Shown: one piece after another, positions 1 to 64,000 of the stretch
Layout of the letters: every line of letters begins with the position of its first letter
Numbering within the stretch: the stretch's first letter is position 1
From: Phycisphaeraceae bacterium
GTDB lineage: Bacteria; Planctomycetota; Phycisphaerae; Phycisphaerales; Phycisphaeraceae
NCBI GenBank assembly: GCA_029260615.1
Contig: JAJDCX010000034.1
Span: 62,001-126,000, forward strand
Length of the DNA stretch: 64,000 nt
Direction of reading: 5' to 3'
Made by a program: the position numbers and the translations under genes
The notes under the pieces: generated by a model
What the model saw: the letters and a program-made list of their open reading frames with translations, nothing else
Told to the model about the DNA's origin: nothing
The model's database searches: none

Positions 1-2050
1 CCATGACCAGGACACGGTCGGCCAACGTTTCGACTTCACGCAGCCGGTGTGAAGTGAAGAGTATGGCCTTGCCGGCGTCACGCTGCTTGCACAGAAGTCC
101 AAGGAAGCTGTCTCGTGCGGCGGCGTCGAGGTTGGCGGTCAACTCATCGAGCATCAGGACGGGCGGATCGGCGAGCAATGCCGCGGCAAGAGCGAGGCGT
201 TGCTTCATCCCGCCGGACAGTTCGCCGACACGCTTGGCTGCGTGTTCGGTCAGCCCGACCTCGGCCAGCACCGCGGTCACCCGGTTGCGGTCGACCCGCT
301 TGATCTTCGCAAAGAATCCCAGCAACTCTTTGGCACGCCAGTCGTCGTAAAAAGCAAGCTCCTGCGGCACATACCCCACGCATCGCTTGGCGTGCTTGGG
401 TCGTTTGCGGACGTCGAACCCGTTGATCGTGACGGTGCCTTTGCAACGGATCAGTCCCAACATGCAGCGCATCGCGGTGGTCTTGCCGGCACCGTTTGGC
501 CCCCACAACCCGACCGCTTCACCCGGCCGAAGGTCCAGGTCGAAATCCTTGACCGCGGTCAGTCGGCCAAACCGTTTGGTGATGCACCCGGCTGACAAAA
601 TTGGCTTGGTGGCTTGCTCGGGTTGATCGTTGCGGGGGCGTGGTTTCATGGGGATCGGACCTGCGGCGGCGCTTGGGCGGGCCAGTGTACCGGTGATGCC
701 GCACATCAATAGTCCGCTGGCGGACAATAGCAACACGAGCGAGGCGGTGGTGGTTGGCCATGCGGGCGGTTCGTTGCCGGAGCTAAGGGTAACAGAGGCC
801 GGGTGCATCAACGGGGCCTGGTCGGTGATCTTCACCGGCGGGCGGAAGGTCGGGACGGCCTTGGCGGCGAGTTCGACCGCCTGTTGGACGGGGCTGAACA
901 GGAACAGCCGGAGCTTGGGCTCGCGGTCCATCAGGTTTTCGAAGAGGCTCTGGGCCTTGTAGCTGATGTCGCCGATGCCGTCGCTGTCCAGGTCGAAGCC
1001 GTTGTAATCGCTCCAGAAATTGCCCCGTCCATCGACGGTGAACTTATTATTCTTGAGTTGGCCGGAGCCCAGGACGGCGACCTGTTCGACATTTTCGATG
1101 AGGTTGTTTTCGGTGAAGATGTTTCGCTCGATCGAGGGCATGAACGCCAGGCCGATATCGTTGTACGCCACCACGTTTCGGGTGAAGTGTTGAACCATGT
1201 CGATCGATGCGGGGGAGTTGTCGAAGTAGAGGCCGATGCGGTTACCTGCGAACAGGTTGTTCTGGGCTTCGACGCCATCGACTTCCTTGAGCCCCACGCC
1301 GTAGCCGCTTGGGCCGTGGTTGCGGATGAATCGGTTGTCTTTGAGTACCAGGCGTCGGCTGTACATAAGAAATGCGCCGACTGAGTTGTCTTCGAGGTGG
1401 TTGCCGATCAGCACGGTGTCGTCGCAGTACATGAAATGCAGGCCGTACCGTCCGTGTGTGACGGTGTTGTTGCGGATCATGGTGTTGTTGGAGAACCAGA
1501 TGACCACGTCCCGGCTGTTGTCGACGGTGTTATTTTCGACGACGGAGTTGGGGGAGTACCACAGCCGGATGCCGTCACCGCGGCGAGCTACAGGCAGGTC
1601 TTTGCCACCGATACGGTTGTTGCGGATGACGCTGTCGTGTGCCTTTTTTAGGTAGATGCCGAAGAGGACGTCCTCCAAGACGCTGTCTTCGATGGTCACC
1701 CGAGGTGCGAGGACGGTGATCCCTGCGTTTTCGCGGTCCAGGCTCTTGCCCGTGCCACGGATGGTGAACCCGCGCAGGGTTACGTCGGGGGCGTGGATCT
1801 GGACGACGTCGCCCTTGCCGTCACCCTGGATGATCGTGCCGGGCTCGGCGATGAGTTGGACGGACTGGTTGATAAGCAAAGGCCCGGGATAGGTCCCCGC
1901 GGGCACACATATGGTGTCGCCGGATTTTGCGGCATCGACGACCCGTTGCAAATTAAACGAACCGGCATCAACCGGCGAGGCGCACAAGTCCACTACGCCG
2001 ACGACGGCTAGGAGCCAGCCCCATACCCAGATATCCTGTCGATACTTCAT
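1..2050 (-). CDS. nosDF: NosD-NosF fusion protein (copper-site maturation, partial)
   Basis: One uninterrupted frame starts at the ATG at 2050 and runs off the left edge (at least 683 codons). Residues 1-30 form a signal peptide. Residues about 35-380 are a right-handed beta-helix with repeated N-N-x-I/V turns, as in NosD, the periplasmic protein that helps assemble the copper site of N2O reductase. A hydrophobic segment lies at about 433-452. After Met468 comes a complete ABC ATPase of NosF type: Walker A GPNGAGKTT, signature LSGGM and Walker B VLMLDE. NosD and NosF are normally separate proteins; here I read the codons across the junction and found no stop. The topology (periplasmic helix, one membrane pass, cytoplasmic ATPase) makes sense. 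NosF could also be made separately from ATG 649, but no good ribosome site precedes it. It lies downstream of nosZ. Confidence 0.9.
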   Translation of the reverse strand, partial: MKYRQDIWVWGWLLAVVGVVDLCASPVDAGSFNLQRVVDAAKSGDTICVPAGTYPGPLLINQSVQLIAEPGTIIQGDGKGDVVQIHAPDVTLRGFTIRGTGKSLDRENAGITVLAPRVTIEDSVLEDVLFGIYLKKAHDSVIRNNRIGGKDLPVARRGDGIRLWYSPNSVVENNTVDNSRDVVIWFSNNTMIRNNTVTHGRYGLHFMYCDDTVLIGNHLEDNSVGAFLMYSRRLVLKDNRFIRNHGPSGYGVGLKEVDGVEAQNNLFAGNRIGLYFDNSPASIDMVQHFTRNVVAYNDIGLAFMPSIERNIFTENNLIENVEQVAVLGSGQLKNNKFTVDGRGNFWSDYNGFDLDSDGIGDISYKAQSLFENLMDREPKLRLFLFSPVQQAVELAAKAVPTFRPPVKITDQAPLMHPASVTLSSGNEPPAWPTTTASLVLLLSASGLLMCGITGTLARPSAAAGPIPMKPRPRNDQPEQATKPILSAGCITKRFGRLTAVKDFDLDLRPGEAVGLWGPNGAGKTTAMRCMLGLIRCKGTVTINGFDVRKRPKHAKRCVGYVPQELAFYDDWRAKELLGFFAKIKRVDRNRVTAVLAEVGLTEHAAKRVGELSGGMKQRLALAAALLADPPVLMLDELTANLDAAARDSFLGLLCKQRDAGKAILFTSHRLREVETLADRVLVM

Positions 2051-2131
2051 CTGTATACCCCGCCCGGGGTCAAAAATTAAAGACCGGTCACCGTCTTTAC
2101 TTAGGCAAACACGGTGGCCGGATCCATCATG

Positions 2132-2830
2132 CTAATCCGTCGCTTCAGGCTTCTTCTGTGGGTTATCGCCCGAGCCACTTTGAGCCTGCGTATCTAACAA
2201 GGGTTTGTACGCCGCACGGTGACGCCACAGCGCGACGAGGATCACCAACGAAGCCACGGCCGCTAAAATCAACCCGGATTGGGCCGACGCGATCGTCTCG
2301 AACTGCCCGACCTTTCCCGTCCCCAGCACAGGCGGGGTGAAGGGCTTGATCGAGCTTGATAGCGGCGCGGTCGGGTCCAGGTTGTTGCCGAAGTACGAAA
2401 GCCACAGGTGTAGATCGACCAGGAACCCGACCGGGAACAGGACCGCCGGTATGGATAGCAGCGCCGCCCATTTGCTGTGGATGAACACCGCGCCGAGTAC
2501 CAGCAGCGACAACGCGGTGATCATCATCACCGCCGTGGCCTTCTCGAATTGCGCCGCCTCGTTGAGCGGCCGCATTCCGATGTAATGGTTGAGTGAATCG
2601 ATCTCCGCAACGTCGCCGGCGAGGCGGTTAACGTACCCCGTCACATGCAAGCCCCCAGGGTACTGCGGCGCGTTGAGTTGCATGTGCCAGAACGGGAGGA
2701 AAATTGATACGAGGAGCATCACCGCAGCCAGTACCAGCAGTGCCGTAGGCAGCAGGTACCGACCGCGATGAGCGGCCCACTCGTCGGGGTGGATTCTAGG
2801 GCCAACGATTTTATTGAGTGCTTGATTCAT
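2132..2830 (-). CDS. nosB: NosB-like membrane protein of the clade II nos cluster
   Basis: About 232 residues with a transmembrane segment near the N terminus (about 30-50), two or three in the middle and one near 190-210, ending in a polar tail. The motif APQYPGGL, followed by LNHYIGM, sits in the loop after the first membrane segment. I recall such motifs from membrane proteins next to clade II nosZ genes, where nosB occupies this position. The function of NosB is not settled; a role in maturation or electron supply is inferred from position. The gene begins ten bases beyond the nosZ stop and is followed by nosDF, so it is part of that operon. I chose ATG 2830; a TTG at 2839, adjoining the nosZ stop, is an alternative. 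Confidence 0.65.
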   Translation of the reverse strand: MNQALNKIVGPRIHPDEWAAHRGRYLLPTALLVLAAVMLLVSIFLPFWHMQLNAPQYPGGLHVTGYVNRLAGDVAEIDSLNHYIGMRPLNEAAQFEKATAVMMITALSLLVLGAVFIHSKWAALLSIPAVLFPVGFLVDLHLWLSYFGNNLDPTAPLSSSIKPFTPPVLGTGKVGQFETIASAQSGLILAAVASLVILVALWRHRAAYKPLLDTQAQSGSGDNPQKKPEATD

Positions 2831-2839
2831 AAGGGGCAA

Positions 2840-4870
2840 TCACTCAGTTACGGCAGCGGCGACTTCGGTCGGCTTGACCCGCAGGTAGCCGGTCATCTCC
2901 AGGTGCAACGCCGAGCAGAACTCCGAGCAGTAGAACGTGAACGTCCCGGGCAGGTCGGCGTCGAACTCGATCGTCAGGTGCTCACCCGCTTCCAGGCTGA
3001 GGTTGATGTCGTAACCGGGGATAGCGAACCCGTGGGTCGCGTCCAGGGCACGCTCGACGTTGGTGAGGTGCCATGTAACGTGGTCGCCTTGGTTGACCTC
3101 GACGTGCTCGGGGTTGAAGTGGCTTCGGACGACCGACATATAAACATCGACGTTTTTGCCGTTGCGTTCGATCCGTTCTTCGCCGGGCTTGACCGCGTCG
3201 GGGGATACCGACTGGGTGTGCGGATCCCAGCCGACCTCGGGATAGACCTTCCAGGGCTTGAGCTTGTCGGCCTTGATGATCTGAGCGTAGTGCGGCTCGC
3301 CGATACCCATTGGCATGTCGTACAGAAGTTGCATCTTGTCGCCGGGCTTGTCGATATCCAGGAGCTGGAAGTTCTGCGGCAGCAAGGGCCCGGTCGTGAA
3401 GAATCGGTCAACCGACCACTTGTTCAACGAAACCAGGTACTTGCCGTCGGGGCTGACGGTGTCACCTTCTGCGGCGGCGATGTGGCCGACGTTGTAATGC
3501 ACCGAGGTCTTCGCGGCGACAGACCAGTCAGGCTCGTCGTGCAGGTCGGAGTACGCCCCACCCAGTGTCCAACGGGCGACCTGCGTATCCAGGAACAGTG
3601 AGGTGTAGGCGTAGCCCTTGTTGTCGAACTGGGTATGCAAGGGGCCAAGGCCCACTTCCACCTGCGCCTCTACGACGGCATCAAAGTCCAGGATCGGCAC
3701 GCCGTATTGGTCGTGCGTCCAGTTCTTGTCAGCGATCGCCTGCATCATCTTCTCGAAACTATAGATGGTGACGTGTGGATCGAGTTTGCCGGAGACAACG
3801 ATGTATTCGCCCTTGGGTGCAACGTCGACGCCGTGGGGGCTCTTGGGCTCGGGTGCGAAGAACAGCAGGCCCTCTTCGATGCTGGTCTTAAGCGAGATCA
3901 CGGGGAAGCCCTTGACCTTTGTAAACTTGCCCGCCTCGTAGACCTTGGCGGCCTTGTCGAGGTTGATGATGTGCATGTAGTCGGCGTCGCGCTGGGAGGC
4001 GCCGGCTTCGAATGGTGCGTTGCCGTCTTCGATCCCCCCGGTCGCCAACTCGGTATTGAACGAGTTGCCGAAGACCCAGCCATCACTGACGAGCTTGCCC
4101 GCATCGAAGATGTCTTGCCAGTACGGGGGCAACTCCATCGCGAACGATCGATCGGGATCGATCCGACCTTTCTCGCGGTCAAACTTCCAGAACGTTACCG
4201 ACCCGCGGTAGCTGTCGTTGTATTCGTCGATCGGTGCGTAATCCCAACCCAGCGGCGTGGCGTACTGCCCGCCCTCGATGATCCATTCGGTGTTGGGTGT
4301 GGCCACGGCCCCGCCGTGATCGTTGATCGCGATGGGGTTCTTGACGATTTGCTTGGTCTCGAAGTCGCGTAGGTCGATTACTGCGATCCGGGCGTGTGCC
4401 TTGTCGTTGATGAACAGCCACTCGCCATCGTAGTCGCCGTTGGTTTCGCTGAGGGCCGGATGGTGGGTGTCTCCCCAGAGGTTTTCCCTGCCCTCGATAT
4501 TACCATCCGCGAGGATGTCATTACCGATGCCGTAGCCCCAGCCCTGCCAGGACTCTGGTGTGAACACAGCGATCGACCGCAGCAGCCGCATGGACGGCAT
4601 GCCGATCACAAAGACCTGCCCTGCGTGTCCACCCGAGGCGAACATGATGTAGTCGTCGATCCGCCCGCTGGGTTGATAGGTCAACAACGCAGCGCGGACG
4701 TCGTCGGGGCTGAGTTCACGCTCCGCAGCAATCGCCGCGGCGGTGTCGCCGCCATTTCCACTGGAGTTCGAGGTGGCGGCGGGTGCTTGTTCGCTGTCAC
4801 CGTTACCGCAACCCGGTGTGAGAATAATCATGCCGACCAGTAGTAATGTACCCAGTAGCTTCGTCTTCAT
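2840..4870 (-). CDS. nosZ: Nitrous oxide reductase, clade II, lipoprotein-type signal
   Basis: 676 residues. It reduces N2O to N2 outside the cytoplasmic membrane. The N terminus is a Sec signal peptide ending in a lipobox-like TPGC, not a twin-arginine signal, which is the mark of clade II NosZ. A DTHH motif near residue 140 belongs to the seven-bladed propeller that holds the CuZ cluster. The C-terminal cupredoxin domain carries the CuA ligands in CSEFCSALHLEM: Cys648, Cys652, His656 and Met659. Length and motifs are complete, so the enzyme should be functional. It is the first structural gene of the cluster, 170 bp downstream of the Rrf2 regulator, and nosB-like and nosDF follow in the same direction. 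A/T-rich sequence and an inverted repeat precede the start. Confidence 0.96.
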   Translation of the reverse strand: MKTKLLGTLLLVGMIILTPGCGNGDSEQAPAATSNSSGNGGDTAAAIAAERELSPDDVRAALLTYQPSGRIDDYIMFASGGHAGQVFVIGMPSMRLLRSIAVFTPESWQGWGYGIGNDILADGNIEGRENLWGDTHHPALSETNGDYDGEWLFINDKAHARIAVIDLRDFETKQIVKNPIAINDHGGAVATPNTEWIIEGGQYATPLGWDYAPIDEYNDSYRGSVTFWKFDREKGRIDPDRSFAMELPPYWQDIFDAGKLVSDGWVFGNSFNTELATGGIEDGNAPFEAGASQRDADYMHIINLDKAAKVYEAGKFTKVKGFPVISLKTSIEEGLLFFAPEPKSPHGVDVAPKGEYIVVSGKLDPHVTIYSFEKMMQAIADKNWTHDQYGVPILDFDAVVEAQVEVGLGPLHTQFDNKGYAYTSLFLDTQVARWTLGGAYSDLHDEPDWSVAAKTSVHYNVGHIAAAEGDTVSPDGKYLVSLNKWSVDRFFTTGPLLPQNFQLLDIDKPGDKMQLLYDMPMGIGEPHYAQIIKADKLKPWKVYPEVGWDPHTQSVSPDAVKPGEERIERNGKNVDVYMSVVRSHFNPEHVEVNQGDHVTWHLTNVERALDATHGFAIPGYDINLSLEAGEHLTIEFDADLPGTFTFYCSEFCSALHLEMTGYLRVKPTEVAAAVTE

Positions 4871-4940
4871 TGTTCTTGCCTTTTCTAAACGGGTTACGTT
4901 GTGTGAAAAATATTCGAGTTGATATGAGAAAGGGTTGCCC

Positions 4941-4957
4941 AGCCGACCTTGTCGGCT
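4941..4957. promoter_or_regulatory. Perfect inverted repeat upstream of nosZ
   Basis: AGCCGAC and GTCGGCT form a 7-bp stem with a 3-base loop in the 170-bp gap between the rrf2 stop and nosZ. On the minus strand it is followed eight bases later by a short T-rich stretch. It could be a weak terminator or attenuator after rrf2, or a protein-binding site for nosZ control. No FNR-type site (TTGAT-N4-ATCAA) was found in this gap. Confidence 0.4.
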
Positions 4958-5040
4958 ACGTTGCCATTAATAGGTCCATCCCTTGCGGCGTATTCTTAAA
5001 GCCGAGTGGGGTTGATGTGACGGCCATCGATTGGGTTTCA

Positions 5041-5502
5041 TCATGTTCCACCCCCGAGTTTACAAGAAAGATCACGGTCGGGTTTTCCGTTGGAGTTATC
5101 GCACAGCGATTCTACTACGAGGTCGGCGATCTTGGTATTGCCGAAGGCTTCCTCGATCAGGCCGATTGCTTCGTCCAGGCGTTGATGCAGCGGGCACAAG
5201 CGATTGCTGTGAGAATTCCTTCCCAACGGGCAACTGTGTATCCGCTCGATGGGTTCAACGGTATTGACCACTTCCAGGATGGTCAGGTCGCTGTGCTTCT
5301 TTGTCAGCGAGTACCCCCCACCGAGTCCGCGTTTCGCTTCAACCAGGCCGGCCTTCCCAAGGGAATGCATCACCTTGGCCAGGTACGCGGCGGGCACATG
5401 GGTCGCTTTGGCGATCTGCTGAACCGTCTGGGGTTGATCGGGGTGTGACGCGAGCCACACAACTGAGCGGAGCGTGTATTCGGTGGTTTGAGATAAAACC
5501 AA
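5041..5502 (-). CDS. Rrf2-family regulator, NsrR-like with altered Cys triad
   Basis: 153 residues with the N-terminal winged helix of Rrf2 regulators (MVLSQTTEYTLRSVVWLA) and the family GLGGGYSL wing at 60-66. In NsrR/IscR-type members three cysteines bind an iron-sulfur cluster with C-X5-C-X5-C spacing. Here Cys91 and Cys103 keep that spacing, but Ser97 occupies the middle position; Glu8 could be an additional ligand, as acidic residue 8 is in relatives. It lies directly upstream of nosZ in the same direction and is the obvious candidate for controlling the cluster in response to NO or redox state. The first codon is TTG 5502, in the register expected for the conserved N terminus; an ATG at 5516 is out of frame. 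Confidence 0.85.
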   Translation of the reverse strand: MVLSQTTEYTLRSVVWLASHPDQPQTVQQIAKATHVPAAYLAKVMHSLGKAGLVEAKRGLGGGYSLTKKHSDLTILEVVNTVEPIERIHSCPLGRNSHSNRLCPLHQRLDEAIGLIEEAFGNTKIADLVVESLCDNSNGKPDRDLSCKLGGGT

Positions 5503-5755
5503 GGCGGCCGTCCCATTAAATAGACGATATTAACATCCTGATGTCCACATTACTGAGGAGGCGCAGCGGTGTCAAGATAATCGTATCCGATTTGTGGGGT
5601 GGCCCCAAAGACGGGATCAAGACCTTTGGAGTTCAGATTGAGCAGATTCATATCAGTGCTGGGGGGGAAGTGATGCCGAAATGGAGGGCTAAACAGCACC
5701 TGGATTGGGGAGTTAATGAGCGGTTGTGGGTGGTGATGGTCTTGCGCAATCCGTG

Positions 5756-6604
5756 TTACCTGAGGCATGGGCATGACGCGTTGTCTCTGCGGCGAAGTGT
5801 GGCCATACAGGCAATCGCAAATAGGGCAGCCGTCGCGGGTTCTGGGGCCAGGGGCGCTGGGGTCGGCGATGTGCCGGCGTTCCAGTTGCCCAATATCCAG
5901 TTGAGGTCTTCGATGCCGACGAAGCGGTCTCCGGAGACGTCACCTGTGGGTGAGTTGGGGAAGGAGGCGGAAGCGTTCCAGTTGCCCAATACGGTGTTGA
6001 GGTCTTCGATGCCGACGAAGCCGTCGAGGTTGAGGTCGCCTTGGAACGCGGTGACGGTGAAGGGGATGTTCTGTTTGGTGAAGGGCTGGGGCGCTGATGC
6101 GGGGTCGGACAGAGCGGTGTTTGGGCCTAGGTCGAAGTTGCCTTGTCCCAGCGGTGCGTCTGTGTTGATGGTGAAGCGGTAGAACTGAAGGTCGCCTGCT
6201 TTGTTTGAAACCTGGTCCGCTTGGTTGACGAGCCTGCCGGTGACAGTATTTGGGGGCGAGAAGGTTTCGAAGATCATGGGGCTACCCTCGAAGAAATCGC
6301 GGGCCGGGTCGGGTTTACCGAAAGCGGTGCCGAATCCACCTGGGATGAGTGTGGCGTATGGCGGGAGGAAGAAGTCGTGTTGTGCTCCCCAGGTCAACTC
6401 GCCGTTGAGGCCGGTGTTGTCTGCGAAGACCCAAGCGGTGTAGACGGTGGTGCCGTCGGCGACAAGGACATTGGGCTGGGCATAGGTGCCGATGATGGCG
6501 TCGGCATTTGCTTGTGTTGCGACGGCGCAGATCACAGCGATCGCGGCGGTAGCCGGCGTGTAAAATAAGATGGCATAGCAGTCATTGAAATGGAAACGTC
6601 TCAT
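5756..6604 (-). CDS. Secreted protein with dockerin-type repeats and PEP-CTERM-like tail
   Basis: 282 residues. A signal peptide is followed by an unassigned beta-rich region (about 40-190). Two dockerin-type calcium-binding repeats follow (GDLNLDGFVGIEDLN and GDVSGDRFVGIEDLN, about 190-245), each ending in LGNWN. The C terminus has a PEP motif, a hydrophobic stretch and an Arg-rich end, the layout of PEP-CTERM proteins sorted by exosortase. Such combinations are common in Phycisphaerae. The protein is probably exported and processed at the cell surface; its substrate or partner cannot be read from the sequence. It stands alone, about 250 bp upstream of rrf2 and in the same direction. Confidence 0.8.
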   Translation of the reverse strand: MRRFHFNDCYAILFYTPATAAIAVICAVATQANADAIIGTYAQPNVLVADGTTVYTAWVFADNTGLNGELTWGAQHDFFLPPYATLIPGGFGTAFGKPDPARDFFEGSPMIFETFSPPNTVTGRLVNQADQVSNKAGDLQFYRFTINTDAPLGQGNFDLGPNTALSDPASAPQPFTKQNIPFTVTAFQGDLNLDGFVGIEDLNTVLGNWNASASFPNSPTGDVSGDRFVGIEDLNWILGNWNAGTSPTPAPLAPEPATAALFAIACMATLRRRDNASCPCLR

Positions 6605-6970
6605 GTCTTTCTTCCTCCGAGAGGTCGCACATTATCAATCGGTGAGCCCACGCCTATTTTTATGCCGTGGACTTCATCCCCACCTACGACAAAGAGCCAC
6701 CCCGTATTATGAAGAGAGTGGCTGGCTTTGGCAAGGAAAATCTGATCTGGGTCTTGGAGGTAAATAGGCAGGGTTATGGGTAGCTAGTTGCGGCCTTGGG
6801 AGGCATGGCGGATGGTTATTAGGGGTTGTCCCGGGGGTTGTCCCGTTGGTCGGGAGGCGATCTGTAGGATACGTCTTTTGCCCCCCCCACTCACTGACGG
6901 AGTTTAGGGAGATACTTGGGACATCTCACAGATGTGCGGGTGGTGTGCATTTACGGGTTGGCGGGGGGAG
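6605..6970. other. Intergenic stretch without a recognisable gene
   Basis: No convincing coding frame. It holds the upstream region of the dockerin gene and a short tandem copy of GTTGTCCCG near 6826-6845 followed by a related GTTGGTCGGG. No promoter can be named with confidence. Confidence 0.5.
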
Positions 6971-7011
6971 AAAAAAAACACGCTCCTCGGGTCGTTGACC
7001 CGGGGGGCGTG
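6971..7011 (-). terminator. Strong intrinsic terminator for leftward transcription
   Basis: On the minus strand, CACGC and GGGTC arms pair with GACCC and GCGTG (6979-7011) and are followed directly by eight T residues (the A-run at 6971-6978). No leftward protein gene ends nearby: the closest is mraZ, whose stop is 570 bp upstream. The terminator therefore ends a long mraZ 3' transcript or an unrecognised RNA between 7011 and 7583. Confidence 0.8.
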
Positions 7012-7427
7012 ATAGGAGGAGGGGATGCAGTGTTTGAGTCGGGTGGGACCAACTCCAGGCGGGGTCTTGCGGGCCCGCCATGTTTTCCATCCACCATCCA
7101 TACGTCGGGGCACACGAGGTGGTTCGGGCCAAGCGAAAAAAAAATCGGTAGGCCCTGGGCCTGCATTGTCCCGGCGGTGTCAGCCGGCCTTGTCCAGGAA
7201 GGTTGCGGGTGTGGGGCCCGCCAAGTCGGCTGACGTTTTAAAAAACAGCGAAGGCGTCCGTCTTCGTGGCCGGCGTTCCGTCAGGTCTGGTGCGCGGTAG
7301 CGTAGCAACCGATCACTGATGCGTCTGACATCCCAGTAGACCGCGTTGATCCATCCTTGAATCTTGCGGGCCGGTAGCCGGTCATTTTGGACGGACTGAA
7401 TCCGTTCATTAACCTTCACTGGTGCTG

Positions 7428-7537
7428 GGGCAAATCTAAAGTTTCGTTTTGAGAGATTTGCCGCTGCTTGTTGCCCGTGGGTTGTGTCGATCAGCCTTGA
7501 TCGACGACCACCTTTGGGCGGTGGTTCTTTTTATTTT
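7428..7537 (+). ncRNA. Candidate small structured RNA with intrinsic terminator
   Basis: Three hairpins follow each other on the plus strand: GGCAAATCT/AGATTTGCC (7429-7437 with 7454-7462, perfect 9 bp), GTCGATCA/TGATCGAC (7486-7493 with 7498-7505, perfect 8 bp), and ACCACC/GGTGGT (7507-7512 with 7520-7525). A T-rich tract to 7537 follows the last one. No plus-strand protein gene precedes the terminator, so a short RNA of roughly 110 nt is the simplest reading. A weak promoter (TTGGAC at 7397) may precede it. It matches no RNA family that I recognise. Confidence 0.45.
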
Positions 7538-7583
7538 GGAGCCCCTGTCGTTGATGAGAGTTGTCGGATCCTTCCGTTACGTT

Positions 7584-8054
7584 TTATCGTCGTCTCATGG
7601 CCTGCCTTGGGTTCATCAGGATGTCAGGCTGATCCCTCAACTTGCATTCCAGATGCTCATACCAAGCTTTTCTGTCGCGTACTTCCAGGTGGTCTTTGAC
7701 ACCGATCAGGACCACTTCTGAACCCAGTCCCGAGCGCTCCAGGAGATTGCTTGGGAGCGTGACCCGTCCTTGCTTATCGAACTCGACCGCCTTGGACAGG
7801 GAGTAGAACACGCGCTCGTATTCGAGCAGTTCCTTGGAATCCATCTCGGAGTGATCCAACTCGTGTGCCCGCTGTTCATAGCCTTCTTCCGTGTACAGGC
7901 AAAGCGTCCAGTCCTCGGCAAGCGTCAGATAAAGGAACACCGCTTGGTCGTCACCCGTGCCAGACGAACGTTTGATCCGTGTTCGGACTTCGGCCGGGAT
8001 GGCCAATCGGTTCTTGGTGTCGATCGTGTGGTCATAGGTGCCAGTAAATACCAA
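7584..8054 (-). CDS. mraZ: MraZ, transcriptional regulator of the division/cell-wall cluster
   Basis: 156 residues with the two MraZ/AbrB-like half-domains. The first begins at FTGTYDHTIDTKNRLAIP, the second at VEFDKQGRVTLP. MraZ is a ring-forming DNA-binding protein that usually heads and represses the dcw (division and cell wall) operon. Here it stands alone: no rsmH, ftsL or mur gene follows, and murE-murF-mraY lie about 25 kb away. The start is TTG 8054, which places the conserved N terminus correctly. Its target promoter cannot be deduced here. Confidence 0.93.
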   Translation of the reverse strand: MVFTGTYDHTIDTKNRLAIPAEVRTRIKRSSGTGDDQAVFLYLTLAEDWTLCLYTEEGYEQRAHELDHSEMDSKELLEYERVFYSLSKAVEFDKQGRVTLPSNLLERSGLGSEVVLIGVKDHLEVRDRKAWYEHLECKLRDQPDILMNPRQAMRRR

Positions 8055-8332
8055 AGTGGGACTCGCTCAAGGACGAAAGGGATCATACCCCACATGGCCC
8101 CTATCCTCAACACTAAAGCCCACTTGGCCTCACTTTTTCTTTAATAATTCTTCTTACCCCTGATTCTCGGCCGTCAGACGGGTTGGTTGGCAGAGTCCGC
8201 ATGGTGTGAAGACGAGATAGCGACAGGATACCCACCGTTTATAAATCTGTGTGGGTCTAATCGAGATTTTTGTGAATTGATTTTTCGATCAACCGACATG
8301 ACATGCAAGCGGGTTGGTTAATCGTTGTTGCG

Positions 8333-9142
8333 TCAGGCAGATCTACGCAGTGGCGCAGCCTTGGGTATTAATAGGTGGAAGGTCGTGCCTTGGCCCGGCT
8401 CGCTGTTAAAGCCCAGTTGGCCGCCGGCATTGATGACCAGGTCGTGGCAGATGCTTAGACCAAGCCCCGTGCCCTTCTCGCCTTTAAGGTTGGGCGAGGA
8501 ATCGTGTGTGGTGAACGGCTCGAACAGATGCTCAGCAATCTGCGGCGCAACCCCCCTACCCGTGTCTTTTAGGTCTATATACACAGTGTTTTCTTTTGAC
8601 CAGGCACGGATGGTTAATGTGCCGCCCTTGCCGGCCATGGCTTTTCGCGCATTAAGTATCAGGTTAAAGATCACCTGCTCCAAGCTGATCTGTGACATCG
8701 CGACTTCGACATCTTCCAGCTCCAGGGTTAACTGGATGTCATCACGTTCCAGTCCACGGCCCAGACAGCCCAGTGCCGAATCAACCGCCCGTTTGAGATG
8801 GGCCTGGGATGAGCAGTCGTCATCTTGAGAATAACCCAGCAGTGAGGATGAAATGTGCGCCGCCCGCTCGGCTCCGCCCAAGGCTTTCTTGAGGGCTTTG
8901 CGAGACAGGCCCGGGTCATCCGGGTTTGCCAAGGCCATCTGCGTGTAGCCGATGACCGGCGCCAGAATGTTGTTCAGCTCATGCGCGACCATGGCGGACA
9001 GCGTCCCAAGTTCCGCCAGGCGATGGAGGTGTTCGATCCCCTCCTTGGCTTGGCTGAACTGCGATTCAATCAGATTCAGCCGATCCAACAACTCCTGTGC
9101 GTGGGGGATCTTCATCGAATCTTGTTGGGATGGATCTGGCAT
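8333..9142 (-). CDS. Soluble sensor histidine kinase
   Basis: 269 residues, no membrane segment. A short N-terminal coiled-coil-like helix is followed by the phosphoacceptor motif MVAHELNN with His54, then a GHKL ATPase domain with an N-box (NLILNARKAM), G1 (DTGRG) and G2 (GTGLGLS). It should autophosphorylate and pass phosphate to a response regulator, but no partner gene adjoins it. There is no recognisable sensory domain, so the signal probably reaches it through a partner protein. It is transcribed alone between mraZ and the parS region. Confidence 0.88.
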   Translation of the reverse strand: MPDPSQQDSMKIPHAQELLDRLNLIESQFSQAKEGIEHLHRLAELGTLSAMVAHELNNILAPVIGYTQMALANPDDPGLSRKALKKALGGAERAAHISSSLLGYSQDDDCSSQAHLKRAVDSALGCLGRGLERDDIQLTLELEDVEVAMSQISLEQVIFNLILNARKAMAGKGGTLTIRAWSKENTVYIDLKDTGRGVAPQIAEHLFEPFTTHDSSPNLKGEKGTGLGLSICHDLVINAGGQLGFNSEPGQGTTFHLLIPKAAPLRRSA

Positions 9143-9398
9143 GGGTGGGGCTCGTAGTCCCTATCGGCACGAGACCGGTCCGCCCTGCTGCAGAGGCAAG
9201 GCGGTCCTATAAAATTATGCCGGATTTACTTAATGTAAGTCTATAAATGACAATGTAATACAGATATTATTGCATGGTGGTCGGTATCCCGTCGCCCTTC
9301 TATACAGAGAAAGGCCCAGGGTGAACAGCGTTCATTACTTGTGTCCGCCTGGAGGATTGGTTTTTGTCCGAGCTTGCGGGGGGGGGTAGCGCGAGACC

Positions 9399-9414
9399 TG
9401 TTCCACGTGGAACC
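9399..9414. other. parS-like centromere site 1
   Basis: TGTTCCACGTGGAACC matches the bacterial parS consensus TGTTNCACGTGAAACA at most positions and contains a perfect 14-bp palindrome. It lies about 250 bp before the parB start and is a probable ParB nucleation site. Confidence 0.8.
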
Positions 9415-9476
9415 AGTTTGTATGGAACATGTCGGGCCCAGTGGAAATGGGGGGTTATGAGAAGTGGTTCGCCGGA

Positions 9477-9492
9477 TGTTTCACGTGGAACG
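9477..9492. other. parS-like centromere site 2
   Basis: TGTTTCACGTGGAACG, 78 bp from the first site, is again close to the parS consensus. Two sites next to parB support chromosomal segregation function. Confidence 0.8.
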
Positions 9493-9667
9493 CTGCCGTG
9501 GGTGGCTGGATGTTTTGCCTGGTCCTGAAGGTAGGCTGGCAGGACCGGCGGCCGCCCTACCAAATAGATATGCAGATTGCAGGGCTAGTAGGGATTGGCG
9601 TACGGGGGCTCGGCAGATACACTGTCCATGTATAACTTTTGTCCAACCCTTAGACACGGAGGTCGTT

Positions 9668-10726
9668 GTGGTTACGAACAAGAAGCGTTCGCCAAAGCTT
9701 GGGCGAGGTCTAAAAAGCTTGATGTCCAGCCCGGTTCAGGTCCAGGTGCCAGTAGAACCGATGGTGGGGGGTGCTCCAGCAGAGGCGGGCCAAGCCACGG
9801 CAAAGAGTGAGCAGAAGGGGGCTCCCGTCGCTGAAGTTGACCAGAAGACTCCAGATCAGGCTCAGACAGCTCAAAAACCAGGTATTTCACGTCCAGCCCC
9901 CCCACCACCCACACAAGAACAAGTGGGTCTGACCTACCTTTCGGTCCAGAGTCTCCAGCCCAACCGTCATCAGCCCCGGCAGCGCTTTGACGAGGCCAGT
10001 CTTAAACGGCTGGCGGATTCGATTGCATCTGAGGGTGTGATGCAGCCGATCATTGCCAGGCCTTGCGCCGACGGGGTCGGGAGATACGAGGTGGTGGCTG
10101 GCGAACGGCGATGGCGGGCCGCCCAGATAGCGGGTCTGGTCACCATGCCTGTGATTGTCCGTAATCTGAACGATCGGCAGATCGCAGAGTGGGCACTGAT
10201 CGAAAACCTGCAACGGGAAGACCTCAATCCGATCGAAAGGGCGGAGGCATTTTCCAGGCTCATCGAGCAGTTCGGCCTAAGCCACGAAGAAGCGGGAGCC
10301 CGAGTCGGGATGGATCGCTCAAGCATTTCCAATCACCTGCGCCTGCTTGGGCTTGCCGATACGGTCAAGCAACTCATAGGCGAGGGCCTGCTGTCTATGG
10401 GCCAGGCCCGGGCACTGGCGGGGTTATCGGATGTGGCGCAGCAGCAGATGTTGGCTGAGCGGACGGTACGGCAGGGGATGTCGGTCCGCGAGGTCGAGGC
10501 TGCGGCCCGCAAACTCACGGCCGGGGCATCACTGCCAAGTAAATCATCCCGGTCCGTCAAGGCCCCCTTCCTAGCCGACTTGGAGAAACAGATCGCCGAG
10601 CAGCTCGGGACAAAGGTGGCTATCCGATCTGGACGGAAAAAAGGTTCTGGCTCTCTGAGCATCGAGTTCTACACCTTGGACCAGTTTGATGCTCTGGTCA
10701 GCAAGCTTGGCGTGAACACCAACTAA
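9668..10726 (+). CDS. parB: ParB chromosome-partitioning protein
   Basis: 352 residues from GTG 9668, chosen because GGAGG at 9658-9662 lies five bases before it and the N terminus (KRSPKLGRGLKSLM) is that of chromosomal ParB. The ParB/Srx-type CTPase domain carries the GERRWRAA motif and ENLQREDLNPIERA. An HTH follows (LSHEEAGARVGMDRSSISNHLRLL), then the linker and C-terminal dimerisation domain. It binds parS and spreads as a CTP-dependent clamp that recruits the segregation machinery. ParA, usually adjacent upstream, is absent, and the gene appears to be transcribed alone. Confidence 0.95.
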   Translation: MVTNKKRSPKLGRGLKSLMSSPVQVQVPVEPMVGGAPAEAGQATAKSEQKGAPVAEVDQKTPDQAQTAQKPGISRPAPPPPTQEQVGLTYLSVQSLQPNRHQPRQRFDEASLKRLADSIASEGVMQPIIARPCADGVGRYEVVAGERRWRAAQIAGLVTMPVIVRNLNDRQIAEWALIENLQREDLNPIERAEAFSRLIEQFGLSHEEAGARVGMDRSSISNHLRLLGLADTVKQLIGEGLLSMGQARALAGLSDVAQQQMLAERTVRQGMSVREVEAAARKLTAGASLPSKSSRSVKAPFLADLEKQIAEQLGTKVAIRSGRKKGSGSLSIEFYTLDQFDALVSKLGVNTN

Positions 10727-10984
10727 CTAGCAAATCAGCCAAAAAGCAAAACTTTAATTTAATCTATTAAAGCATATTTGACAAGAATTTAGCTGGTTTA
10801 TAAAGGGCTCGGACTTTTATGTTCACTTAATGCATGTATTTTAATTGAATACGATCCTAACTGGAGACATAATCAGGGGTGGGGTGATGGTGTAAGTGCG
10901 ATCTGTCTTCAAGGCGTTTGGTTTTGCATATCATGTTATTCAGCATTTAATTCTATTTATTTGTGTGTGTTTCGATATCTGGCA

Positions 10985-11845
10985 ATGCGGCATTTAACTC
11001 TCCATACCGACCAAAAGTTTAGGTCCACATATAAGCCTGTGGGCTTTACGTTGATTGAACTCCTCGTGGTGATCTCGATCATCGCATTGCTGGTGGGGAT
11101 ACTGCTGCCCGCGTTGGGTGCCGCGCGGCGGACCGCGATGGCGATGAAATGCGCATCAAATCAAAAACAGATGGGGACCGCGTGGTTCGCCTACGCCGTG
11201 GATCATGAGGGGGCAGCGGTCGGGAGTTGGCAGAGCTACGTCCACCCGGTTCACTTGGGTGGCGCGGGGTTACCTGGCAAGCACTGGTACGTTGATTTAT
11301 ATCCTTACTACTCGACGAGCATTGGCATCCTTGAATGCCCGGTCGCGCCTGAACCCAATCCGCAATTTGCATCAGCGCCTGCGGGCACATTGGTACCCGG
11401 TGGCGCCGCCTATGCCTGGTATGAATCGGGACAGTTTTCCGTCCCCTTGAATTACGGCGGATTCGGTTACAACAACTGGCTTGAGAAAGTTACACCCGGC
11501 GTTGCAAATGCCGCGATCAATGCCGCCGGCGGTAGGGCGGAAGACTACCGTTTGGATATGGGGATCGATGAACTGGTCGCTACCAGCGAGACGCCTCTAT
11601 TTGGAGACAGCGCCTGGGCGGATACCGGTTGGCCGTTGGAAACCAACCCGCTGCCGCCAAACTATATTAGCCCGTACAACTCGACAGGGGCCGGCTATCT
11701 AGAGCGGATGTGTGTGGACCGTCACAACGAGGCGATCAATGTGACGTTCCTGGACGGCTCCGCGCGTCGAATAAGAATCCTGGACCTCTGGTCCTTGAAG
11801 TGGCATGCGAAATGGGACGCGACCGATCCGCCGAACCTGCCGTGA
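10985..11845 (+). CDS. Prepilin-like protein with N-terminal methylation motif (H-X-DG type)
   Basis: 286 residues from ATG 10985. After a basic leader comes the prepilin peptidase site GFTLIELLVVISIIALLVGILLPAL, read here in two overlapping parts: the G-FTLIE cleavage site and the hydrophobic helix. The C terminus has the NVTFLDGSARR block typical of the large planctomycete and verrucomicrobial family of prepilin-like proteins. These may be pseudopilins or surface proteins processed by PilD; their exact role is unknown. The upstream 250 bp is strikingly A/T-rich. It converges on cheB with a terminator between them. Confidence 0.85.
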   Translation: MRHLTLHTDQKFRSTYKPVGFTLIELLVVISIIALLVGILLPALGAARRTAMAMKCASNQKQMGTAWFAYAVDHEGAAVGSWQSYVHPVHLGGAGLPGKHWYVDLYPYYSTSIGILECPVAPEPNPQFASAPAGTLVPGGAAYAWYESGQFSVPLNYGGFGYNNWLEKVTPGVANAAINAAGGRAEDYRLDMGIDELVATSETPLFGDSAWADTGWPLETNPLPPNYISPYNSTGAGYLERMCVDRHNEAINVTFLDGSARRIRILDLWSLKWHAKWDATDPPNLP

Positions 11846-11879
11846 GTGAGTTTTGCATTTCTACATGGTTGCGTACCAA

Positions 11880-11908
11880 CAAACCCACCTCATTAGAGTG
11901 CGGGTTTG
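11880..11908. terminator. Inverted repeat between converging genes
   Basis: CAAACCC (11880-11886) and GGGTTTG (11902-11908) form a perfect 7-bp stem between the pilin-like gene and the end of cheB. T runs are short on both sides, so it is a likely but not strong bidirectional terminator. Confidence 0.5.
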
Positions 11909-11958
11909 CTTGTAACCAACAACTAGGCCGGTTCTTTAGCAGGGTGTCGTGGCGTGTG

Positions 11959-13008
11959 TTACGCGGCTGCGGCGGTGGCTGCAAGTGATCGAAGCGTCTT
12001 TCCGAGATCGAATGGTGACAGGTTTGCGGTGGTGATCCCCGCTTCGGTTACCGACTTGGGCATGCCGTAGACGACGCATGTCTCCTGGTTTTGCGCGAGG
12101 ATGGTCCCGCCGATCTTATGTAGTTCCCGCCCGCCTTCCAGGCCGTCGGCCCCGATACCGGTGAGCACGATAGCGAGTGTTTTGCTGCCGGTAGCCTTTG
12201 CGGATGAGGAAAAGAGTGCATCGACACTGGGTTTGTACACGGCCGTGGCGGGCTCGGTGCCCACGCGGGCTTCGAGTCTGCCAGAGCTTAGTTTGTGGAT
12301 CTGCATGTGCTTGCCACCACGGGCCAGGTAGACGTATCCGCTCTTAACAGCTTCACGTTCTTCCACGTGTTTCACGCTCAGGGCGCACATCTTGTCCAGT
12401 CGCTCGGCCATGGATCGTGTGAAGATCACGGGCATGTGCTGCGCAACGACGATCGGTGTGCGGAGCGTCTCGGGCAGTGCGCCGAGGATGGTTTCCAGCA
12501 CCGGTGGCCCGCCGGTGGATGATCCGATGCAGATAAGGTCAAACTGTGAAGCGCGGAATCGAGGCAGCTCTGTACTGGCGGCGGGCTTTTGTGAGCTGGC
12601 GGTCTTGCGGTGTGGGTTTGATTGAGCCAGGGCTTTGACGAGTTGGATGAGCTTGACCTGCATCTTGCTCATGTTCATTGAGAAATTGGACTGGTCTTTA
12701 GCCAGCACGTCCGCCGCGCCGAGCTTGAGAGCCTGAAGCGATGCGGTTGATCCCTCGGTGGTCAGCGAACTAAGCATCAGGACCTGCGTGGGCGCGGTAC
12801 GCATGATGTGCCGCAGGGCGGTGAGCCCGTCCATCTCGGGCATCTCGATATCGAGTGTGATGACATCCGGTTTGAGCGTCTTGGCGAGGTCCACCGCCTC
12901 CTTGCCGTTATGCGCCACACCGACGACCTCGATGTCGGGGTCGGCGGCAAGCATCGTGCAGACTGCACGGCGCATGAAAGCGGAATCATCGGTTACCAAA
13001 ACGCGCAT
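11959..13008 (-). CDS. cheB: CheB protein-glutamate methylesterase
   Basis: 349 residues. The receiver domain (1-125) has phospho-acceptor Asp53 with acidic residues Asp7 and Asp8. The linked methylesterase domain has the catalytic triad Ser164 (GSSTGG), His191 (AQHMP) and Asp288 (GIGADG). It demethylates chemoreceptors and opposes CheR. It is the last gene of the chemosensory operon. No chemoreceptor gene is nearby, so its substrates are encoded elsewhere. Confidence 0.95.
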   Translation of the reverse strand: MRVLVTDDSAFMRRAVCTMLAADPDIEVVGVAHNGKEAVDLAKTLKPDVITLDIEMPEMDGLTALRHIMRTAPTQVLMLSSLTTEGSTASLQALKLGAADVLAKDQSNFSMNMSKMQVKLIQLVKALAQSNPHRKTASSQKPAASTELPRFRASQFDLICIGSSTGGPPVLETILGALPETLRTPIVVAQHMPVIFTRSMAERLDKMCALSVKHVEEREAVKSGYVYLARGGKHMQIHKLSSGRLEARVGTEPATAVYKPSVDALFSSSAKATGSKTLAIVLTGIGADGLEGGRELHKIGGTILAQNQETCVVYGMPKSVTEAGITTANLSPFDLGKTLRSLAATAAAA

Positions 13009-13085
13009 CGGTTATCTCCCGGCGGGTAGTAAGTGTTGGTGTATTCTTAAAACGTTCTATGCAGTAAGCTGGTTGGTCAAAAGTA

Positions 13086-14591
13086 TCATGCGGCGGCTTT
13101 CCTGGGCCGGATGGCCTGCACGTCGGCGACCTGCGCGATGGGGCAGGGGGGCGCATCGCCCAAGCGGTACACAAGCTTGTCGCCACTTTCAAGGTATATC
13201 CTGGCGGGACCTTTTAGTTCGGTTGTAATTTTGTGACGGAGTTCGCCGTAGATCAATGAGACCCCGGTGTTGACCATCCGTTGGATCGTGATGTTCACGC
13301 ACCGACGCTTCTGGATTTCTTGGCTGACGCTGTCCAGTGTCCGTTGCGCTTTTTGCAGGCTCGTGTTAAACATTGACAACTCAAACATGATCTCGGTCTG
13401 CCGTTCCTTGTCGGTTGCGGTCATCCGGCCCTTGGCGGACATCTTATTAATCAGGTCCTGTTCCTCGGTGAGTTTTTCGACATCTCTGGTGAGCACCTGA
13501 ACCATGACGTCCAGTTGATCGGCAAAAGGGGCCAGGCGTGGTACGGACCCGATGATTAGTTTGGTTTCGACGCCTGCGCCGCTTCCGAGGGTGCCGATGA
13601 TAATCTCGCCGGTGGGTATGATTTCTCCGCCGATGATAGCGCCGTGTGGCGAGTTGATCCCACCGTCGATCGTAAGATCGCAGTTGATGACTTCCCGGTC
13701 GATGCAGAGGTCGTGCTTGACGTGGCCCTGGACATTGTCCAGGTACTTGCCTCTTAAAGACCCGCCGACGTAGGCATAACCTCGTTCCCGTCCCGCGAAG
13801 CCGCCGGTGGCGACGAGGTCTTTACCGGTTTCAAGCGTGGCCGCCTCGATGAGACCTTTGACTTCTACGTTGCCAGTGGCCTTAACGGTGAAGCAGTCAC
13901 GGACGCCGCGGCCGATGGAGATGTCACCGTCGAAATCCAGATTCCCTGTGGAGAAGTCGACGTACTCTCTGATCTCGATCTGTTTGCGTATCTGTGCCTT
14001 CCCCTTCTCGCGGTAGAGCACGCCATCCTGCTGCGCGATCAGTGTGCCGTCGGCCCGACGCATCAGGGTTTCGTCGATCTGCAGGGAAATATCTTTGCCG
14101 GATTTAGCGGGTATGGTTTCGCCCAGGACGTCGCGTCCGTCTTGGCCGAGGCTGGCTTCGAGCATCTGTCCGACCTCGTCCCCGGTTTCTACCATCACAA
14201 AGGCGCAGAGGTCGTAGTGGGACACGGCATCATCTTCCGGATTACTCTTCGAGGCTATGTCGGTGTCCTCCGCGTCCTGCTGCTCGGGGGCGTCGGGTTT
14301 CTTATCATCGACAAACCACCGCAGGGAGCCGTCGGTCCCGTGTGTGGGGGGCTGCGCGCATGCGATATCGATGGTGGCGACCTTGTCCTCCTCGGGCTTG
14401 CTCGCCATGAACTCTTGCAGGGCTTGATCCGTGAAGTCGGTGACTTCAACGCCGCGCCCCCGGATGATCTCTTTGAGCATGGGGGCGGTCAGCATAGCCG
14501 GGTCGTAACCGATCGGTATGACGAGCTGTGCAGACAGCTTATCGCTGGCGATGGTCACCGTGGGTGACTTATCTTGTTCGGCAGCAGCCAT
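13086..14591 (-). CDS. FapA-family (DUF342) polymer-forming-like protein
   Basis: 501 residues. A variable N-terminal part is followed at about 185-360 by the DUF342/FapA beta-repeat domain (for example GDISIGRGVRDCFTVKATGN and IGGEIIPTGEIIIGTLGSG), then a helical region with a coiled coil (about 370-440). FapA-family proteins are found beside flagellar and chemotaxis genes, but their biochemical role is poorly known. Placed between cheY and cheB, it is a probable accessory or scaffold of this chemosensory system. Confidence 0.75.
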   Translation of the reverse strand: MAAAEQDKSPTVTIASDKLSAQLVIPIGYDPAMLTAPMLKEIIRGRGVEVTDFTDQALQEFMASKPEEDKVATIDIACAQPPTHGTDGSLRWFVDDKKPDAPEQQDAEDTDIASKSNPEDDAVSHYDLCAFVMVETGDEVGQMLEASLGQDGRDVLGETIPAKSGKDISLQIDETLMRRADGTLIAQQDGVLYREKGKAQIRKQIEIREYVDFSTGNLDFDGDISIGRGVRDCFTVKATGNVEVKGLIEAATLETGKDLVATGGFAGRERGYAYVGGSLRGKYLDNVQGHVKHDLCIDREVINCDLTIDGGINSPHGAIIGGEIIPTGEIIIGTLGSGAGVETKLIIGSVPRLAPFADQLDVMVQVLTRDVEKLTEEQDLINKMSAKGRMTATDKERQTEIMFELSMFNTSLQKAQRTLDSVSQEIQKRRCVNITIQRMVNTGVSLIYGELRHKITTELKGPARIYLESGDKLVYRLGDAPPCPIAQVADVQAIRPRKAAA

Positions 14592-14635
14592 GGGTTAACT
14601 CCTGGCATCGGCTGATACCGAGGCGAGGCCACTGA

Positions 14636-15010
14636 CTAGGCGGCGATGCGTGAGAGCGTTTCCTTGATCCGTTCGCCCAGGAGATCAGGTGTGAACGGCT
14701 TGACAACATAGTTGTTGACGCCGGCCTTGATCGCCTCGACCACGCGGGACTTCTCAGCCTCGGTCGTGACCATGATGATAGGCGTTTTATGGCCCTGCTC
14801 ACGGTACTTTTTCACGAACGTCAGACCGTCCATGTTGGGCATATTCCAGTCGACCAGAAGCAGCTCTGGCTGGAACGCACCAACTTTGGATAGGGCGTCC
14901 AAGCCGTCACAAGCCTCTTCGAGTTCGGTGTAACCCAATTGAGTCAGGATACCCTTTTGGATATTCCGCATCGTCTTGGAGTCATCGACAAGCATGACTT
15001 TCATCTTCAT
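14636..15010 (-). CDS. cheY: CheY single-domain response regulator
   Basis: 124 residues forming one receiver domain with Asp9/Asp10, phospho-acceptor Asp54, Thr82/Thr83 and Lys104, all conserved. It should be phosphorylated by the CheA of the same operon and dephosphorylated by CheX. GGAG lies two bases from the ATG at 15010 and eight bases from the second ATG at 15004, so 15004 may be the true start. With no flagellar gene in view its output could be a flagellum, twitching motility or another response. Confidence 0.94.
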   Translation of the reverse strand: MKMKVMLVDDSKTMRNIQKGILTQLGYTELEEACDGLDALSKVGAFQPELLLVDWNMPNMDGLTFVKKYREQGHKTPIIMVTTEAEKSRVVEAIKAGVNNYVVKPFTPDLLGERIKETLSRIAA

Positions 15011-15082
15011 TACTCCTGATCTGGCACGGCGTGTTTGGCCGCGGTTCTTAGTTAGATTGAATCGGTTTGTTTTACGTGGGAG

Positions 15083-15565
15083 TTAATTCGTGGCGACGGG
15101 TGCACTTGTGTCTTGTCGCACGGAGACTTCGACATTGAACTGCCCACAATCAGATTCGCAAGGGATACAGATCGCGACCACATCCTTTCGGCCGTAGACC
15201 TGGTGGCTCTGGCCGATCACGACCGATGGGCAGGAGATGGTGACGTCCTTCCCGGAGAACTGGGCCTTAGCCCCGCCGGAGACCATGTTGACCAGCTCGC
15301 CGACGGCGTCTGCGAAATCTTCGTGCCCGGGGTCCAGCTCCGTGCCGGTGAAGATGGCCACGACTCGCGTGGCGGTGGCGGTCGGGAAGCTCAGGACAAC
15401 GGAGCCTTCCACGTCACCGGACATGCCGATGATCGCCGAGACGTCGTGCCCGGAGTCGCCCGGGTGCTTGATCTCAGGCTGACCAATCTGCACGGGCAGT
15501 TGGAGCATGGTCTCAAACACATTCTGTACGGATTTAATAAACGGGATGATATAGGACTGGTCCAC
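15083..15565 (-). CDS. cheX: CheX-type phosphatase of CheY-P
   Basis: 160 residues, one CheC/CheX/FliY fold. The motif ELVNMVSGGAKAQF contains the E-x2-N pair used by CheX to attack CheY-phosphate. A GTG start at 15565 is preceded by AGGAG eight bases away. It lies between cheA and cheY, as expected for a signal terminator. It lacks the second helix motif of CheC, so CheX is the better name. Confidence 0.85.
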   Translation of the reverse strand: MDQSYIIPFIKSVQNVFETMLQLPVQIGQPEIKHPGDSGHDVSAIIGMSGDVEGSVVLSFPTATATRVVAIFTGTELDPGHEDFADAVGELVNMVSGGAKAQFSGKDVTISCPSVVIGQSHQVYGRKDVVAICIPCESDCGQFNVEVSVRQDTSAPVATN

Positions 15566-15585
15566 GGCTTGAATCTCCTTGGTTA

Positions 15586-17967
15586 TCAGGCGGCCGCCTT
15601 TGACTCGCTGTTTGATGTCGGTGCGTTATTGCGTATAAGTTGGATGACATCGAGGATAAGGCAGACCTCGCCGTCTTCCTGGATGGTGGCGCCACTGAAT
15701 GGGCCGCCCTGTGTGTAGGTGTCATCAAGTGGTTTGATCACGATCTCCTGCTGCCCGACCAGCCGGTCTACGCAGAGGCCGACCCTCTGCCCACCGATGG
15801 CGACGACGACTGCGAACCGTCCGCCGTCCTCTATCGGCGGCTCGTTCAGCCGCTCACGCATATCGACCAGTGGAAGCACGATGTCTCGCAACTTCATTAC
15901 CGGGTGCCCAGACACGCTCTTAACTTCTTCGGGCTCGGGCCGAACGATCTCAACGATACTTTGCAGGGGTATCGAGTAGACGTGGTCCCCGACACCGACC
16001 ACCATGGCGGGCATGATCGCGACGGTCAGAGGGATCAGGATCTCGATAGTCGTTCCCTGCCCCTTCTTGCTGAAGATATTGATCGTGCCGTTGAGTTTGT
16101 TGATATTTGTGCGTACGACATCCATCCCAACGCCTCGGCCGGACAGGTCGCTGACCTGCTGAGCGGTGGAAAAACCTGCCGCAAAGATGAAGGCAAACAC
16201 ATCCTCGTCGGCGAGCTGCTCGAGTTTTTCCGGCGTGGTCAAGCCCTTCTCGACCGCCTTGTTACCTAACACGCCACGGTCAAGACCGTTGCCGTCGTCT
16301 GTGATAGCGACGCGGACGTGGCTACCCTGGTGTTCTGCCTCAAGCCGAATTGTTCCGGTCTCTTCCTTGCCGGCCTTCTTGCGAATATCCGGCATCTCGA
16401 CCCCGTGGTCAGAGGAGTTGCGCAGGATGTGGACCAACGGGTCGGCCAGTTGTTCCAATACGCTCTTGTCGACCTCGGTATCTTTGCCCACGATTTCGAG
16501 ATTGATCTTCTTATCTGTCATTCGCGCCATGTCACGGATGACGCGCGGATAACGGTCGAATAGCTTGGCGAGCGGCTGCATCCGGGTCCGCATCACGCTG
16601 ACCTGAAGCTCACTCATCAGATGGTCCAGATCCCCAGCAGCATCGGAGAAGTCTTCTGCCATCTCCGCCGGGATCGCCTGGTCTTTAATGTTTCGAGTCA
16701 GCGCCAGTACCCGGTTTTTATTAAGTACCAACTGTCCAACCAGATTCAGAAGCGATTCGAGCCGGCTGACTTCGACACGGATCGTCTGCTCGGCGACCGG
16801 CTTGGCCTGGGCCCGTGCCCCCGCCTTTTCCGTTTCCTTCTCGGGTTCACCAACGGCCTTAGATTCTTCCGCGTCATCAGTCTGCTTGGCTTCGGTAGCC
16901 TGAGACGAGACCGCAGAAGTTTCGGCTGATGATGAGAGAGTCTCTTGAGTCTGTGCTGTGGAAGCAACCTCTGCCTGTGCTTCGATCACCCCGTCCAGGA
17001 CCAGCAACGCCTGCACGTCACCGTTGTGTTGCCCCTTGACTTGCGGATCGATCGACCCGTCTTCCGCCAGCTTGGTCAGGCGTGAGCAGAAAGTCTCCAG
17101 GGGCCAGCTAAGCGCCCGCAGGTCATTCAATGCCTCGGCCTGTTGATCGATCAGGACCTTAGCGGCCTTGATACGGATCGCTATCTCTTCGATCGTTTCG
17201 TGTGATGCTTCGTTGAGTTTTCCGGAGACCGTGGTGAGTACTTTAATCAGGGAGGTCAACTCATCCAGCTCGAAGAACTCGGCGGTCTTCTCCATTTCAT
17301 CGCAGACCTCAACGAGGAAGGTGGCAGACTCTTCGAGCGTCGCGTCGTTACACAGGCCGTCCACCGTGTCGCCGATGTTTTTGGAAGCATCCTTAAGGTC
17401 CGTGACCATGAACTCAAGCAAGTCGAGTTTCTGTGGCCCAAGACTTAATGGAGTGCCCGGCTTGTCTGTGTCGTCAGGCTGGGTCGTGTCGTCGGCTTCG
17501 GGCTCGGGTGCAGCGGCGTTTTCGCTGGATGTGTCTGGGGTGCTCGTTGCGCCGGCTTCCTGGGTCTTCCCCTCGGCCAAAGCGTGCAGTGTCTCGATTA
17601 GACCTTGGGGCCCGTCTTGTGCTTCTTCGCCCGCCGAGAGCTCGTCGATCATCCCCTTGACGATGTCTGCGCTCTGCAGAAGCGCGTCCATGACTTCCTC
17701 GGTAACATCAATCTCACCCTTACGAAGCTTGTTCAGTGCATCCTCGGCCGCGTGCGCAAAGGTGGTCACCGCGGTGAGCCCCAAGAAGCTGGCCGCACCC
17801 TTGATCGTGTGCAGTGCGCGGAAGCAACCGTTGCACAGCTCTTGCGCCTCTTCGGAGGAGTCAGCGGCTTCCAGCCGGACCAGGTCGGTGTCGAGCTGTT
17901 CGATCAGCTCACCCGACTCGGTCAGGAAGTCCTGCAACAGGCTTGGATCCATGGCATCAAATGACAC
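15586..17967 (-). CDS. cheA: CheA chemotaxis histidine kinase
   Basis: 793 residues. The P1 domain carries His53 in ALHTIKGAASFLG. A long acidic, low-complexity region with a second helical bundle (about 120-390) replaces a clear P2 domain. The dimerisation domain follows (RVEVSRLESLLNLVGQLVLN), then the GHKL ATPase (ILRNSSDHGVE, DDGNGLD, GRGVGMDVV) and a C-terminal CheW-like coupling domain. It phosphorylates CheY and CheB in response to receptors. The start is GTG 17967; ATG 17952 is possible. Confidence 0.95.
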   Translation of the reverse strand: MSFDAMDPSLLQDFLTESGELIEQLDTDLVRLEAADSSEEAQELCNGCFRALHTIKGAASFLGLTAVTTFAHAAEDALNKLRKGEIDVTEEVMDALLQSADIVKGMIDELSAGEEAQDGPQGLIETLHALAEGKTQEAGATSTPDTSSENAAAPEPEADDTTQPDDTDKPGTPLSLGPQKLDLLEFMVTDLKDASKNIGDTVDGLCNDATLEESATFLVEVCDEMEKTAEFFELDELTSLIKVLTTVSGKLNEASHETIEEIAIRIKAAKVLIDQQAEALNDLRALSWPLETFCSRLTKLAEDGSIDPQVKGQHNGDVQALLVLDGVIEAQAEVASTAQTQETLSSSAETSAVSSQATEAKQTDDAEESKAVGEPEKETEKAGARAQAKPVAEQTIRVEVSRLESLLNLVGQLVLNKNRVLALTRNIKDQAIPAEMAEDFSDAAGDLDHLMSELQVSVMRTRMQPLAKLFDRYPRVIRDMARMTDKKINLEIVGKDTEVDKSVLEQLADPLVHILRNSSDHGVEMPDIRKKAGKEETGTIRLEAEHQGSHVRVAITDDGNGLDRGVLGNKAVEKGLTTPEKLEQLADEDVFAFIFAAGFSTAQQVSDLSGRGVGMDVVRTNINKLNGTINIFSKKGQGTTIEILIPLTVAIMPAMVVGVGDHVYSIPLQSIVEIVRPEPEEVKSVSGHPVMKLRDIVLPLVDMRERLNEPPIEDGGRFAVVVAIGGQRVGLCVDRLVGQQEIVIKPLDDTYTQGGPFSGATIQEDGEVCLILDVIQLIRNNAPTSNSESKAAA

Positions 17968-17985
17968 AGTTAGTTACCTTTCCTA

Positions 17986-18828
17986 CTAGCCCTTCTTGTA
18001 GGCGAACCCTTGCGGGAAGGGCAGTGCCTCGAACTTTACGTCCAGATTCCTCAGCGTTTCGCTGTGGCCGATCATCAGTGTGCCGTCGCTCTGGAGCTGT
18101 TCGTGGAACAGTTTTGCGCAGTTGTTTTTCATGGCATCGTCGAAATAGATCATCACGTTTCGACAGAAGATCACATCCCAAGTCCCAAACCGCTTGGCTG
18201 CCAAGCGGTCCTTGAGATTGAGTTTTTCGAAGTGAACCATGCTCTGCACCGTCGGGTCCAACTGGTACAAGCTTCCGTCCTGCTTGAAATACCGGCTGAG
18301 CACCATCGGGTTCATCGAGCGGATCGAGTAGTGCGGGTACTTGGCACCTTGCGCGGTCATCAACACCTTCTCGCTGATGTCCGTCCCCAGGATCTCGATC
18401 TTCCAGTCCGACAGGCGTATGCCCAGCGACCGGTGGATCTGGATCGCCAACGTGTACGGCTCCTCGCCGCTTGAACACGCCGCGGACCATATACGCAAAG
18501 TCTTGCTCGCGTTCCTGGCCTCCAGCAGCTTCGGCAGCACCTCCTGCTCGAAAACATCGAGCTGCGGCTCATTGCGGAAGAAGCTGGTCTCGTTGATCGT
18601 GATCCGGTTAAACATCTCCTGAAACTCGTCGGTCTGGTATGGACCGGCCGTCAGGAACATGATGTATTGATCGAAGTCTTCGAGTTCCAACTCATCCAGC
18701 CGGCGTGAAAGCCTGCTCTCCAGGACATACTTCTTGGTGTCCTGAAAGTAGATGCCGGAGCGCTCGTAGACCACCTTACGCAGCTTCTCGAACTGCGCCG
18801 TACTCATCGTAATGCTTTTAATCGCCAT
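17986..18828 (-). CDS. cheR: CheR chemoreceptor methyltransferase
   Basis: 280 residues. An N-terminal helical domain precedes the SAM-binding methyltransferase fold with RIWSAACSSGEEPYTLA (SAM site), NETSFFRN and DVIFCRNVMIYFD, all CheR hallmarks. It methylates receptor glutamates with S-adenosylmethionine. It is the second gene of the operon, 19 bp from cheA. Confidence 0.95.
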   Translation of the reverse strand: MAIKSITMSTAQFEKLRKVVYERSGIYFQDTKKYVLESRLSRRLDELELEDFDQYIMFLTAGPYQTDEFQEMFNRITINETSFFRNEPQLDVFEQEVLPKLLEARNASKTLRIWSAACSSGEEPYTLAIQIHRSLGIRLSDWKIEILGTDISEKVLMTAQGAKYPHYSIRSMNPMVLSRYFKQDGSLYQLDPTVQSMVHFEKLNLKDRLAAKRFGTWDVIFCRNVMIYFDDAMKNNCAKLFHEQLQSDGTLMIGHSETLRNLDVKFEALPFPQGFAYKKG

Positions 18829-18906
18829 GCTGGGTCCCTGGTCCTACCTAGTGCATCCCCGCCTGATCTGTGGTGCCTCTCGCCAACCGCTTGGCGTCGA
18901 CTGTCA

Positions 18907-19440
18907 TTACGCCGCCTGTGAGCCACTGTGCTCTATCTCGGCGATCTCGTCTGCGGTAAAAAGTTTGTCCAAGCTCAGCAGGATCAGCAGCCGGTCTTCC
19001 AGCTTCCCCACGCCCTGGACGTAATCTGTGTCAGACCCGGATACCATCGCCGGCGGCGGCTCGACGATGCTTGAATTGATACGCAACACCTCGTTCACAC
19101 GGTCCACCGTGAAACCGATCACCCGGCTGGCGATCTCCACCACGATGATCCGAACATCGTCCGAGTTCTCCAACTCAGCCAGCCCGAACCGCTTGCGCAG
19201 GTCGATCACCGGGATGATTTTCCCACGCAGGTTTATCACGCCCTCAACAAACGGCGGGCTCTGAGGCACCCGGGTGATCTGCATCATCCGGTTGATTTCC
19301 TGCACACTGAGAATCGGGACCGCATACTCCTCTTCACCGACCTCAAAACTCACCAACTGCAACAGCTCGCTATCAGCAGATGCCTTGTCAATCGCGGAAT
19401 TGATTTCTTCGGTGCTCTGGGCCTGGGTTTCGGTTGTCAT
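18907..19440 (-). CDS. cheW: CheW coupling protein
   Basis: 177 residues from ATG 19440, preferred over ATG 19455 because GGGAG lies eight bases before it. The single CheW domain includes VPILSVQEINRMMQITRVP and GVINLRGKIIPVIDLR, the family's most conserved stretches. It links CheA to chemoreceptors. It heads the operon cheW-cheR-cheA-cheX-cheY-fapA-cheB, all on the minus strand with short gaps. Confidence 0.95.
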   Translation of the reverse strand: MTTETQAQSTEEINSAIDKASADSELLQLVSFEVGEEEYAVPILSVQEINRMMQITRVPQSPPFVEGVINLRGKIIPVIDLRKRFGLAELENSDDVRIIVVEIASRVIGFTVDRVNEVLRINSSIVEPPPAMVSGSDTDYVQGVGKLEDRLLILLSLDKLFTADEIAEIEHSGSQAA

Positions 19441-19777
19441 CGTGTGATCTCCCATGTCACGAAATCAACGCCAGTCTCCGACGCCTGTCGCCCACTACGT
19501 CTTGCGGGCCGTGATCGGCACATAAGTGGTTGCCCACTTTAAGTACACGGTCATGCATTGCATCGGAGGTGGGGCCCCTGCGCTTTAGGGTCTTTGAATC
19601 ATTAACCACTTAGCAGGTACGGTAGGGGGGGTTACAGAATTATCGGCGATGGCTGATACCCACCATCCCCAGCGGACTAGCCTCCGGGGACCACCAAGGA
19701 ACCGCCTCCTGGTCCCCCAGCCGATGTCCCGCTCCCCGTAGCGGTCAACCCCTCGGCAAGGTAGACTTCATATAGAT
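19441..19777. other. Divergent intergenic region, cheW and lipoprotein
   Basis: The 337 bp between cheW and the rightward lipoprotein gene should contain both promoters. G/C-rich partial inverted repeats (CCTCCGGGGACC and GGTCCCCCAG-like blocks, about 19680-19720) are visible, but no clear promoter or operator can be named. Confidence 0.4.
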
Positions 19778-20401
19778 ATGAGATACCTACCCGCCATCCC
19801 GTTGCTCTTATGTCTCTGCCTACTCACCCCCGGCTGCTCCCGCGCCATCGTCCAGGCCGATAACCCCGCCCCCGTCGCTACCGACCAATACCGCCAGACC
19901 TTCCAGGCCTCCGTCGATGTCCTGCGCGACCTGGGCTTCACCATCGACCGCCGCGACTACCGCTTCGGAAAAATCACAACCCTCCCCATCGGCTCGCCCA
20001 ACATCTTCGAGGTCTGGAACCCCCACAACACCACCCGCCAACAAGCCATCGAATCCACACTCGCCAGCGAACAACGCCGAGTCAACATCACCCTCACCCC
20101 GGCCGACCAACCCAGCCAGCCCAGCGCATCAAGTCTCTCGGACTCCGGGGATAGTTCCGGGGGGATTTCGACGGCAGGCTACACACTCCAAGTCGAAGTC
20201 ATCCTCGAACGCAGACAGATCCCCACACGCCGCCTCGCAGGCTCCGCTCGAAGAAACGTCTTCTCCAACCTCGCCGCCCCCCCCAAAAGCCTCCTTGCCC
20301 AAGGCGTCACCGGCAACTACTGGGAAGTCGTAGGCACAGACCCACATCTTGAAGCGCGCCTCGTCAAAGAGATCACCGAACGAGCAGATAGGAACGAATA
20401 A
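19778..20401 (+). CDS. Predicted lipoprotein, function unknown
   Basis: 207 residues. A hydrophobic signal peptide ends in the lipobox LTPGC (Cys20). The mature part has a mixed alpha/beta region (about 35-110) containing LRDLGFTIDRRDYRFGKIT, then a Ser-rich linker and a C-terminal region. The pattern 'sudden loss of function across residues that read as defining a small periplasmic domain' is absent; the gene looks intact. I do not recognise the family. It borders the R-M island and has host-like base composition. Confidence 0.75.
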   Translation: MRYLPAIPLLLCLCLLTPGCSRAIVQADNPAPVATDQYRQTFQASVDVLRDLGFTIDRRDYRFGKITTLPIGSPNIFEVWNPHNTTRQQAIESTLASEQRRVNITLTPADQPSQPSASSLSDSGDSSGGISTAGYTLQVEVILERRQIPTRRLAGSARRNVFSNLAAPPKSLLAQGVTGNYWEVVGTDPHLEARLVKEITERADRNE

Positions 20402-20475
20402 CGTCCAGGTATCGACCGGATCGCCGCGTTGTAAACATTTATACTGTCGGCATTACACTTGGTATTGACTCGGCC

Positions 20476-21219
20476 TCATTCTTCCAACAGCGAGATGAAC
20501 TTCGCTCGTCCGAACGAAGCCTTCACAGTCGTCGCTTCTGTCTTACGTCCCGAAATCCGGTAGTCGGCGGAACCGAGGAAAGCTACAAGGACATCATCAA
20601 CGACCGCGAGCTCGCCCGTTCTGGTAAACGCCACCATCAGATGAAGACCAACGTGTGGATAGTGGCAATCTATACTCGCCTTACCTCGCGAGGTTTTGAT
20701 CTCCAAACCATCCGGCACGCGGACCGGTCGACGAAGAGGTCCACGCACAGCGGCACCGATTTTTTTGCCGCTGCGAACCCGTGCCGGCAGCTTCGAGTAG
20801 TCATTGGTTTCGAGGAACAGATCGGGGTAGTCACTCTTGCTATTCCCGACGAGTGCGCCGTTCTGGTAGCGCGTAACCAAATATTGCGTCACAACGATAC
20901 TTACGGTATCCCCAGCAATGAAATCGAGCAGAACCTGTTCGTGCTTAAGCAACTCTTCTATGCGGGCGACCTCATCGTGCGTGTCGATCCGCGAACGAAG
21001 CGCTGCCCAAGTCTCTCGGAGCAGCACCGGGGAGTTAAGTATTTCCTCAACATGCAGCCGGAGTCCCGGCGCTTCCTTCGCAAGCCAAGGAACGAGCGTC
21101 TCCACAGTAGTGACGGAGCGCCTATACCAATCAATGTTTGATGGCGCGTAGGATTCAAGCTCGGCCTTAGCCCCCTCTACCTGTTGGAGGATCAGGGGCA
21201 GGGCATCGGTTTCAGTCAT
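20476..21219 (-). CDS. Probable type II restriction endonuclease
   Basis: 247 residues. The identification rests mainly on context: it follows the controller gene by ten bases and is divergent from a cytosine-5 methyltransferase. A PD-(D/E)XK-like centre is visible: Asp133 in YPD and Glu173-Ile-Lys175 in PDGLEIK, with the following SIDCHYPHVGLHL strand. The N-terminal half is helical. I cannot assign the recognition sequence or a named family. Base composition is lower in G+C than neighbouring genes, consistent with horizontal acquisition. Confidence 0.75.
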   Translation of the reverse strand: MTETDALPLILQQVEGAKAELESYAPSNIDWYRRSVTTVETLVPWLAKEAPGLRLHVEEILNSPVLLRETWAALRSRIDTHDEVARIEELLKHEQVLLDFIAGDTVSIVVTQYLVTRYQNGALVGNSKSDYPDLFLETNDYSKLPARVRSGKKIGAAVRGPLRRPVRVPDGLEIKTSRGKASIDCHYPHVGLHLMVAFTRTGELAVVDDVLVAFLGSADYRISGRKTEATTVKASFGRAKFISLLEE

Positions 21220-21228
21220 TTTTACCCT

Positions 21229-21441
21229 CTAGTGAAACAAGTCCGCAGCAGGTATCCCAAGCGCTGTTGCGATGCGATAAACATTTCGGATACCCACATT
21301 ACGTTCGCCCCGTTCAATCCCACCGATATAGGTACGGTCGATCTTTGCTATGCGAGCCAGTTCCTCTTGGCTGAGGCCCTTTTGCAAACGGATCTCTCGG
21401 ACTCGTTCGCCGAACTTTTTGAGTACATCACAACGTGCCAT
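21229..21441 (-). CDS. XRE-family controller (C) protein of the R-M system
   Basis: 70 residues, a single helix-turn-helix domain (GLSQEELARIAKIDRTYIGGIERGERN). Size and position immediately before the endonuclease gene are those of C proteins, which time restriction expression by binding C-boxes. A matching operator lies just upstream. It is co-transcribed with the endonuclease. Confidence 0.9.
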   Translation of the reverse strand: MARCDVLKKFGERVREIRLQKGLSQEELARIAKIDRTYIGGIERGERNVGIRNVYRIATALGIPAADLFH

Positions 21442-21462
21442 TTAAAAATTATCGCATATGAT

Positions 21463-21487
21463 GTTGATTGGTCCACGGACTATGAGT
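21463..21487. promoter_or_regulatory. C-box operator for the R-M controller
   Basis: Read on the minus strand, the site has the palindromic half-box ACTCATAGT, the spacer CCGTG and a weaker second half-box GACCAATCAAC. This matches the arrangement of known controller-protein operators (GACT-N3-AGTC, a TCCGTG-type spacer, then a second copy). It lies 22 bp before the controller gene and 82 bp before the methyltransferase. Confidence 0.65.
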
Positions 21488-21568
21488 ATCATGAGGTGGG
21501 GGCTTTCCGATGCGTCATTCGTCAGATAGGATGCGCCATGTGGGCCGTTGATAGACAGAGAATTACTT

Positions 21569-22867
21569 ATGAGTCAGACAAATCCATCCAAACGCTTCGC
21601 CGAGTTCTTTGCCGGAATCGGGTTGGTTCATGAGGCGTTGAAGGGCTCTGGATGGGACTGTGTGTACGCCAACGATATCGACCCGAAGAAAGAGGCGATG
21701 TACAAGGGGCACTTCGGTCCCAGTCCGTACTTCTACCTAGAAGACGTATGGCAGACCGAGCAGATCGTTGAGGAGATCAAGGAAAGTGTATTCCTGGCTA
21801 CAGCATCGTTTCCGTGTACCGATTTGTCGCTTGCAGGGAATTGGGAGGGATTCGAAGGTGATCACTCCTCTACATACTTCGGTTTTATCCGCGTTCTTCA
21901 ATCGCTTGGTGGTCACAAGCCGAAAATCGTGATGTTGGAGAACGTGACTGGCTTTCTGACATCGAAGGGTGGCGAAGATTTCGCCAGAGCCGTATCTGCC
22001 CTTGCAGCGGAGGGCTATTGGATCGACTGTATTGTGCTTGACGCAAAGTCGTTTGTGCCGCAAAGCCGCCCCCGTGTGTTTGTAATCGGATTCCATGAGT
22101 CATTACAGTCCGAACGGATAATTCGCCAGGTAAAAAACGGGTGGTTCGGTGATGGATGGCAAGCGGCCATAGACTCAGCCGATTCGCTTCGACCAGATTC
22201 ACTACTACGGTTGATGGCCAAGACTGAGCTTTCGACAGGATGGGCAACGCTTACGCTACATCCCCCAAAACAAACGAAATACTCACTAGCATCCTTCATC
22301 GACACCGATGACGATCAATTATGGTGGGACAAAGCCGCGAACGATAAGCACTACGCGATGCTCTCCGATCTCCACCGCAAGGAAGTGGAAAACCGCTGCA
22401 AGGCAGGCGGGCTACATGTGGGTACGGTGTATCGGCGGTGTCGGTATAACAAAATGCGAGCCGAAGTCAGGTTTGACAATGTTGCGGGCTGTTTGCGAAC
22501 ACCACGAGGCGGAAGTGCTCGTCAGATTGTAATGATCATCGACGATGCAAGAGTCCGGTTCCGCTGGATGTCGCCACGAGAGTATGCTCGGCTTCAAGGA
22601 TCGCCAGATTTCACACTTGCCAAGAATACAACCCAGTCACTGTTCGGATTCGGGGACGGCGTATGTGTTCCAGTAATCCGCTGGTTAGACCAAAACATCC
22701 TAACACCAGTGTACGAGGACGAAATGACTTCCACAGGGCATATAGATTGTGCGAAGATACAGGGAAGAAATGGTGCGAGTTCAGTTCCGAAGCGAAATGT
22801 CGGGGCTATCAAAGAAGCTGAGGGCCTGACACAGCAGATCACCCAACGGGTTGACGCGACTCAGTAG
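21569..22867 (+). CDS. DNA cytosine-5 methyltransferase of the R-M system
   Basis: 432 residues from ATG 21569. Motif I is FAGIG (14-18). Motif IV has the catalytic Cys83 in SFPCTDLSLAG. Motif VI is LENVTGF, motif VIII is PQSRPRVF, and motif X reads FGFGDGVCVPV, with Asp where many enzymes have Asn. The target-recognition region lies at about 215-330. It protects host DNA from the divergent endonuclease. The gene is intact and lower in G+C than its neighbours. Confidence 0.93.
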   Translation: MSQTNPSKRFAEFFAGIGLVHEALKGSGWDCVYANDIDPKKEAMYKGHFGPSPYFYLEDVWQTEQIVEEIKESVFLATASFPCTDLSLAGNWEGFEGDHSSTYFGFIRVLQSLGGHKPKIVMLENVTGFLTSKGGEDFARAVSALAAEGYWIDCIVLDAKSFVPQSRPRVFVIGFHESLQSERIIRQVKNGWFGDGWQAAIDSADSLRPDSLLRLMAKTELSTGWATLTLHPPKQTKYSLASFIDTDDDQLWWDKAANDKHYAMLSDLHRKEVENRCKAGGLHVGTVYRRCRYNKMRAEVRFDNVAGCLRTPRGGSARQIVMIIDDARVRFRWMSPREYARLQGSPDFTLAKNTTQSLFGFGDGVCVPVIRWLDQNILTPVYEDEMTSTGHIDCAKIQGRNGASSVPKRNVGAIKEAEGLTQQITQRVDATQ

Positions 22868-22969
22868 CCCAACCCCGTCCTTAGCGCCCTTCGTGTCTTG
22901 TCAATCTATCTGTCTATGCTTCATTCAAAGAGTACTTGGCGTTCGCCTTGTCTCACCTCATCCACTCCC

Positions 22970-23091
22970 GTGCGCACAAATTGGCGGCTTCCGCCCACAA
23001 ATCTTTACGGTTGACTCATTTTTTCATCCCCCGTCCCCACCGCAAGTAATAACTTTTCCGCTCCGCAAAAGACCGCATCTGTGCGCTCAAA
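22970..23091 (+). promoter_or_regulatory. GTGCGCAC composite element, copy A (degenerate)
   Basis: First site CGTGCGCACAAAT (centre 22973.5). The second box ACAAATCT starts at 22997, 25 nt after the GCGCAC. The distal site CTGTGCGCTCAAA is centred at 23084.5, 111 bp from the first. Spacing and order match copies B and C beside the phage modules. The sites are less perfect than in B and C, so this copy is the least certain. Confidence 0.5.
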
Positions 23092-23262
23092 CCTGTCGCT
23101 GCATCCAAGGGTAGAGGCCGGCGTGTTTTTCCGTCGGCCTCATGACAACCCCTCGGCGGCGGTCGTCAGCTTTCCTGAGTACCCGATTGATTAAAAGGGC
23201 GGGGACTCACGGGCTCCCAATCTCCCGGAAGTTTGCCAGGTTTTACCCGGTACGCGACCGGC

Positions 23263-23308
23263 GGCCTTTGGAAGATGTTCGAATGAAGATTCGAACGGTT
23301 CCGGGGCC
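23263..23308. other. Long stem-loop upstream of mqnD
   Basis: GGCC, GGAA and GTTCGAAT pair in order with ATTCGAAC, TTCC and GGCC, giving 16 pairs with two small internal loops and a GAAG tetraloop. The inner 8-bp stem (23277-23284 with 23289-23296) is perfect. No T-run follows on either strand, so it is not a standard terminator. It could be a regulatory leader or a protein-binding site. Confidence 0.55.
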
Positions 23309-23531
23309 AGGGGGAGGGCTTGGAAGCGGACCGCCCCAGCCAAGCGCGGATCCCTAGGACGTGGCATCGACCCCGCCCCGACCGATCACGACCTACCGCA
23401 AAGGCCGGCAAAACCGAGGGTTTAAGAACCTGTTGCATCAAGCATTAACCCGCCTGCACAACTACCGCGAAGCCCAGCTCTCCCCTGCGCCGCTGTGGTT
23501 ATCCATACCCGATCCCGGTACACTTCCCTGC

Positions 23532-24440
23532 ATGAATACCAAAATCGATGCCGAGCGCAAGACGCTACGGATCGGGCACAGCCCGGATCCTGATGATGCG
23601 TTTATGTGGTACCCCTTAGCCAACTTCACCGCGCCGGACGGCAAGGTCTTGACCCCCAAGATCGACACCGGCCGATACGACTTCATACACGTCCTGGAAG
23701 ACATCCAGTCGCTCAACGAGCGCAGCGAAAAAGGCGAGTTGGAAATCACCGCACTGTCGATCCATCAGTACCCCTTCATCGCCGACAAGTACGCCCTGAC
23801 AAGCTGCGGCTCATCCATGGGCGACGGCTACGGCCCGATGATCGTCTCACCCAAACCCATGACGGTCGCCGACCTCAAGGGCAAACGCCTGGCGATCCCC
23901 GGGTACCAGACCACCGCCTGGCTGGCGACCCAACTCATGCTCGCGGAGCAGGGGATGAGCAAGGACGACTTGACCGCCGAGTTTGTGATGTTCGACGAGA
24001 TCATCCCCAAGGTCATCGCCGGCGAGTATGACGCCGGGCTGATTATCCACGAGGGGCAACTGACCTACGGCAACGATGGCCTGGCGTGTGTCAGTGACCT
24101 GGGCAAGTGGTGGACCGATTCCCGCAAGCTCCCGCTGCCCTTAGGTGGCAACGCGATCCGCCGTGACCTGGGCGATCAGATGCCAGCGATCTGCCGGGTG
24201 CTGCTGGATTCCATCGAGTACGCGCTGGAAAACCGAGACGAGGCGGTGGCGTTTGCATTGAACTGGGCCCGCGACATGGGCTCGGACCTCGCGGACGAAT
24301 TCGTCGGCATGTACGTCAACCAGTGGACTCTGGACTACGGCGACCGCGGCCGAGAAGCCGTGCGCAAACTATTAAGTGAAGCCGTCGCCGCTGGCCTGGT
24401 GCCGGATTGCGGCGAGATAGATTTCGTCGATCCCGCCTGA
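23532..24440 (+). CDS. mqnD: 1,4-dihydroxy-6-naphthoate synthase (futalosine pathway)
   Basis: 302 residues from ATG 23532. The periplasmic-binding-protein-like fold of MqnD is seen in GHSPDPDDAFMWYPL near the N terminus, LTSCGSSMGDGYGP, and LIIHEGQLTYGNDGL. MqnD converts cyclic dehypoxanthine futalosine to 1,4-dihydroxy-6-naphthoate in menaquinone synthesis. MqnA is related but lacks this start motif. The remaining mqn genes are not in the window. Menaquinone would also supply electrons for N2O respiration. Confidence 0.9.
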   Translation: MNTKIDAERKTLRIGHSPDPDDAFMWYPLANFTAPDGKVLTPKIDTGRYDFIHVLEDIQSLNERSEKGELEITALSIHQYPFIADKYALTSCGSSMGDGYGPMIVSPKPMTVADLKGKRLAIPGYQTTAWLATQLMLAEQGMSKDDLTAEFVMFDEIIPKVIAGEYDAGLIIHEGQLTYGNDGLACVSDLGKWWTDSRKLPLPLGGNAIRRDLGDQMPAICRVLLDSIEYALENRDEAVAFALNWARDMGSDLADEFVGMYVNQWTLDYGDRGREAVRKLLSEAVAAGLVPDCGEIDFVDPA

Positions 24441-24493
24441 GCGCTCGCATGATGTGATGATTACGATGGGATGGTGGGAAAACGGAGTATGCC

Positions 24494-25207
24494 ATGTCGA
24501 CAAAGATGATGATGGGTACGTTGTGTTTTGGATTGATGTTGTGGGGTTGTACATCACAAAGTGTTGCCGAAGAAGATGTCGCGAAGACTCAATCAACGAT
24601 CGAGAAACCCGTAACGATCACGGCCGAGCAGTGGGGTTCGGACCCGTTACCGATCCCGGAAGATCGCAAGCACACACCGAAGTTCATCACCATTCACCAC
24701 GCCGGCGTTGATTGGAAAGCGGGGAATGATCCTTATGAGAAGATCCGCAACCTCCAATCGTGGGGGAAGAAGACGGTTGAAGATGGCGGTAAAGATTGGC
24801 CGGACCTCCCGTACCATTTTTTGATCTCGCCGGATGGCCGGATCTTTGAAGGCAGGCCTATCGAATACGAGCCTGAGACCAACACGAATTATGATGTGCA
24901 TGGGCACATCGGTGTGCAGATATGGGGCAACTTCCAGAGCCAGCGCATCAGCCCGTCGCAGGTCGATTCGGTGGTGCATCTGACAGCGTGGCTGTCTCAG
25001 GAATACGGCGTAGAGGATGCTTCGATCGGGGGCCATCGTGATGTGGCGAAGGACACGAGTTGTCCCGGCGCCGACTTCTATCGTTACCTGGAAGACGGGC
25101 AGTTTCTGGGGTGGGTCAATCAGGTCCGTGACGGCGAATCGCCCACGATCGACCTGGGCGAGCCGCTGGAGGGCGGTCCGACGGAGATGATCCCACTGCC
25201 GGAGTAG
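24494..25207 (+). CDS. N-acetylmuramoyl-L-alanine amidase, lipoprotein
   Basis: 237 residues. The signal peptide ends in LMLWGC, a lipobox. The Amidase_2/PGRP domain (about 60-210) has zinc ligands in ITIHHAG and GGHRDVAKDTSCPG, with the LPYHFLISPDGRIFEGRP core. It cleaves the amide between muramic acid and the stem peptide. Most likely it is a host cell-wall recycling or remodelling enzyme. It is also the only peptidoglycan hydrolase near the phage packaging module, so use as a lysin cannot be excluded. Confidence 0.9.
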   Translation: MSTKMMMGTLCFGLMLWGCTSQSVAEEDVAKTQSTIEKPVTITAEQWGSDPLPIPEDRKHTPKFITIHHAGVDWKAGNDPYEKIRNLQSWGKKTVEDGGKDWPDLPYHFLISPDGRIFEGRPIEYEPETNTNYDVHGHIGVQIWGNFQSQRISPSQVDSVVHLTAWLSQEYGVEDASIGGHRDVAKDTSCPGADFYRYLEDGQFLGWVNQVRDGESPTIDLGEPLEGGPTEMIPLPE

Positions 25208-25248
25208 GGGTTTTTAGCGGGCACGCACTTGGGTTCAAGGCCGATGCA

Positions 25249-25323
25249 TTGAGAACTGACGCATCCGTAGCGGTATAATTAGATAGTAAGATTTGACTCG
25301 ATCCACGCTAAGACGTGTATACT
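25249..25323 (+). promoter_or_regulatory. Two overlapping sigma70-like promoters before the FHA gene
   Basis: TTGAGA (25249-25254) and TATAAT (25274-25279), and TTGACT (25293-25298) and TATACT (25318-25323), each separated by 19 bp. The hexamers are good but the spacing is two bases longer than ideal. Confidence 0.45.
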
Positions 25324-25397
25324 CTTGGCTTGCACCCACCCCGGTATTCAACGGGACACGGTGAGCTCGGCATCTATGCCGGCGGAGGCGTTTGTTT

Positions 25398-25859
25398 ATG
25401 GCAACCATCGTAGTGCTTAACGGACAGAACAAGGGCGAGTGGTACACGATCGGGAGCCGAGCGTTTGTTTTTGGGCGCGACAACAAGCTGTTGGCCCAGA
25501 TCAACGACCCCTGTGTTTCACGGGAACACATGGAGGTCCGCAAGGAGTCAAGCGACAACTGTTACTACGCGGTGGATATGGATAGCCATAACGGCGTGTT
25601 CGTGAACTGCGAGCGGGTGGTTAAGTTCAAGACTTTGCATGAGGGAGATGTGATACAGATCGGGCACACCTTGATGGCTGTCACGCTCGACGAGTTTGAC
25701 GATGATCTTCAGGCAAGGCGTTACCTGCGTAACTGCGAGAAGAAGTTCCAGGGCGAGATCGATCACATGCGTGAGGCAGAGGAGGAACGCCGGGAAGAGA
25801 TTTCGGGTGCGACACTTGGGCTCCGTTCGCTGTTGCCATTTGGGAAGAGACGTAAGTAA
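25398..25859 (+). CDS. FHA-domain protein
   Basis: 153 residues from ATG 25398 (GGAGG nine bases upstream). One forkhead-associated domain at about 5-95 with FGRDNKLLAQINDPCVSREHMEV and DMDSHNGVFVNCERV, which bind phosphothreonine peptides. A charged helical tail follows. It is a phosphorylation-dependent adaptor in Ser/Thr kinase signalling; partners are not visible. It converges on the terminase gene with a 60-bp gap. Confidence 0.88.
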   Translation: MATIVVLNGQNKGEWYTIGSRAFVFGRDNKLLAQINDPCVSREHMEVRKESSDNCYYAVDMDSHNGVFVNCERVVKFKTLHEGDVIQIGHTLMAVTLDEFDDDLQARRYLRNCEKKFQGEIDHMREAEEERREEISGATLGLRSLLPFGKRRK

Positions 25860-25919
25860 GTTTTCGTTCCCCGGTATATTGTCCTGGTGCGCTACAGATG
25901 TGCGCCGAGAGTGATGCCT

Positions 25920-27428
25920 TTATAGATAACTGGTAGCGGTAATGCACTCGGCCCCGGCTTCGAGGTTGATGACCATGTACCGAAGCGCGTCGCAGAGATG
26001 GTCGGGGCCGTCTTTGATGGGCTCTTGTCGCTGGGGGTTGTCTACATCGAAGTGGTAGCACCGCATGGCTTCGATCAGATTTTTACACCGCGGGTGTATG
26101 CGTAAGGTGTGTCGGTCGAGTCTGCGTCTGATGCGTTCGATGCCGTCGCGTAGGGAAGAGCGTTTTGTTTTTACGGTGTGGCCGAGTTTTCGCAGGGCCT
26201 GCACGTCACTGATGCCGGTGTGGCTGTTGCGTTGGTTCCCTGCGGGATCGACCCCGAGCCAGTCTGTGTGGGGCCAGCCGTTTAACGATGCTTGTCGATC
26301 GATTGCCTGCATGTGCTGATCGAAAGTCACGCCGGCCCGGATGTATTCGCCGAGGATGTGCAAGATGGGTTCATCGTTTTGGTCATCGGATTGGTGGAGG
26401 TGCGCCCAGAGCATGACGGTTGGGTTGCGTAGGCCGAAGTCCATGCCGCCGATCCATTGGCCCTGGTTGTCGTGTGGGTCTTCTTCGCGGACGTGTTTGG
26501 TTGGGTCGAATTCTGGGTAGACGCAGTCGCTGACCTGGGGTTGTCGGCACATCATCTCGACGGACCAGGCGCGTCGGCTGGTTCGGTGCCACTGTCTAAC
26601 GAGGTCATCGACGGGTATAAACCCGATGGCGTCTTTAGCCAATCCGCGGCAGTCATCCCAGAGAACGCATCCGTTGCAGGGCCTGGCCTTGGGGCATTGT
26701 TCGATCACGTCCAGCGCGGTCCACTTGAAGAGTTTTGATGCGCCGGGTTTGTTGTTTTGGAAGCCGTCGGTGATTTTTGCCATGAGTCCGAAGGGGCGGT
26801 GCATGGTGGAAAGTGCTTCGACTGCGCCGTGTACGAGTTTGTCGCCGCAGGGCCCGGAGCGGGTGACCATTTGGGCGGCCTCCCATACGCCGGGCTCGAA
26901 TTCTTCGACCTCGTCGCAGCGTAGTTTGTGGACGCGGACGCCTCGGACGGAGCGTTGGGAGCCGGCGAGTAGCTGGGCTTTGCTGCCGTTGATAAGGGCG
27001 ACTCGGCGTTGTGTGGGTTCGCCATCCAAGAGGCTGCGGAACCAGGGGCGATCAAGGAGGGCGGTGAGGTGTTCGAACATTTTGGAGGATTGTTCGAGTG
27101 ATCCGCCGAGGATACGGATTTGGATGCCGGGTTTGAAAAGGAGGTCCAGGAGTGTGGCGGCTGCGCCGAGCATGGTTTTGCCGCCGCCGCGGTTGGCCCA
27201 GATTACAGCGTCTTTGTTGGCTGGTGTTGTGGCGGCTTGGTTCTGCTCGAAGAAGGTATGGATCAGGTAATCAAACGGGGCGCTGCTGCCTTCGACCAGG
27301 GGGACACGGGGGACGGTCATTCCCAGGGCGACGCGGACAAAGCGGTGTAACTGGTCGGGTGTCTTAGGTTCCAGTGAAAGGAGTTGTGTTGCGGGGTTGA
27401 TGGGTTTGTCAGGATGTCGTTTAGTCAT
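25920..27428 (-). CDS. Phage terminase large subunit
   Basis: 502 residues from ATG 27428, overlapping the small-subunit gene by eight bases. The ATPase half has Walker A ANRGGGKT (78-85) and Walker B KLRCDEVEEF (168-177). The RNase H-like nuclease half has Asp330 in GGMDFGLRNP, then GVDPAGN and the C-terminal DGPDHLCDALRY. Between them is a four-cysteine motif CPKARPCNGCVLWDDC (Cys245, 251, 254, 260), possibly a metal or Fe-S site. It packages DNA into capsids. No portal gene adjoins it; the portal is 24 kb to the right. Confidence 0.92.
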   Translation of the reverse strand: MTKRHPDKPINPATQLLSLEPKTPDQLHRFVRVALGMTVPRVPLVEGSSAPFDYLIHTFFEQNQAATTPANKDAVIWANRGGGKTMLGAAATLLDLLFKPGIQIRILGGSLEQSSKMFEHLTALLDRPWFRSLLDGEPTQRRVALINGSKAQLLAGSQRSVRGVRVHKLRCDEVEEFEPGVWEAAQMVTRSGPCGDKLVHGAVEALSTMHRPFGLMAKITDGFQNNKPGASKLFKWTALDVIEQCPKARPCNGCVLWDDCRGLAKDAIGFIPVDDLVRQWHRTSRRAWSVEMMCRQPQVSDCVYPEFDPTKHVREEDPHDNQGQWIGGMDFGLRNPTVMLWAHLHQSDDQNDEPILHILGEYIRAGVTFDQHMQAIDRQASLNGWPHTDWLGVDPAGNQRNSHTGISDVQALRKLGHTVKTKRSSLRDGIERIRRRLDRHTLRIHPRCKNLIEAMRCYHFDVDNPQRQEPIKDGPDHLCDALRYMVINLEAGAECITATSYL

Positions 27429-27903
27429 CGTTGGCACCTGTTCGCTGGGTGGTTGCGGTGAGTGCCAGGTTGTTGTTTTCGGTTGATGCGTTGTAGAGGA
27501 GGTCTCGGAGTGAATCGACATTTGCGATGGGGTCTTTATCCAGGGCGCGGACGGTGAAATCGTTGTTGACATCTGCGCGTTTAAGATCGAGTTTTAAGAG
27601 GTCGATGCAGGCGCGTCTGGACATGTCCAGGCTGGTCTTTGAGTCTTGGGGTTGGTTGGTTGCGAGTTCGAAAAGTTTTCCGGCTGCGATCAGTCGGTAT
27701 CTACTTAGAAGCAACTGGGTCTGGAGGTCCGCCAGGACACACAGGCCCGCGAGGCAGCGGTGGTTGTCTTCGTCCTGTATCCACTTGGACAGGCTGTCCG
27801 GTGACAGGGCGTACTTGCTGTGTAAGGCGGTGAGATCGAAGTTTGAATTGATCAGGTCGTCAATCAGGGTGGCGCGGCGTTTGGCGCTGATTCTTTTGGG
27901 CAT
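27421..27903 (-). CDS. Probable terminase small subunit
   Basis: 160 residues. An N-terminal HTH-like segment (ISAKRRATLIDDLINSNFDLTALHSKYALSPDSLSKWI) resembles the DNA-recognition end of small terminases. A helical middle part is followed by a polar tail. Identification relies on this layout and on the eight-base overlap with the large-subunit gene. It would select DNA for packaging. A general HTH protein is the alternative. Confidence 0.65.
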   Translation of the reverse strand: MPKRISAKRRATLIDDLINSNFDLTALHSKYALSPDSLSKWIQDEDNHRCLAGLCVLADLQTQLLLSRYRLIAAGKLFELATNQPQDSKTSLDMSRRACIDLLKLDLKRADVNNDFTVRALDKDPIANVDSLRDLLYNASTENNNLALTATTQRTGANDD

Positions 27904-27947
27904 GGGTGCTTTCGGTAGGGGCGTGGAGGGGTTGGTGAGTTAGAACA

Positions 27948-27956
27948 TTATCCACA
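27948..27956 (+). other. Perfect DnaA-box sequence in the packaging module
   Basis: TTATCCACA lies in the 135-bp gap before the small terminase gene. A single box is not an origin and may be chance, but it is the only perfect box I noticed. Confidence 0.35.
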
Positions 27957-27982
27957 CGGGGTGATCGGATCGGGCAGACGGG

Positions 27983-27996
27983 CGCGACAAGTCGCG
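27983..27996. promoter_or_regulatory. Palindrome CGCGACAAGTCGCG, copy 1
   Basis: A 14-base palindrome with a two-base centre lies 80 bp before the small terminase gene. A near-identical copy with the same flanking CGGG lies at 31903-31916, so it may be an operator used by the phage module. Confidence 0.45.
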
Positions 27997-28038
27997 GCGC
28001 TTCGTGAGGATTGAACGCTGGGTCAGCGGGAAGAGGCT

Positions 28039-28674
28039 TTAGTCGGGTAAGTTGGATGTATTGGATTCAGTGTGTTGGTTCAGCAGGCTCATGAGAGCTT
28101 CTTCACGCGATCCGCCCAGCGTGTGGAGGGCTTTGTTGAGTTGTTGTTTTTGGTGGGGCAGCAGGAAGAAGTGCACGGCCAGGGGCATCTGTTCGATGGG
28201 TTGAGGGGGGCGGGGTGAGGGGGGGCGGCCGTTGATCTCAAGGAGTTTTTTGAGCTGGTCTTTGCGCTCCGGGAGGAGGTCGGCGAGGGAGGCGAGCTTG
28301 AACTGCTCGGTGAGTAATCCGACCAGGTTGGCGCGCTTGCGTGGATCGTCCTGTCCCTGGAGGCGGTTGAGTGATGCCAATAGGACGAGGGCTTGATTGT
28401 CGTCGGCCTGCCAGATGACACACTGGGCGGTGTGGTGCTCGAGTCGGCGCAGGGCGATGACGCGGTGGTGGCCGTCGAGGATCTGGTAGGTGTGGGTGTC
28501 TGTCGTTGATGGGTCGCTGTTGCTTTTGTCGTTGAGTGGTCGAACGATCAGGGGGGGGTAGTTCCCGGTGCGTTGGATATGGTTGGCGAGTTTTTCGATC
28601 AGGTGATCGGGCATGACGTTGCTGTTGGCGGGGTGTGGGCGGAGGTTGTCGAGTTTGAGGGTTAGTGTTTGCAT
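28039..28674 (-). CDS. ParB-like (ParB/Srx fold) protein in the phage module
   Basis: 211 residues from ATG 28674. The N terminus has LTLKLDNLRPHPANSNVMP, and the core motif YQILDGHHRVIALRRLE replaces the GERR of true ParB with DGHHR, as in ParB-like nuclease or sulfiredoxin-fold proteins of phages. A helical region and a C-terminal tail follow. No parS-binding HTH is evident. Such proteins occur in phage DNA-modification and packaging neighbourhoods; the activity here is unknown. It lies between the GNAT gene and the terminase genes. Confidence 0.75.
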   Translation of the reverse strand: MQTLTLKLDNLRPHPANSNVMPDHLIEKLANHIQRTGNYPPLIVRPLNDKSNSDPSTTDTHTYQILDGHHRVIALRRLEHHTAQCVIWQADDNQALVLLASLNRLQGQDDPRKRANLVGLLTEQFKLASLADLLPERKDQLKKLLEINGRPPSPRPPQPIEQMPLAVHFFLLPHQKQQLNKALHTLGGSREEALMSLLNQHTESNTSNLPD

Positions 28675-28687
28675 GATGTATGGAGGT

Positions 28688-29485
28688 TTAGGCGGGTGTG
28701 GTGGGGGTGTTGTGGTGGAGGTAGTAGACGGGTTCGAGCATGAGGCGTTGCCGGGCGGTGCGTAGGTGTGTCGCTGGGTCGGTGCTGTGGACAACGGATC
28801 GACCACCATTTTGTCGGTACCAGCGGTAGAGTTCTTTGTGGAACCATTGCTGCTGTGTGGGGGCGAGGGCATAGATTTTGGATTGCATCTGTTCGAGGGA
28901 GGCGAGGGCGTTGGGGGTTAGGCCAAGGGATTGCATGGCGTCGGTGAGTCTTTGGTCGAAGGCGTGGGGGGGGCGGTGGTAGGCGGTCATGCCGGCGCGT
29001 TGGAAGAAGGGGTTGACTTTGCCCATGGCGGCGAGCGCTTCGGTGTATAGGGTTGTGGGTTTGTCGAGTGCTTCTTTGACCAGTCGGACGGCCAGGCCGA
29101 TGCCGCGCCAACAGGGGTGGACGACGACTCGGCTGATGACTCGGACCTCACGGTTTAGGAGAGTTGCCCGCTGTCGGGGGGGCAGCCAGTTGCCGTACCT
29201 TTCGTGGAGTGCCCAGTTGCGGAGTGTGCATGAAAGGCTTGGGAGTGATTCGATGAGTACGGCGACGGTTTGATGGCCGATGGGTTTGGCTAGGAATCGT
29301 TGGGCGACAGACCGGGATGGGCAGCGCAGGGCCAGGACGCGGGTGGCGGTTGCGGGTCGGTCGGCGCGGTAGTGGTGTTCTTTGAGCGCGTGGTAGTCGG
29401 CTAATGAACCTTGCACCAGTTGGAGGTCTTCGTGGGGTTTGGCATTGGGCGGAGCTAGGAATCGTTGTTGGATAGGGGTTGTCAT
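28688..29485 (-). CDS. GNAT-fold acetyltransferase, partner of ABC ATPase
   Basis: 265 residues. The GNAT core is seen in VRVISRVVVHPCWRGIGLAVRL (strand 4 and acyl-CoA loop, about 115-140), followed by YTEALAAMGKVNPFFQRAGM. The C-terminal 80 residues are helical and Trp/Tyr-rich. Its start overlaps the ABC ATPase stop by four bases (ATGA), so translation is coupled. The pair equals the two halves of COG2401, an ABC ATPase fused to an acetyltransferase. The substrate is unknown; a base or protein modification linked to packaging is conjecture. Confidence 0.8.
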   Translation of the reverse strand: MTTPIQQRFLAPPNAKPHEDLQLVQGSLADYHALKEHHYRADRPATATRVLALRCPSRSVAQRFLAKPIGHQTVAVLIESLPSLSCTLRNWALHERYGNWLPPRQRATLLNREVRVISRVVVHPCWRGIGLAVRLVKEALDKPTTLYTEALAAMGKVNPFFQRAGMTAYHRPPHAFDQRLTDAMQSLGLTPNALASLEQMQSKIYALAPTQQQWFHKELYRWYRQNGGRSVVHSTDPATHLRTARQRLMLEPVYYLHHNTPTTPA

Positions 29486-30159
29486 TGGGCGGGCCTTTCG
29501 ACCAGGTCTAATGATTCGCCGAGGTGTTTTTCGATGAGTGTGTTGGGGGCGAGGGGTTCGAGCAGGTCATCGTGCGTGGTTGCGGCGACGAAACAGACGT
29601 CGGCGTGGGTGACCCATTTGCGGAGATTTCGCGCGAGGACTTTGGCGGTGACACGGTCGAGCGTGGAGCAGAATTCGTCGGCGAGGATAATTTTTAGTTT
29701 GGTGGGCATGACGTCGGCTTGGGCCATGGCCATGGTTTGTGCGAGTCGCAGTCGGTAGCGTTGGCCGTCGGATAGTTGGGAGGGTTTGCGGAGCATGACG
29801 AAGGCGTCGTTGAGGCCCGCGAGGCTGAGTAGTTGGAGGGTCTGGCTGAGCGTGCGGTTGGGGAAGACATCGACGAGGGGTTTGTCTTGTAGTTTGGGGA
29901 GGGCATCGAAGTTTAGAACGTGGGCGTGGGGGTGCTGTTGGGTCTGCTGGTGGATGAGTTTGAGGATGGTGGATTTGCCACTGCCGCTTGCGCCGGTGAC
30001 AAAGATGAGATGGCCTGGGGCGAGGTTTAGGTGAGTTTTGGGGATGAGTTGGATGGGCCGGTCGTGGTCGATCCCCAAGCCGAACATGGTGGCGACTTCC
30101 AGGACGTTTGGGGTGGGCTGCACGGCTGAGGGGACGGTGTGTTCGAGGGTGAGTTCCAT
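29482..30159 (-). CDS. Soluble ABC ATPase, partner of GNAT protein
   Basis: 225 residues from ATG 30159 (GGAG six bases upstream). Walker A GASGSGKST at 56-64, signature QLSDGQRYR, Walker B KIILADEFCSTLD and an H-loop ATTHDDLL. There is no membrane partner gene, so it is not a transporter. It resembles the ATPase half of COG2401 proteins and probably acts on DNA or drives its GNAT partner. It belongs to the leftward phage operon. Confidence 0.82.
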   Translation of the reverse strand: MELTLEHTVPSAVQPTPNVLEVATMFGLGIDHDRPIQLIPKTHLNLAPGHLIFVTGASGSGKSTILKLIHQQTQQHPHAHVLNFDALPKLQDKPLVDVFPNRTLSQTLQLLSLAGLNDAFVMLRKPSQLSDGQRYRLRLAQTMAMAQADVMPTKLKIILADEFCSTLDRVTAKVLARNLRKWVTHADVCFVAATTHDDLLEPLAPNTLIEKHLGESLDLVERPAQ

Positions 30160-30268
30160 GAGGGGCTCCGATGATTCAATGATTAGTGAACTCTGGATGA
30201 GAAGCGTTGTTGGTGGATAGGCCCATCGGGGATGGTTGTTTACAGGGGCTGTTGGGCTACGGGTTGGA

Positions 30269-30685
30269 TCAGACAAACACGCGGGCGGTGACCTGAACGG
30301 TGTTCATGTCTTGTCGTACCCGGTAAAGAGAGATGCCAGAGACTTGGGATGCTTTTCGCATGCTCAGGCCGTCGAGGACGACGTATTTGGCGGTAGTGCG
30401 GACATTGAGGGGGAGGGACTCCATCTGGATGGCCACGAACTTGAAAGTCTTGTTTGACAGGCGTTTAATGATTGATGAGGCTTTTCGCTGGAGGTGTCTG
30501 GGGGGTCTTTGGTAGAGTCTTGCGAGCTGGGCGATTTTGAGGTCTCCGCTGAGGACCTGGTGGATAAAAATCTTGTCTGGCTTGGGGAGGTATTCTGCCA
30601 GTGCGAGTAAATCGTCGACCTGCTGCCGTTGGATGTGACGGCGGTGGTGAGCGAGGGTGGAAAGGTTGCTCAGTTGGTGTTGCAT
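30269..30685 (-). CDS. HTH protein, probable phage transcription regulator
   Basis: 138 residues from ATG 30685. Two HTH-like segments are visible: LKIAQLARLYQRPPRHLQRKASSIIKRL (about 50-78) and LSMRKASQVSGISLYRVRQDMNTV near the C terminus. The layout recalls sigma-region-4-like or late-gene regulators of phages, but no family is certain. It is the first gene of the leftward operon and is divergent from the CI-like repressor. Confidence 0.6.
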   Translation of the reverse strand: MQHQLSNLSTLAHHRRHIQRQQVDDLLALAEYLPKPDKIFIHQVLSGDLKIAQLARLYQRPPRHLQRKASSIIKRLSNKTFKFVAIQMESLPLNVRTTAKYVVLDGLSMRKASQVSGISLYRVRQDMNTVQVTARVFV

Positions 30686-30792
30686 GGGGTTGCGGCCCGG
30701 ATTAGTTTGGGTTATGTTAGGTATTAAACCCGAGGCCGGCATCCGTGTCAAGGAATGTTTGATATATTTTGAACAAAGTTTTGAGGTCTGAC

Positions 30793-31644
30793 ATGCAAAC
30801 GGTAGGCGAACTGATCCGGGCGCTACGGCTGGAACGTGGGCTGACGCTGTCGGCGTTGGCGGAGGCGATCGGGTCGACCAAGGGGTATCTCTCGATGATC
30901 GAGAATCATCGGGTGGCTCAGCCGCCGTCGGGGGCGCTGCTTAGGTCTTTGGAGGCCGTGTTGGGGGTGACGGATGGGCGTTTGCATCTGACGGGTGATT
31001 TTGAGCGGGCTCCCGAGGTGGTGCGTGAGGAGGTTGAACGGCTGACGGGTGATGTGCAGCGGGGGCGTGATCTTGCGCGCTTTATCAAAGACTCTGCGGG
31101 GGGGCGTGGTGAGGGGAAGAATCTGGATGAGCTTTACCGTAGTGGGGAGCTTCGTCGGCGGATCGAGCGTGCGCTTGGGACTGAGCAGGGGGGCGCGGGG
31201 GGTGCGGGTATTTTGTCGGGCGAGGCAGGGGATGGCGGTGTTGCTTTGAGCCGTGTGCCGTTGGTGAACAAGGTGGCGGCGGGTTATCCCAGTGATTTCA
31301 CGGACTTGGATTACCCTGCGCGGGTGGCGGATGATTATTTGAGTTGTCCGGGGCTGAATGATGTGGATGCTTTCGCTGCGGCGGTGGTTGGGGAGTCGAT
31401 GATGCCGGAGTATCGGGAGGGAGATATCGTGGTGTTTTCCCCGGCGGCGGATGTGTCCGATGGGTGCGATTGTTTTGTCAGGCTTGAGCCGGACCATGAG
31501 ACGACCTTTAAGCGGGTGTTTTTTGACGAGAGTGGTGCTTTGGTTCGGCTGCAGCCTTTGAACCCGAAGTTTCCCCCGGCGGTGTATGGGAGGGAGCGGG
31601 TGGCGGGGCTTTACAAGGCGGTGTGGCGGTACTCGCGGTTGTGA
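30793..31644 (+). CDS. CI-like repressor with S24 (LexA-type) domain
   Basis: 283 residues from ATG 30793 (GAGG seven bases upstream; TTG 30769 possible). An XRE HTH (LTLSALAEAIGSTKGYLSMIENHR) occupies the N terminus, followed by a Gly-rich linker. The S24 peptidase domain has the catalytic Ser in VVGESMMPEYREGDIVVF and Lys in TTFKRVFF. Such repressors keep phage genes silent and self-cleave on RecA activation. It is divergent from the packaging operon. The GTGCGCAC element does not occur in its own promoter gap but lies 3' of it. Confidence 0.88.
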   Translation: MQTVGELIRALRLERGLTLSALAEAIGSTKGYLSMIENHRVAQPPSGALLRSLEAVLGVTDGRLHLTGDFERAPEVVREEVERLTGDVQRGRDLARFIKDSAGGRGEGKNLDELYRSGELRRRIERALGTEQGGAGGAGILSGEAGDGGVALSRVPLVNKVAAGYPSDFTDLDYPARVADDYLSCPGLNDVDAFAAAVVGESMMPEYREGDIVVFSPAADVSDGCDCFVRLEPDHETTFKRVFFDESGALVRLQPLNPKFPPAVYGRERVAGLYKAVWRYSRL

Positions 31645-31744
31645 GGGGCGGGATTGGGGCGGTGTTTAGATCCTTGATTGGTATGCGATTCATGAACGGG
31701 TTTTTCTCTGTAAAAGCGCCGTCTACCAGTGTTGGAAGCGTCAC

Positions 31745-31873
31745 CATTGTGCGCACAAAAGTGGTTTAGTGCTGGTCTATATCGCGGATAACGGTTTGAT
31801 ATGGCGGGGTTAAAACGTATTTGGAGAAGTAGAGATTTTTGTGGCGGGAATGGGTCGATTTGTGCGCACAAAA
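31745..31873 (-). promoter_or_regulatory. GTGCGCAC composite element, copy B
   Basis: Two palindromes, TTGTGCGCACAA (31747-31758, centre 31752.5) and TTTGTGCGCACAAA (31859-31872, centre 31865.5), 113 bp apart. Read on the minus strand from the second, ACAAAAAT starts at 31842, exactly 25 nt after the GCGCAC. On this strand the element faces the repressor and the packaging operon. Confidence 0.75.
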
Positions 31874-31902
31874 GGGGATGGGGGGGGCACTTCGGGAGCG
31901 GG

Positions 31903-31916
31903 TGCGATAAGTCGCG
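31903..31916. promoter_or_regulatory. Palindrome TGCGATAAGTCGCG, copy 2
   Basis: Matches 12 of 14 bases of the site at 27983-27996 and shares its CGGG 5' flank. It lies 30 bp from element B. Confidence 0.45.
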
Positions 31917-32032
31917 CTGATTGATGGGGCCTATAACCGAGACTATTTGCGTTGTGTTCCCAGTTGGACTGAATCTGTCTGCGGGAATGAACGATAAAAC
32001 GACAAGTCAAGGTAATAAGGGGTCTACGAGTT

Positions 32033-32488
32033 ATGGACTACAGGTTGTCAGTTAATCGCACGTCGGGTTTCACGCTGGTTGAATTGATGATTGTTGTCAG
32101 CATCCTTGGGATCCTGGCGGCGTTGGTGATCCCCAAATTCACCAATGCGAGCGAGCTTGCGCAGACCGCTGCCACGCAGGACCAACTGCGGTCGGTGCGG
32201 ACTGTTTTAGAACGGTACAAGCTGGATCATAACGATACCTACCCGGACATCACGGACCTGTGGGGGGCGCTTACGGGGAAGACCGATCTGGATGGGACAT
32301 TAAACGCGGCGGGTGACTTTGGGCCTTACCTCAAGTCGGCACCGGAGAACCCATTCACGAACAGCACGGGTGTGGTTGCGTTTGGGGCTGGCGCGGCAAC
32401 GGATGGCTGGGAGTACGATGTGACCGAGCAGCCACCGTTGGTTGCGGTGGGTTTCGATGAGTCGACCGGGGAGTATACTGCGCCGTAG
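32033..32488 (+). CDS. Type IV pilin/GspG-like prepilin
   Basis: 151 residues. The prepilin site GFTLVELMIVVSILGILAALVIP is read as G-FTLVE with Glu at position +5 and a hydrophobic helix. The mature part (TAATQDQLRSVRTVLERYKLDHNDTYPD) is like the major pseudopilin GspG or PilE. Roles could be in a type II secretion pseudopilus, type IV pilus or DNA uptake. It stands alone, directly after element B, so common control with the phage modules is possible. No assembly ATPase or secretin gene is nearby. Confidence 0.85.
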   Translation: MDYRLSVNRTSGFTLVELMIVVSILGILAALVIPKFTNASELAQTAATQDQLRSVRTVLERYKLDHNDTYPDITDLWGALTGKTDLDGTLNAAGDFGPYLKSAPENPFTNSTGVVAFGAGAATDGWEYDVTEQPPLVAVGFDESTGEYTAP

Positions 32489-32786
32489 GCGGTCAATTGC
32501 TGGTTGTTCACTTGGCTGTGTTGGATCTGGGGGGTGGTTTTTCTGTCCGATGAGGCGTGCCGATTGTTGGTGTGCGTCATGGCGGGCGGGTGGAAACCGA
32601 GTACGCATTATTTATATAGCTGTTCGTTCATCTGCGGCATGTTGCATTCGTCGGGGGGATTTAGCGCGATTGGTAACACGCGGATCTTCGATCCGCCGCT
32701 AAACGTCGAGCCGGTGTGTTGCGAGAATTATAAATTTGCCCGGTGAATAGATTGGGCGATGCGCGGTGTTGCCGGGGAAGCGTGTG
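32489..32786. other. Intergenic region after the pilin gene
   Basis: 298 bp with no convincing gene. A perfect inverted repeat GCGGATC-TTC-GATCCGC lies at about 32680-32697 without a T-run. It superficially resembles a tRNA arm, but no T-arm or acceptor pairing follows. Confidence 0.5.
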
Positions 32787-33995
32787 CTATCGGAGTTTGA
32801 TAGTCGCCAGCGCGATGGCGGTCAGTAGTGCGCTGATGAGCCAGAAGCGGACGACGACTTGTTGTTCGGTCCAGCCGGCGAGGTGGAAGTGGTGGTGGAT
32901 CGGGGCGCACTTGAAGATGCGTTTGCCGCCTGAGGCTTTGAAGTAGCCGACCTGGAGGACGACGCTGAGGACTTCGATGAAGAAGACGCCGCCGATGACT
33001 ATCAGGAGGAATTCCTGTCGGATGACGACGGCGATGTACCCGAGAAGTCCGCCTAATGGGAGTGATCCGGAGTCGCCCATGAAGACTTGCGCGGGTGAGC
33101 AGTTGAACCAGAGGAAGCCGAGGCATGAGCCGACCATCGCGCCTGCGACGATGGCGAGTTCGTCGCTGAAGGGGATGTGTGGGACGAGTAGTTTTTTGGC
33201 TAGTACAAAGTCGCCGTCGGTGTAGCCGGCGATGATGCAGAGTACGAGGAAGGCGAACGCGACGATGACCATGATCCCACCGGCGAGGCCGTCCATGCCG
33301 TCGGTGAGGTTCACGGCGTTGGAAGAGTAGGTGATGATAAAGATCGTCAGGAGGACGAACTGCCAGGTGCCCAGGACGATGAGGTAGGGGGAAGGGATGT
33401 ATGAGCCGTCCTGGAAGACCCAGGTTTTTAGGAGTGGGAGTGTGAGGCTGTGGCTCATGACCTGTTCGGCGGGGTCGGGGAAGAGGACGCTGTTGTTTCC
33501 CCAGTGGTGGATGAAGAGGCCGAGGATCACGGCGAGGCCGAGTTGCAGGAGTAGTTTTTCACCGGAGTAGAGGCCGTGTCGCGAGCCGGGTTTACGTCTT
33601 GCGGTGGTGAGTTTGAGCCAGTCGTCGGCGAGTCCCAGGATGAAAAGCCAGCCGAGGCAGACCATGGCCAGGCGGATGTAGAAGTTGTAGAGGTCTGCCA
33701 GGAGGATGATGGTGGCGAAGATGGCGAAGACGATGAGGATGCCGCCCATGGTGGGGGTGTTGGCCTTCTGCTTCATTAGTTGGTCGAGGTCTTTGTGGTC
33801 GAAGCTGGGGTTGTCTCCGATTTTTTGTTTGACCAGCCAGCGGATGGTGCGCTTGGCAAAGAGGACGACGATGAGGAAGCTTAGGACGATGGCGAGGATT
33901 GCGCGGAACTCTACCCATCGAAAGACACCCAGGGGGCCCAGGAGGGTGCTGCTGTCGATTGCTTCTTGCAGATGTTTGACGAGCAGATAGATCAT
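32787..33995 (-). CDS. mraY: MraY, phospho-MurNAc-pentapeptide transferase
   Basis: 402 residues from ATG 33995. Ten or so membrane segments. Conserved motifs: TPTMGGILI, LADDWLK with the Asp pair, NAVNLTDGMDGLAGG, MGDSGSLPLGG and the cytoplasmic HHHFHLAGW. It transfers phospho-MurNAc-pentapeptide to undecaprenyl phosphate, forming lipid I. It is the third gene of the leftward murE-murF-mraY operon. Confidence 0.96.
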   Translation of the reverse strand: MIYLLVKHLQEAIDSSTLLGPLGVFRWVEFRAILAIVLSFLIVVLFAKRTIRWLVKQKIGDNPSFDHKDLDQLMKQKANTPTMGGILIVFAIFATIILLADLYNFYIRLAMVCLGWLFILGLADDWLKLTTARRKPGSRHGLYSGEKLLLQLGLAVILGLFIHHWGNNSVLFPDPAEQVMSHSLTLPLLKTWVFQDGSYIPSPYLIVLGTWQFVLLTIFIITYSSNAVNLTDGMDGLAGGIMVIVAFAFLVLCIIAGYTDGDFVLAKKLLVPHIPFSDELAIVAGAMVGSCLGFLWFNCSPAQVFMGDSGSLPLGGLLGYIAVVIRQEFLLIVIGGVFFIEVLSVVLQVGYFKASGGKRIFKCAPIHHHFHLAGWTEQQVVVRFWLISALLTAIALATIKLR

Positions 33996-34075
33996 GTCGG
34001 GGCAGTTTGATCGCAATGGGCTGGGGGTGCAACTAAGTGGGTGGGTGATGTTGAGTGGGCTTGTTTGTTTCGGGT

Positions 34076-35506
34076 TTATTGGGTGAAGCGGTGTTGCAGT
34101 TCGGGGAGGAGTTGTTCCAGTTGCATGCCGCGGGAGCCTTTGAAGAGAACAACGTCGTGTGGACGGATCAGGTCGGCGAGTTTGTCGGGGGTGTCGGCGT
34201 CTAATTCGGTGTGGTGGGTGAGGCCGGCGGATGGGTGGGCGTTGGTTAGTTGGTTGGCTGCGGTAGTCATGTGTGGGCCGATGAGTGTGATGTGCTGGAT
34301 CGTGCCTGACTGAGACATCTGCGAGAGTAAATTTCCGACCTCGCGGTGTGATTCTTCGGCGGTGCCGCCTAATTCGAGCATGTCACCCAGGACGGCGATG
34401 CGCCGGGCGTTGGGAGCTGTGGGGAAATTCGACAAGACGTGCAGGGCGGCGAGTGTGGAGTCGGGGTTGGCGTTGTAGGTGTCGTCGATCACGGTGAGGG
34501 GGCCGAAGTGTTTGACCTCCATGCGGCCGGGCATGGGTTGGATATGCTCGAGTGAGGTTTTAATTTGTTCGTCTGGGACACCCATGGACCTGCCGACTTG
34601 GACGGCTGCGAGTGCGTTGTTGATGTCGTGGGGTGCGATCAGTGGAAGGTCAATGTATTCGGTGTCGCTGATGGGGAAGCGTTGGCGGTCACCGAGATTT
34701 TTCGGTTGTTGTGATGTATTTAAATCGAGGCCGTAGGTGACGGCGTTGGTGTTGGGGTTGAATGATTTTGTTTTGGTGACCCAGGGGTGGGCGTTGGATT
34801 CGATGAACACTTTTGCTTGTGGGGGGAGGTGCTGGGTGATGGCGGCTTCTTCTTCTGAAACGCCTTGGAGGTCGCCAAAGAATTCGAGGTGCTCTTTGCC
34901 GATGCAGGTGATGACGGCGGAGTCGGGTTGAAGGAGGTCGCCTAAGGCGTTGATCTCGCCTGGGTGGTTGGTGCCGACCTCGGCGACGAGGTAGCGGTCG
35001 TCGGTGGCGGCGGCGAGGATTGTGAGGGGGACACCCAAGTGGTTGTTAAAACTTTTGGGTGACTGGGTTCCCTTGAGTTTTGATGACAGGACGGTGTGTA
35101 TCAGGTGTCGTGTAGTGGTTTTGCCGTTGGAGCCTACGACGGCGATGACGTGGCAGCCCGAGGATCGGAGGGTTTCTCGGTAGGCGCGTGCGAGTTTATG
35201 TAGAGCGGCTACGGCACTGTCTACCAGGAGCAGGCCGGGGGCTTGGGCGTCTGTTGTTTGATCGTTGTGTTCGATGATGGCGAGGGTGGCACCGGCGTTG
35301 CTTGCGGCGGCGATGAATTGGTGGCCGTCGAAGTTGTCGCCTTTGATGGCGAGAAAGACCTGGCTGGGCTTGATGGATCGGGAGTCGATGCTTAGGCCGG
35401 TGAGTGTTGCATCGGGGTCGGTGGGTAGGGAAAGCCAGCGTCCGCCGGTGACGGCCTGAACCCACGACGGTGTCCAGCAATTGTGGTCGGTGGTATTTGG
35501 GGTCAT
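34076..35506 (-). CDS. murF: MurF, D-Ala-D-Ala-adding ligase
   Basis: 476 residues from ATG 35506, whose A overlaps the TAA of murE (TAATG). Mur ligase ATP site VVGSNGKTTTRHLI, central domain with EVGTNHPGEI and IGKEHLEFFG, and C-terminal domain with DDTYNANPDS. It adds D-Ala-D-Ala to UDP-MurNAc-tripeptide. The long gap before the ATP site and overall length are normal for MurF. Confidence 0.95.
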   Translation of the reverse strand: MTPNTTDHNCWTPSWVQAVTGGRWLSLPTDPDATLTGLSIDSRSIKPSQVFLAIKGDNFDGHQFIAAASNAGATLAIIEHNDQTTDAQAPGLLLVDSAVAALHKLARAYRETLRSSGCHVIAVVGSNGKTTTRHLIHTVLSSKLKGTQSPKSFNNHLGVPLTILAAATDDRYLVAEVGTNHPGEINALGDLLQPDSAVITCIGKEHLEFFGDLQGVSEEEAAITQHLPPQAKVFIESNAHPWVTKTKSFNPNTNAVTYGLDLNTSQQPKNLGDRQRFPISDTEYIDLPLIAPHDINNALAAVQVGRSMGVPDEQIKTSLEHIQPMPGRMEVKHFGPLTVIDDTYNANPDSTLAALHVLSNFPTAPNARRIAVLGDMLELGGTAEESHREVGNLLSQMSQSGTIQHITLIGPHMTTAANQLTNAHPSAGLTHHTELDADTPDKLADLIRPHDVVLFKGSRGMQLEQLLPELQHRFTQ

Positions 35507-37047
35507 TACGAATCCGCCTTTTGTTTGGCCCATTGTTGGAGGGCTAGAGCGGCGTGTTCGCGGTCGTCGAAGTGTATATTTTCTTTGCCGATGGTTTGGT
35601 AGTCTTCGTGGCCTTTGCCGGCAAGGAGGACGGTGTCCCCGGGGTTGGCGGCGAGCACGCTTGCCTGGATGGCTGTTGCGCGGTCGGGGATGACGGTGAG
35701 GTGGTTGATTTTGTCAGGTGGGACACCGGGGAGGGCGTCTTTGATGATGGCGTCGGGGTCTTCGGTGCGTGGGTTGTCGGAGGTGAGGAATATCTGGTCG
35801 GCAAGTCGGCATGCGGCTTGCGCCATTTTGGGTCGCTTGGTTTTGTCACGGTCGCCGCCGCAGCCAAACATGACGATGAGTTTTCCGGGGGTGACGGGGC
35901 GTAGGGCGGAGATGGCGTTTTCCAAGGCGTCGGGTGTGTGTGCGTAATCAACGAGAACGGCGGGGGGGTGGATTGCTTGAGGCACGTTGTCGTGGGTGCT
36001 TGGGGTGAAGGGCACACGTTCGAGTCTACCTGGGACTTGTGGGATGTTTCCCAGGCCTTGCTGGAGTGAATCGGAGAGGCCGGTAATTGATTGTGCTGCG
36101 GCGATGGCCTGGAGGGTGTTGCAGACGTTGTGTTCGCCGATGAGGGGGAGTTGGGCGGTGACATCTCCCCAGGGGCCGATGAACCGTGCGGAGCTGGTGT
36201 CGGCGCGGAGGTCGATGTCTTTTGCGAAGCAGGGGGTGCCTTGGTCGTTGATGGGTTTATCTTTTAGGGAGGTCCACCAGACGGGGCCGGGGTGGTCGGC
36301 GAGTACCAGTTTGGCGTGTGGGTCGTCGTGGTTAAGGATGGCGATGCCGTTGTTGGCGAGTTGGGTGAAGAGGATGGACTTGGCCTTGGCGTAGGCGGGC
36401 ATTGTTTTGTGGTAGTCCAGGTGGTCTTGAGTGAGGTTGGTGAAGACGGCGGTGTGGAAAGTGAGTGCGGATGCTCTGCCTTGTTCCAGCGCGTGGCTGG
36501 AGACTTCGGCTACGACGGCGCGGCAGCCTGCGTCGGCCATGCGTGACAATTCGCGTGAGAACTCGATCGCGCCTGGGGTGGTGAGGCTGGCGGTGCGTCT
36601 GCCTGCTTCGGTGCCGTCGTCGGTGTATATGGTTCCGATGACGCCGGTCTTTATGCCGGCGTGTTGGAGAAGATGCTGGATGAGTAGTGAGGTGGTGGTT
36701 TTGCCATTGGTGCCGGTGATGCCGATGAGAGCGAGGCGCTTGGCGGGTTCACCGAAGAAACGTTCGGCGAGTGTGCCGGCGAGGGGTTGATCGACCTGTG
36801 GGTGGTGGTACCAGGTGATGTTATTGGGGGGGGTGTAAGCGTCCAGGGGTTGACTGATAAGAGCGGTGGCCCCGCGGTCGATGGCCTGTTTGATATAGGT
36901 GGTGCGTTGGTCCGATCCGCCGCGTGCGATGAATAGGGTTCCCGGGGTGACTGCTCTTGAGTCGTCGCAGAGGTCTAAGAGGGCGGGGTCAGGTGGCCCG
37001 GTGTGGTGGGTAAGCCCAAGATCGCGGATGAGTGTTTGTAATTTCAT
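35506..37047 (-). CDS. murE: MurE, meso-diaminopimelate-adding ligase
   Basis: 513 residues from ATG 37047. ATP site GITGTNGKTTTS, central motif EVSSHALEQGR with TNLTQDHLDYH, and C-terminal VDYAHTPDALE. The specificity motif DNPR (TSDNPRTEDP) indicates meso-diaminopimelate rather than lysine, so the organism has ordinary Gram-negative type peptidoglycan, as now accepted for planctomycetes. It heads the operon murE-murF-mraY; the rest of the dcw cluster is elsewhere. Confidence 0.95.
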   Translation of the reverse strand: MKLQTLIRDLGLTHHTGPPDPALLDLCDDSRAVTPGTLFIARGGSDQRTTYIKQAIDRGATALISQPLDAYTPPNNITWYHHPQVDQPLAGTLAERFFGEPAKRLALIGITGTNGKTTTSLLIQHLLQHAGIKTGVIGTIYTDDGTEAGRRTASLTTPGAIEFSRELSRMADAGCRAVVAEVSSHALEQGRASALTFHTAVFTNLTQDHLDYHKTMPAYAKAKSILFTQLANNGIAILNHDDPHAKLVLADHPGPVWWTSLKDKPINDQGTPCFAKDIDLRADTSSARFIGPWGDVTAQLPLIGEHNVCNTLQAIAAAQSITGLSDSLQQGLGNIPQVPGRLERVPFTPSTHDNVPQAIHPPAVLVDYAHTPDALENAISALRPVTPGKLIVMFGCGGDRDKTKRPKMAQAACRLADQIFLTSDNPRTEDPDAIIKDALPGVPPDKINHLTVIPDRATAIQASVLAANPGDTVLLAGKGHEDYQTIGKENIHFDDREHAALALQQWAKQKADS

Positions 37048-37400
37048 GAGCCTCAAGCCCTTGGAGGCTCAGGATGTATTTAGCGTCTGGTTGATGAGCG
37101 GTTTCGTCGGCCGGAGGCTCTATATTATCGGCTGATTATAGGGGTACCGGGGAAACTTTTGTGACTGGGGTACTTTCGGCGGATGAGCTATGAAGCCGCG
37201 GCGTTTACCTCACCGGTCGATCAGGCGTGGTCGATGGGTGTAACGACTGTGGGGTTGGTGCTGCTGGAGGGTGTGAAAACGGTGAAATGTGAACGGGCAG
37301 ATGCTATCACGCGGGAACGGGTGTTTTACCTGGCCGCAGGGGGTGCGCGGTGGGTTTTGGGTTGGGTAGGTTGGGAGCGATGGGCGTGGGCGTGTTGCGT
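37048..37400. other. Intergenic region upstream of murE
   Basis: 353 bp between murE and the small leftward gene. It should hold the murE promoter. I see no convincing gene or clear operator. Confidence 0.4.
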
Positions 37401-37598
37401 TTAGGCGCACGCCCGCATGGTGGCTGCTGGTGCGATGCCGCTGCGGACCCAGACGCTGGATCGGCCGCGGTGTCCTTGCACGGTGGTGAGGCGGCGGAGG
37501 TAAGTCTTCAGAGCATCCTCATCGAACTTTACAAGGAACTCGCTCGAGGCCGAGCGGTTGCGTTGACGGATGAGGTCGATCATTTGCTGCTTGCTCAT
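37401..37598 (-). CDS. Small conserved-looking basic protein
   Basis: 65 residues starting MSKQQMIDLIRQRNRSASSEF. The start is well supported: GGAG lies eight bases before ATG 37598. The protein is basic, with a helical N-terminal half and an Arg/Gly-rich middle (VQGHRGRSSVWVR). No family is known to me; RNA or DNA binding would fit the charge, but this is a guess. It stands alone between murE and the FKBP gene. Confidence 0.55.
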   Translation of the reverse strand: MSKQQMIDLIRQRNRSASSEFLVKFDEDALKTYLRRLTTVQGHRGRSSVWVRSGIAPAATMRACA

Positions 37599-37870
37599 AC
37601 TTAAACTCCAGAGACGTGTCTGCCCGTTGGGCTGTTAATCCTTATCCCGTGGCGGCGTGACTTCGCGTCGCCTGCCTTGGATCGGACAGGTTTTGGATGT
37701 GTCTTGAGGGTGTAACTTAAGCGGACCTAATAACGTGTCGATGTGGGTGGGTTTATCCGATATCAGTGTTGTGTCCGAATATATTGTTCGGGACGGCGGT
37801 GATCCGTGTGTGGGTCATCGGTGGGTTTGTCCCGGTACATGCCGGTGTCCGGCTATGGAGATGTAGTGTC

Positions 37871-39082
37871 ATGGCGATGATCGTTCACAGCCCCCACGAC
37901 GGCCAGGCTGTCAAAGTCCGTGACCAGGATCTGGAGCGTGCGATCCGCGACAGCGAAGGCCGTATCTTTTATGCGGTTAAGCGCAGCGACGGGCAGGGGT
38001 ATTACGGCTCGTTCACGCGCAAAGGGTCTGATAAAGATGAGCAGCGTTGCCTGGATATGATAGACAAGACCCAGCGTGCGCATGATTCGGGTGCCGAGAG
38101 GTCTGCGCAGCAGATTCATGATGCGACAGGTAAGCCGTCGGGGCCTGGGATTATGCGGTGGGTATGGTTATTGGTCCTTGCGGCAGTGATCGCTATGGTG
38201 ACGTGGTATTTGGTGCGGCCCGATAACCAAGGAGAGGGAGTGGGGGGGGTGCCGGGGGATCAACACGTTCCGGCTGGGCCGGGTTCGGGGTTGGATGGTG
38301 GTGATGTTTCGTCTTTATTAGATGGCGGAGTAGGGGTAGTGGAAGGCTTTGGTGTGGGTGTTGGTGTAGCTGACCGTAATTACATCGGCACGGCTTCGGG
38401 GTTGCGTTACGCGATCTTGAGGCCGGGGACGGGTGAGGCGGCGGTTGCTGGGCGATATGTTCAGGTGAACTTTGTTGTTTCGACTCTGTCTGGTGAGTTG
38501 ATCGATCGGTCTGACCCTGGCGGTCCTGTTGGGTATGTTTTATGGTCCGGCCGGGTGCTGCGCGGGTTGGATGAGGGGGTGGCAGGGATGAGGGTGGGTG
38601 AGAAGCGGCGCTTGTTTTTGCCGCCGGAGTTGTTGTACGGCCGGTATCCCGGGTCGGTGACGTTGCCGGATACGGCGCTGCTATTTGATATTGAGTTGGT
38701 AGGGGTTTTGCCTGGGATTCGTTTTACCACGGACACGCTTGGCCACGGCTCGATAGCCCGTCCGGGTGATACGGTTCAGGTCCATTACAGGGCTTTTATA
38801 GGCCGGACAACGACCGCGTATGACAGCTCATATGATCGGGGCGAGCCGATCGAGTTTCGTATCGGTGCGGGTGAGGTGATTCAGGGGTGGGAGCTGGGTG
38901 TGATTGGTATGTCCGAGGGCGAGACACGTACGATCGAGATCCCGCCGTATCTGGGTTATGGCGAGCGTGGAGCGGCGGGGGTTATTCCGCCAGGCGCGGA
39001 GTTGAGGTACATCATCGAGCTTGTCAAAGTGACGGGTCCGGCCTCACGTTATGCGGACGTCGGGTTTGACCAGGGCGGGTGA
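37871..39082 (+). CDS. Membrane-anchored tandem FKBP-type peptidyl-prolyl isomerase
   Basis: 403 residues from ATG 37871. A cytoplasmic N-terminal region (1-95) precedes one transmembrane helix (WVWLLVLAAVIAMVTWYLV) and a Gly/Val-rich linker. Two FKBP domains follow. The first (about 175-285) has GLRYAILRPGTG and VLRGLDEGVAGMRVGEKRR. The second (about 290-390) has VIQGWELGVIGMSEGETR and IPPYLGYGERGAAGVIPPGAEL, the better preserved active site. The first domain is degenerate. It probably folds exported proteins. Confidence 0.85.
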   Translation: MAMIVHSPHDGQAVKVRDQDLERAIRDSEGRIFYAVKRSDGQGYYGSFTRKGSDKDEQRCLDMIDKTQRAHDSGAERSAQQIHDATGKPSGPGIMRWVWLLVLAAVIAMVTWYLVRPDNQGEGVGGVPGDQHVPAGPGSGLDGGDVSSLLDGGVGVVEGFGVGVGVADRNYIGTASGLRYAILRPGTGEAAVAGRYVQVNFVVSTLSGELIDRSDPGGPVGYVLWSGRVLRGLDEGVAGMRVGEKRRLFLPPELLYGRYPGSVTLPDTALLFDIELVGVLPGIRFTTDTLGHGSIARPGDTVQVHYRAFIGRTTTAYDSSYDRGEPIEFRIGAGEVIQGWELGVIGMSEGETRTIEIPPYLGYGERGAAGVIPPGAELRYIIELVKVTGPASRYADVGFDQGG

Positions 39083-39166
39083 CGGACTCGTCTGCTTGGT
39101 TGTGGCTGATCCGCGTCAGATCGGGTCCGGCTGATTGATGCTGCGGATGGCGTTACACTCTTAGGC

Positions 39167-40918
39167 ATGTTCAAGCGGATCGTCGTAGTCATCCTAGTGG
39201 TGTTTTCGTTGCCGTTTATCATCGGTGTTGGGGATCCGATGCCCAAGGCCGATTTCGTTTATGTCGAGGTCGCCGAGTACAACAGCCGTGACCCTCAGCG
39301 GATGACTTACCTGGCGGATATCCGTCTGGCGCGTCGGTTGTTTGAGACGCTGGTCGATCTGGACTTCAACGATCTATCGAGGAACCCGGGCGCGGCCGAG
39401 CGGTGGGAGGTGTCGGAGGATGGTCGGACGTATACGTTTCATATCCGTGAGGATGCGTACTGGTCCAACGGCGACCGGTTGACATCCCATGACTTTATAT
39501 ATGCGTGGCGTCGTGCGGTGCTGCCGGATACGGCGGCGGGGTACGCCCTTTTTCTTTTTGCGATCGAAGGTGCGCAGGATTTTTACGCCTTCCGTGAGGC
39601 CCAGCTTGCGGCGTACATTGAGCGGGCCAAGGTAGAGGGTGGCAGCGAAGAGGCGGCGAAGGGGTTGTGGGTAGAGGCGCTTGAGAAGTTCGACGAGATG
39701 GTCGGTGTGCGAGCGGTTGATGACAAGACGCTTGAGGTAACGATCAAGCAGCGGACTGAGTATTTTCTGGACCTGGTTGCTTTTGCAACCTACATGCCGG
39801 TGCATGCGGCGAGTGTTGAGGCTGGGGTGACCTATAGTGCGGAGAGCGGCAGGCGGCTGGATGATCCGACGTATTGGAACGATCCTAAGCGTCTGATTGG
39901 TAACGGGCCGTATGTTTTGAGTAAGCGGAAGTTTCGTCAGTACAGTTATCTCACGGCCAACCCGCACTACTGGAACCGGGATTCACTGAAGAACCAATCG
40001 GTGCTTGCGAGGATTATTGGCGACGACATGGCGATGCTGATGGCGTACGACCAAGGGGTGGTGGATTATGTCCCGTTGATTTCGGTGGAGATGGCGCACG
40101 ATCTGGTGGTGCAGGAGAGGGATGATGTGCACGTCTTCCCGTTGGCGGGGACTTATATCTATAACTTTAACTGTCAACAGAAATTGAATAACGGCGAGCC
40201 GAACCCGTTGGCGGATTGGCGTGTGAGGCGGGCGTTGTGTACAGCGATTGATCGCAAGCAACTGGGGGAGATGGTCACGCGGATGAACGAGCCGCCGGCG
40301 TACAGCTTTGTTCCACCGGGCTCGTGTGCGGGGTACGAGCCCCCTGTTGATGTGGCACCGCGGTTTGACCCGGAGGCCGCGCGGGCTCTGTTGTCCGAGG
40401 CGGGTTATGCCGACGGCTCTAAGATCACCGGGCTGAGTATCCTTTATAACACGGGGTCTGGGCACGACCGGGTAGCGCAGGCGGTTAAGAAGATGTGGGA
40501 AGAGCATCTGGGTGTGGTGGTGACGCTTGACGGTGTCGAGTCGAAGATCAGTTCGCAGCGGAGCCGAAGCCAGGACTACACGATCCGTCGTGCTGGGTGG
40601 TATGGGGATTACGCCGACCCGACGTCGTGGCTGGACATACGTTCGAGTAAGGATGAGAACAATACGACCAAGTGGTCGAACCCTGAATATGATGCGTTGC
40701 TTGCGGAGGCGGCTGGCACAGAGGCACCGGATGAACGGATGCGTTTGCTGCGGGAAGCCGAAGCGATCATGCTCAAGGAATGCCCGCAGGCGGTTCTTTA
40801 CCATTATGTAGGCGTGTCGTTGTACGACCCCAAGCGTGTTAAGGGGCTGAAACTTAATGCGTGGACGCGGGATCGCTTCGAGCAAGTGAGCGTGATCGAT
40901 CAGGGCGGGAACGAATAA
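39167..40918 (+). CDS. oppA: Oligopeptide-binding protein (solute-binding family 5)
   Basis: 583 residues. An N-terminal signal/anchor segment is followed by the family-5 binding fold: VSEDGRTYTFHIREDAYWSNGDRLTSHDFIYAWRR is typical (seen about residues 83-118), with the later GNGPYVLSKRK and NPHYWN. It delivers peptides to an ABC importer. The permease oppB follows by 15 bp. It is normal in length and probably lipid- or helix-anchored. Confidence 0.9.
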   Translation: MFKRIVVVILVVFSLPFIIGVGDPMPKADFVYVEVAEYNSRDPQRMTYLADIRLARRLFETLVDLDFNDLSRNPGAAERWEVSEDGRTYTFHIREDAYWSNGDRLTSHDFIYAWRRAVLPDTAAGYALFLFAIEGAQDFYAFREAQLAAYIERAKVEGGSEEAAKGLWVEALEKFDEMVGVRAVDDKTLEVTIKQRTEYFLDLVAFATYMPVHAASVEAGVTYSAESGRRLDDPTYWNDPKRLIGNGPYVLSKRKFRQYSYLTANPHYWNRDSLKNQSVLARIIGDDMAMLMAYDQGVVDYVPLISVEMAHDLVVQERDDVHVFPLAGTYIYNFNCQQKLNNGEPNPLADWRVRRALCTAIDRKQLGEMVTRMNEPPAYSFVPPGSCAGYEPPVDVAPRFDPEAARALLSEAGYADGSKITGLSILYNTGSGHDRVAQAVKKMWEEHLGVVVTLDGVESKISSQRSRSQDYTIRRAGWYGDYADPTSWLDIRSSKDENNTTKWSNPEYDALLAEAAGTEAPDERMRLLREAEAIMLKECPQAVLYHYVGVSLYDPKRVKGLKLNAWTRDRFEQVSVIDQGGNE

Positions 40919-40933
40919 CGACGGGAGCGTTTG

Positions 40934-41872
40934 ATGGTACGGATGATCTTTTGGCGGTTGTTGCAGTTCCCATTGATTCTGGGCATGATTTTTGTTGTCA
41001 CGTTGACGCTGGCGTGGGTTGTGCCGGGCGACCCGCTGGATACGGATGACGGCCGAGAGATCGCGCCTGAAATCAAGGCGGCGATGCTCAAACAGTACAA
41101 CATGGATGCCGGGCCGATTCACTTTGGGATCAGTTATCTCAAGGGTGTGGCGATGGGTACAGATCGTGGTTGGCCTGACTTTGGGCCGTCACTGGCTTAC
41201 AAGGAAGAGCGCGTCGTTGATATGATCGGGGGGAGTTTGCCGGTGAGTGTGATGCTGGGTTCATCGGCTTTGGCGGTGGCGTTATTCATCGGGACGTTGT
41301 CGGGCGTGATTGGGGCGCTTCGTCCGGGTGGGTTGATAGATTTATCGAGTCTGGGTGTTGCGTTGTTGGGTATCAGTTTGCCGAACTTTGTGACGGGGTC
41401 GATCCTGCTGGCGGTATTTGCGGGTGCATTTAAGATGTTGCCGGCGGGGGGTTGGGAATCGCCCTGGCATATCATTCTCCCCGCGGTGACATTGGGGATC
41501 GCGCCGGCGGCGTACATTGCGCGGCTGGTCCGGTTGGGGTTGGCGGATATCATGTCCAGCGACTATGTGCGGACAGCGCGGGCCAAGGGTTTGTCGCGGC
41601 ACAAGGCGCTTTTTGAACATGCCTTGAAGGTTGCGTATCTACCGGTGCTGAGTTTTATGGGGCCGGCGGCGGCGAGTGTGATGACCGGGTCGTTTGTCGT
41701 TGAGAAGCTATTTAATATCCCGGGGATGGGCGAACACTTTGTCAACTCCGTCATCAACAAAGATCAGTTCCTGATCCTTGGGGTGGTGCTGACTTTTTCG
41801 ACGATGTTGGTGATGTTTAATCTGGCCGTTGACGTGGCTTATGCGTGGATCGATCCGCGTATTGAGTTGTGA
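40934..41872 (+). CDS. oppB: Oligopeptide ABC transporter permease OppB
   Basis: 312 residues from ATG 40934 (GGGAG six bases upstream). Six membrane segments and the BPD_transp_1 EAA-like loop DYVRTARAKGLSRHKALFEHALK. The N terminus WRLLQFPLILGMIFVVTL is that of the OppB/DppB subfamily. OppC and the ATPases OppD/OppF do not follow; the next gene is lgt on the other strand, so the transporter must be completed elsewhere. Confidence 0.93.
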   Translation: MVRMIFWRLLQFPLILGMIFVVTLTLAWVVPGDPLDTDDGREIAPEIKAAMLKQYNMDAGPIHFGISYLKGVAMGTDRGWPDFGPSLAYKEERVVDMIGGSLPVSVMLGSSALAVALFIGTLSGVIGALRPGGLIDLSSLGVALLGISLPNFVTGSILLAVFAGAFKMLPAGGWESPWHIILPAVTLGIAPAAYIARLVRLGLADIMSSDYVRTARAKGLSRHKALFEHALKVAYLPVLSFMGPAAASVMTGSFVVEKLFNIPGMGEHFVNSVINKDQFLILGVVLTFSTMLVMFNLAVDVAYAWIDPRIEL

Positions 41873-41898
41873 CACTTGAGTTGGTTGTGGCTGGGCGG

Positions 41899-42918
41899 TC
41901 AGGCTTTGGCTGCCTGTTTATTGGTGGGCAACCACCCGCCCATGACGGTGGATTTGCTTTTCATTGAAACGATCAGCAACACGGCCCCGAAGGCGAGGAG
42001 CAGGGCGCTTAGCCATTGTCCGCGTGTGATGTGGAGTGTGGCGAATTCTTTGTCTATCAGGTGTGCGTCGGGCATGCGGAAGAATTCGTTGGCGATGCGC
42101 ATCACGGCGTAGACCATCGCGCATGTGCCGGCGATCACGCCGGGCTTGCGGGGTTTGATCCAGATGATGGCCAACACGGCTAGGACGACCAGGCCTTCGG
42201 ACACGCCGGCGTAAAGTTGTGAGGGGTGTCTTGGTGTTAAGAAGGGTTCGGCTGCACGGCTGACTACCGCGTCGCCTTTTTGTATCAGTTCGACCACGGT
42301 CCAGCGATCCCATGACAGCAGGCCGGGGATAACCGAGCCGGGCGGAGGGAGCGCTGCGAAAACTTTGCTCAACAGGGAGGGGTCTGCGTCCATTAATTCT
42401 TGTGGGAACTTGACGGCCAGAGGGAAACTTGCATCGCAGGGACGGCCCAGCAGTTCGCCGTTGATAAAATTGGCGATTCGGCCGAAGAACACACCGAGCG
42501 GCGCGGTGAATGCGAACAGGTCGGCGAGGTAGAGGAAGTTGTGTTTGTGTCGATAGGCGAAAAATAGACAGCCCAGAAGCGCCCCGATCATTCCGCCGTG
42601 GCTAGCCATGCCGCCCTTGTTGATAGCTAGTACGTCCCAATAGGGAAGGGTGTTGGAAAACTCCCAGAGCATTTCGGGCTTGTATAGAAGGACGTAGCCG
42701 AGTCGGCCGCCTAGGACGATCCCGATGGCGACGGCGACGACCAGGTCGGCGGCGTGTTGGGGTTTGAGTGTGGAGATGCCGACGCGGCAGACTCGTTTGA
42801 CCATGAGGTAGGCGACGAAGAACCCGGCGAGGTAGGACAGGCCGTACCAGCGGATCGGGACCGGGCCCAGCTCAACTAAAATGGGGCTGAGGTTGTGTAG
42901 CCAAACCGCGAGAGTCAT
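41899..42918 (-). CDS. lgt: Prolipoprotein diacylglyceryl transferase
   Basis: 339 residues, about seven membrane segments. The Lgt signature appears as GRIANFINGELLGRP; other conserved parts are GGMASHGGMIGALLG and a late RHPSQLYAGVSEG. It transfers diacylglycerol from phosphatidylglycerol to lipobox cysteines and would lipidate the many lipoproteins of this window. It is longer than the usual 260-290 residues because of an insertion around 180-230. Confidence 0.94.
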   Translation of the reverse strand: MTLAVWLHNLSPILVELGPVPIRWYGLSYLAGFFVAYLMVKRVCRVGISTLKPQHAADLVVAVAIGIVLGGRLGYVLLYKPEMLWEFSNTLPYWDVLAINKGGMASHGGMIGALLGCLFFAYRHKHNFLYLADLFAFTAPLGVFFGRIANFINGELLGRPCDASFPLAVKFPQELMDADPSLLSKVFAALPPPGSVIPGLLSWDRWTVVELIQKGDAVVSRAAEPFLTPRHPSQLYAGVSEGLVVLAVLAIIWIKPRKPGVIAGTCAMVYAVMRIANEFFRMPDAHLIDKEFATLHITRGQWLSALLLAFGAVLLIVSMKSKSTVMGGWLPTNKQAAKA

Positions 42919-42966
42919 GGTGTGTGTGTCAGGTGGTTGGTGTGGCCGTGTTGATTAGTTTAGGTA

Positions 42967-45384
42967 TCAGCTTCTTTTTGGGCCACGGGCTTTGCGTTTG
43001 GTTTTCTTCTTCTTGGGATTGGGTTGCGCGGCGTGGGCCTTGCTTTTTTTTGCGTGGGGTTTTTTCTTGGTTTTAGGCTTGCTGGCCGATTTTGGTTGGT
43101 CGTTTTTAGATTTGTTTTTGAACTTTTTGGATTTTGAAGGTTTTTTCTTCTTTGATCCGTTGTCTACGACAACCATTTCCATAACGCGCCGTGCCAAGTC
43201 AACGGACATGACTCGGACGGTGAAGGTGTTGCCGATGGAGATGGTTTTGCCGGAGCGTTGTGCGACCAGTGCGCCGGTTTTGGGGTTGTGTTTCCAGCGG
43301 TCGTTGGATGAGCCGGGGAGGTCTGTGCTGCGGACGAATCCATCGATGAGGTATTTGTCGATCTGGATGTAGACGCCTGGGCCGGTGACGCCGGTGACGG
43401 TGCCGGAGAAGTCTTCGCCGAGGTGGTCGGCGAGGAGCTGCAGGACCAGGAAGTTGCGCAGTTCTCGTTCGGCGCTCTCGGAGTTTCGTTCCGTGGTAGA
43501 GCAGTGTTTCCCTTGTTTATACAGTTCCTCCTCGGTGGGGACGAGGTGGTCTTTGGTGATCTTGTTCCCGATTTTCTTCGGGTTAACACGCTTGCCTTGA
43601 GTCTCGTCGGATGCGAGCTTGAGGTAAGCATCGATCCCGCGGTGGATGATGAGGTCGGGGTAACGCCTGATCGGACTGGTGAAGTGGGTGTAGTGTTCGC
43701 TTGCCAGGGCGAAGTGGCCGACCAGCATCGGGGAGTATTCGGCCTTGCTGAGCGTTCGCAGGACGGCCATGTTGACGGATCGCTGTGCGGGCTTGTCTTT
43801 AACGGCGAGGAGCAGGGTTTGGAGTTGCTTGCGGTTGGGCTTGGCGGGGATGTTGTAGCCGGCGACTCTTGCGAACATGCGAAGGTCGTTGATGCCGTGT
43901 GTGTCGGGGTCTGGGTGGATGCGGCGGATCATCGGGACGCCGATGCGGTTGAAGAGGCGTGCGGTGGCTTCGTTGGCCTCGACCATGAACATTTCGATAA
44001 GGGTGTGTGTGAAGGCGTTATCTTCGGGTTCTGCGTCGATGACTCGGCCGGTGTCATCGAAAACGAGTTCGACCTCGGGGAGACCAAGGACGATCATGCC
44101 CTGATCGAGCCTGCGTGCGCGGATGCGCTTGGCCAGGTCGTGCATCAATTTCGTTGCTTCGATGATGGGCTTTGGGTATTTGGCTTCTGTTTTAGCGTGC
44201 TTGCTTGCCTCGCGGATGTCGTCTTCGATCAGCGCCTGGGCTTCCAGGTAGGTCATGCGTTTGTCGGATCGGATGACGGTGCGTGCGAAGCGTTCTGAGA
44301 GGACTTTGCCATCGGCGTTGTACTTGATGAAGCAAGACTTGGCGTAGCGGTTGACGCCTTCCTGCAACGAGCAGACGCCGTTGCTGAGTACTTCGGGGAG
44401 CATGGGTACGACAACGCGGGGGAGGTAGGTGCTGTTGCCGCGTTCGTAGGCTTCTTCGTCCAGAGCGGAGCCGGGTGTGACGAAGTGCGCGACGTCGGCG
44501 ATGTGGACGCCTAACTCGAAGACGGTTTCGCCGTTCTCCTGGGAGGTGTTGATGGAGATGGCGTCGTCGTAGTCTTTTGCGGTGGGTGGGTCGATAGTGA
44601 GTGTGAGTACGCCGGTGATGTCTTCGCGGTCGGGTGGGATGGTATCGGGGTCAAACGCCTGGGAGACCTTGCGTGCTTCGTCGGTGACCTCTTTGGGGAA
44701 CTTGTCTGCGAGGCTGTACGCGCGCATGACCGAGAGTGTTTCGATTTCGGGCGTGCCGCCCTCGCCGAGGACTTCGGTGATGACGCCTTCGGCTACGTCG
44801 TTGGCGTCTTTGGGGTATTCGACGATGTCGATGACGACCTTATCGCCGACGCTTGCGTTTTTGACGGAGGGGTCACGGATGACAACGGGGTCGCGCATCA
44901 ATCGGCCGTCGATTTTTACGACGTATACCGATCCGCGTTTCATCAAGGTGCCGACGTACTGTTTGTCAACGCGTTGGAGGACCTCGACGATACGGCCGAC
45001 GAAGGGAGATTTGCCTGCGCCGCGTCTGCCTTCGTGTATAACTTTGGCGCGGACGTGGTCGCCGTTCATGGCGTCGCCGGTGGACCCGGGTGGTATGAAG
45101 AGGTCGCCGTGCTGTGTGAGTTCATCGGGCTGGAGGAAGCCGAAGCCTTTTTCATGGGCTCGGAAGATGCCGACCATTTCTTTGCCGGGTGGAGGCAGGG
45201 CGATGGTGTCGGATGAGCCGAGGATGACGCAGCCGTCTTCGAGGAGGCTTTCTGCGGCTTCCTTGAATTGGTTGAAATCGGCGTCATCGACACCGAGGTC
45301 CTGGGCGAGTTGCCGGAGTGTGCGGGGTTCATACCGTGTGTTGGCGATATGACGGAGTATGCTTTTGGTGTAACGTTGAGGCAT
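42967..45384 (-). CDS. rnr: Ribonuclease R
   Basis: 805 residues from ATG 45384; the frame upstream is not protein-like. An N-terminal winged helix, two cold-shock domains, the RNB catalytic domain with DPPTAKDYDDAIS (metal-binding Asp residues at about 275-285) and RRIHPDPD, a C-terminal S1 domain and a very Lys-rich tail. It is a 3'-5' exoribonuclease that degrades structured RNA. It is followed downstream by lgt. Confidence 0.95.
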   Translation of the reverse strand: MPQRYTKSILRHIANTRYEPRTLRQLAQDLGVDDADFNQFKEAAESLLEDGCVILGSSDTIALPPPGKEMVGIFRAHEKGFGFLQPDELTQHGDLFIPPGSTGDAMNGDHVRAKVIHEGRRGAGKSPFVGRIVEVLQRVDKQYVGTLMKRGSVYVVKIDGRLMRDPVVIRDPSVKNASVGDKVVIDIVEYPKDANDVAEGVITEVLGEGGTPEIETLSVMRAYSLADKFPKEVTDEARKVSQAFDPDTIPPDREDITGVLTLTIDPPTAKDYDDAISINTSQENGETVFELGVHIADVAHFVTPGSALDEEAYERGNSTYLPRVVVPMLPEVLSNGVCSLQEGVNRYAKSCFIKYNADGKVLSERFARTVIRSDKRMTYLEAQALIEDDIREASKHAKTEAKYPKPIIEATKLMHDLAKRIRARRLDQGMIVLGLPEVELVFDDTGRVIDAEPEDNAFTHTLIEMFMVEANEATARLFNRIGVPMIRRIHPDPDTHGINDLRMFARVAGYNIPAKPNRKQLQTLLLAVKDKPAQRSVNMAVLRTLSKAEYSPMLVGHFALASEHYTHFTSPIRRYPDLIIHRGIDAYLKLASDETQGKRVNPKKIGNKITKDHLVPTEEELYKQGKHCSTTERNSESAERELRNFLVLQLLADHLGEDFSGTVTGVTGPGVYIQIDKYLIDGFVRSTDLPGSSNDRWKHNPKTGALVAQRSGKTISIGNTFTVRVMSVDLARRVMEMVVVDNGSKKKKPSKSKKFKNKSKNDQPKSASKPKTKKKPHAKKSKAHAAQPNPKKKKTKRKARGPKRS

Positions 45385-45534
45385 GGATGGGGACTGAATA
45401 CGAGGGGGGCGGCTCACGGTGGTGGTCATTGACCCGGGCTTGAGCCCACAGCCCGCCGAGCGTCTATTGCTCGACCCGGCTATGCTACCGCAGATCAATC
45501 ACGCATGACAGATGTACCCTTTGTGAGGCCCCTT

Positions 45535-45951
45535 ATGGCAACCGACGATCAGATCATGAAAGCCGCTTCGGAACTTGGCGAGATGCTTGGGGGGCACCCC
45601 AGGGTTGGGCGGCTTGAGTCGGCCATCAAGAAGCTCAAGGAAGATGTGGAGGCACAACGGGCCCTGAATGACTTGAATCGGCACCTGCAGATGGTAGGGG
45701 AGAAGGAGATGTCGGGTCAGCCGATCGAGGTGTCGGATAAGAAGCGGCTGGCGGAGTTGCAGAGCGAGGTGGTTCACAACCTGGTGTTGCGTGAGTTTCA
45801 ACTGGCCCAGATGGATTACGTGGATCTGGTGAGGGGGCTGGATGACGCGATGTACGGCCGAAGCTCGGCGGCACAGGCGGTTGGGGTGACGGGTGGCGCG
45901 GGGGAGCCTGCGGCAGCGGAGTCGCCGTTGGTTAATCCTGATCTGACTTAG
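45535..45951 (+). CDS. YlbF/YmcA-family protein
   Basis: 138 residues from ATG 45535 (GAGG seven bases upstream; ATG 45505 is possible). The helical YlbF domain spans about 1-110 (ASELGEMLGGHPRVGRLESAIKKLKEDVEAQRALNDLNRHL in parts), with a short disordered tail. In Bacillus these proteins form a complex that affects RNase Y and competence; in planctomycetes the role is unknown. It is divergent from rnr, an RNA-degradation gene, which is suggestive. Confidence 0.75.
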   Translation: MATDDQIMKAASELGEMLGGHPRVGRLESAIKKLKEDVEAQRALNDLNRHLQMVGEKEMSGQPIEVSDKKRLAELQSEVVHNLVLREFQLAQMDYVDLVRGLDDAMYGRSSAAQAVGVTGGAGEPAAAESPLVNPDLT

Positions 45952-46050
45952 GGCGGTTTGGTATCCGTGGTTGCGTTTGGGAGACCAACTTAGTGGCGGT
46001 TTTTGGGTTGGAAGACGCGGAGTTGTGTGTGTGGTTGTTTGGTGGTGGGG

Positions 46051-47115
46051 TTATTCGCCGACTGCTAGCTGTTCGTCGGTGAAGCTAAAGGGGGATGCTT
46101 TGAGCATCTCTCGCAAACGGTCTACGGATACCCGAAGTTCGGCGGCGTTGTTTGGGTTGACGGGCTGGGGTGGAGTCACGCCAGCGACTTCCTTTGCCAC
46201 GTCAGCCATCACTTGGCCACAGATAACAGCCATGGCGACCTTGTCCTGCTTGGCTTGCTGGGCCTCTTCATCATCACCATTGTCATTGTTTTTGTTGGCT
46301 TCGGTGAGTTGATCCGCGATCAGTGCGTAATAGCGGAAAGCGATCCGGGCCAACTCAAACTGTTCTTTATCTACATTGTTACCGCCAGCCCTGAGGTGGA
46401 CGAGTTTGCTCCATAGCTGTTTCATCCCGCCGTGTACGGGTTTGAATCGGGCCTTGGTGTTTTGCTTGTGGAAGGTGACGCGGCTGTCGAGACCTTCCAG
46501 TACCTTCTGTATGGCGTCCGGGAGGTCGATTTCGGCTATCGCCACCATCACCTGCTCTAGGACAAGGGAGTTGTCTTCGGCCTTGAGCCGTTTGGCCATC
46601 ACGGCCAGGGCGTCTTTTTGTCCCTGGGTTTTGAGCCTCTTGTTCTTAGCGGCGGCGCCGACGGCCTTAGCGATCCAGTAGCGGACGGCTGGGCTGGGGT
46701 CGTCCGCGCCGGCTTGAAGCACGGTGGTCAGGCTTTGGCCCGAGAGTTTGGAGCTGACGATCGCGACGTTCAGGCGAGTCATGAGGTCGCCATCGGGTGT
46801 GAGCAGCGGGGCGATTTTGTTGGCAATTGTTGGGCGGTAGTAGTCCAGGAAAAAAGCCGATCTGCCAAGGCTGAACTGTTCTGCCAAAAGAGATCGACCT
46901 TTGGCGATCTGCTCAGGGTCGTCGCTTTGTAGTCTGGCGGTCTGGGCATCCACGAAGGAATCGACGGTGGCGCGTTCCTGGGGCGTCAATTCGGCTTGTG
47001 CCTGAAGGATCGCGGCAGGCAGAGAGTTCTGTGCGGACAGTGACTGGGCCCCGGGGCCAAGGATGGCGACACACAGCGTGGCCAAAAGCCAAAGCGGGCA
47101 TCGGCTGAATTTCAT
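46051..47115 (-). CDS. Exported HEAT-repeat-like protein
   Basis: 354 residues. A signal peptide (cleavage near SLSAQ-N) precedes helical repeats (about 90-230: NVAIVSSKLSGQSLTTVLQ, DPSPAVRYWIAKAVGAAA, LVLEQVMVAIAEIDL) and a C-terminal part with an Asn/Asp-rich insertion. Probably a periplasmic scaffold. No enzyme motif is evident, and its partners are unknown. Confidence 0.65.
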   Translation of the reverse strand: MKFSRCPLWLLATLCVAILGPGAQSLSAQNSLPAAILQAQAELTPQERATVDSFVDAQTARLQSDDPEQIAKGRSLLAEQFSLGRSAFFLDYYRPTIANKIAPLLTPDGDLMTRLNVAIVSSKLSGQSLTTVLQAGADDPSPAVRYWIAKAVGAAAKNKRLKTQGQKDALAVMAKRLKAEDNSLVLEQVMVAIAEIDLPDAIQKVLEGLDSRVTFHKQNTKARFKPVHGGMKQLWSKLVHLRAGGNNVDKEQFELARIAFRYYALIADQLTEANKNNDNGDDEEAQQAKQDKVAMAVICGQVMADVAKEVAGVTPPQPVNPNNAAELRVSVDRLREMLKASPFSFTDEQLAVGE

Positions 47116-47300
47116 CGGAGTCCTCTCAGGCGGGCAGGGAAGTAATGCCGTCCGTCCGTCGGTCGTGGGGACCGGGGAGGCGGGTGGTTCGGAGATGCAA
47201 AAATTAGCATCGGTCTGGATTTATGTCAAACATCATGGCCCGGGGATGTCTCTCAACTATTGGCAAAACAACGTGTTGTGGGTTGCGCCTTATTTGCGAT

Positions 47301-47774
47301 TTATCGTATTGAGTTAATGCCTGGGAAGTCCAGGGGGGAGCAGAGCATGACGAAGATCGAGCCGACGTAGAGCGCCAAGCCGATCATGGTCATGACGATG
47401 CCCACACGGTAGAAGCGTGTTTTTCGATCTCGGTACGCCAGGGTGGTATCGAGCCAATGTTCGACTTGTGTGCCGGGGTGCTGGGTGAGCCATCGGAGGT
47501 GCAAGACTCCGTAGCAGACGGTTGCGGCCGCGGCCATGACCAGGGCAACCCCGCTGATGATGAGCAATTGGGCTAGTTGGTTGGTTCCCGCGATCAGCCG
47601 GCCTGAGAAGCCGGTGGTGGTAATCACGATGCCTGTTAGTCCAAGGAGGACTTGTGATCGGTGGTGTAGGACCATGAAGTGGCGTTCAACCATCTCCATG
47701 ATGGCTCTGACATCATCCCGTCCATAAATCTGGATGATGCGTTCGATCTCTTCGTGGCGGGCCTGTTTGGACAT
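47301..47774 (-). CDS. Small inner-membrane protein, unknown
   Basis: 157 residues. A charged N-terminal helix (IERIIQIYGRDDVRAIMEMVERH) is followed by membrane segments at about 40-60, 65-95 and 125-150. I recognise no enzymatic motif. It stands alone 190 bp upstream of the HEAT protein. Confidence 0.6.
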   Translation of the reverse strand: MSKQARHEEIERIIQIYGRDDVRAIMEMVERHFMVLHHRSQVLLGLTGIVITTTGFSGRLIAGTNQLAQLLIISGVALVMAAAATVCYGVLHLRWLTQHPGTQVEHWLDTTLAYRDRKTRFYRVGIVMTMIGLALYVGSIFVMLCSPLDFPGINSIR

Positions 47775-48028
47775 CCCGCCATGATAGCAGCGGTGGAGAG
47801 GGCGTGGATTCCGGGGGATTCATCGGTTGAAGGGGTCTTGGATGCGGGTTTGGCCTGCGTTGGTGGTGAGGTATCAGGGAGGCATGAGCAGCCTCTTTGG
47901 CAAGATCGGACCTATCGCCGCGTATGGTTCTACGGGTTATGTCGTTCTGCGTGGATCGAGTTGGGCTGGGATTAATCTAGAGAGGTAACTGGCCGCAGTT
48001 GTTGGCTGTGGCTACCGATAGGCTGGGT

Positions 48029-48640
48029 ATGACGTGTGCCAATGTATCCTTGAAGACGGGGCAGAGCAAGGGCGGGCGGTCTTTGGGGGGTCTTTGGGGA
48101 GTGGCTGGGCTTAGGTGTTGTGATTGGCGGGGCTGGGCCGGCAGAATTGTTGCGATCCGTGCTACCCCTCGAGAGGTTGCGCTGGGCGTGGCTCTGGGGT
48201 CATTTATCGCATTCACACCGTTGATCGGTTTGCAGACCCTCATCGCGGCGCTGGTCGCGACGGTGGTGGGTGCTTCGCGGAAGGCGGCGATGCTTGCGGT
48301 GTGGATCAGTAACCCGATCACGATGGGCCCGATTTTTGCGTTTACCTATCAACTTGGTCGAGTGTTGGGTTCCCCAGAATCAGTCTCGGCTGGGGTTTCC
48401 GGGCGGGGGTTGGGTGGTGTAGAGGGCTCGGCCTCGTTCATGTCTGGGGCTGGCATGGGTTTTGAGAATCTTCTTCACACGGGGTGGGGATACATGCTGC
48501 CCATGCTGCTTGGTGGGGCGGTGGTTGGGCTGGTTGCGGCGTTGATGTCCTACCGCCTGACACACCGGGGGGTCGCGGCGTATCAGGTGGCTTACGCTCG
48601 GCGTTTGCGGACTCGGTTAACCGATACACCGTCCGAATAA
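48029..48640 (+). CDS. DUF2062 membrane protein, copy 1
   Basis: About 203 residues from ATG 48029 (upstream TTG 47999 possible). The core (TPREVALGVALGSFIAFTPLIGLQTLIAALVA and VWISNPITMGPIFAFTYQLG) is the DUF2062 signature, with three membrane segments. Function unknown; some members sit beside glycosyltransferases or two-component genes. The next gene is a paralogue. Confidence 0.8.
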   Translation: MTCANVSLKTGQSKGGRSLGGLWGVAGLRCCDWRGWAGRIVAIRATPREVALGVALGSFIAFTPLIGLQTLIAALVATVVGASRKAAMLAVWISNPITMGPIFAFTYQLGRVLGSPESVSAGVSGRGLGGVEGSASFMSGAGMGFENLLHTGWGYMLPMLLGGAVVGLVAALMSYRLTHRGVAAYQVAYARRLRTRLTDTPSE

Positions 48641-48729
48641 CAGGTGCGGTGGGTGAAAGATTAACCTAAGAGCCTGTATTCAGACGGATTTACCGCAGGT
48701 GAAGTCCCGGCGAGCCGATAGCTGCAAGT

Positions 48730-49404
48730 ATGAGTGGTTTTCCTAACACATCACCGAGGCGAAGTGGGGCCGGCAGAGAGGCCTTGGGCATGGTCGGGTT
48801 TCGTAGGTGGTTGCGGATCCTGATCCCTATCCAAACGAATCCCAAGCGGATAGCGCTTGGGGTGTCGCTTGGTGTGTTGATTTCGTTCTCTCCAACGATC
48901 GGTTTTCAGATCGGGTTGGCACTTGTGGCTGCATCGATATTCAATGCGTCCCGCGTCGCTGCGGTGACATGTGTGTGGATCACCAACCCGTTGACGATGG
49001 GCCCGATCTACGCATTCACCTACATGGTGGGTCGGCCGTTCTGGTCTGCTTCGCCCGATGTCGGGCTGTCGCAGTTGAGTCAGACGATCAGTGGAGGGCA
49101 GCACTGGTCGAGTATCGGAGCGGTATTTACCGCGTTTCGCAGTATCTATAGCCTTGGCCCGGGTATGTTTATGCCGATGCTGATTGGCGGGCTTATCACG
49201 GGTGGGGTTGCCGGGGCGCTGTGCTACTTACCCGCGAAATCGATCGCTTCGTATGGTCGAAAGACGATGAGGCGGAGTTCCCGGCCCTCTAGGCGGGGGT
49301 CAATTCTTACCACACGTTCGCCACTTACCCGGCACCGAGTTGAGACGGTCAAGGTGTTGCGCTCCGACGGCAAGCGTACATCTTCACGTCGCCGGGCCGC
49401 GTGA
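48730..49404 (+). CDS. DUF2062 membrane protein, copy 2
   Basis: 224 residues. Same signature as its neighbour (NPKRIALGVSLGVLISFSPTIGFQ and VWITNPLTMGPIYAFTYMVG), plus a long Arg/Ser-rich cytoplasmic tail. A tandem duplication 90 bp apart suggests two non-identical subunits. Confidence 0.8.
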   Translation: MSGFPNTSPRRSGAGREALGMVGFRRWLRILIPIQTNPKRIALGVSLGVLISFSPTIGFQIGLALVAASIFNASRVAAVTCVWITNPLTMGPIYAFTYMVGRPFWSASPDVGLSQLSQTISGGQHWSSIGAVFTAFRSIYSLGPGMFMPMLIGGLITGGVAGALCYLPAKSIASYGRKTMRRSSRPSRRGSILTTRSPLTRHRVETVKVLRSDGKRTSSRRRAA

Positions 49405-49442
49405 CAGATATATGAAAACGGGGCGGGAGATCTGCCTCGTGC

Positions 49443-51050
49443 TTAATCGGCAGACTCGATACCCAGGTCTTTGATCTTTTTGTTGAGCGTGTTGCGGTTG
49501 ATCCCCAGGAAGTCGGCGGTGCGTACTTTTATGCCGCTGTTGTAGTTCATCGCCTCGCGGATGAGTTGTTTCTCAATCTCACCAACCACCAGATCGTAGA
49601 CCTGGCCCTCGCATGCCTGGTACTCCCGGACCGCGTGCTCGGCGAGCCTTGCGGCAAGCGATTCGATCGACGTATCCGTCGTGTCGGATCTTGTTTGTTT
49701 GGAGAACAACCGGATCTGAAGGGGCAAGAGGTCTTCGGAGAAGTCTTCCCCAGTTGAGAGGACAACCGCCCGCTCCATCGCGTTTTCCAACTCACGGACA
49801 TTGCCTGGCCAAGGGTATCGCAGCAGGGTGTTCAATACATCGCGGCTGATCTTCCGCACGTTGCGCTGATTTTCCGTGTTGTACTTGTCCAGGAAGAAGT
49901 CGATCAGCCTGGGTATGTCCTCCCGGCGTTTGCGCAGCGGGGGGAGGTTGATCTGGACGACATTTAATCGGTAATAAAGGTCCTCGCGGAAGTTGCCTTT
50001 GCGGACTTCGTCTTCGAGGTCGAGGTTGGTTGCGGCGATGATCCGGGCATCGACTTTGACCGTTCGGTGATCGCCGACCCGCTCAAACTCGCGTTCCTGA
50101 AGCACGCGGAGGAGTTTGACTTGTAGTTGTGGGTCCAGGGTGCCGATCTCGTCGAGGAAGATTGAGCCTCCTTCGGCGGCCTCGAACCGTCCTATCTTGT
50201 CTTTAACGGCCCCGGTGAACGCGCCTTTGATGTGCCCAAACAACTCCGATTCGAGCAGTTGGGGAGATAGGGCGCCGCAGTTGATTCTGATTAAGGGGTG
50301 ATCGGCTCGCGGTGAGTTGAAGTGGATAGCTTTGGCGATCAGTTCCTTGCCACAGCCTGTCTCGCCCAGCAGTAGCACGGTCGCTCGACTGCTGGCGACT
50401 TGGCCGATGGTCGCCAGCACGTCCAGCATCGCGGGGCTGGACCCGATGATGTTGTCGAATTTGTATTTGCCCCGGAGGTTGTCTCGCAGCTGTTGGGTTT
50501 CTTCCAGCCAGTGGTCTTTCTCGACCTGGATCAGGTGGTGGATACGGATTGTCTGGGCAATTGAGCCGGCGATGATGGTTAGTAACCGGGCGTCAGCGTG
50601 AAGGTGCTCGTCATCAATAAAGGGCCTGTCGATGCTGATGGCTCCGACGGCCTGTCCGCCGTCGTTGACGGGGACGCAGATGAAACTGGTTGGGGTGGGG
50701 GTGGCGTTGCCATCTTCGAGGTCTCTGCTGCCGGTGCGGTTCAAGAACGCATGGTGCTTGGTGAGGTCACTGATCACTGCGGGCTCGCCGGTCGCGAGGA
50801 CTTGGCCGGTGACTCCTTCACCGACGTCGTATCGGCCGCGCTGCTGCTCCGCGGTACTCAGGCCGATACTCGCCACGATGCGCAGTTGGTCAGAGGCCTG
50901 GTCCCATAAAACCAATGAAGCCCGCTGGATATGCAAACGATCGCTAAGGAGCGCCATGGCACGTTGAAACAGTTGGCTCAATTCCAGCCCATCGCCAAGG
51001 ATTTGGCTGATCTGCTCTAAGACGTCTAATTCTTGTTCGGCTCGCCGCAT
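49443..51050 (-). CDS. Sigma54-dependent activator with GAF domain (NifA/NorR-like layout)
   Basis: 535 residues. An N-terminal GAF sensor domain (about 20-185) precedes the AAA+ domain with Walker A GETGCGKE, the sigma54-contact motif GAFTGA, and Walker [12 protein letters not shown] Fis-type HTH ends the protein ([18 protein letters not shown]). It activates sigma54 promoters in response to a small ligand or signal. Its targets are not visible. It is divergent from the phage portal gene, with element C between, so it could control that module. Confidence 0.92.
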
Positions 51051-51328
51051 AGACCGCTCATTAAATCATCAGCCGGGCATGTGTGCAAACGCTGGTTGTC
51101 GGTTTTGTGCGCACAAAACCGAACATAAACCATACAAAAATTCCAAAAAGTGCAAAAATCGTTTTGGTTTGTCGTTGCAGGACTTAATTCAGTCTGAGAT
51201 TGCGATTGGTCGCTTTTGTGCGCTAATTGTTGACGCGTTGGCCAAGAGTGAAGGGTCAACACATTGGCCAGGGCCAGACGGGCCCGTCTCCCAAGCGACA
51301 CGTTACCTGCCAGCGAGTGATATTTACG
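51051..51328. other. Divergent control region before the particle genes
   Basis: 278 bp between the sigma54 activator and portal genes. It holds the most complete copy of the composite element. Repeated TTGGCCA motifs follow at about 51236 and 51260. No clear -24/-12 sigma54 promoter was found. Confidence 0.6.
51079..51226 (+). promoter_or_regulatory. GTGCGCAC composite element, copy C
   Basis: A perfect 20-bp palindrome GGTTTTGTGCGCACAAAACC (51101-51120) is preceded 26 bp upstream by a GTGTGCAAA half-like site and followed at 51134 by ACAAAAAT (25 nt from GCGCAC) and at 51150 by GTGCAAAAAT. The distal TTTTGTGCGCTAA is centred at 51221.5, 111 bp from the main palindrome. It directly precedes the portal gene. 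Confidence 0.8.
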
Positions 51329-52804
51329 ATGAGCCACCCGACCGATCATCCCGTTCCCAGCACCCTTGGACCTGACTTGCTGGATTCGCTAATCGAGGAG
51401 CACCGCGGTTGTACCGAGCCTCGGCTTCGGCGCCTCTGGGACTACTACCGGAATCCCGCGAGGTCCAGCATTGACGGGAAGGTTGGCGTGCTTGCGCAAG
51501 AAGCCGGGCTGCCCCAGAGATTGACCAAGGCGAAAGCGGTCGGTGGTCTGGGTGTGGAGGCCGAGCGTGAGGTCGTGATAGAAAACGACATCGCCTGGCG
51601 GATGCATACCCAGGTCGATTTCATGTTCGGCAAACCGCTGTCGATTCAGAGCATCGCCAAAGACCCGGCCCGGGCAAAGAAGATCCAACGGTTCCTTCGC
51701 CGAGTCATCAAAGCGAATGGCGGGGAGCGGTTTTTCCAGGACCTGGGGTTACTCGGCTCGGTTTACGGGTTTGTGGATGTGTTGGTGCGCGTTACTGACA
51801 CACACAAGACCCCATTGAGTGACGGGGTATCCGACGCCGATCGGCTTGTACTTGAAACCATCGAAGCCCCCCGGGCCATCCCACTACTTAGCCAGCAAGA
51901 CTACCGCCGACTTGACGCCTACGCCCTGCACTTTTGCCGAAGGACATCACAGGTCGAACAAAACCATTTCCTAACCAGGGTTCGCAACCGTGTCCTTGGC
52001 GGGTCGGGGCGTAGGCAGCGGTCGGTGGTCGAGCATACCCAGGTCTGGACTGGGCAGATGATCCAGAGCTTTGTCGGTCAGCCTGGGACGTTTGGGGGTG
52101 GTCGAAAGCTGGTGGAACAAGAAGTCAATCGGCTTGGGCGCATCCCCGTCGTGCATATTCAGAATCTATCTCAGCCATTCTTCTACGAGGGGTTAAGTGA
52201 GGTGGAGCCTTTGATTCCGTTGCAGGACGAGTTGAATACACGCCTATCGGATCGCGCTAACCGGGTGACATTTCAGTCTTTCAAGATGTACCTGGGCAAG
52301 GGGATCGAACATTTTACGGACCGCCCAGTTGGGCCCGGTCAGATGTGGGCGACCGACAACCCCGACGCTTCGATTACGGAGTTCGGCGGCGATGGGAACA
52401 ACCCCTCCGAAGAGGCTCACATCAACGAGATCCGTGAGGCGATGGACAAGGCCAGCGCGGTCAGCCCGCTGGCGACGGGGCTGTTGCGTGCCAGGGTCGG
52501 CAACCTCACCAGTCAGAATGCGTTGCGGATCGTGCTGATGGGGCTTCTTGCGAAGGTTGAAAAGAAGCGCCTTACCTATGGCGATGGGATCGAGCGCATC
52601 TGCGAGTTGTTGTTGCATGCTGCGGATGTGTACGGCCTGTTCCCGAACAGCCCGGAAGAACGGGGTGTTCGTTTGGATTGGGCGGAGCCGTTGCCGGATA
52701 CGGATTCGGAGCTTTTGCGGAACGCGTTATTGAAACTTGAGGCGGGTGTTCCTCGTCATCAGGTCCTGACTGAATTGGGCTATGCCGACCAGGCCGGGGT
52801 TTAG
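51329..52804 (+). CDS. Phage portal protein (SPP1 gp6-like)
   Basis: 491 residues from ATG 51329. The N terminus YYRNPARSSIDGKVGVLAQE... resembles SPP1-type portals, with the wing and clip region in the middle and DELNTRLSDRANRVTFQS near residue 290. The C-terminal half has ERICELLLHAADVYGLF. It forms the dodecameric ring through which DNA is packaged. It is the first gene of the rightward particle module. The terminase it must contact is at 25.9-27.9 kb. Confidence 0.85.
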   Translation: MSHPTDHPVPSTLGPDLLDSLIEEHRGCTEPRLRRLWDYYRNPARSSIDGKVGVLAQEAGLPQRLTKAKAVGGLGVEAEREVVIENDIAWRMHTQVDFMFGKPLSIQSIAKDPARAKKIQRFLRRVIKANGGERFFQDLGLLGSVYGFVDVLVRVTDTHKTPLSDGVSDADRLVLETIEAPRAIPLLSQQDYRRLDAYALHFCRRTSQVEQNHFLTRVRNRVLGGSGRRQRSVVEHTQVWTGQMIQSFVGQPGTFGGGRKLVEQEVNRLGRIPVVHIQNLSQPFFYEGLSEVEPLIPLQDELNTRLSDRANRVTFQSFKMYLGKGIEHFTDRPVGPGQMWATDNPDASITEFGGDGNNPSEEAHINEIREAMDKASAVSPLATGLLRARVGNLTSQNALRIVLMGLLAKVEKKRLTYGDGIERICELLLHAADVYGLFPNSPEERGVRLDWAEPLPDTDSELLRNALLKLEAGVPRHQVLTELGYADQAGV

Positions 52805-52877
52805 CGGTCGAGTTGCGCGACGGGATAAGCACACTTTCGGGCAGAAGCCCACGACTTTTCTTTACGGGAACAAAACC

Positions 52878-53405
52878 ATGACTGACAGCCTGGTGATTGA
52901 CACACAACCCAAGACCCCCCTGGCAGACAACGATAAGCCCGATCAGGTCGGCGGTGCGGACAGACTCGTGCCGGTGGGTGAAGCGATCCGTTATCGAAAG
53001 CGGGCGCAGACAGCCGAGCAGCAGCTCGAAGATCTTAACGAAGAGGTCCGCGTGATGCGGGCGAAGCTGAATGAGGCCGACGAAACTATTGTTGGTTTGG
53101 AGCGTCGCCAGAAGGTTGATTCGTTGCTTACGGAAGCGGACGCGATTGATTTGGAGACGGCTCGGTTGCTCACCGAGCAGGCGGTGACCCAGATGGACGA
53201 TCCCGAGATTGAACTGGTGGTCAGTGATCTGAAACGGCACAAGCCTTTCTTGTTCCGCCACAAGCAGTCACAGGGTTTCTCCGCGATGGCCCCGAGTATC
53301 GAGAACCATGGCCACGACCCGGCCGAGCAGGCTGCGGAGCAGGCGACCAAAACCGGTGATCGCCGAGACCTGTTGCGCTACCTGAGGCTTCGCCGTCAGC
53401 ACTGA
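52878..53405 (+). CDS. Capsid scaffold protein
   Basis: 175 residues from ATG 52878. Highly charged with a central coiled coil (AEQQLEDLNEEVRVMRAKLNEADETI, about 45-75) and acidic/polar ends. The position between portal and capsid genes is the classic scaffold location. No protease domain is visible. It would guide capsid assembly. Confidence 0.75.
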   Translation: MTDSLVIDTQPKTPLADNDKPDQVGGADRLVPVGEAIRYRKRAQTAEQQLEDLNEEVRVMRAKLNEADETIVGLERRQKVDSLLTEADAIDLETARLLTEQAVTQMDDPEIELVVSDLKRHKPFLFRHKQSQGFSAMAPSIENHGHDPAEQAAEQATKTGDRRDLLRYLRLRRQH

Positions 53406-53478
53406 ATAGCGGGCGGCTTGGCCTCGATTGCGAATTGTTTTAACCCTTTAAATACACAGAACCACAAGGACACACACT

Positions 53479-54648
53479 ATGCCATTTACAGGTAAAGCTA
53501 CCTACTCCGCGGGGGCAAGCCTCCCGGAACTCGTCGAAGATGTCTCGGACATCATCAGTATTGTCAGCCCGTTTGAGACGCCTCTGTTGAATCACTTGGG
53601 TGACCCCCAGCGATCGGCAAGCAGCACGGTGCATGAGTGGCTGGAGGATTCACTCCTGCCGAACACCGACATTATTCAGGACCCGATCATTTCCGCCCCG
53701 TTGACCGACACCACATTCACGATTGGTAACGGTACGCGGTTTAGGGTGGGCGATCAGATCCAGGTTGCCACGTCTAAAGAGGTCCTGTTCGTGACGGGAA
53801 TCTCCGGCAATGATCTGACCGTGGTCCGTGGGTACGGCGGAACGGTGGCCGAAAGTCTTGTGGACGATTCCACGATCCGTATCCTGGGCAACGCGGCATT
53901 GGAAGGAGACGATGCACCGGCGGCACGGTTTACAAGCCGGGCGCGACGATCAAACTACACCCAGATTTTTACTTCGTCGGTCGAGGTGTCCGGGTCGCAG
54001 ATCGCGTCTAAGCAGATCGGCCTTTCCGACGAGTTGGATTACCAAAAACAAGAGCGGCTTCGAGAACTAATCCGTGACTTGGAAAATTGCGTGGTCAACG
54101 GTGTCGCAGCATCCAGCAACCCCGAGGGCACCGCGTCTATCAGGCGGACCATGCAGGGGATTGTCCCTAGCATCCAGACCAATGTCTTCACCAATGGGAT
54201 CGGCGGTTTTCCCTCCGGGGTCGGCGTTGGGACAGACCAGTTGACCGAGGACCAGATCAATATGGCGTTACGCTTGATCTGGGACCAGTCGTCCGGCTCG
54301 ATCGACACGATCCTGGTCGGTGGATTCCAGAAGCGTCGTATCAACAGCTTCATCACCAGCGGGCGAGGGTATGACGAGAGCTCGACCCGCTTCCGCGACC
54401 TGGTGAGTACTTACGAATCGGACTTCGGCGTTTGCCGGGTAGTCCTGTCGCGGTGGGTTCCTCAAGACGCGGTGCTGCTGCTGGATTCTTCACGTATCGA
54501 CGTCATGCCGCTGACAGGGCGGAGCTTTGGCTTCAAGAAACTGGCTTCAACCGGTGACAGTGAATCCGGCCAAGTGATTGGTGAGTACACCACCGAGGTG
54601 CGCAATGAACTTGGGCACGGCGTGATCCGCGGTCTCGCTGCCAGTTAA
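53479..54648 (+). CDS. Major capsid protein (SU10/DUF5309-like)
   Basis: 389 residues. Features of the HK97-fold SU10-like family: N-terminal LPELVEDVSDIISIVSPFETPLLNHLG, a beta insert around 75-140, KQIGLSDELDYQKQERLRELIRDLENCVVNG, and a C-terminal GFKKLASTGDSESGQVIGEYTTEVRN. It follows the scaffold by 73 bp and has a good ribosome site (AAGGA). This gene best shows that the cluster is of phage origin. Confidence 0.88.
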   Translation: MPFTGKATYSAGASLPELVEDVSDIISIVSPFETPLLNHLGDPQRSASSTVHEWLEDSLLPNTDIIQDPIISAPLTDTTFTIGNGTRFRVGDQIQVATSKEVLFVTGISGNDLTVVRGYGGTVAESLVDDSTIRILGNAALEGDDAPAARFTSRARRSNYTQIFTSSVEVSGSQIASKQIGLSDELDYQKQERLRELIRDLENCVVNGVAASSNPEGTASIRRTMQGIVPSIQTNVFTNGIGGFPSGVGVGTDQLTEDQINMALRLIWDQSSGSIDTILVGGFQKRRINSFITSGRGYDESSTRFRDLVSTYESDFGVCRVVLSRWVPQDAVLLLDSSRIDVMPLTGRSFGFKKLASTGDSESGQVIGEYTTEVRNELGHGVIRGLAAS

Positions 54649-54782
54649 CGTAACGAGACAGGCCCGCATGGATTTGTTAGCGGGTGACGGGTCGTACTGA
54701 AATCACAACACCCTCTCATGGGTCGGGGGCTTGACAGCCTCCGACACCATTTAACGAACCAGATTTTACGACGGGATTCCAT

Positions 54783-55421
54783 ATGAACTTCTCAACCGAC
54801 AGAGACTTGCTTGCGATTGAACCGGCGGTGTTCGAGGACGTGCCCTTTGCGGCCCAGAGGCGGGTGAGCGTAGCTGATGGTTCGGTCATCGGGACCACAC
54901 TTACCAGTGCGGCTGCGGATTTTGTGTCTGCCCAGGTCGATGTGGGTGCGGTGGTTCTGGTGGGTGGTGTGCCGCATGAGGTGCTGGCGAGGACTGACGT
55001 GAACACGCTGGCTATATCGCTGCCTAGGACACATACGACCGACCCCGGGATTCCGGGTGGTGATGGTGTGGGGTTGAATGTGGTGGTGCAGACTTTTTCT
55101 CCCCAGGCGGGGTTGGTCCACGACGGGTTGCTGCGGCTGATAGGCTTGGCCCCAGATGACCCTGATCCCGGGTTGACCCAGTCGGCGGTGCTTTCACTGT
55201 CGTTGATGGCACGGCTCGAGGCGTTGGGCACGCTTGAGGTGGTTTACTCGGGGGCAGCGTCTTTAGTCGGGGACAACGACACGCTATTGATGAAAGCGGG
55301 GGAATATCGCAGGCGGTTTCGCCAGGCTTGTGCGGGAGCGACGTTGTCACTGGATACCGACGGTGACGGGTTGGCTGACAGGCGTTTATCGTTGGGTACG
55401 ATTCACTTTACCCGCGCCTGA
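54783..55421 (+). CDS. Head-tail connector-like structural protein
   Basis: 212 residues. A beta-rich N-terminal half with GIPGGDGVGLNVVVQTF, then a helical C-terminal half. Placed directly after the capsid gene, it is a probable adaptor or head-completion protein. I recognise no family. Confidence 0.55.
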   Translation: MNFSTDRDLLAIEPAVFEDVPFAAQRRVSVADGSVIGTTLTSAAADFVSAQVDVGAVVLVGGVPHEVLARTDVNTLAISLPRTHTTDPGIPGGDGVGLNVVVQTFSPQAGLVHDGLLRLIGLAPDDPDPGLTQSAVLSLSLMARLEALGTLEVVYSGAASLVGDNDTLLMKAGEYRRRFRQACAGATLSLDTDGDGLADRRLSLGTIHFTRA

Positions 55422-55451
55422 GGTGGTGGGTTTTCATTCACGGGATACACC

Positions 55452-55820
55452 ATGGTGACTTTTGATAACGAACTGCTGTTTGGATTGGGCGTGGCAAGCT
55501 TCAAGATTGGCCCGGTCAAATTGCGTCATACGGTCCAGCACCCGCCGGGGTCACGGGGTGTTCGGCTCGACGGGCAGGGAACCGAAGCCAGGCGGATAAA
55601 CCAGGCGGGTGTACTTGTCGCCAACACGACAGTCGAGCTTCAGGCACAAATTGATGCGATTGAAAACAGGATTGATGGGATTGCCCACACGTTGGTAGAT
55701 AACGTTGGTCGTGTTTGGAACGACGTCGTTTTGCTTGAGCTCGATAGGGATCCGTTTGAGAGAGTCGGGGCTCGCTGGAAGACCGCGTACCGCACTAAGT
55801 ATTTACAGGTGATCCCTTGA
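55452..55820 (+). CDS. Small phage structural protein
   Basis: 122 residues. A beta-rich start with GPVKLRHTVQHPPGSRGVRLDGQG, a helical segment (about 55-80) and a C-terminal RTKYLQVIP. Position and composition suggest a connector or tail component. Family unknown. It overlaps the next gene by four bases. Confidence 0.55.
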   Translation: MVTFDNELLFGLGVASFKIGPVKLRHTVQHPPGSRGVRLDGQGTEARRINQAGVLVANTTVELQAQIDAIENRIDGIAHTLVDNVGRVWNDVVLLELDRDPFERVGARWKTAYRTKYLQVIP

Positions 55821-56545
55821 GTAGTTTTATCACCACAGACGCGACGCAGGACGTCTTTGGCCTGGTCCTCGCCCGTCCGGTTGTCACCGCTGCGGGGGAA
55901 CACCCGTGGCTGATTCATCTCTGGTGGCTTGCGCCGTTTCAGGATGATCGTCTGGTGCAGATTTATGTGCAGGGGGAACTCTACGATGTGACCCTCGATC
56001 CGGCTGTGCGAGAGATTTGTTTGGTGCTGGATCGCACGAGGCAAAACCGGATCGAATTGCTAGCGGTTCCGGCGGATGATCCGCAGGCGGTGTGGCGTCC
56101 GCAGCCTGACTTGCTTGGGTCGTGGGGGCCTGCGATTTCAAGTGTAGCCGAGGTGGTTCTGGTGCGTGATGAGATGTTGCCTTCGGATACCCAACTTGTG
56201 GTAGAGGTTGATGGGAAGGGCGTTGATCGCGGGGCGATGTGGCCACAAGACCAGAACCGATCTGGTTTTGGGAACCCCTTGGGGCAAGACGATGAGGCTG
56301 GGCTTGGTGTGGGGGTGGGGGGGCTGGGTGTGGGGCCGTTGGGTGGCGATGGAACCGTGTGGCGTTGGCGTAGAGATGGCTTGGGTCTCGGGAGCCATGA
56401 GATCAAAGTCAAAGCGGTGGATCGCACTGGCGCACCGGTAGCAAACCCGGTTTTGATTGAAGGTGTACAGGTCGAGAGTCTGCCTGATCCGGTATCCGGT
56501 TTAACCATCGACCCGTCTTTTCATCTGTCATGGGCACTGGTTTAG
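55817..56545 (+). CDS. Tail-associated protein, unknown
   Basis: 242 residues starting at TTG 55817, overlapping the previous stop (TTGA). Beta-strand-rich; a Gly-rich low-complexity stretch (GLGVGVGGLGVGPLGG, about 160-178) divides it. No enzymatic motif. Translational coupling to the preceding gene supports the unusual start. Confidence 0.6.
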   Translation: MSSFITTDATQDVFGLVLARPVVTAAGEHPWLIHLWWLAPFQDDRLVQIYVQGELYDVTLDPAVREICLVLDRTRQNRIELLAVPADDPQAVWRPQPDLLGSWGPAISSVAEVVLVRDEMLPSDTQLVVEVDGKGVDRGAMWPQDQNRSGFGNPLGQDDEAGLGVGVGGLGVGPLGGDGTVWRWRRDGLGLGSHEIKVKAVDRTGAPVANPVLIEGVQVESLPDPVSGLTIDPSFHLSWALV

Positions 56546-56600
56546 TACGGGCACATGAATACAACTTGCTTGAACACAAACGTGTAAATAGGAATCAGAG

Positions 56601-57053
56601 ATGCCGATCCAAGAACTCACATCCGATCAGATTGATAGCCTTGTCGGTACGCGCCACCCATCGACAGGTATCGAGTATCCGCCGAATGGTTTGCAGCCAT
56701 ATTACTATTGGCTGCTACGAGCGTTGCACCTACTATCAGAATCATCGTTTGGCGAGCTGAGGGTCGCCGAGGACGATTCGTCTGTGACGGCGATCCAGAT
56801 TGCGCCTGGCCGGGTGACCATCTCGGGTGTGGTGTTGGTCTTCCCGGGACAAATCAACGATTTGTCGCTGTTTAACAATGACACGGTGAACGTGTGGTTA
56901 CGTGACAACGCGGGGTCGCCGGAGGTCGGGGTCAATGCCGACGCCAGTGGTTGGCCCGTGACCCCACACATCAAACTCGCCAAGGTCACGCTCGCCGCGG
57001 GCGTGATATCCAGCATCCTTGACCGGCGATTCGAAACCGTATTCAGCATCTGA
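56601..57053 (+). CDS. Small tail/fibre-associated protein
   Basis: 150 residues. An N-terminal helical segment followed by beta structure (VTAIQIAPGRVTISGVVLVFPGQIND). Sits before the LamG genes, as fibre-attachment proteins do. Family unknown. Confidence 0.5.
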   Translation: MPIQELTSDQIDSLVGTRHPSTGIEYPPNGLQPYYYWLLRALHLLSESSFGELRVAEDDSSVTAIQIAPGRVTISGVVLVFPGQINDLSLFNNDTVNVWLRDNAGSPEVGVNADASGWPVTPHIKLAKVTLAAGVISSILDRRFETVFSI

Positions 57054-57088
57054 CCGATTGCAGACATTTTCCAAAAGACGACTTACTC

Positions 57089-57841
57089 ATGACGACACTC
57101 AAACATAATGACTTTCAGGTCCCCGGTTGGGGCGAGTTTCAGCAAGGTCCACAACCAAGACCCGGTTACCGATCCCAGGTTTTGGAAGACTCGCCGCTGA
57201 TATATTTGCGGCTGGGCGAATCTTCTGGGCCAACAGCCTACGATGAAACCGGGTCGCACAATGCGACGGAAGAAGGTGCGATGAACTGGGGGCTTGCTGG
57301 GGGATTACGGCACGACGATGACACGGCGGTTGGTTCGCCGGCGACAGGTGGGTTGTCTGTCAATTCGACCGGCTGGCTGCCGACCGGGTCCGATCCAAGA
57401 ACGGTTGAGTTTTGGTTCCGACCAAATGTGGCGACTTCTCCATTGTTTGGTATCAGTTATGGGGGAGGGGCGTCTGGCATGATAGTCTTTGTGTATAGCG
57501 CTGATGGACTGGTTGTTTCCGTTGGCACCAGCGGAATTGGAGGTCTTACGGCCGACCTTTCTGGCCAATGGCATCACGCCGCGTTCGTGTTCCCGTCCGG
57601 TTCAACTCGCCTCGATGAATTTGTTATCTATATCGATGGTGAGCCGATCACCATGCAGGTATTTTTTGGGAGTGGAGCCACGCTGATAAATACAACCGAT
57701 TCACCGCTCCTGCTAAATATGTCTGGGGACGGCTTCTACAACAACTGTGAGATCGACGAAGTGGCGGTCTATGGCACGGCGTTGTCGTCCCAGCGGGTGA
57801 AGGAACACTATGACACGGCCAAAGGCCGGGTGGGGCAGTAA
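57089..57841 (+). CDS. LamG/concanavalin-like tail fibre protein
   Basis: 250 residues. Concanavalin A-like jelly roll from about residue 25: YLRLGESSGPTAYDETGSHNATEEG at the front, then VEFWFRPN, WHHAAFVFPSG, FVIYIDGEP and CEIDEVAVYGTALSSQRVKEHY, which are typical LamG_3 landmarks. Probably a receptor- or carbohydrate-binding protein of the particle. It overlaps the next gene by one base (TAATG). Confidence 0.8.
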   Translation: MTTLKHNDFQVPGWGEFQQGPQPRPGYRSQVLEDSPLIYLRLGESSGPTAYDETGSHNATEEGAMNWGLAGGLRHDDDTAVGSPATGGLSVNSTGWLPTGSDPRTVEFWFRPNVATSPLFGISYGGGASGMIVFVYSADGLVVSVGTSGIGGLTADLSGQWHHAAFVFPSGSTRLDEFVIYIDGEPITMQVFFGSGATLINTTDSPLLLNMSGDGFYNNCEIDEVAVYGTALSSQRVKEHYDTAKGRVGQ

Positions 57842-59985
57842 TGGCAACGACGATCACGCAAGCTGCTTTGGCATCATTCCCCGACAGGCCAAGCGCTAGC
57901 GGCGTCGGGCTTCTGGCCACATTGGGCTTGGGGGGAGATGGTGAATACCTTGTCAACTCCTTGGAGACGGAGCAGGAGGTGTTCCATCTTCGTTTTGTGA
58001 TGAACCCGGCAAGCTTGGCCGGGGGCGAGGTGGCGATGTTTGTGGGGTTTGACTCGGGCGGTGTTGAACGATTCCGTGTTAGTTACGACGCAAATACGCG
58101 GCTGCTTTCGATTAAGCTTGCGAGTCTAAATACGCTTAGCGTGACTCTGGATGGCGTGCTCCCGTGGCAGTGCGTCGAAGTGGGTATTAATTCGATTGCC
58201 GGCCAGGCAGACTTGTGGCTAAACGGGGTCTTGGCGGACCAGGCATCGGGTTCTTTCTCGCTATTGAAAGTACAAGCCGTGTGGCATGGCGTCATCTTCA
58301 AGGACACTTCTCTGGCGGGTGATTTATATCTCGATGAGGTTTGTTTCGGGGATAGTTATATCGGAACGGTTGTTGTAACACCGATCAGCCCTTACGCCGA
58401 TGCGTCTGGCCGTTGGCTAGTGGTTTATAACACGGCCGACCCGGACGCTATGGCTTGGGTTGAGGCATATCGCCAGGCACGAGGCGTCCCGTTTGCGAAT
58501 CTTCTGGGTCTTAACTTATCGATTGTAGAAACGATTAGCGCGGCTGAATACGCCAATCTAGTTTCTGCTGTCGATGATTATCTGACGAGGAACAATCTTG
58601 ACAGCGAAGTGATGGGCGTCTTGCTGGGCTATCGAGTTCCAGGCTATGTGGATTTTACCGGGGTCGGATTTTTTGAAGCAGTGCCAGCTCTGATGCAAAC
58701 CAGCTCGGTTGCGGCGGGCTCTGTAACTAACACAAATGCTTTGCCGATCCCATCAACCCGCTTGACACACAGCGACCTCGCGGGAGATCGCATGACCGCC
58801 AGGATCGACGGGCAGGATATTTCGGGGGCCAACCTGATTGTAGACCGGTCGACCGCGTTGTTGGCCTCCGGCCTTGCCGGGGATGACTCGGCTATCTACT
58901 TCGATCCGTTTGTTGGCAACAACCCGTCTTACCAGCAGGCCTTCGGAGACATGCTTGGTTGGGCGACCGGCCTGCGTGGGATGCGGACCCGGCTCCCGAT
59001 CGTTTTAAGCGGGGACCCCAGCGGCAATGTAGAGGTGAGTTTTTCATCGGTGTCGGGCGACGGGGTTTTCTGGGGCTGGTCATCTGCGTTGCCGGACGCT
59101 GATATCTTCGCCGCACCGGCGGGTAGGCGGGCAGTTTGTGGTCAAATGTATCTCGGGGGTGCATCGGCAACTACGTTACGCGGAGTTGTGCCGAGCAATT
59201 GGGCCGACACGCCTATGGATGCCGGGTATGCCTGCACCATCGTGTCATCCCGAGATAATCCGGTGCCGTCGATCCCGGACGCGGGTGCTTTTTTTGACGC
59301 CCTGAATATAGGATGGACTGTAGGCGAGGCTTGGCATGCGGCCCAACCAGCATTGCGCAGTGGGTTCTACCTCGTGGGTGACCCGTTGATGACGGTCTCC
59401 ATGCCACGTGAGGGGTTTGAGATCTTCGGCCCGTTGCAGAGCGTTAAAGATCTGGACCCGGCATCACAGTTGCTTGTACTGCCTGCCGGCACGATTGAAG
59501 CGAATGTGTCGATTGCACTCCCCGCCGAGGGATCAGCTGCGACATACATGGTCCGTCGCACAGATGTGCTGGGGCGTGCCGAGGCATCGGTCACTTCGGC
59601 CCGGGTAGTCAATGTGGGTGGCGTAGCAAAGTTCGCTTCATCGTTGCCGGTTTGGCCAGACAGCACTGATTGGCCCGTTGCTTTGGAGGCAGGTTCGGTG
59701 TGCCCAGCCATTTATTGGGGCGGGCCGCTGGGATCGATGCGCGTTTCAACAGTGGAGTTGCTTAGTCAACCCGAAGGCGGGGCCGAAGCGATCACCGCGC
59801 AGCCCACATTTGATTCACGGGACGAGCACATCAAAGTCACGACAGCCATCCCGCTTGTGAAGACTCGATACCGTTGGCGGATCACCTCACTCGATGGGAT
59901 CGTACAACACACGGATTGGTCAGTTTGGGCTGAGCCGCCGACCACACCCACTCTTAGCCTTCAACAGATTGGAGCGGACATTTGA
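57841..59985 (+). CDS. Large particle protein: LamG-like plus TIGR03790-like domain
   Basis: 714 residues. The N-terminal 170 residues are another LamG-like jelly roll. The middle (about 190-500) resembles the planctomycete TIGR03790 family: WLVVYNTADPDAMAWVEAYRQARGVP, then YLTRNN..DSEVMGVLLGYRVPGYVD and a late TVGEAWHAAQP and GDPLM block, whose function is unknown. The C terminus is a fibronectin-like beta domain. A host-type domain in a tail gene is unusual and may mediate surface attachment or cleavage. No catalytic residue can be assigned. Confidence 0.7.
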   Translation: MATTITQAALASFPDRPSASGVGLLATLGLGGDGEYLVNSLETEQEVFHLRFVMNPASLAGGEVAMFVGFDSGGVERFRVSYDANTRLLSIKLASLNTLSVTLDGVLPWQCVEVGINSIAGQADLWLNGVLADQASGSFSLLKVQAVWHGVIFKDTSLAGDLYLDEVCFGDSYIGTVVVTPISPYADASGRWLVVYNTADPDAMAWVEAYRQARGVPFANLLGLNLSIVETISAAEYANLVSAVDDYLTRNNLDSEVMGVLLGYRVPGYVDFTGVGFFEAVPALMQTSSVAAGSVTNTNALPIPSTRLTHSDLAGDRMTARIDGQDISGANLIVDRSTALLASGLAGDDSAIYFDPFVGNNPSYQQAFGDMLGWATGLRGMRTRLPIVLSGDPSGNVEVSFSSVSGDGVFWGWSSALPDADIFAAPAGRRAVCGQMYLGGASATTLRGVVPSNWADTPMDAGYACTIVSSRDNPVPSIPDAGAFFDALNIGWTVGEAWHAAQPALRSGFYLVGDPLMTVSMPREGFEIFGPLQSVKDLDPASQLLVLPAGTIEANVSIALPAEGSAATYMVRRTDVLGRAEASVTSARVVNVGGVAKFASSLPVWPDSTDWPVALEAGSVCPAIYWGGPLGSMRVSTVELLSQPEGGAEAITAQPTFDSRDEHIKVTTAIPLVKTRYRWRITSLDGIVQHTDWSVWAEPPTTPTLSLQQIGADI

Positions 59986-61757
59986 ACGCATGTGCATCGC
60001 TTGGCCCGGCGCGACACGCGGGCGTGTCGGATGATCCTAAACCCATGGTCATGATTAACGGCGTACCCGAGCCGAGGCTGACCGTCGATTCGCTCAAGGT
60101 ACAGGGCCCATTGGACATTAGATCGGCAAGACTATTTGTTGATGAGCCCGATGATTCGCCGGGAGTGTTGGAGCATTGGTTGTGCTCGCAGATGTTAATC
60201 GCCTGGCCGATGCGGCTTGTGGATGATGAGATTTACTGGGCGGTTCTGATACAAGGCGAACTCCGAGAGGTCGTATCCAGTGAATCTGCGGGCGTGCGGG
60301 GCCGATGGTTTGAGCTTGTCGATGCATGGGATGACATGATCGCCAAGCCGACGGATACGATCTGGGGCTTGAATCCTGCTGGTTCGCTGATCCAACGGCC
60401 AGCGGGCAAGTTAATGATCGGACTCGAAGGCAACCGATCAACGGGGATCTTCAATGTTAATGGGGTGATGGCTCACGTTATCCAAGACGGGTCCGGCTTG
60501 GGGTGGACCGTGTTGTCCGCGTTGGAAACGGTCTCCACACTAGGCGGTCTGAGCCTTTCCTTGAGAGGGTTGCCCCGGAAAATAGCGGATGCCGATCTGG
60601 TCAAAGCGATCGACCTTACCCGACCTGTTTCCGATGCACTCAAAAGCATACTTGAGCCTTATGACTTGACGATCCAGCGCGACATCACACGCCTGGACGG
60701 AACGGTTGTCGAGCGACGCGCAGTTCGTCCCATCTCGTCTGGGCGCCCGGTCCGTGTCGTGTGGGCGGACGATGAACGACCGCTGGGCGATGCCCTGGTG
60801 GTTAAGTCTGAACGACCAGCACAGACGGCGCAGCTCTGGATCGCCCGAGCCGGCGGCTGGCTAGTCGAGTCTACTTTTAATCTGTCCAAAGGATGGGACC
60901 CGGCCTTGGAAGGGCAGCCGGATGATGAATACAACAAGAAAAAAAGCAGCGACTTTGCGACCTACGCCGACGTCTACCGCCGGTGGGTGCTAAACGAAGA
61001 CGGCTTCTTCTCGGGGCCGCCCTACAACCAAGGCCCGGCATTCGGCCTGACCGCGTTCTTTGGCACGGGCACCGTCGATTCACAGCCGCTTGAGTTTAAA
61101 TCTAATGTGACACTGCAAGCTGACGGCTCGCCTATGAAGCCAGTTGTCGAGATCAGTACCAATAACGGATCGACATGGCTGCCCTTCACACAGTCGGTCA
61201 TGATTCTGGATGGTCGGGCGGGTGTGTACTTTAATCCCACGGCACTCACCGCGTCGTTCCTCGCTGCGGCCAAAGCGGGCTCAGCCCGAGTGCGGGTGAC
61301 CGCCAGTCTGCAAAGCCCTTTACGCGTTGAATTGCAGAGATGGAACGGTAGCACGTTTAGTGCGAAGCTGCCGCCGCTGGTGTTCGATCTGTCTGATGTG
61401 TTTCGTTTCCAGCGTATCGACACAAACAGCATTCATCATTCAGGCGTTGAGGTCGGGACGTTGGTCGCAGATCAGATCGATCACACCTACAAGATGCACG
61501 ACTGGCTGGTGGAGCGGACGGTCCGTCATGTTCAAGGCGGTGCTCCATCGGGTGGCCGGGCGACATTGGAACTTGCAGGGGCATGGCCGTTGCTTAGGCC
61601 GGGTGACCGTCTGTTGGATGTCCGTGGCCCGGGAGTGGCGGCCGACGGACAGGCCCAGGCCCTGACGCGGAATGGAGCCTCAGTCCTCTCCTATGAAACA
61701 CGGTTTGCTACGAGCCAACGCAACGGAAGAACCACCAAGATCGACCTGACCTTTTAA
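59982..61757 (+). CDS. Baseplate/tail hub-like protein
   Basis: 591 residues starting at TTG 59982 within the previous stop (TTGA); ATG 60045 is an alternative start. Beta-rich, with a helical part near 320-345. The C-terminal 100 residues (YKMHDWLVERTVRHVQGG, LELAGAWPLLRPGDRLLDV) resemble tail hub proteins. Position after fibre genes and before lysis genes supports a baseplate role. Confidence 0.6.
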   Translation: MNACASLGPARHAGVSDDPKPMVMINGVPEPRLTVDSLKVQGPLDIRSARLFVDEPDDSPGVLEHWLCSQMLIAWPMRLVDDEIYWAVLIQGELREVVSSESAGVRGRWFELVDAWDDMIAKPTDTIWGLNPAGSLIQRPAGKLMIGLEGNRSTGIFNVNGVMAHVIQDGSGLGWTVLSALETVSTLGGLSLSLRGLPRKIADADLVKAIDLTRPVSDALKSILEPYDLTIQRDITRLDGTVVERRAVRPISSGRPVRVVWADDERPLGDALVVKSERPAQTAQLWIARAGGWLVESTFNLSKGWDPALEGQPDDEYNKKKSSDFATYADVYRRWVLNEDGFFSGPPYNQGPAFGLTAFFGTGTVDSQPLEFKSNVTLQADGSPMKPVVEISTNNGSTWLPFTQSVMILDGRAGVYFNPTALTASFLAAAKAGSARVRVTASLQSPLRVELQRWNGSTFSAKLPPLVFDLSDVFRFQRIDTNSIHHSGVEVGTLVADQIDHTYKMHDWLVERTVRHVQGGAPSGGRATLELAGAWPLLRPGDRLLDVRGPGVAADGQAQALTRNGASVLSYETRFATSQRNGRTTKIDLTF

Positions 61758-61774
61758 GTGACCCGGGAGGCTTT

Positions 61775-62047
61775 ATGCCATTGGAATTTTTACAACCCCT
61801 GACCCAGTTCGGTGTCGCCGGGCTGATGGGCCTGCTCTGGGTGTGGGAACGCCTGATGTCTCGCAGGCGTGAAACACAGCTCAACGAAACCCACCACCGC
61901 CTGATGAGTCAGCACCACGAATTGAACGTATTGGTCAAACTTGTTCGTCAGAACACACGCGCGATGGTCCGGTTCGATCAGACGCAGCTACAACTCAAAG
62001 AACTACTGGAGAAGATGCACCATGAGATCGATCGCAAAGCGGCTTAG
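61775..62047 (+). CDS. Inner-membrane holin or i-spanin-like protein
   Basis: 90 residues with a membrane helix near the N terminus (about 10-27), followed by a long charged helix. The layout fits an inner-membrane spanin (Rz-like) or a BhlA-type holin. A strong GGGAGG precedes ATG 61775. The gene overlaps the following lipoprotein gene, as Rz/Rz1 pairs do, which favours the spanin reading. Confidence 0.65.
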   Translation: MPLEFLQPLTQFGVAGLMGLLWVWERLMSRRRETQLNETHHRLMSQHHELNVLVKLVRQNTRAMVRFDQTQLQLKELLEKMHHEIDRKAA

Positions 62048-62519
62048 GTGGGGATGTGTGTTCGTAATGATAGGGGGCTTGGTATCACTGGCCGGCGGTT
62101 GCGCGACGCCTCCTTCGGTGGCTCCCCTGTTGAGGGTGACCGAGCGTGCACTGTTAGATGAGTCGGGACGGTTGAAACAAGACGCCGAGCGTTACACCGC
62201 TTACACCCGGCAGACACTCCGCACGCTCGAAGATGCGTACAGCCAGGACCTGGACCAAGCCGAGGTTCTAACACCCAAGTGGGTCCGTGAAGCAACATCT
62301 GTCTACATCACGGCCCGAGAAACAATCATCAGTCATCAGCACGCCTTGGCGCAAGAGCAGCGTGCTCGCGCGGACAATCTTCTGGCTGCTGCTGCGGCGA
62401 CTCGGCGGGCGATTGCATTGATCGAGCAGCAGGACAAGCTGCTCCACGGCACACTCGACAACAACCTTCAGCGCCTGCTTACATATTCAGATTGGACCCG
62501 ACAGGAGTCAATCCGATGA
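62022..62519 (+). CDS. Lipoprotein, probable o-spanin
   Basis: 165 residues from ATG 62022, inside the end of the previous gene in another frame. Signal peptide with lipobox LAGGC, then a largely helical mature part with a coiled coil at about 90-150. In phages of Gram-negative hosts an outer-membrane lipoprotein of this kind pairs with an inner-membrane spanin to disrupt the outer membrane. It is larger than typical Rz1. Confidence 0.65.
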   Translation: MRSIAKRLRWGCVFVMIGGLVSLAGGCATPPSVAPLLRVTERALLDESGRLKQDAERYTAYTRQTLRTLEDAYSQDLDQAEVLTPKWVREATSVYITARETIISHQHALAQEQRARADNLLAAAAATRRAIALIEQQDKLLHGTLDNNLQRLLTYSDWTRQESIR

Positions 62520-62773
62520 CCACACACGACCTGCGTAGCCTCATCAGTGAGAAGATCGATCTTCGGTGGTCGGACTGGTCATCACAGCACCCGCACCTGG
62601 CATTGGCTATTGACCGTACCCGGCTTGTTGAGTCTGCCGTCGATCTGTTGCGGCAAGACCCTGAGTTTATTCAGGCGATGCGTGAGGCCGACCTCGACGA
62701 AGCAAAACTGGCTCTCGCCGCGAGCATCCTCGACCGGGCCGACCAGCTCATCCGAAATTCATTACCGCTTTGA
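62516..62773 (+). CDS. Small helical protein of the lysis region
   Basis: 85 residues from ATG 62516, overlapping the lipoprotein stop by four bases (ATGA). Entirely helical and charged, no membrane segment or motif recognised. Coupled translation suggests it belongs to the lysis or particle operon. Confidence 0.6.
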   Translation: MTTHDLRSLISEKIDLRWSDWSSQHPHLALAIDRTRLVESAVDLLRQDPEFIQAMREADLDEAKLALAASILDRADQLIRNSLPL

Positions 62774-62821
62774 TAGACAGTCAGGCACGATTGAAAACCA
62801 AACCCTTTCTCAAGGAAACAC

Positions 62822-63064
62822 ATGATGCCCCAGAACCCCAACCCAAGACACCGATGGACCAGCCGAAAATTCATCATGGCGGTGTCAGCCCAGGTCACAG
62901 CCCTGATCGTCCTGATGTGGCCCGGCCAGGAAACCGCGATCGTCGAGGCAGCGACTTCCATCACATCACTGCTCGTCATATTGGCGAGTTCACTGGGTTA
63001 TGTGGTATCCGAAGCCGCGATCGATGCACGCACGGCATCGACGGTTACTAACCAAGAGCCTTAA
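62822..63064 (+). CDS. Probable holin
   Basis: 80 residues. A basic N terminus (RHRWTSRKFIM), then two membrane segments (about 19-35 and 45-62) separated by a short polar loop (GQETAIVEA), and a polar tail. This is the arrangement of class II holins. It follows AAGGAAA. ATG 62822 and 62825 are both possible. Confidence 0.7.
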   Translation: MMPQNPNPRHRWTSRKFIMAVSAQVTALIVLMWPGQETAIVEAATSITSLLVILASSLGYVVSEAAIDARTASTVTNQEP

Positions 63065-63103
63065 TCTTGATTGACTCGCCCCGCCGACCTATCTTCTGGG
63101 TTG

Positions 63104-63637
63104 ATGACACGGGCATACCCCAAAAAACCTGGCGTGGATTCAAGGGTGCTGGCACTGGCGGCGCTGGTATTGGTGTTCGCCCAAGGGTGTGAGTCTATAC
63201 CAGCAGGCTCGTCCCAGTCGCCGAGGGTTCGTACGGATCAGGGGCAGCACTGGATGCCTGTCCCAACGTCGGCGCGGGTTTATCCATCGACTCGATTCAT
63301 CAAGGAGGCCGGCCGGTCCATACTTGAGGCGAGGTTTGAGTTGTATGACGAGATGGGTGATCCGGTAAAATACGCTGGGACGTTCCAGATCGAGTTGTTC
63401 AGTGTGGATGAATCGCTTGGCAACACGCCCCGCCGGTTGTTGTACACATGGGACGCCGGTCTGATGTCACTGGACGAACAGCAGGAGCACTACGACCCGA
63501 TCACGCGCGGATATCTCTTCCGTCTGGGGGTAGATGATCTGAAAATAGCCAGGCAAACCACGCTGCTTAAGGTGGTGTTTACGCCGGTTGATCGAGCAAG
63601 ACTCGAAGCCGAGTCGGAAGTTCGGTCTGACTGGTAG
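63104..63637 (+). CDS. Predicted lipoprotein, unknown
   Basis: 177 residues from ATG 63104 (TTG 63071 possible). Signal peptide with lipobox AQGC and a mature part with a beta-sandwich-like region (ARFELYDEMGDPVKYAGTFQIELF). Planctomycete-type lipoprotein. It follows the holin by 39 bp but could be a host gene at the module's edge. I do not recognise the family. Confidence 0.65.
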   Translation: MTRAYPKKPGVDSRVLALAALVLVFAQGCESIPAGSSQSPRVRTDQGQHWMPVPTSARVYPSTRFIKEAGRSILEARFELYDEMGDPVKYAGTFQIELFSVDESLGNTPRRLLYTWDAGLMSLDEQQEHYDPITRGYLFRLGVDDLKIARQTTLLKVVFTPVDRARLEAESEVRSDW

Positions 63638-63681
63638 ATGATCCGGGTGTTGCGTCTGTTTCCGTTGACACTCAACCGACC

Positions 63682-64000
63682 TCATGCCAAGCCAAGCACT
63701 TCGCGCACTTCAAGGACGAGCGACTGGGCCTGATCTTCCTCGCCAGCCTCGGCGATGATGCGGATGATCGGCTCGGTATTGCTGGGGCGGACGTGGACCC
63801 ATCGGTCCGACCAATCTACCCGGACACCGTCCTGGGTATCAACCCTCTGTTGGCTGAATTTCTCTTTGAGCTTAGGTCCGATCTGATCGAGTAGTTCCTG
63901 GCTAACGTCGGCCTTGTCCTTGACGATCGCGTAGGCGGGTGTCAAGGCGACCAGTTCACTAAGCGTTTTGCCACGTTTGGCGAGCATCTCCAGCAGCAGC
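63682..64000 (-). CDS. Phosphohexomutase (GlmM/ManB type), C-terminal part
   Basis: The last hundred or so residues of an alpha-D-phosphohexomutase. The domain IV phosphate-binding loop WVHVRPSNTEPIIRIIAEA is diagnostic. The N-terminal catalytic part lies outside the window on the right. GlmM, phosphomannomutase or phosphoglucomutase cannot be told apart from this part. It is a host housekeeping gene that marks the end of the particle module. Confidence 0.85.
   Translation of the reverse strand, partial: LLLEMLAKRGKTLSELVALTPAYAIVKDKADVSQELLDQIGPKLKEKFSQQRVDTQDGVRVDWSDRWVHVRPSNTEPIIRIIAEAGEEDQAQSLVLEVREVLGLA

Follow-up and report, generated by a model that had tools for sequence, protein, structure and literature searches.

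The window, i.e., the whole stretch of 64,000 nucleotides that was analysed, begins inside a nos cluster on the minus strand, in which the genes are ordered as Rrf2 regulator, nosZ, nosB, nosD::nosF, nosY, nosL and a gene for a cytochrome oxidase subunit III-like protein (Table 1). Nitrous oxide reductase, with which microbes reduce the greenhouse gas N2O to N2 in respiration, receives its copper from NosDFY. In the present cluster nosD and nosF share a single frame, which departs from the three separate polypeptides of NosDFY. From the ATG at 2050 this frame is open for 683 amino acids to window base 2, and in the genome it continues to a stop that completes a protein of 783 amino acids, within a stop-to-stop frame of 810. 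The window cuts the NosF part short, and the R-domain and the end of the gene fall outside it.

Table 1. Features at the nosD::nosF locus. Positions are those of the window, except where locus (L009) or contig (G000:C34) coordinates are given; residues are those of the fusion protein.
Feature	Position	Strand	Residues	Remarks
nosD::nosF, part in the window	2..2050	minus	1-683 of 783	last 100 codons beyond the window start
nosD::nosF, whole gene	L009:9699-12050 = G000:C34:61699-64050	minus	1-783	
Signal peptide	1961..2050	minus	~1-30	read from the sequence: MKYR as charged n-region, then a hydrophobic core, then VDAG
NosD beta-helix domain	803..1951	minus	34-416	TIGR04247, PF05048
Single membrane helix	683..739	minus	438-456	predicted: NosD side out, NosF side in
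Cytoplasmic linker	599..682	minus	457-484	variable but coding; without nosF-like ribosome-binding site
NosF ATPase domain (start)	2..598	minus		domain and R-domain run on outside the window
Walker A	476-502	minus	517-525	
Signature	197-220	minus	611-618	
Walker B with catalytic Glu	143-160	minus	631-636	Glu636
H-loop	47-55	minus	His 668	
nosB	2132..2839	minus		membrane protein, 235 aa; motifs LNHYIGM and YFGNN
nosZ	2840..4870	minus		Sec-type (clade II), 676 aa; TIGR04246 827 bits, cut-off 625
Rrf2-family regulator	5041..5502	minus		upstream of nosZ; TIGR00738 111.9 bits
Secreted protein	5756-6604	minus		
nosY	L009:8872-9702	minus		start overlaps fusion stop by 4 bp; matches 7o0y_D at 4.9e-28
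nosL	L009:8318-8900	minus		outside the window; lipobox-like start (CACNPGCGD), CDFCKM motif
Cytochrome oxidase subunit III-like	L009:7030-8298 = G000:C34:59030-60298	minus		outside the window, downstream of nosL

The NosZ profile score passes its cut-off and assigns the enzyme to the Sec type of clade II nos clusters; its N terminus, MKTKLLGTLLLVGMIILTPGCGNG, is lipobox-like and looks like that of a lipoprotein. The 235-residue product of the gene that follows found no family match in profile searches. The motifs described for NosB are LNHYIGM and YGHN (PMC9697520); the protein carries the first, and its YFGNN resembles the second, which identifies it as the NosB of a clade II cluster. The permease gene beside nosD::nosF encodes a homologue of Pseudomonas stutzeri NosY. 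In the cytochrome oxidase subunit III-like protein, the membrane parts are interrupted by a cytochrome c domain. A homologue of this protein occurs at the matching position in L010-L016, and it may act as an electron-transfer partner in N2O reduction. Farther upstream, the secreted protein carries dockerin-like repeats (GDLNLDGFVGIEDLN) and, at its C terminus, a sorting tail that resembles PEP-CTERM.

Domains of the Fused Protein

The NosD part matches TIGR04247 with 444.7 bits over residues 34-416, where the curated cut-off is 300, and with phmmer residues 49-428 align to the NosD, and residues 490-697 to the NosF, of the structure 7o0y. The ABC_tran profile (PF00005) covers residues 501-639. 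The first-pass annotation had read an uninterrupted frame from ATG 2050 through NosD, a membrane segment near residue 440 and the full set of NosF ATPase motifs, and each element of this reading is borne out: the frame is open, the membrane helix lies at residues 438-456 with a mean hydropathy of 1.96 and positive charges after it, and Walker A, the signature, Walker B with its catalytic glutamate and the H-loop are all present within the window. In the structure model of a 91%-identical relative (L011) there is a helix at residues 4-22 at the N terminus, a beta-helix at residues of about 46-338, and an R-domain at the C terminus. The NosF fold of this model, R-domain included, matches P. stutzeri NosF in NosDFYL structures (7osf_B and 7o14_B, about 310 columns each). 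From residue 348 to 480 the model is poor and gives no confident geometry for the linker.

The Join in Close Relatives

A fused frame would also be seen if a sequencing or assembly error had hidden a stop between what are really separate nosD and nosF genes, and the assembly is still a draft, in 106 contigs. Such an error, placed between positions 649 and 840, was what the first-pass annotation had named as fatal to its own claim. However, the identical frame of 2352 bp, without indels and with one terminal stop, recurs in four close relatives (L010-L013), which come from separate MAGs. Among the five relatives, dN/dS is 0.11 in NosD, 0.07 in the membrane helix, 0.42 in the linker and 0.10 in NosF, i.e., purifying selection acts across the NosD-NosF junction. 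Together, the independently recovered frame and the selection across the junction rule out a hidden stop, and since there are also about 30 fused genes, many of them from other phyla, the chance that the two genes are separate is practically nil. The join is thus confirmed as a single open gene, which is expected to be translated as one chain.

Distribution of Fused Genes

The survey consisted of a TIGR04247 search of about 1800 genomes, after which both domains were mapped on the open frames; in genomes with high GC content a long stop-to-stop frame is no proof of fusion, and several such frames were separate genes by domain mapping. Fused nosD::nosF genes, about 30 in total, were found in Planctomycetota, Chloroflexota, Poribacteria and Acidobacteriota. 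When expressed as fractions of the classified NosD loci, they amount to 7/29 in the Phycisphaerae sample, 5/12 in further Planctomycetota, 9/17 in Chloroflexota, 2/2 in Poribacteria and 1/15 in Acidobacteriota, with none among the 20 fetched and domain-mapped loci of Bacteroidota and none among the 24 fetched loci of Pseudomonadota, eight of which had no identified neighbouring nosF. By these counts, the fusion is found well beyond this genome, but not all planctomycetes have it. The search across planctomycete nos clusters that the first-pass annotation had proposed therefore gives a divided answer, in that the architecture recurs there, and in at least four phyla, but only in a part of the planctomycetes. 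One planctomycete genome (G777) contains two different fused nosD::nosF genes, at loci L113 and L122. Fused genes can be mislabelled in annotation, either as just a NosD or as just an ABC ATPase.

Number of Origins

In a tree of both domains, built by a quick method from 83 rows, the fused state requires at least eight changes, three of which are forced by strongly supported branches; the separate domain trees require nine and seven changes, with two forced in each. When all fused rows are held together as one clade, the cost is 139.7 log units (p-AU 3.7e-9), and a single fused clade is thereby rejected by the AU test. The fusion has probably arisen several times. Change counts are blind to direction, and because they cannot separate gain from loss, repeated splitting of an old fusion, rather than repeated gain, is possible as well. 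Transfer of some fused copies between phyla is also possible, because Poribacteria group with one planctomycete, and one acidobacterial copy lies near the group of the window gene.

Probable Fusion from an Anchored NosD

To see how the two genes may have been joined, consider NosD proteins that are not fused. Among Planctomycetota and Chloroflexota, the majority of NosD proteins carry a tail of about 36-60 residues, in which positive charges come after a membrane helix, while in Pseudomonadota and most sampled Bacteroidota it ends a few residues past the domain and the helix is absent. A C-terminal membrane helix has been reported earlier for NosD of Bacillus azotoformans (PMC3475470). All 30 fused genes retain the helix, which has a hydropathy of at least 1.24 in every one, and a helix-less NosD fused to NosF was not found in the survey. 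Lys and Arg are more numerous after the helix than before it in 27 of the 30 fused genes and less numerous in none (p 4e-6); the values are 2.73 after and 0.90 before in fused genes (p 4e-6), and 2.95 and 1.34 in separate NosD (p 2e-6). The predicted topology is accordingly positive-inside, with NosD outside and NosF in the cytoplasm.

In unfused pairs, nosF mostly starts at an ATGA that also holds the nosD stop, so that the genes overlap by 4 bp; the start lies seven residues ahead of the NosF domain and carries a ribosome-binding site with a median energy of -6.55 kcal/mol. The fusion substitutes a cytoplasmic linker of 20-50 amino acids for the stop/start junction, and the nosF ribosome-binding site is lost. 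The fusion probably came about when an already membrane-anchored NosD lost this junction, and a small indel at the ATGA overlap would be enough to join the two frames in a way that respects the topology. Unfused relatives show such a path, because the anchored NosD and the ATGA overlap already exist there. While the first-pass annotation was right about the fusion itself, it missed that anchored NosD already exists unfused, that the fusion recurs across four phyla or more, and that the fused genes fall into more than one clade.

Comparison with Known Nos Proteins

As in NosDFY of P. stutzeri (PDB 7o0y and related entries), NosD, NosF with its R-domain and NosY are recognisable by sequence and the ATPase motifs are intact. 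There, however, the three proteins are separate chains, and each entry holds a single NosD beside two NosF and two NosY, whereas in the fusion a membrane helix links NosD to NosF within one chain. With the membrane-anchored NosD of B. azotoformans (PMC3475470) and the unfused NosD of Phycisphaerae and Chloroflexota, the fusion shares a NosD domain that has a membrane helix on its C-terminal side; the anchored NosD differs from it in ending a few to about 30 residues past the helix, with nosF as a separate gene that in this survey mostly overlaps by 4 bp. A NosB-NosL fusion in flavobacteria and Dyadobacter (PMC9697520) similarly joins two neighbouring accessory proteins of clade II nos clusters, but the partners are other ones, and in the present cluster NosB and NosL are encoded by separate genes. 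A search of a set of open-access papers, from which most subscription journals are missing, turned up no earlier account of NosD fused to NosF. Each part is already known; what sets this NosDFY variant apart as new is how the parts are put together. Other ABC transporters are not known to have a periplasmic domain joined to the ABC ATPase via a single membrane helix.

Function and Subunit Ratio

NosD-like proteins occur also outside nos clusters, and the fusion might then serve a copper or export process other than NosZ maturation. Such a role is highly improbable, since the fusion sits between nosZ-nosB and nosY-nosL and its relatives share the nosZ-nosB-nosY setting: nearly all fused loci have nosB on the upstream side and nosY on the downstream side, and nosZ is found wherever the flank reaches. 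The fusion would thus function in the copper loading of NosZ.

In the PDB entries of P. stutzeri there are 16 NosD chains in 16 entries, 30 NosF chains in 15 and 34 NosY chains in 17, corresponding to a ratio of 1:2:2, which agrees with what the first-pass annotation had stated, i.e., separate NosD and NosF proteins at 1:2. From this it had further concluded that a fusion must either force one NosD per NosF or require processing. The conclusion follows logically, and a third way out, free NosF from an internal start, is unsupported. The genome has only one NosD, and a second NosF was not found in it, other ABC ATPases being at most 39% identical to the present NosF over comparable lengths.

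Consider first that extra NosF could be made by internal translation initiation in the linker, by which one NosD per two NosF would be restored. Good ribosome-binding sites do precede the NosF part in some fused genes (L122, GTG, -10.0; L099, GTG, -9.5; L112, GTG, -7.1; L108, ATG, -6.6; L014, GTG, and L010, ATG, both -5.8 kcal/mol). Yet -5.8 kcal/mol is reached in 22% of the fused genes, to be compared with 13% of background stretches and 71% of true nosF starts, and the best site before NosF has a median of -3.2 in fused genes, against -2.4 in background stretches taken from these genes and -6.55 kcal/mol at true nosF starts. The best site in the window gene has -3.3 kcal/mol and lacks conservation in L011-L013. 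With energies this near to background, an internal start is rejected as a general rule, although it is possible for a few genes, and for the fusion as such it is quite unlikely.

The usual 1:2 ratio, which is that of the known system, could also be restored if one chain were made and then cut in the linker to an anchored NosD and a free NosF. Residues 457-484 are the fastest-evolving part of the protein, with the dN/dS of 0.42 given above, as would suit a linker that is cut, and the linker is very variable between phyla, but no conserved motif is seen in the linkers by eye. Moreover, surplus NosD would need removal, and unfused relatives already make separate proteins, so that to fuse and then cut brings no obvious gain. 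Cleavage is for these reasons unlikely, if somewhat less so than an internal start.

The reading to be preferred, and probably the correct one, is that the fused gene encodes a single-polypeptide variant of the NosDFY complex that matures the copper site of clade II nitrous oxide reductase. In such a variant the signal peptide would export the NosD beta-helix, one out-to-in membrane helix would anchor it, and the flexible linker would hold the NosF ATPase and its R-domain on the cytoplasmic side, where they would pair with NosY. Since two NosF are required per ABC complex, either two tethered NosDs would be present in each (D2F2Y2), or one NosD would work while one is idle, and these appear to be the simplest arrangements. 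The single NosD per two NosF in the solved P. stutzeri complexes speaks against this reading. In a symmetric D2F2Y2, which is suggested tentatively as a less than even prospect, each ATPase would be linked through a membrane helix of its own to a separate copper-delivery arm, so that the two protomers of the NosZ dimer could each be supplied. If this were true, the mechanism would not depend on the one-NosD asymmetry of P. stutzeri. That NosD and NosF have been fused repeatedly in nature suggests that several lineages at least tolerate a 1:1 ratio, and therefore the need for an asymmetry of one NosD on a two-fold ABC transporter becomes directly testable.

Follow-up and report, generated by a model that had tools for sequence, protein, structure and literature searches.

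A candidate gene transfer agent of Phycisphaerae (Planctomycetota), split between two chromosomal loci and carrying an ABC-GNAT-ParB module in its packaging operon

The window analysed here is a stretch of 64,000 nucleotides from contig 34 of a 3.76-Mb Phycisphaerae MAG. Between 25,920 and 31,644 it carries a phage-type packaging cassette in the order S24 repressor, HTH-ABC-GNAT-ParB(DGHHR)-TerS-TerL. The genes from HTH through TerL occupy 30,685 to 25,920 of the minus strand, and the repressor diverges from them at 30,793:

25920-27428, minus strand: terminase large subunit TerL, ATPase and nuclease (phrog_5653, 2.6e-17; long ORF to 27572)
27421-27903, minus strand: putative TerS
28039-28674, minus strand: ParB/Srx-like protein with DGHHR (PF02195, 5e-4; phrog_498/phrog_723, ~6e-14)
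28688-29485, minus strand: GNAT-fold acyltransferase (phrog_886, 2.6e-14; AlphaFold model with pLDDT 86 and a GNAT fold)
29482-30159, minus strand: soluble ABC ATPase (PF00005, 1.3e-10; phrog_293, 3.4e-28)
30269-30685, minus strand: small HTH protein, weakly sigma region 4-like (NCBIfam sigma-70 models, 0.012-0.046; long ORF to 30751)
30793-31644, plus strand: S24/LexA-like repressor (PF00717, 1.6e-14; HTH_3, 9e-10; long ORF from 30769)

The original prediction had grouped the ABC ATPase, GNAT and ParB-like genes with the terminase genes. All these genes are present, and the grouping is more than chance since the order keeps them together as one block in single copy. That prediction overlooked the operon's repressor-HTH end, as well as the virion locus that the window holds at 51-64 kb. 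The ABC ATPase likely starts with the ATG at 30159 and stops at 29482; a hydropathy scan detected no membrane-like segment in it (19-residue maximum 1.10), and its Walker A, LSDGQ and DE motifs are kept across an alignment of 36 rows. The predicted four-base overlap with the GNAT gene is found at 29482-29485. The GNAT alignment excluded L049, L060, L065, L068 (stop codons) and L070, and included L066 and L053. The ParB-like gene lies in a long ORF (28039-28872) and probably begins at 28674, after GNAT. Canonical ParB proteins, which act in chromosome partition, are marked by a GERR motif. In place of this ParB CTPase feature, the protein has DGHHR, and an alignment of 31 orthologues shows the replacement pointed out in the original prediction in 30 rows and a gap in the other. 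The predicted succession of TerS and TerL stands for its second member: Walker A, Walker B and the three nuclease aspartates of TerL, which we take to be the catalytic residues, are invariant in 22 sequences, and an invariant four-cysteine cluster lies between the ATPase and nuclease domains. The first member is assigned by position and conservation only, with no Pfam match, nothing informative in NCBIfam and a sole PHROG match (0.072) to a function-unknown family.

A second phage-derived locus lies at 51.3-63.6 kb of the window, 24 kb from the cassette, past mur and other housekeeping genes (mraY, murF, murE, FKBP, a peptide transporter, lgt, RNase R and a sigma-54 activator). It opens with an SPP1-type portal gene, which is present in 27 of 30 cassette genomes. 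The counts below refer to 33 virion loci picked by the presence of portal or capsid, so that the value of 33/33 for the portal holds by construction:

51329-52804, plus strand: portal protein, SPP1 type (PF05133, 1.1e-17; phrog_64, 4.8e-25)
52782-53405, plus strand: scaffolding-like protein between portal and capsid (phrog_2303, 0.0024; 32/33 loci)
53479-54648, plus strand: major capsid protein, SU10 type (PF17236, 7e-87; phrog_1328, 4e-79; 31/33 loci)
54783-55421, plus strand: conserved core virion protein, perhaps a neck or adaptor ring (model pLDDT 91; 30/33 loci)
55452-55820, 55817-56545 and 56601-57053, plus strand: three accessory virion genes (11-16/33 loci), the last matching tail collar phrog_31611 (3.7e-4)
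57089-61757, plus strand: LamG-domain protein (PF13385, 9e-14) and two large tail-/adhesin-like proteins (57841-59985 and 59982-61757; 7-11/33 loci)
61775-62044, plus strand: small coiled-coil membrane-like protein, spanin-/holin-like (Rz-like spanin phrog_89, 5.5e-4; 28/33 loci)
62022-62519, plus strand: lipoprotein-like gene overlapping the preceding one (N-terminal hydrophobic segment, 1.82)
63071-63637, plus strand: second conserved lipoprotein-like gene (22/33 loci)

The model of the 54783-55421 protein resembled phage neck proteins only weakly; a structure search returned no PDB match below E 0.001 and one match in the viral library (9.1e-4) that bears no useful name. The overlap of the 61775-62044 and 62022-62519 genes suggests an outer-spanin-like arrangement, the second gene having no PHROG match. 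Neither tape measure nor sheath was recognised, and the head locus is very short in families f2 and f5 and in the cultured strain ZRK32, which has both loci.

Among 61 relatives, GNAT is present in 38 and TerL in 41, in one copy each; additional table rows for these genes are contig ends or fragments of a single ORF. In each of the 38 GNAT-bearing genomes, TerL and GNAT share a contig. TerL occurs without GNAT in three genomes: in G015 and G026 TerL runs to the contig edge, and G049 keeps ParB, TerS and TerL with ABC and GNAT not detected. Most of the fetched loci (38 in all) keep the gene order, and no gene family is conserved around the cassette in these loci except clade-specific flanks (e.g., mqnD and mur genes). 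In G010 and ZRK32, GNAT precedes HTH and ABC. In the window, the mqnD-like gene has a C5 cytosine DNA methyltransferase gene (21548-22867) upstream of it. Of the 80 best TerL matches among named genomes, all but one, titled Cyanobacteria, are records of Phycisphaerae or other Planctomycetota; ZRK34 and ZRK32 are among them with complete chromosomes. After setting aside 26 of these loci with less than 4.5 kb upstream of TerL, 54 remained testable, and the predicted linkage of the ATPase-GNAT pair to TerL is found in all of them. The HTH gene that opens the operon is present in 53, the divergently transcribed repressor in 48, ParB in 41 and TerS, searched with its own HMM, in 29; the last two went undetected in some members of the class. 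A capsid gene near the cassette was found in none of the 54, and a portal stub in one.

The two loci behave as one system. TerL and the SU10-type capsid, the latter found in 36 of the 61 genomes, are both present in 33, with TerL only in 8, capsid only in 3 and neither in 17 (Fisher p 2.5e-6, rising to 1.3e-4 when the six genomes of family f3 are left out). The distance between the loci ranges from 7 to 649 kb in the 19 genomes where both are on one contig, and they lie on different contigs in seven further genomes. Trees of TerL (36 of 39 rows, those longer than 350 aa) and portal (33 rows) recover the GTDB families in four changes, which is the fewest possible; resolution is poor in the capsid tree. 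Compared with RpoB as the one host gene, TerL gives a Mantel r of 0.825, portal of 0.876 and capsid of 0.627 in 26 of 29 genomes (G001 and G004, with no RpoB match, and G031, with a short TerL, were left out). Between TerL and portal, r is 0.882, and in each case 0 of 2000 permutations reached the observed value. In six pairs picked for closeness, omega is 0.01-0.40, mostly below 0.2 (0.03-0.20 for TerL), indicating purifying selection on every gene examined. Thus, both phage-derived loci are chromosomal, single-copy, co-occurring, host-tree-following and under purifying selection.

Several genomes depart from this pattern. The capsid match is absent in eight TerL-bearing genomes, with contig ends in some; the portal was not found either in G023, G027 and the one-contig genome G057. 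On the complete chromosome of ZRK34, no capsid and only a portal stub were found. In ZRK34 and G005, the head cluster is deleted and the terminase operon is kept beside it. TerL has an in-frame TAA in G031, the capsid frame is broken in PNC22 and the portal is fragmentary in G046. The cases of ZRK34, G005, G031 and PNC22 could correspond to recent losses, sequencing errors or a second role of the operon.

We looked for regulatory motifs common to the two loci. A promoter motif at 30702 (minus strand) and 51118 (plus strand) has two exact matches against 0.05 expected; the pattern was built from those two sites, and we rejected it. In a 20-mer comparison over 21 genomes, G004 showed 3 differences (shuffled 3-6) and G000, 4 (shuffled 5-7), with nothing consistent outside the genus. 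Three copies of the palindrome TTTTGTGCGCACAAAA (up to 2 mismatches) are present where 0.19 would be expected: one in the intergenic region between the portal and sigma-54 activator genes (51103-51118), the other two (31745-31760 and 31858-31873) in the stretch separating the repressor from a pilin-like gene.

The cassette thus looks like one half, that for DNA packaging, of a particle of phage origin whose genes are retained in the chromosome and inherited from parent to offspring. Gene transfer agents (GTAs) are defined in PMC9662315 as built of Caudoviricete-derived proteins and packaging mostly random host DNA; their genome is endogenized, often at multiple loci, is not fully packageable in a small head and is inherited vertically, and the DNA is delivered to other cells. 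The system described here has TerL, portal, capsid and scaffold with PHROG or Pfam matches to such proteins, two chromosomal loci with housekeeping genes between them, and a history that follows the host, as judged from the recovered families and the RpoB comparison (26 genomes, one host gene). The distance between the loci makes it likely that the element's own genome cannot be packaged in full. We therefore consider it probable that this two-locus system, known here from its genes, is a GTA of Phycisphaerae, as it fits every criterion that can be read from sequence.

The RcGTA, BaGTA, Brachyspira VSH-1 and FpGTA (Faecalibacterium) likewise have phage-derived TerL, portal and capsid, and are endogenized, vertically inherited and often distributed over several loci (passages of PMC9662315 and PMC12946183). 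In contrast to them, the system described here has a planctomycete host, an SPP1-type portal combined with an SU10-type capsid, an ABC-GNAT-ParB module in the packaging operon and virion genes in a separate short locus. The passages of these two papers that name GTAs mention Alphaproteobacteria, Desulfovibrio, Brachyspira, Methanococcus and Faecalibacterium, and no planctomycete. A literature search, with most subscription journals outside its reach, found no planctomycete GTA. If our reading is correct, it adds a new phylum and an independent lineage to the GTAs. The lineage would be kept throughout much of a bacterial class, would represent a kind of gene-transfer machine that we found undescribed in this phylum, and could be tested in the cultured strain ZRK32. 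According to the relevant passage of PMC10945688, ZRK32 releases ~30-nm hexagonal particles with nitrate or ammonium, which were assigned to a 21.9-kb extrachromosomal phage; some of them may be GTA particles.

The same conserved genes would also serve a domesticated capsid-terminase particle with another job and no gene transfer, such as the killing of kin or rivals, DNA storage or interference with phages. The LamG and adhesin-like proteins that differ between families and the absence of a recognised tail in several families favour such a particle; the intact TerL nuclease and ATPase together with the portal imply, however, that it is filled with DNA, and the GTA definition in PMC9662315 matches every feature testable here, so that we regard this explanation as distinctly unlikely. 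Retention of the operon after deletion of the head cluster in G005 and ZRK34, and distances of up to 649 kb, would agree with an ABC-GNAT-ParB-TerS-TerL operon that works alone (e.g., in DNA modification or repair) beside a portal-capsid locus belonging to a separate element. This is very improbable in view of the co-occurrence of TerL and capsid and of the TerL-portal correlation given above. Moreover, GNAT adjoins portal-scaffold-capsid in G197, from the same class, and L264, from another planctomycete class, has one contiguous repressor-ABC-GNAT-ParB-TerL-portal-capsid cluster.

Least probable of the three is that the loci are old prophage remnants, or a slow mobile element or satellite. 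The broken members G031, PNC22 and G046, and related capsids in other contigs classed as viral, could be read in this way, but every gene examined is under purifying selection, the trees are congruent with that of the host and the cassette is surrounded by clade-specific flanks with no conserved family. The features of an active prophage, i.e., contiguous virion genes and sporadic presence, are replaced here by split loci and an order-wide single copy. The link to phage-type packaging made in the original prediction is thus retained, while the phage genome that it implied gives way to a vertically inherited two-locus chromosomal system. A prophage beside the cassette was considered and rejected: HK97-type portal and capsid genes are sporadic (11/35 and 10/35 genomes) and are parts of other elements. 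One such portal-capsid pair lies on the same contig outside the window (G000 contig 34, 27.5-31.9 kb) and probably belongs to an unrelated prophage.

The ABC-GNAT-ParB module is also known from phages. The phages SSU5, nickie and RHph_N2_6 have the same kinds of genes in the same order, ParB-ABC-GNAT-TerS(-like)-TerL; in the linear record of SSU5, the module is at the end and the TerS-like and TerL genes at the beginning. Unlike the window cassette, these modules belong to complete phages or phage-plasmids and are followed immediately by portal and capsid genes, and the GNAT protein matches the phage records examined with E-values of 1e-6 to 3e-6 and only 23-31% identity. The ABC ATPase and GNAT behave as one functional unit, both being present in all 54 testable loci and encoded by a single ORF in 19. 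They had been predicted to match the two halves of a fused protein, COG2401. Phrog_11143, which matches ABC (1.2e-20) and weakly GNAT (0.009), and the fused ORFs agree with this. The window genes share ABC and GNAT with the COG2401/MK0520-like fused ABC ATPase-acyltransferase and differ from it in being split; that name is carried by two phage records of homologues, and our literature search found no paper on COG2401.

The GNAT-fold Mom protein of phage Mu had been put forward as a precedent. The GNAT model does share the fold with Mom (8bv8, Z 11.8), yet unrelated acetyltransferases of proteins and small molecules tie with it (11.5-12.7), and no Mom chain was among the 5 matches (up to E 1) of a sequence search against solved chains. 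Foldseek placed the RNA cytidine acetyltransferases NAT10/TmcA on top, with a low TM of ~0.35. The model is thus a sound fold that is as compatible with other GNATs as with Mom and has no telling neighbour, and the substrate does not appear readable from the structure. Mom is not known to have an ABC partner in Mu.

A modification of DNA by ABC-GNAT is conjecture, and one already made: a jumbo-phage review, in a passage citing its reference 136, gives an ABC ATPase-coupled GNAT as predicted to acyl-modify a DNA base (PMC7824862). A passage of PMC12839542 says that the ParB-like ATPase DpdB serves the insertion of deazaguanine into DNA. We infer a DNA-directed role of ABC-GNAT-ParB tied to packaging because this phage module persists in a system whose cargo would be host DNA; such a setting also tells apart two ideas on the module, namely escape from restriction and a step in packaging itself.

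If the system is a GTA, relief of the S24 repressor, in an SOS-like induction, would be followed by activation of both loci by the HTH protein. TerS and TerL would then fill small heads with host DNA; particles would be released by the lysis-like genes and the DNA taken up by neighbouring cells. Before or during packaging, ABC-GNAT-ParB would act on the DNA, most likely by base acylation, in which the ATPase would open or scan the duplex and ParB would serve as a DNA-bound NTPase or nuclease. This is the least certain step of the mechanism, and we propose it tentatively, as falling somewhat short of an even chance. A bolder and rather unlikely proposal is that of an ancient planctomycete GTA that chemically marks packaged host DNA, base acylation by ABC-GNAT-ParB licensing or starting terminase packaging or protecting the cargo in recipients, with a particle that may be near-tailless in several families.

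A GNAT profile search of 343 Planctomycetota genomes gave matches in 56, and neighbourhoods were fetched for 20 of these loci. In other classes, family f30 has a fused ABC-GNAT adjoining TerL and family f32, ParB-ABC-GNAT near another type of TerL. In L264 (9369-10774), the ATPase and nuclease parts of TerL are in two adjacent ORFs. In the 44 viral contigs with TerL relatives, neither ABC or GNAT nor a portal or capsid of the kind described here could be detected. In several distant relatives among these viral contigs (L200-L243), the nuclease part of TerL matched 1-4 kb upstream of the ATPase part, corresponding to a split and reordered terminase. Among other contigs filed as viral, L324 and L325 encode capsids 59-62% identical, with otherwise different surrounding genes, and L326 corresponds to the virion locus of the system described here, classified as a virus.
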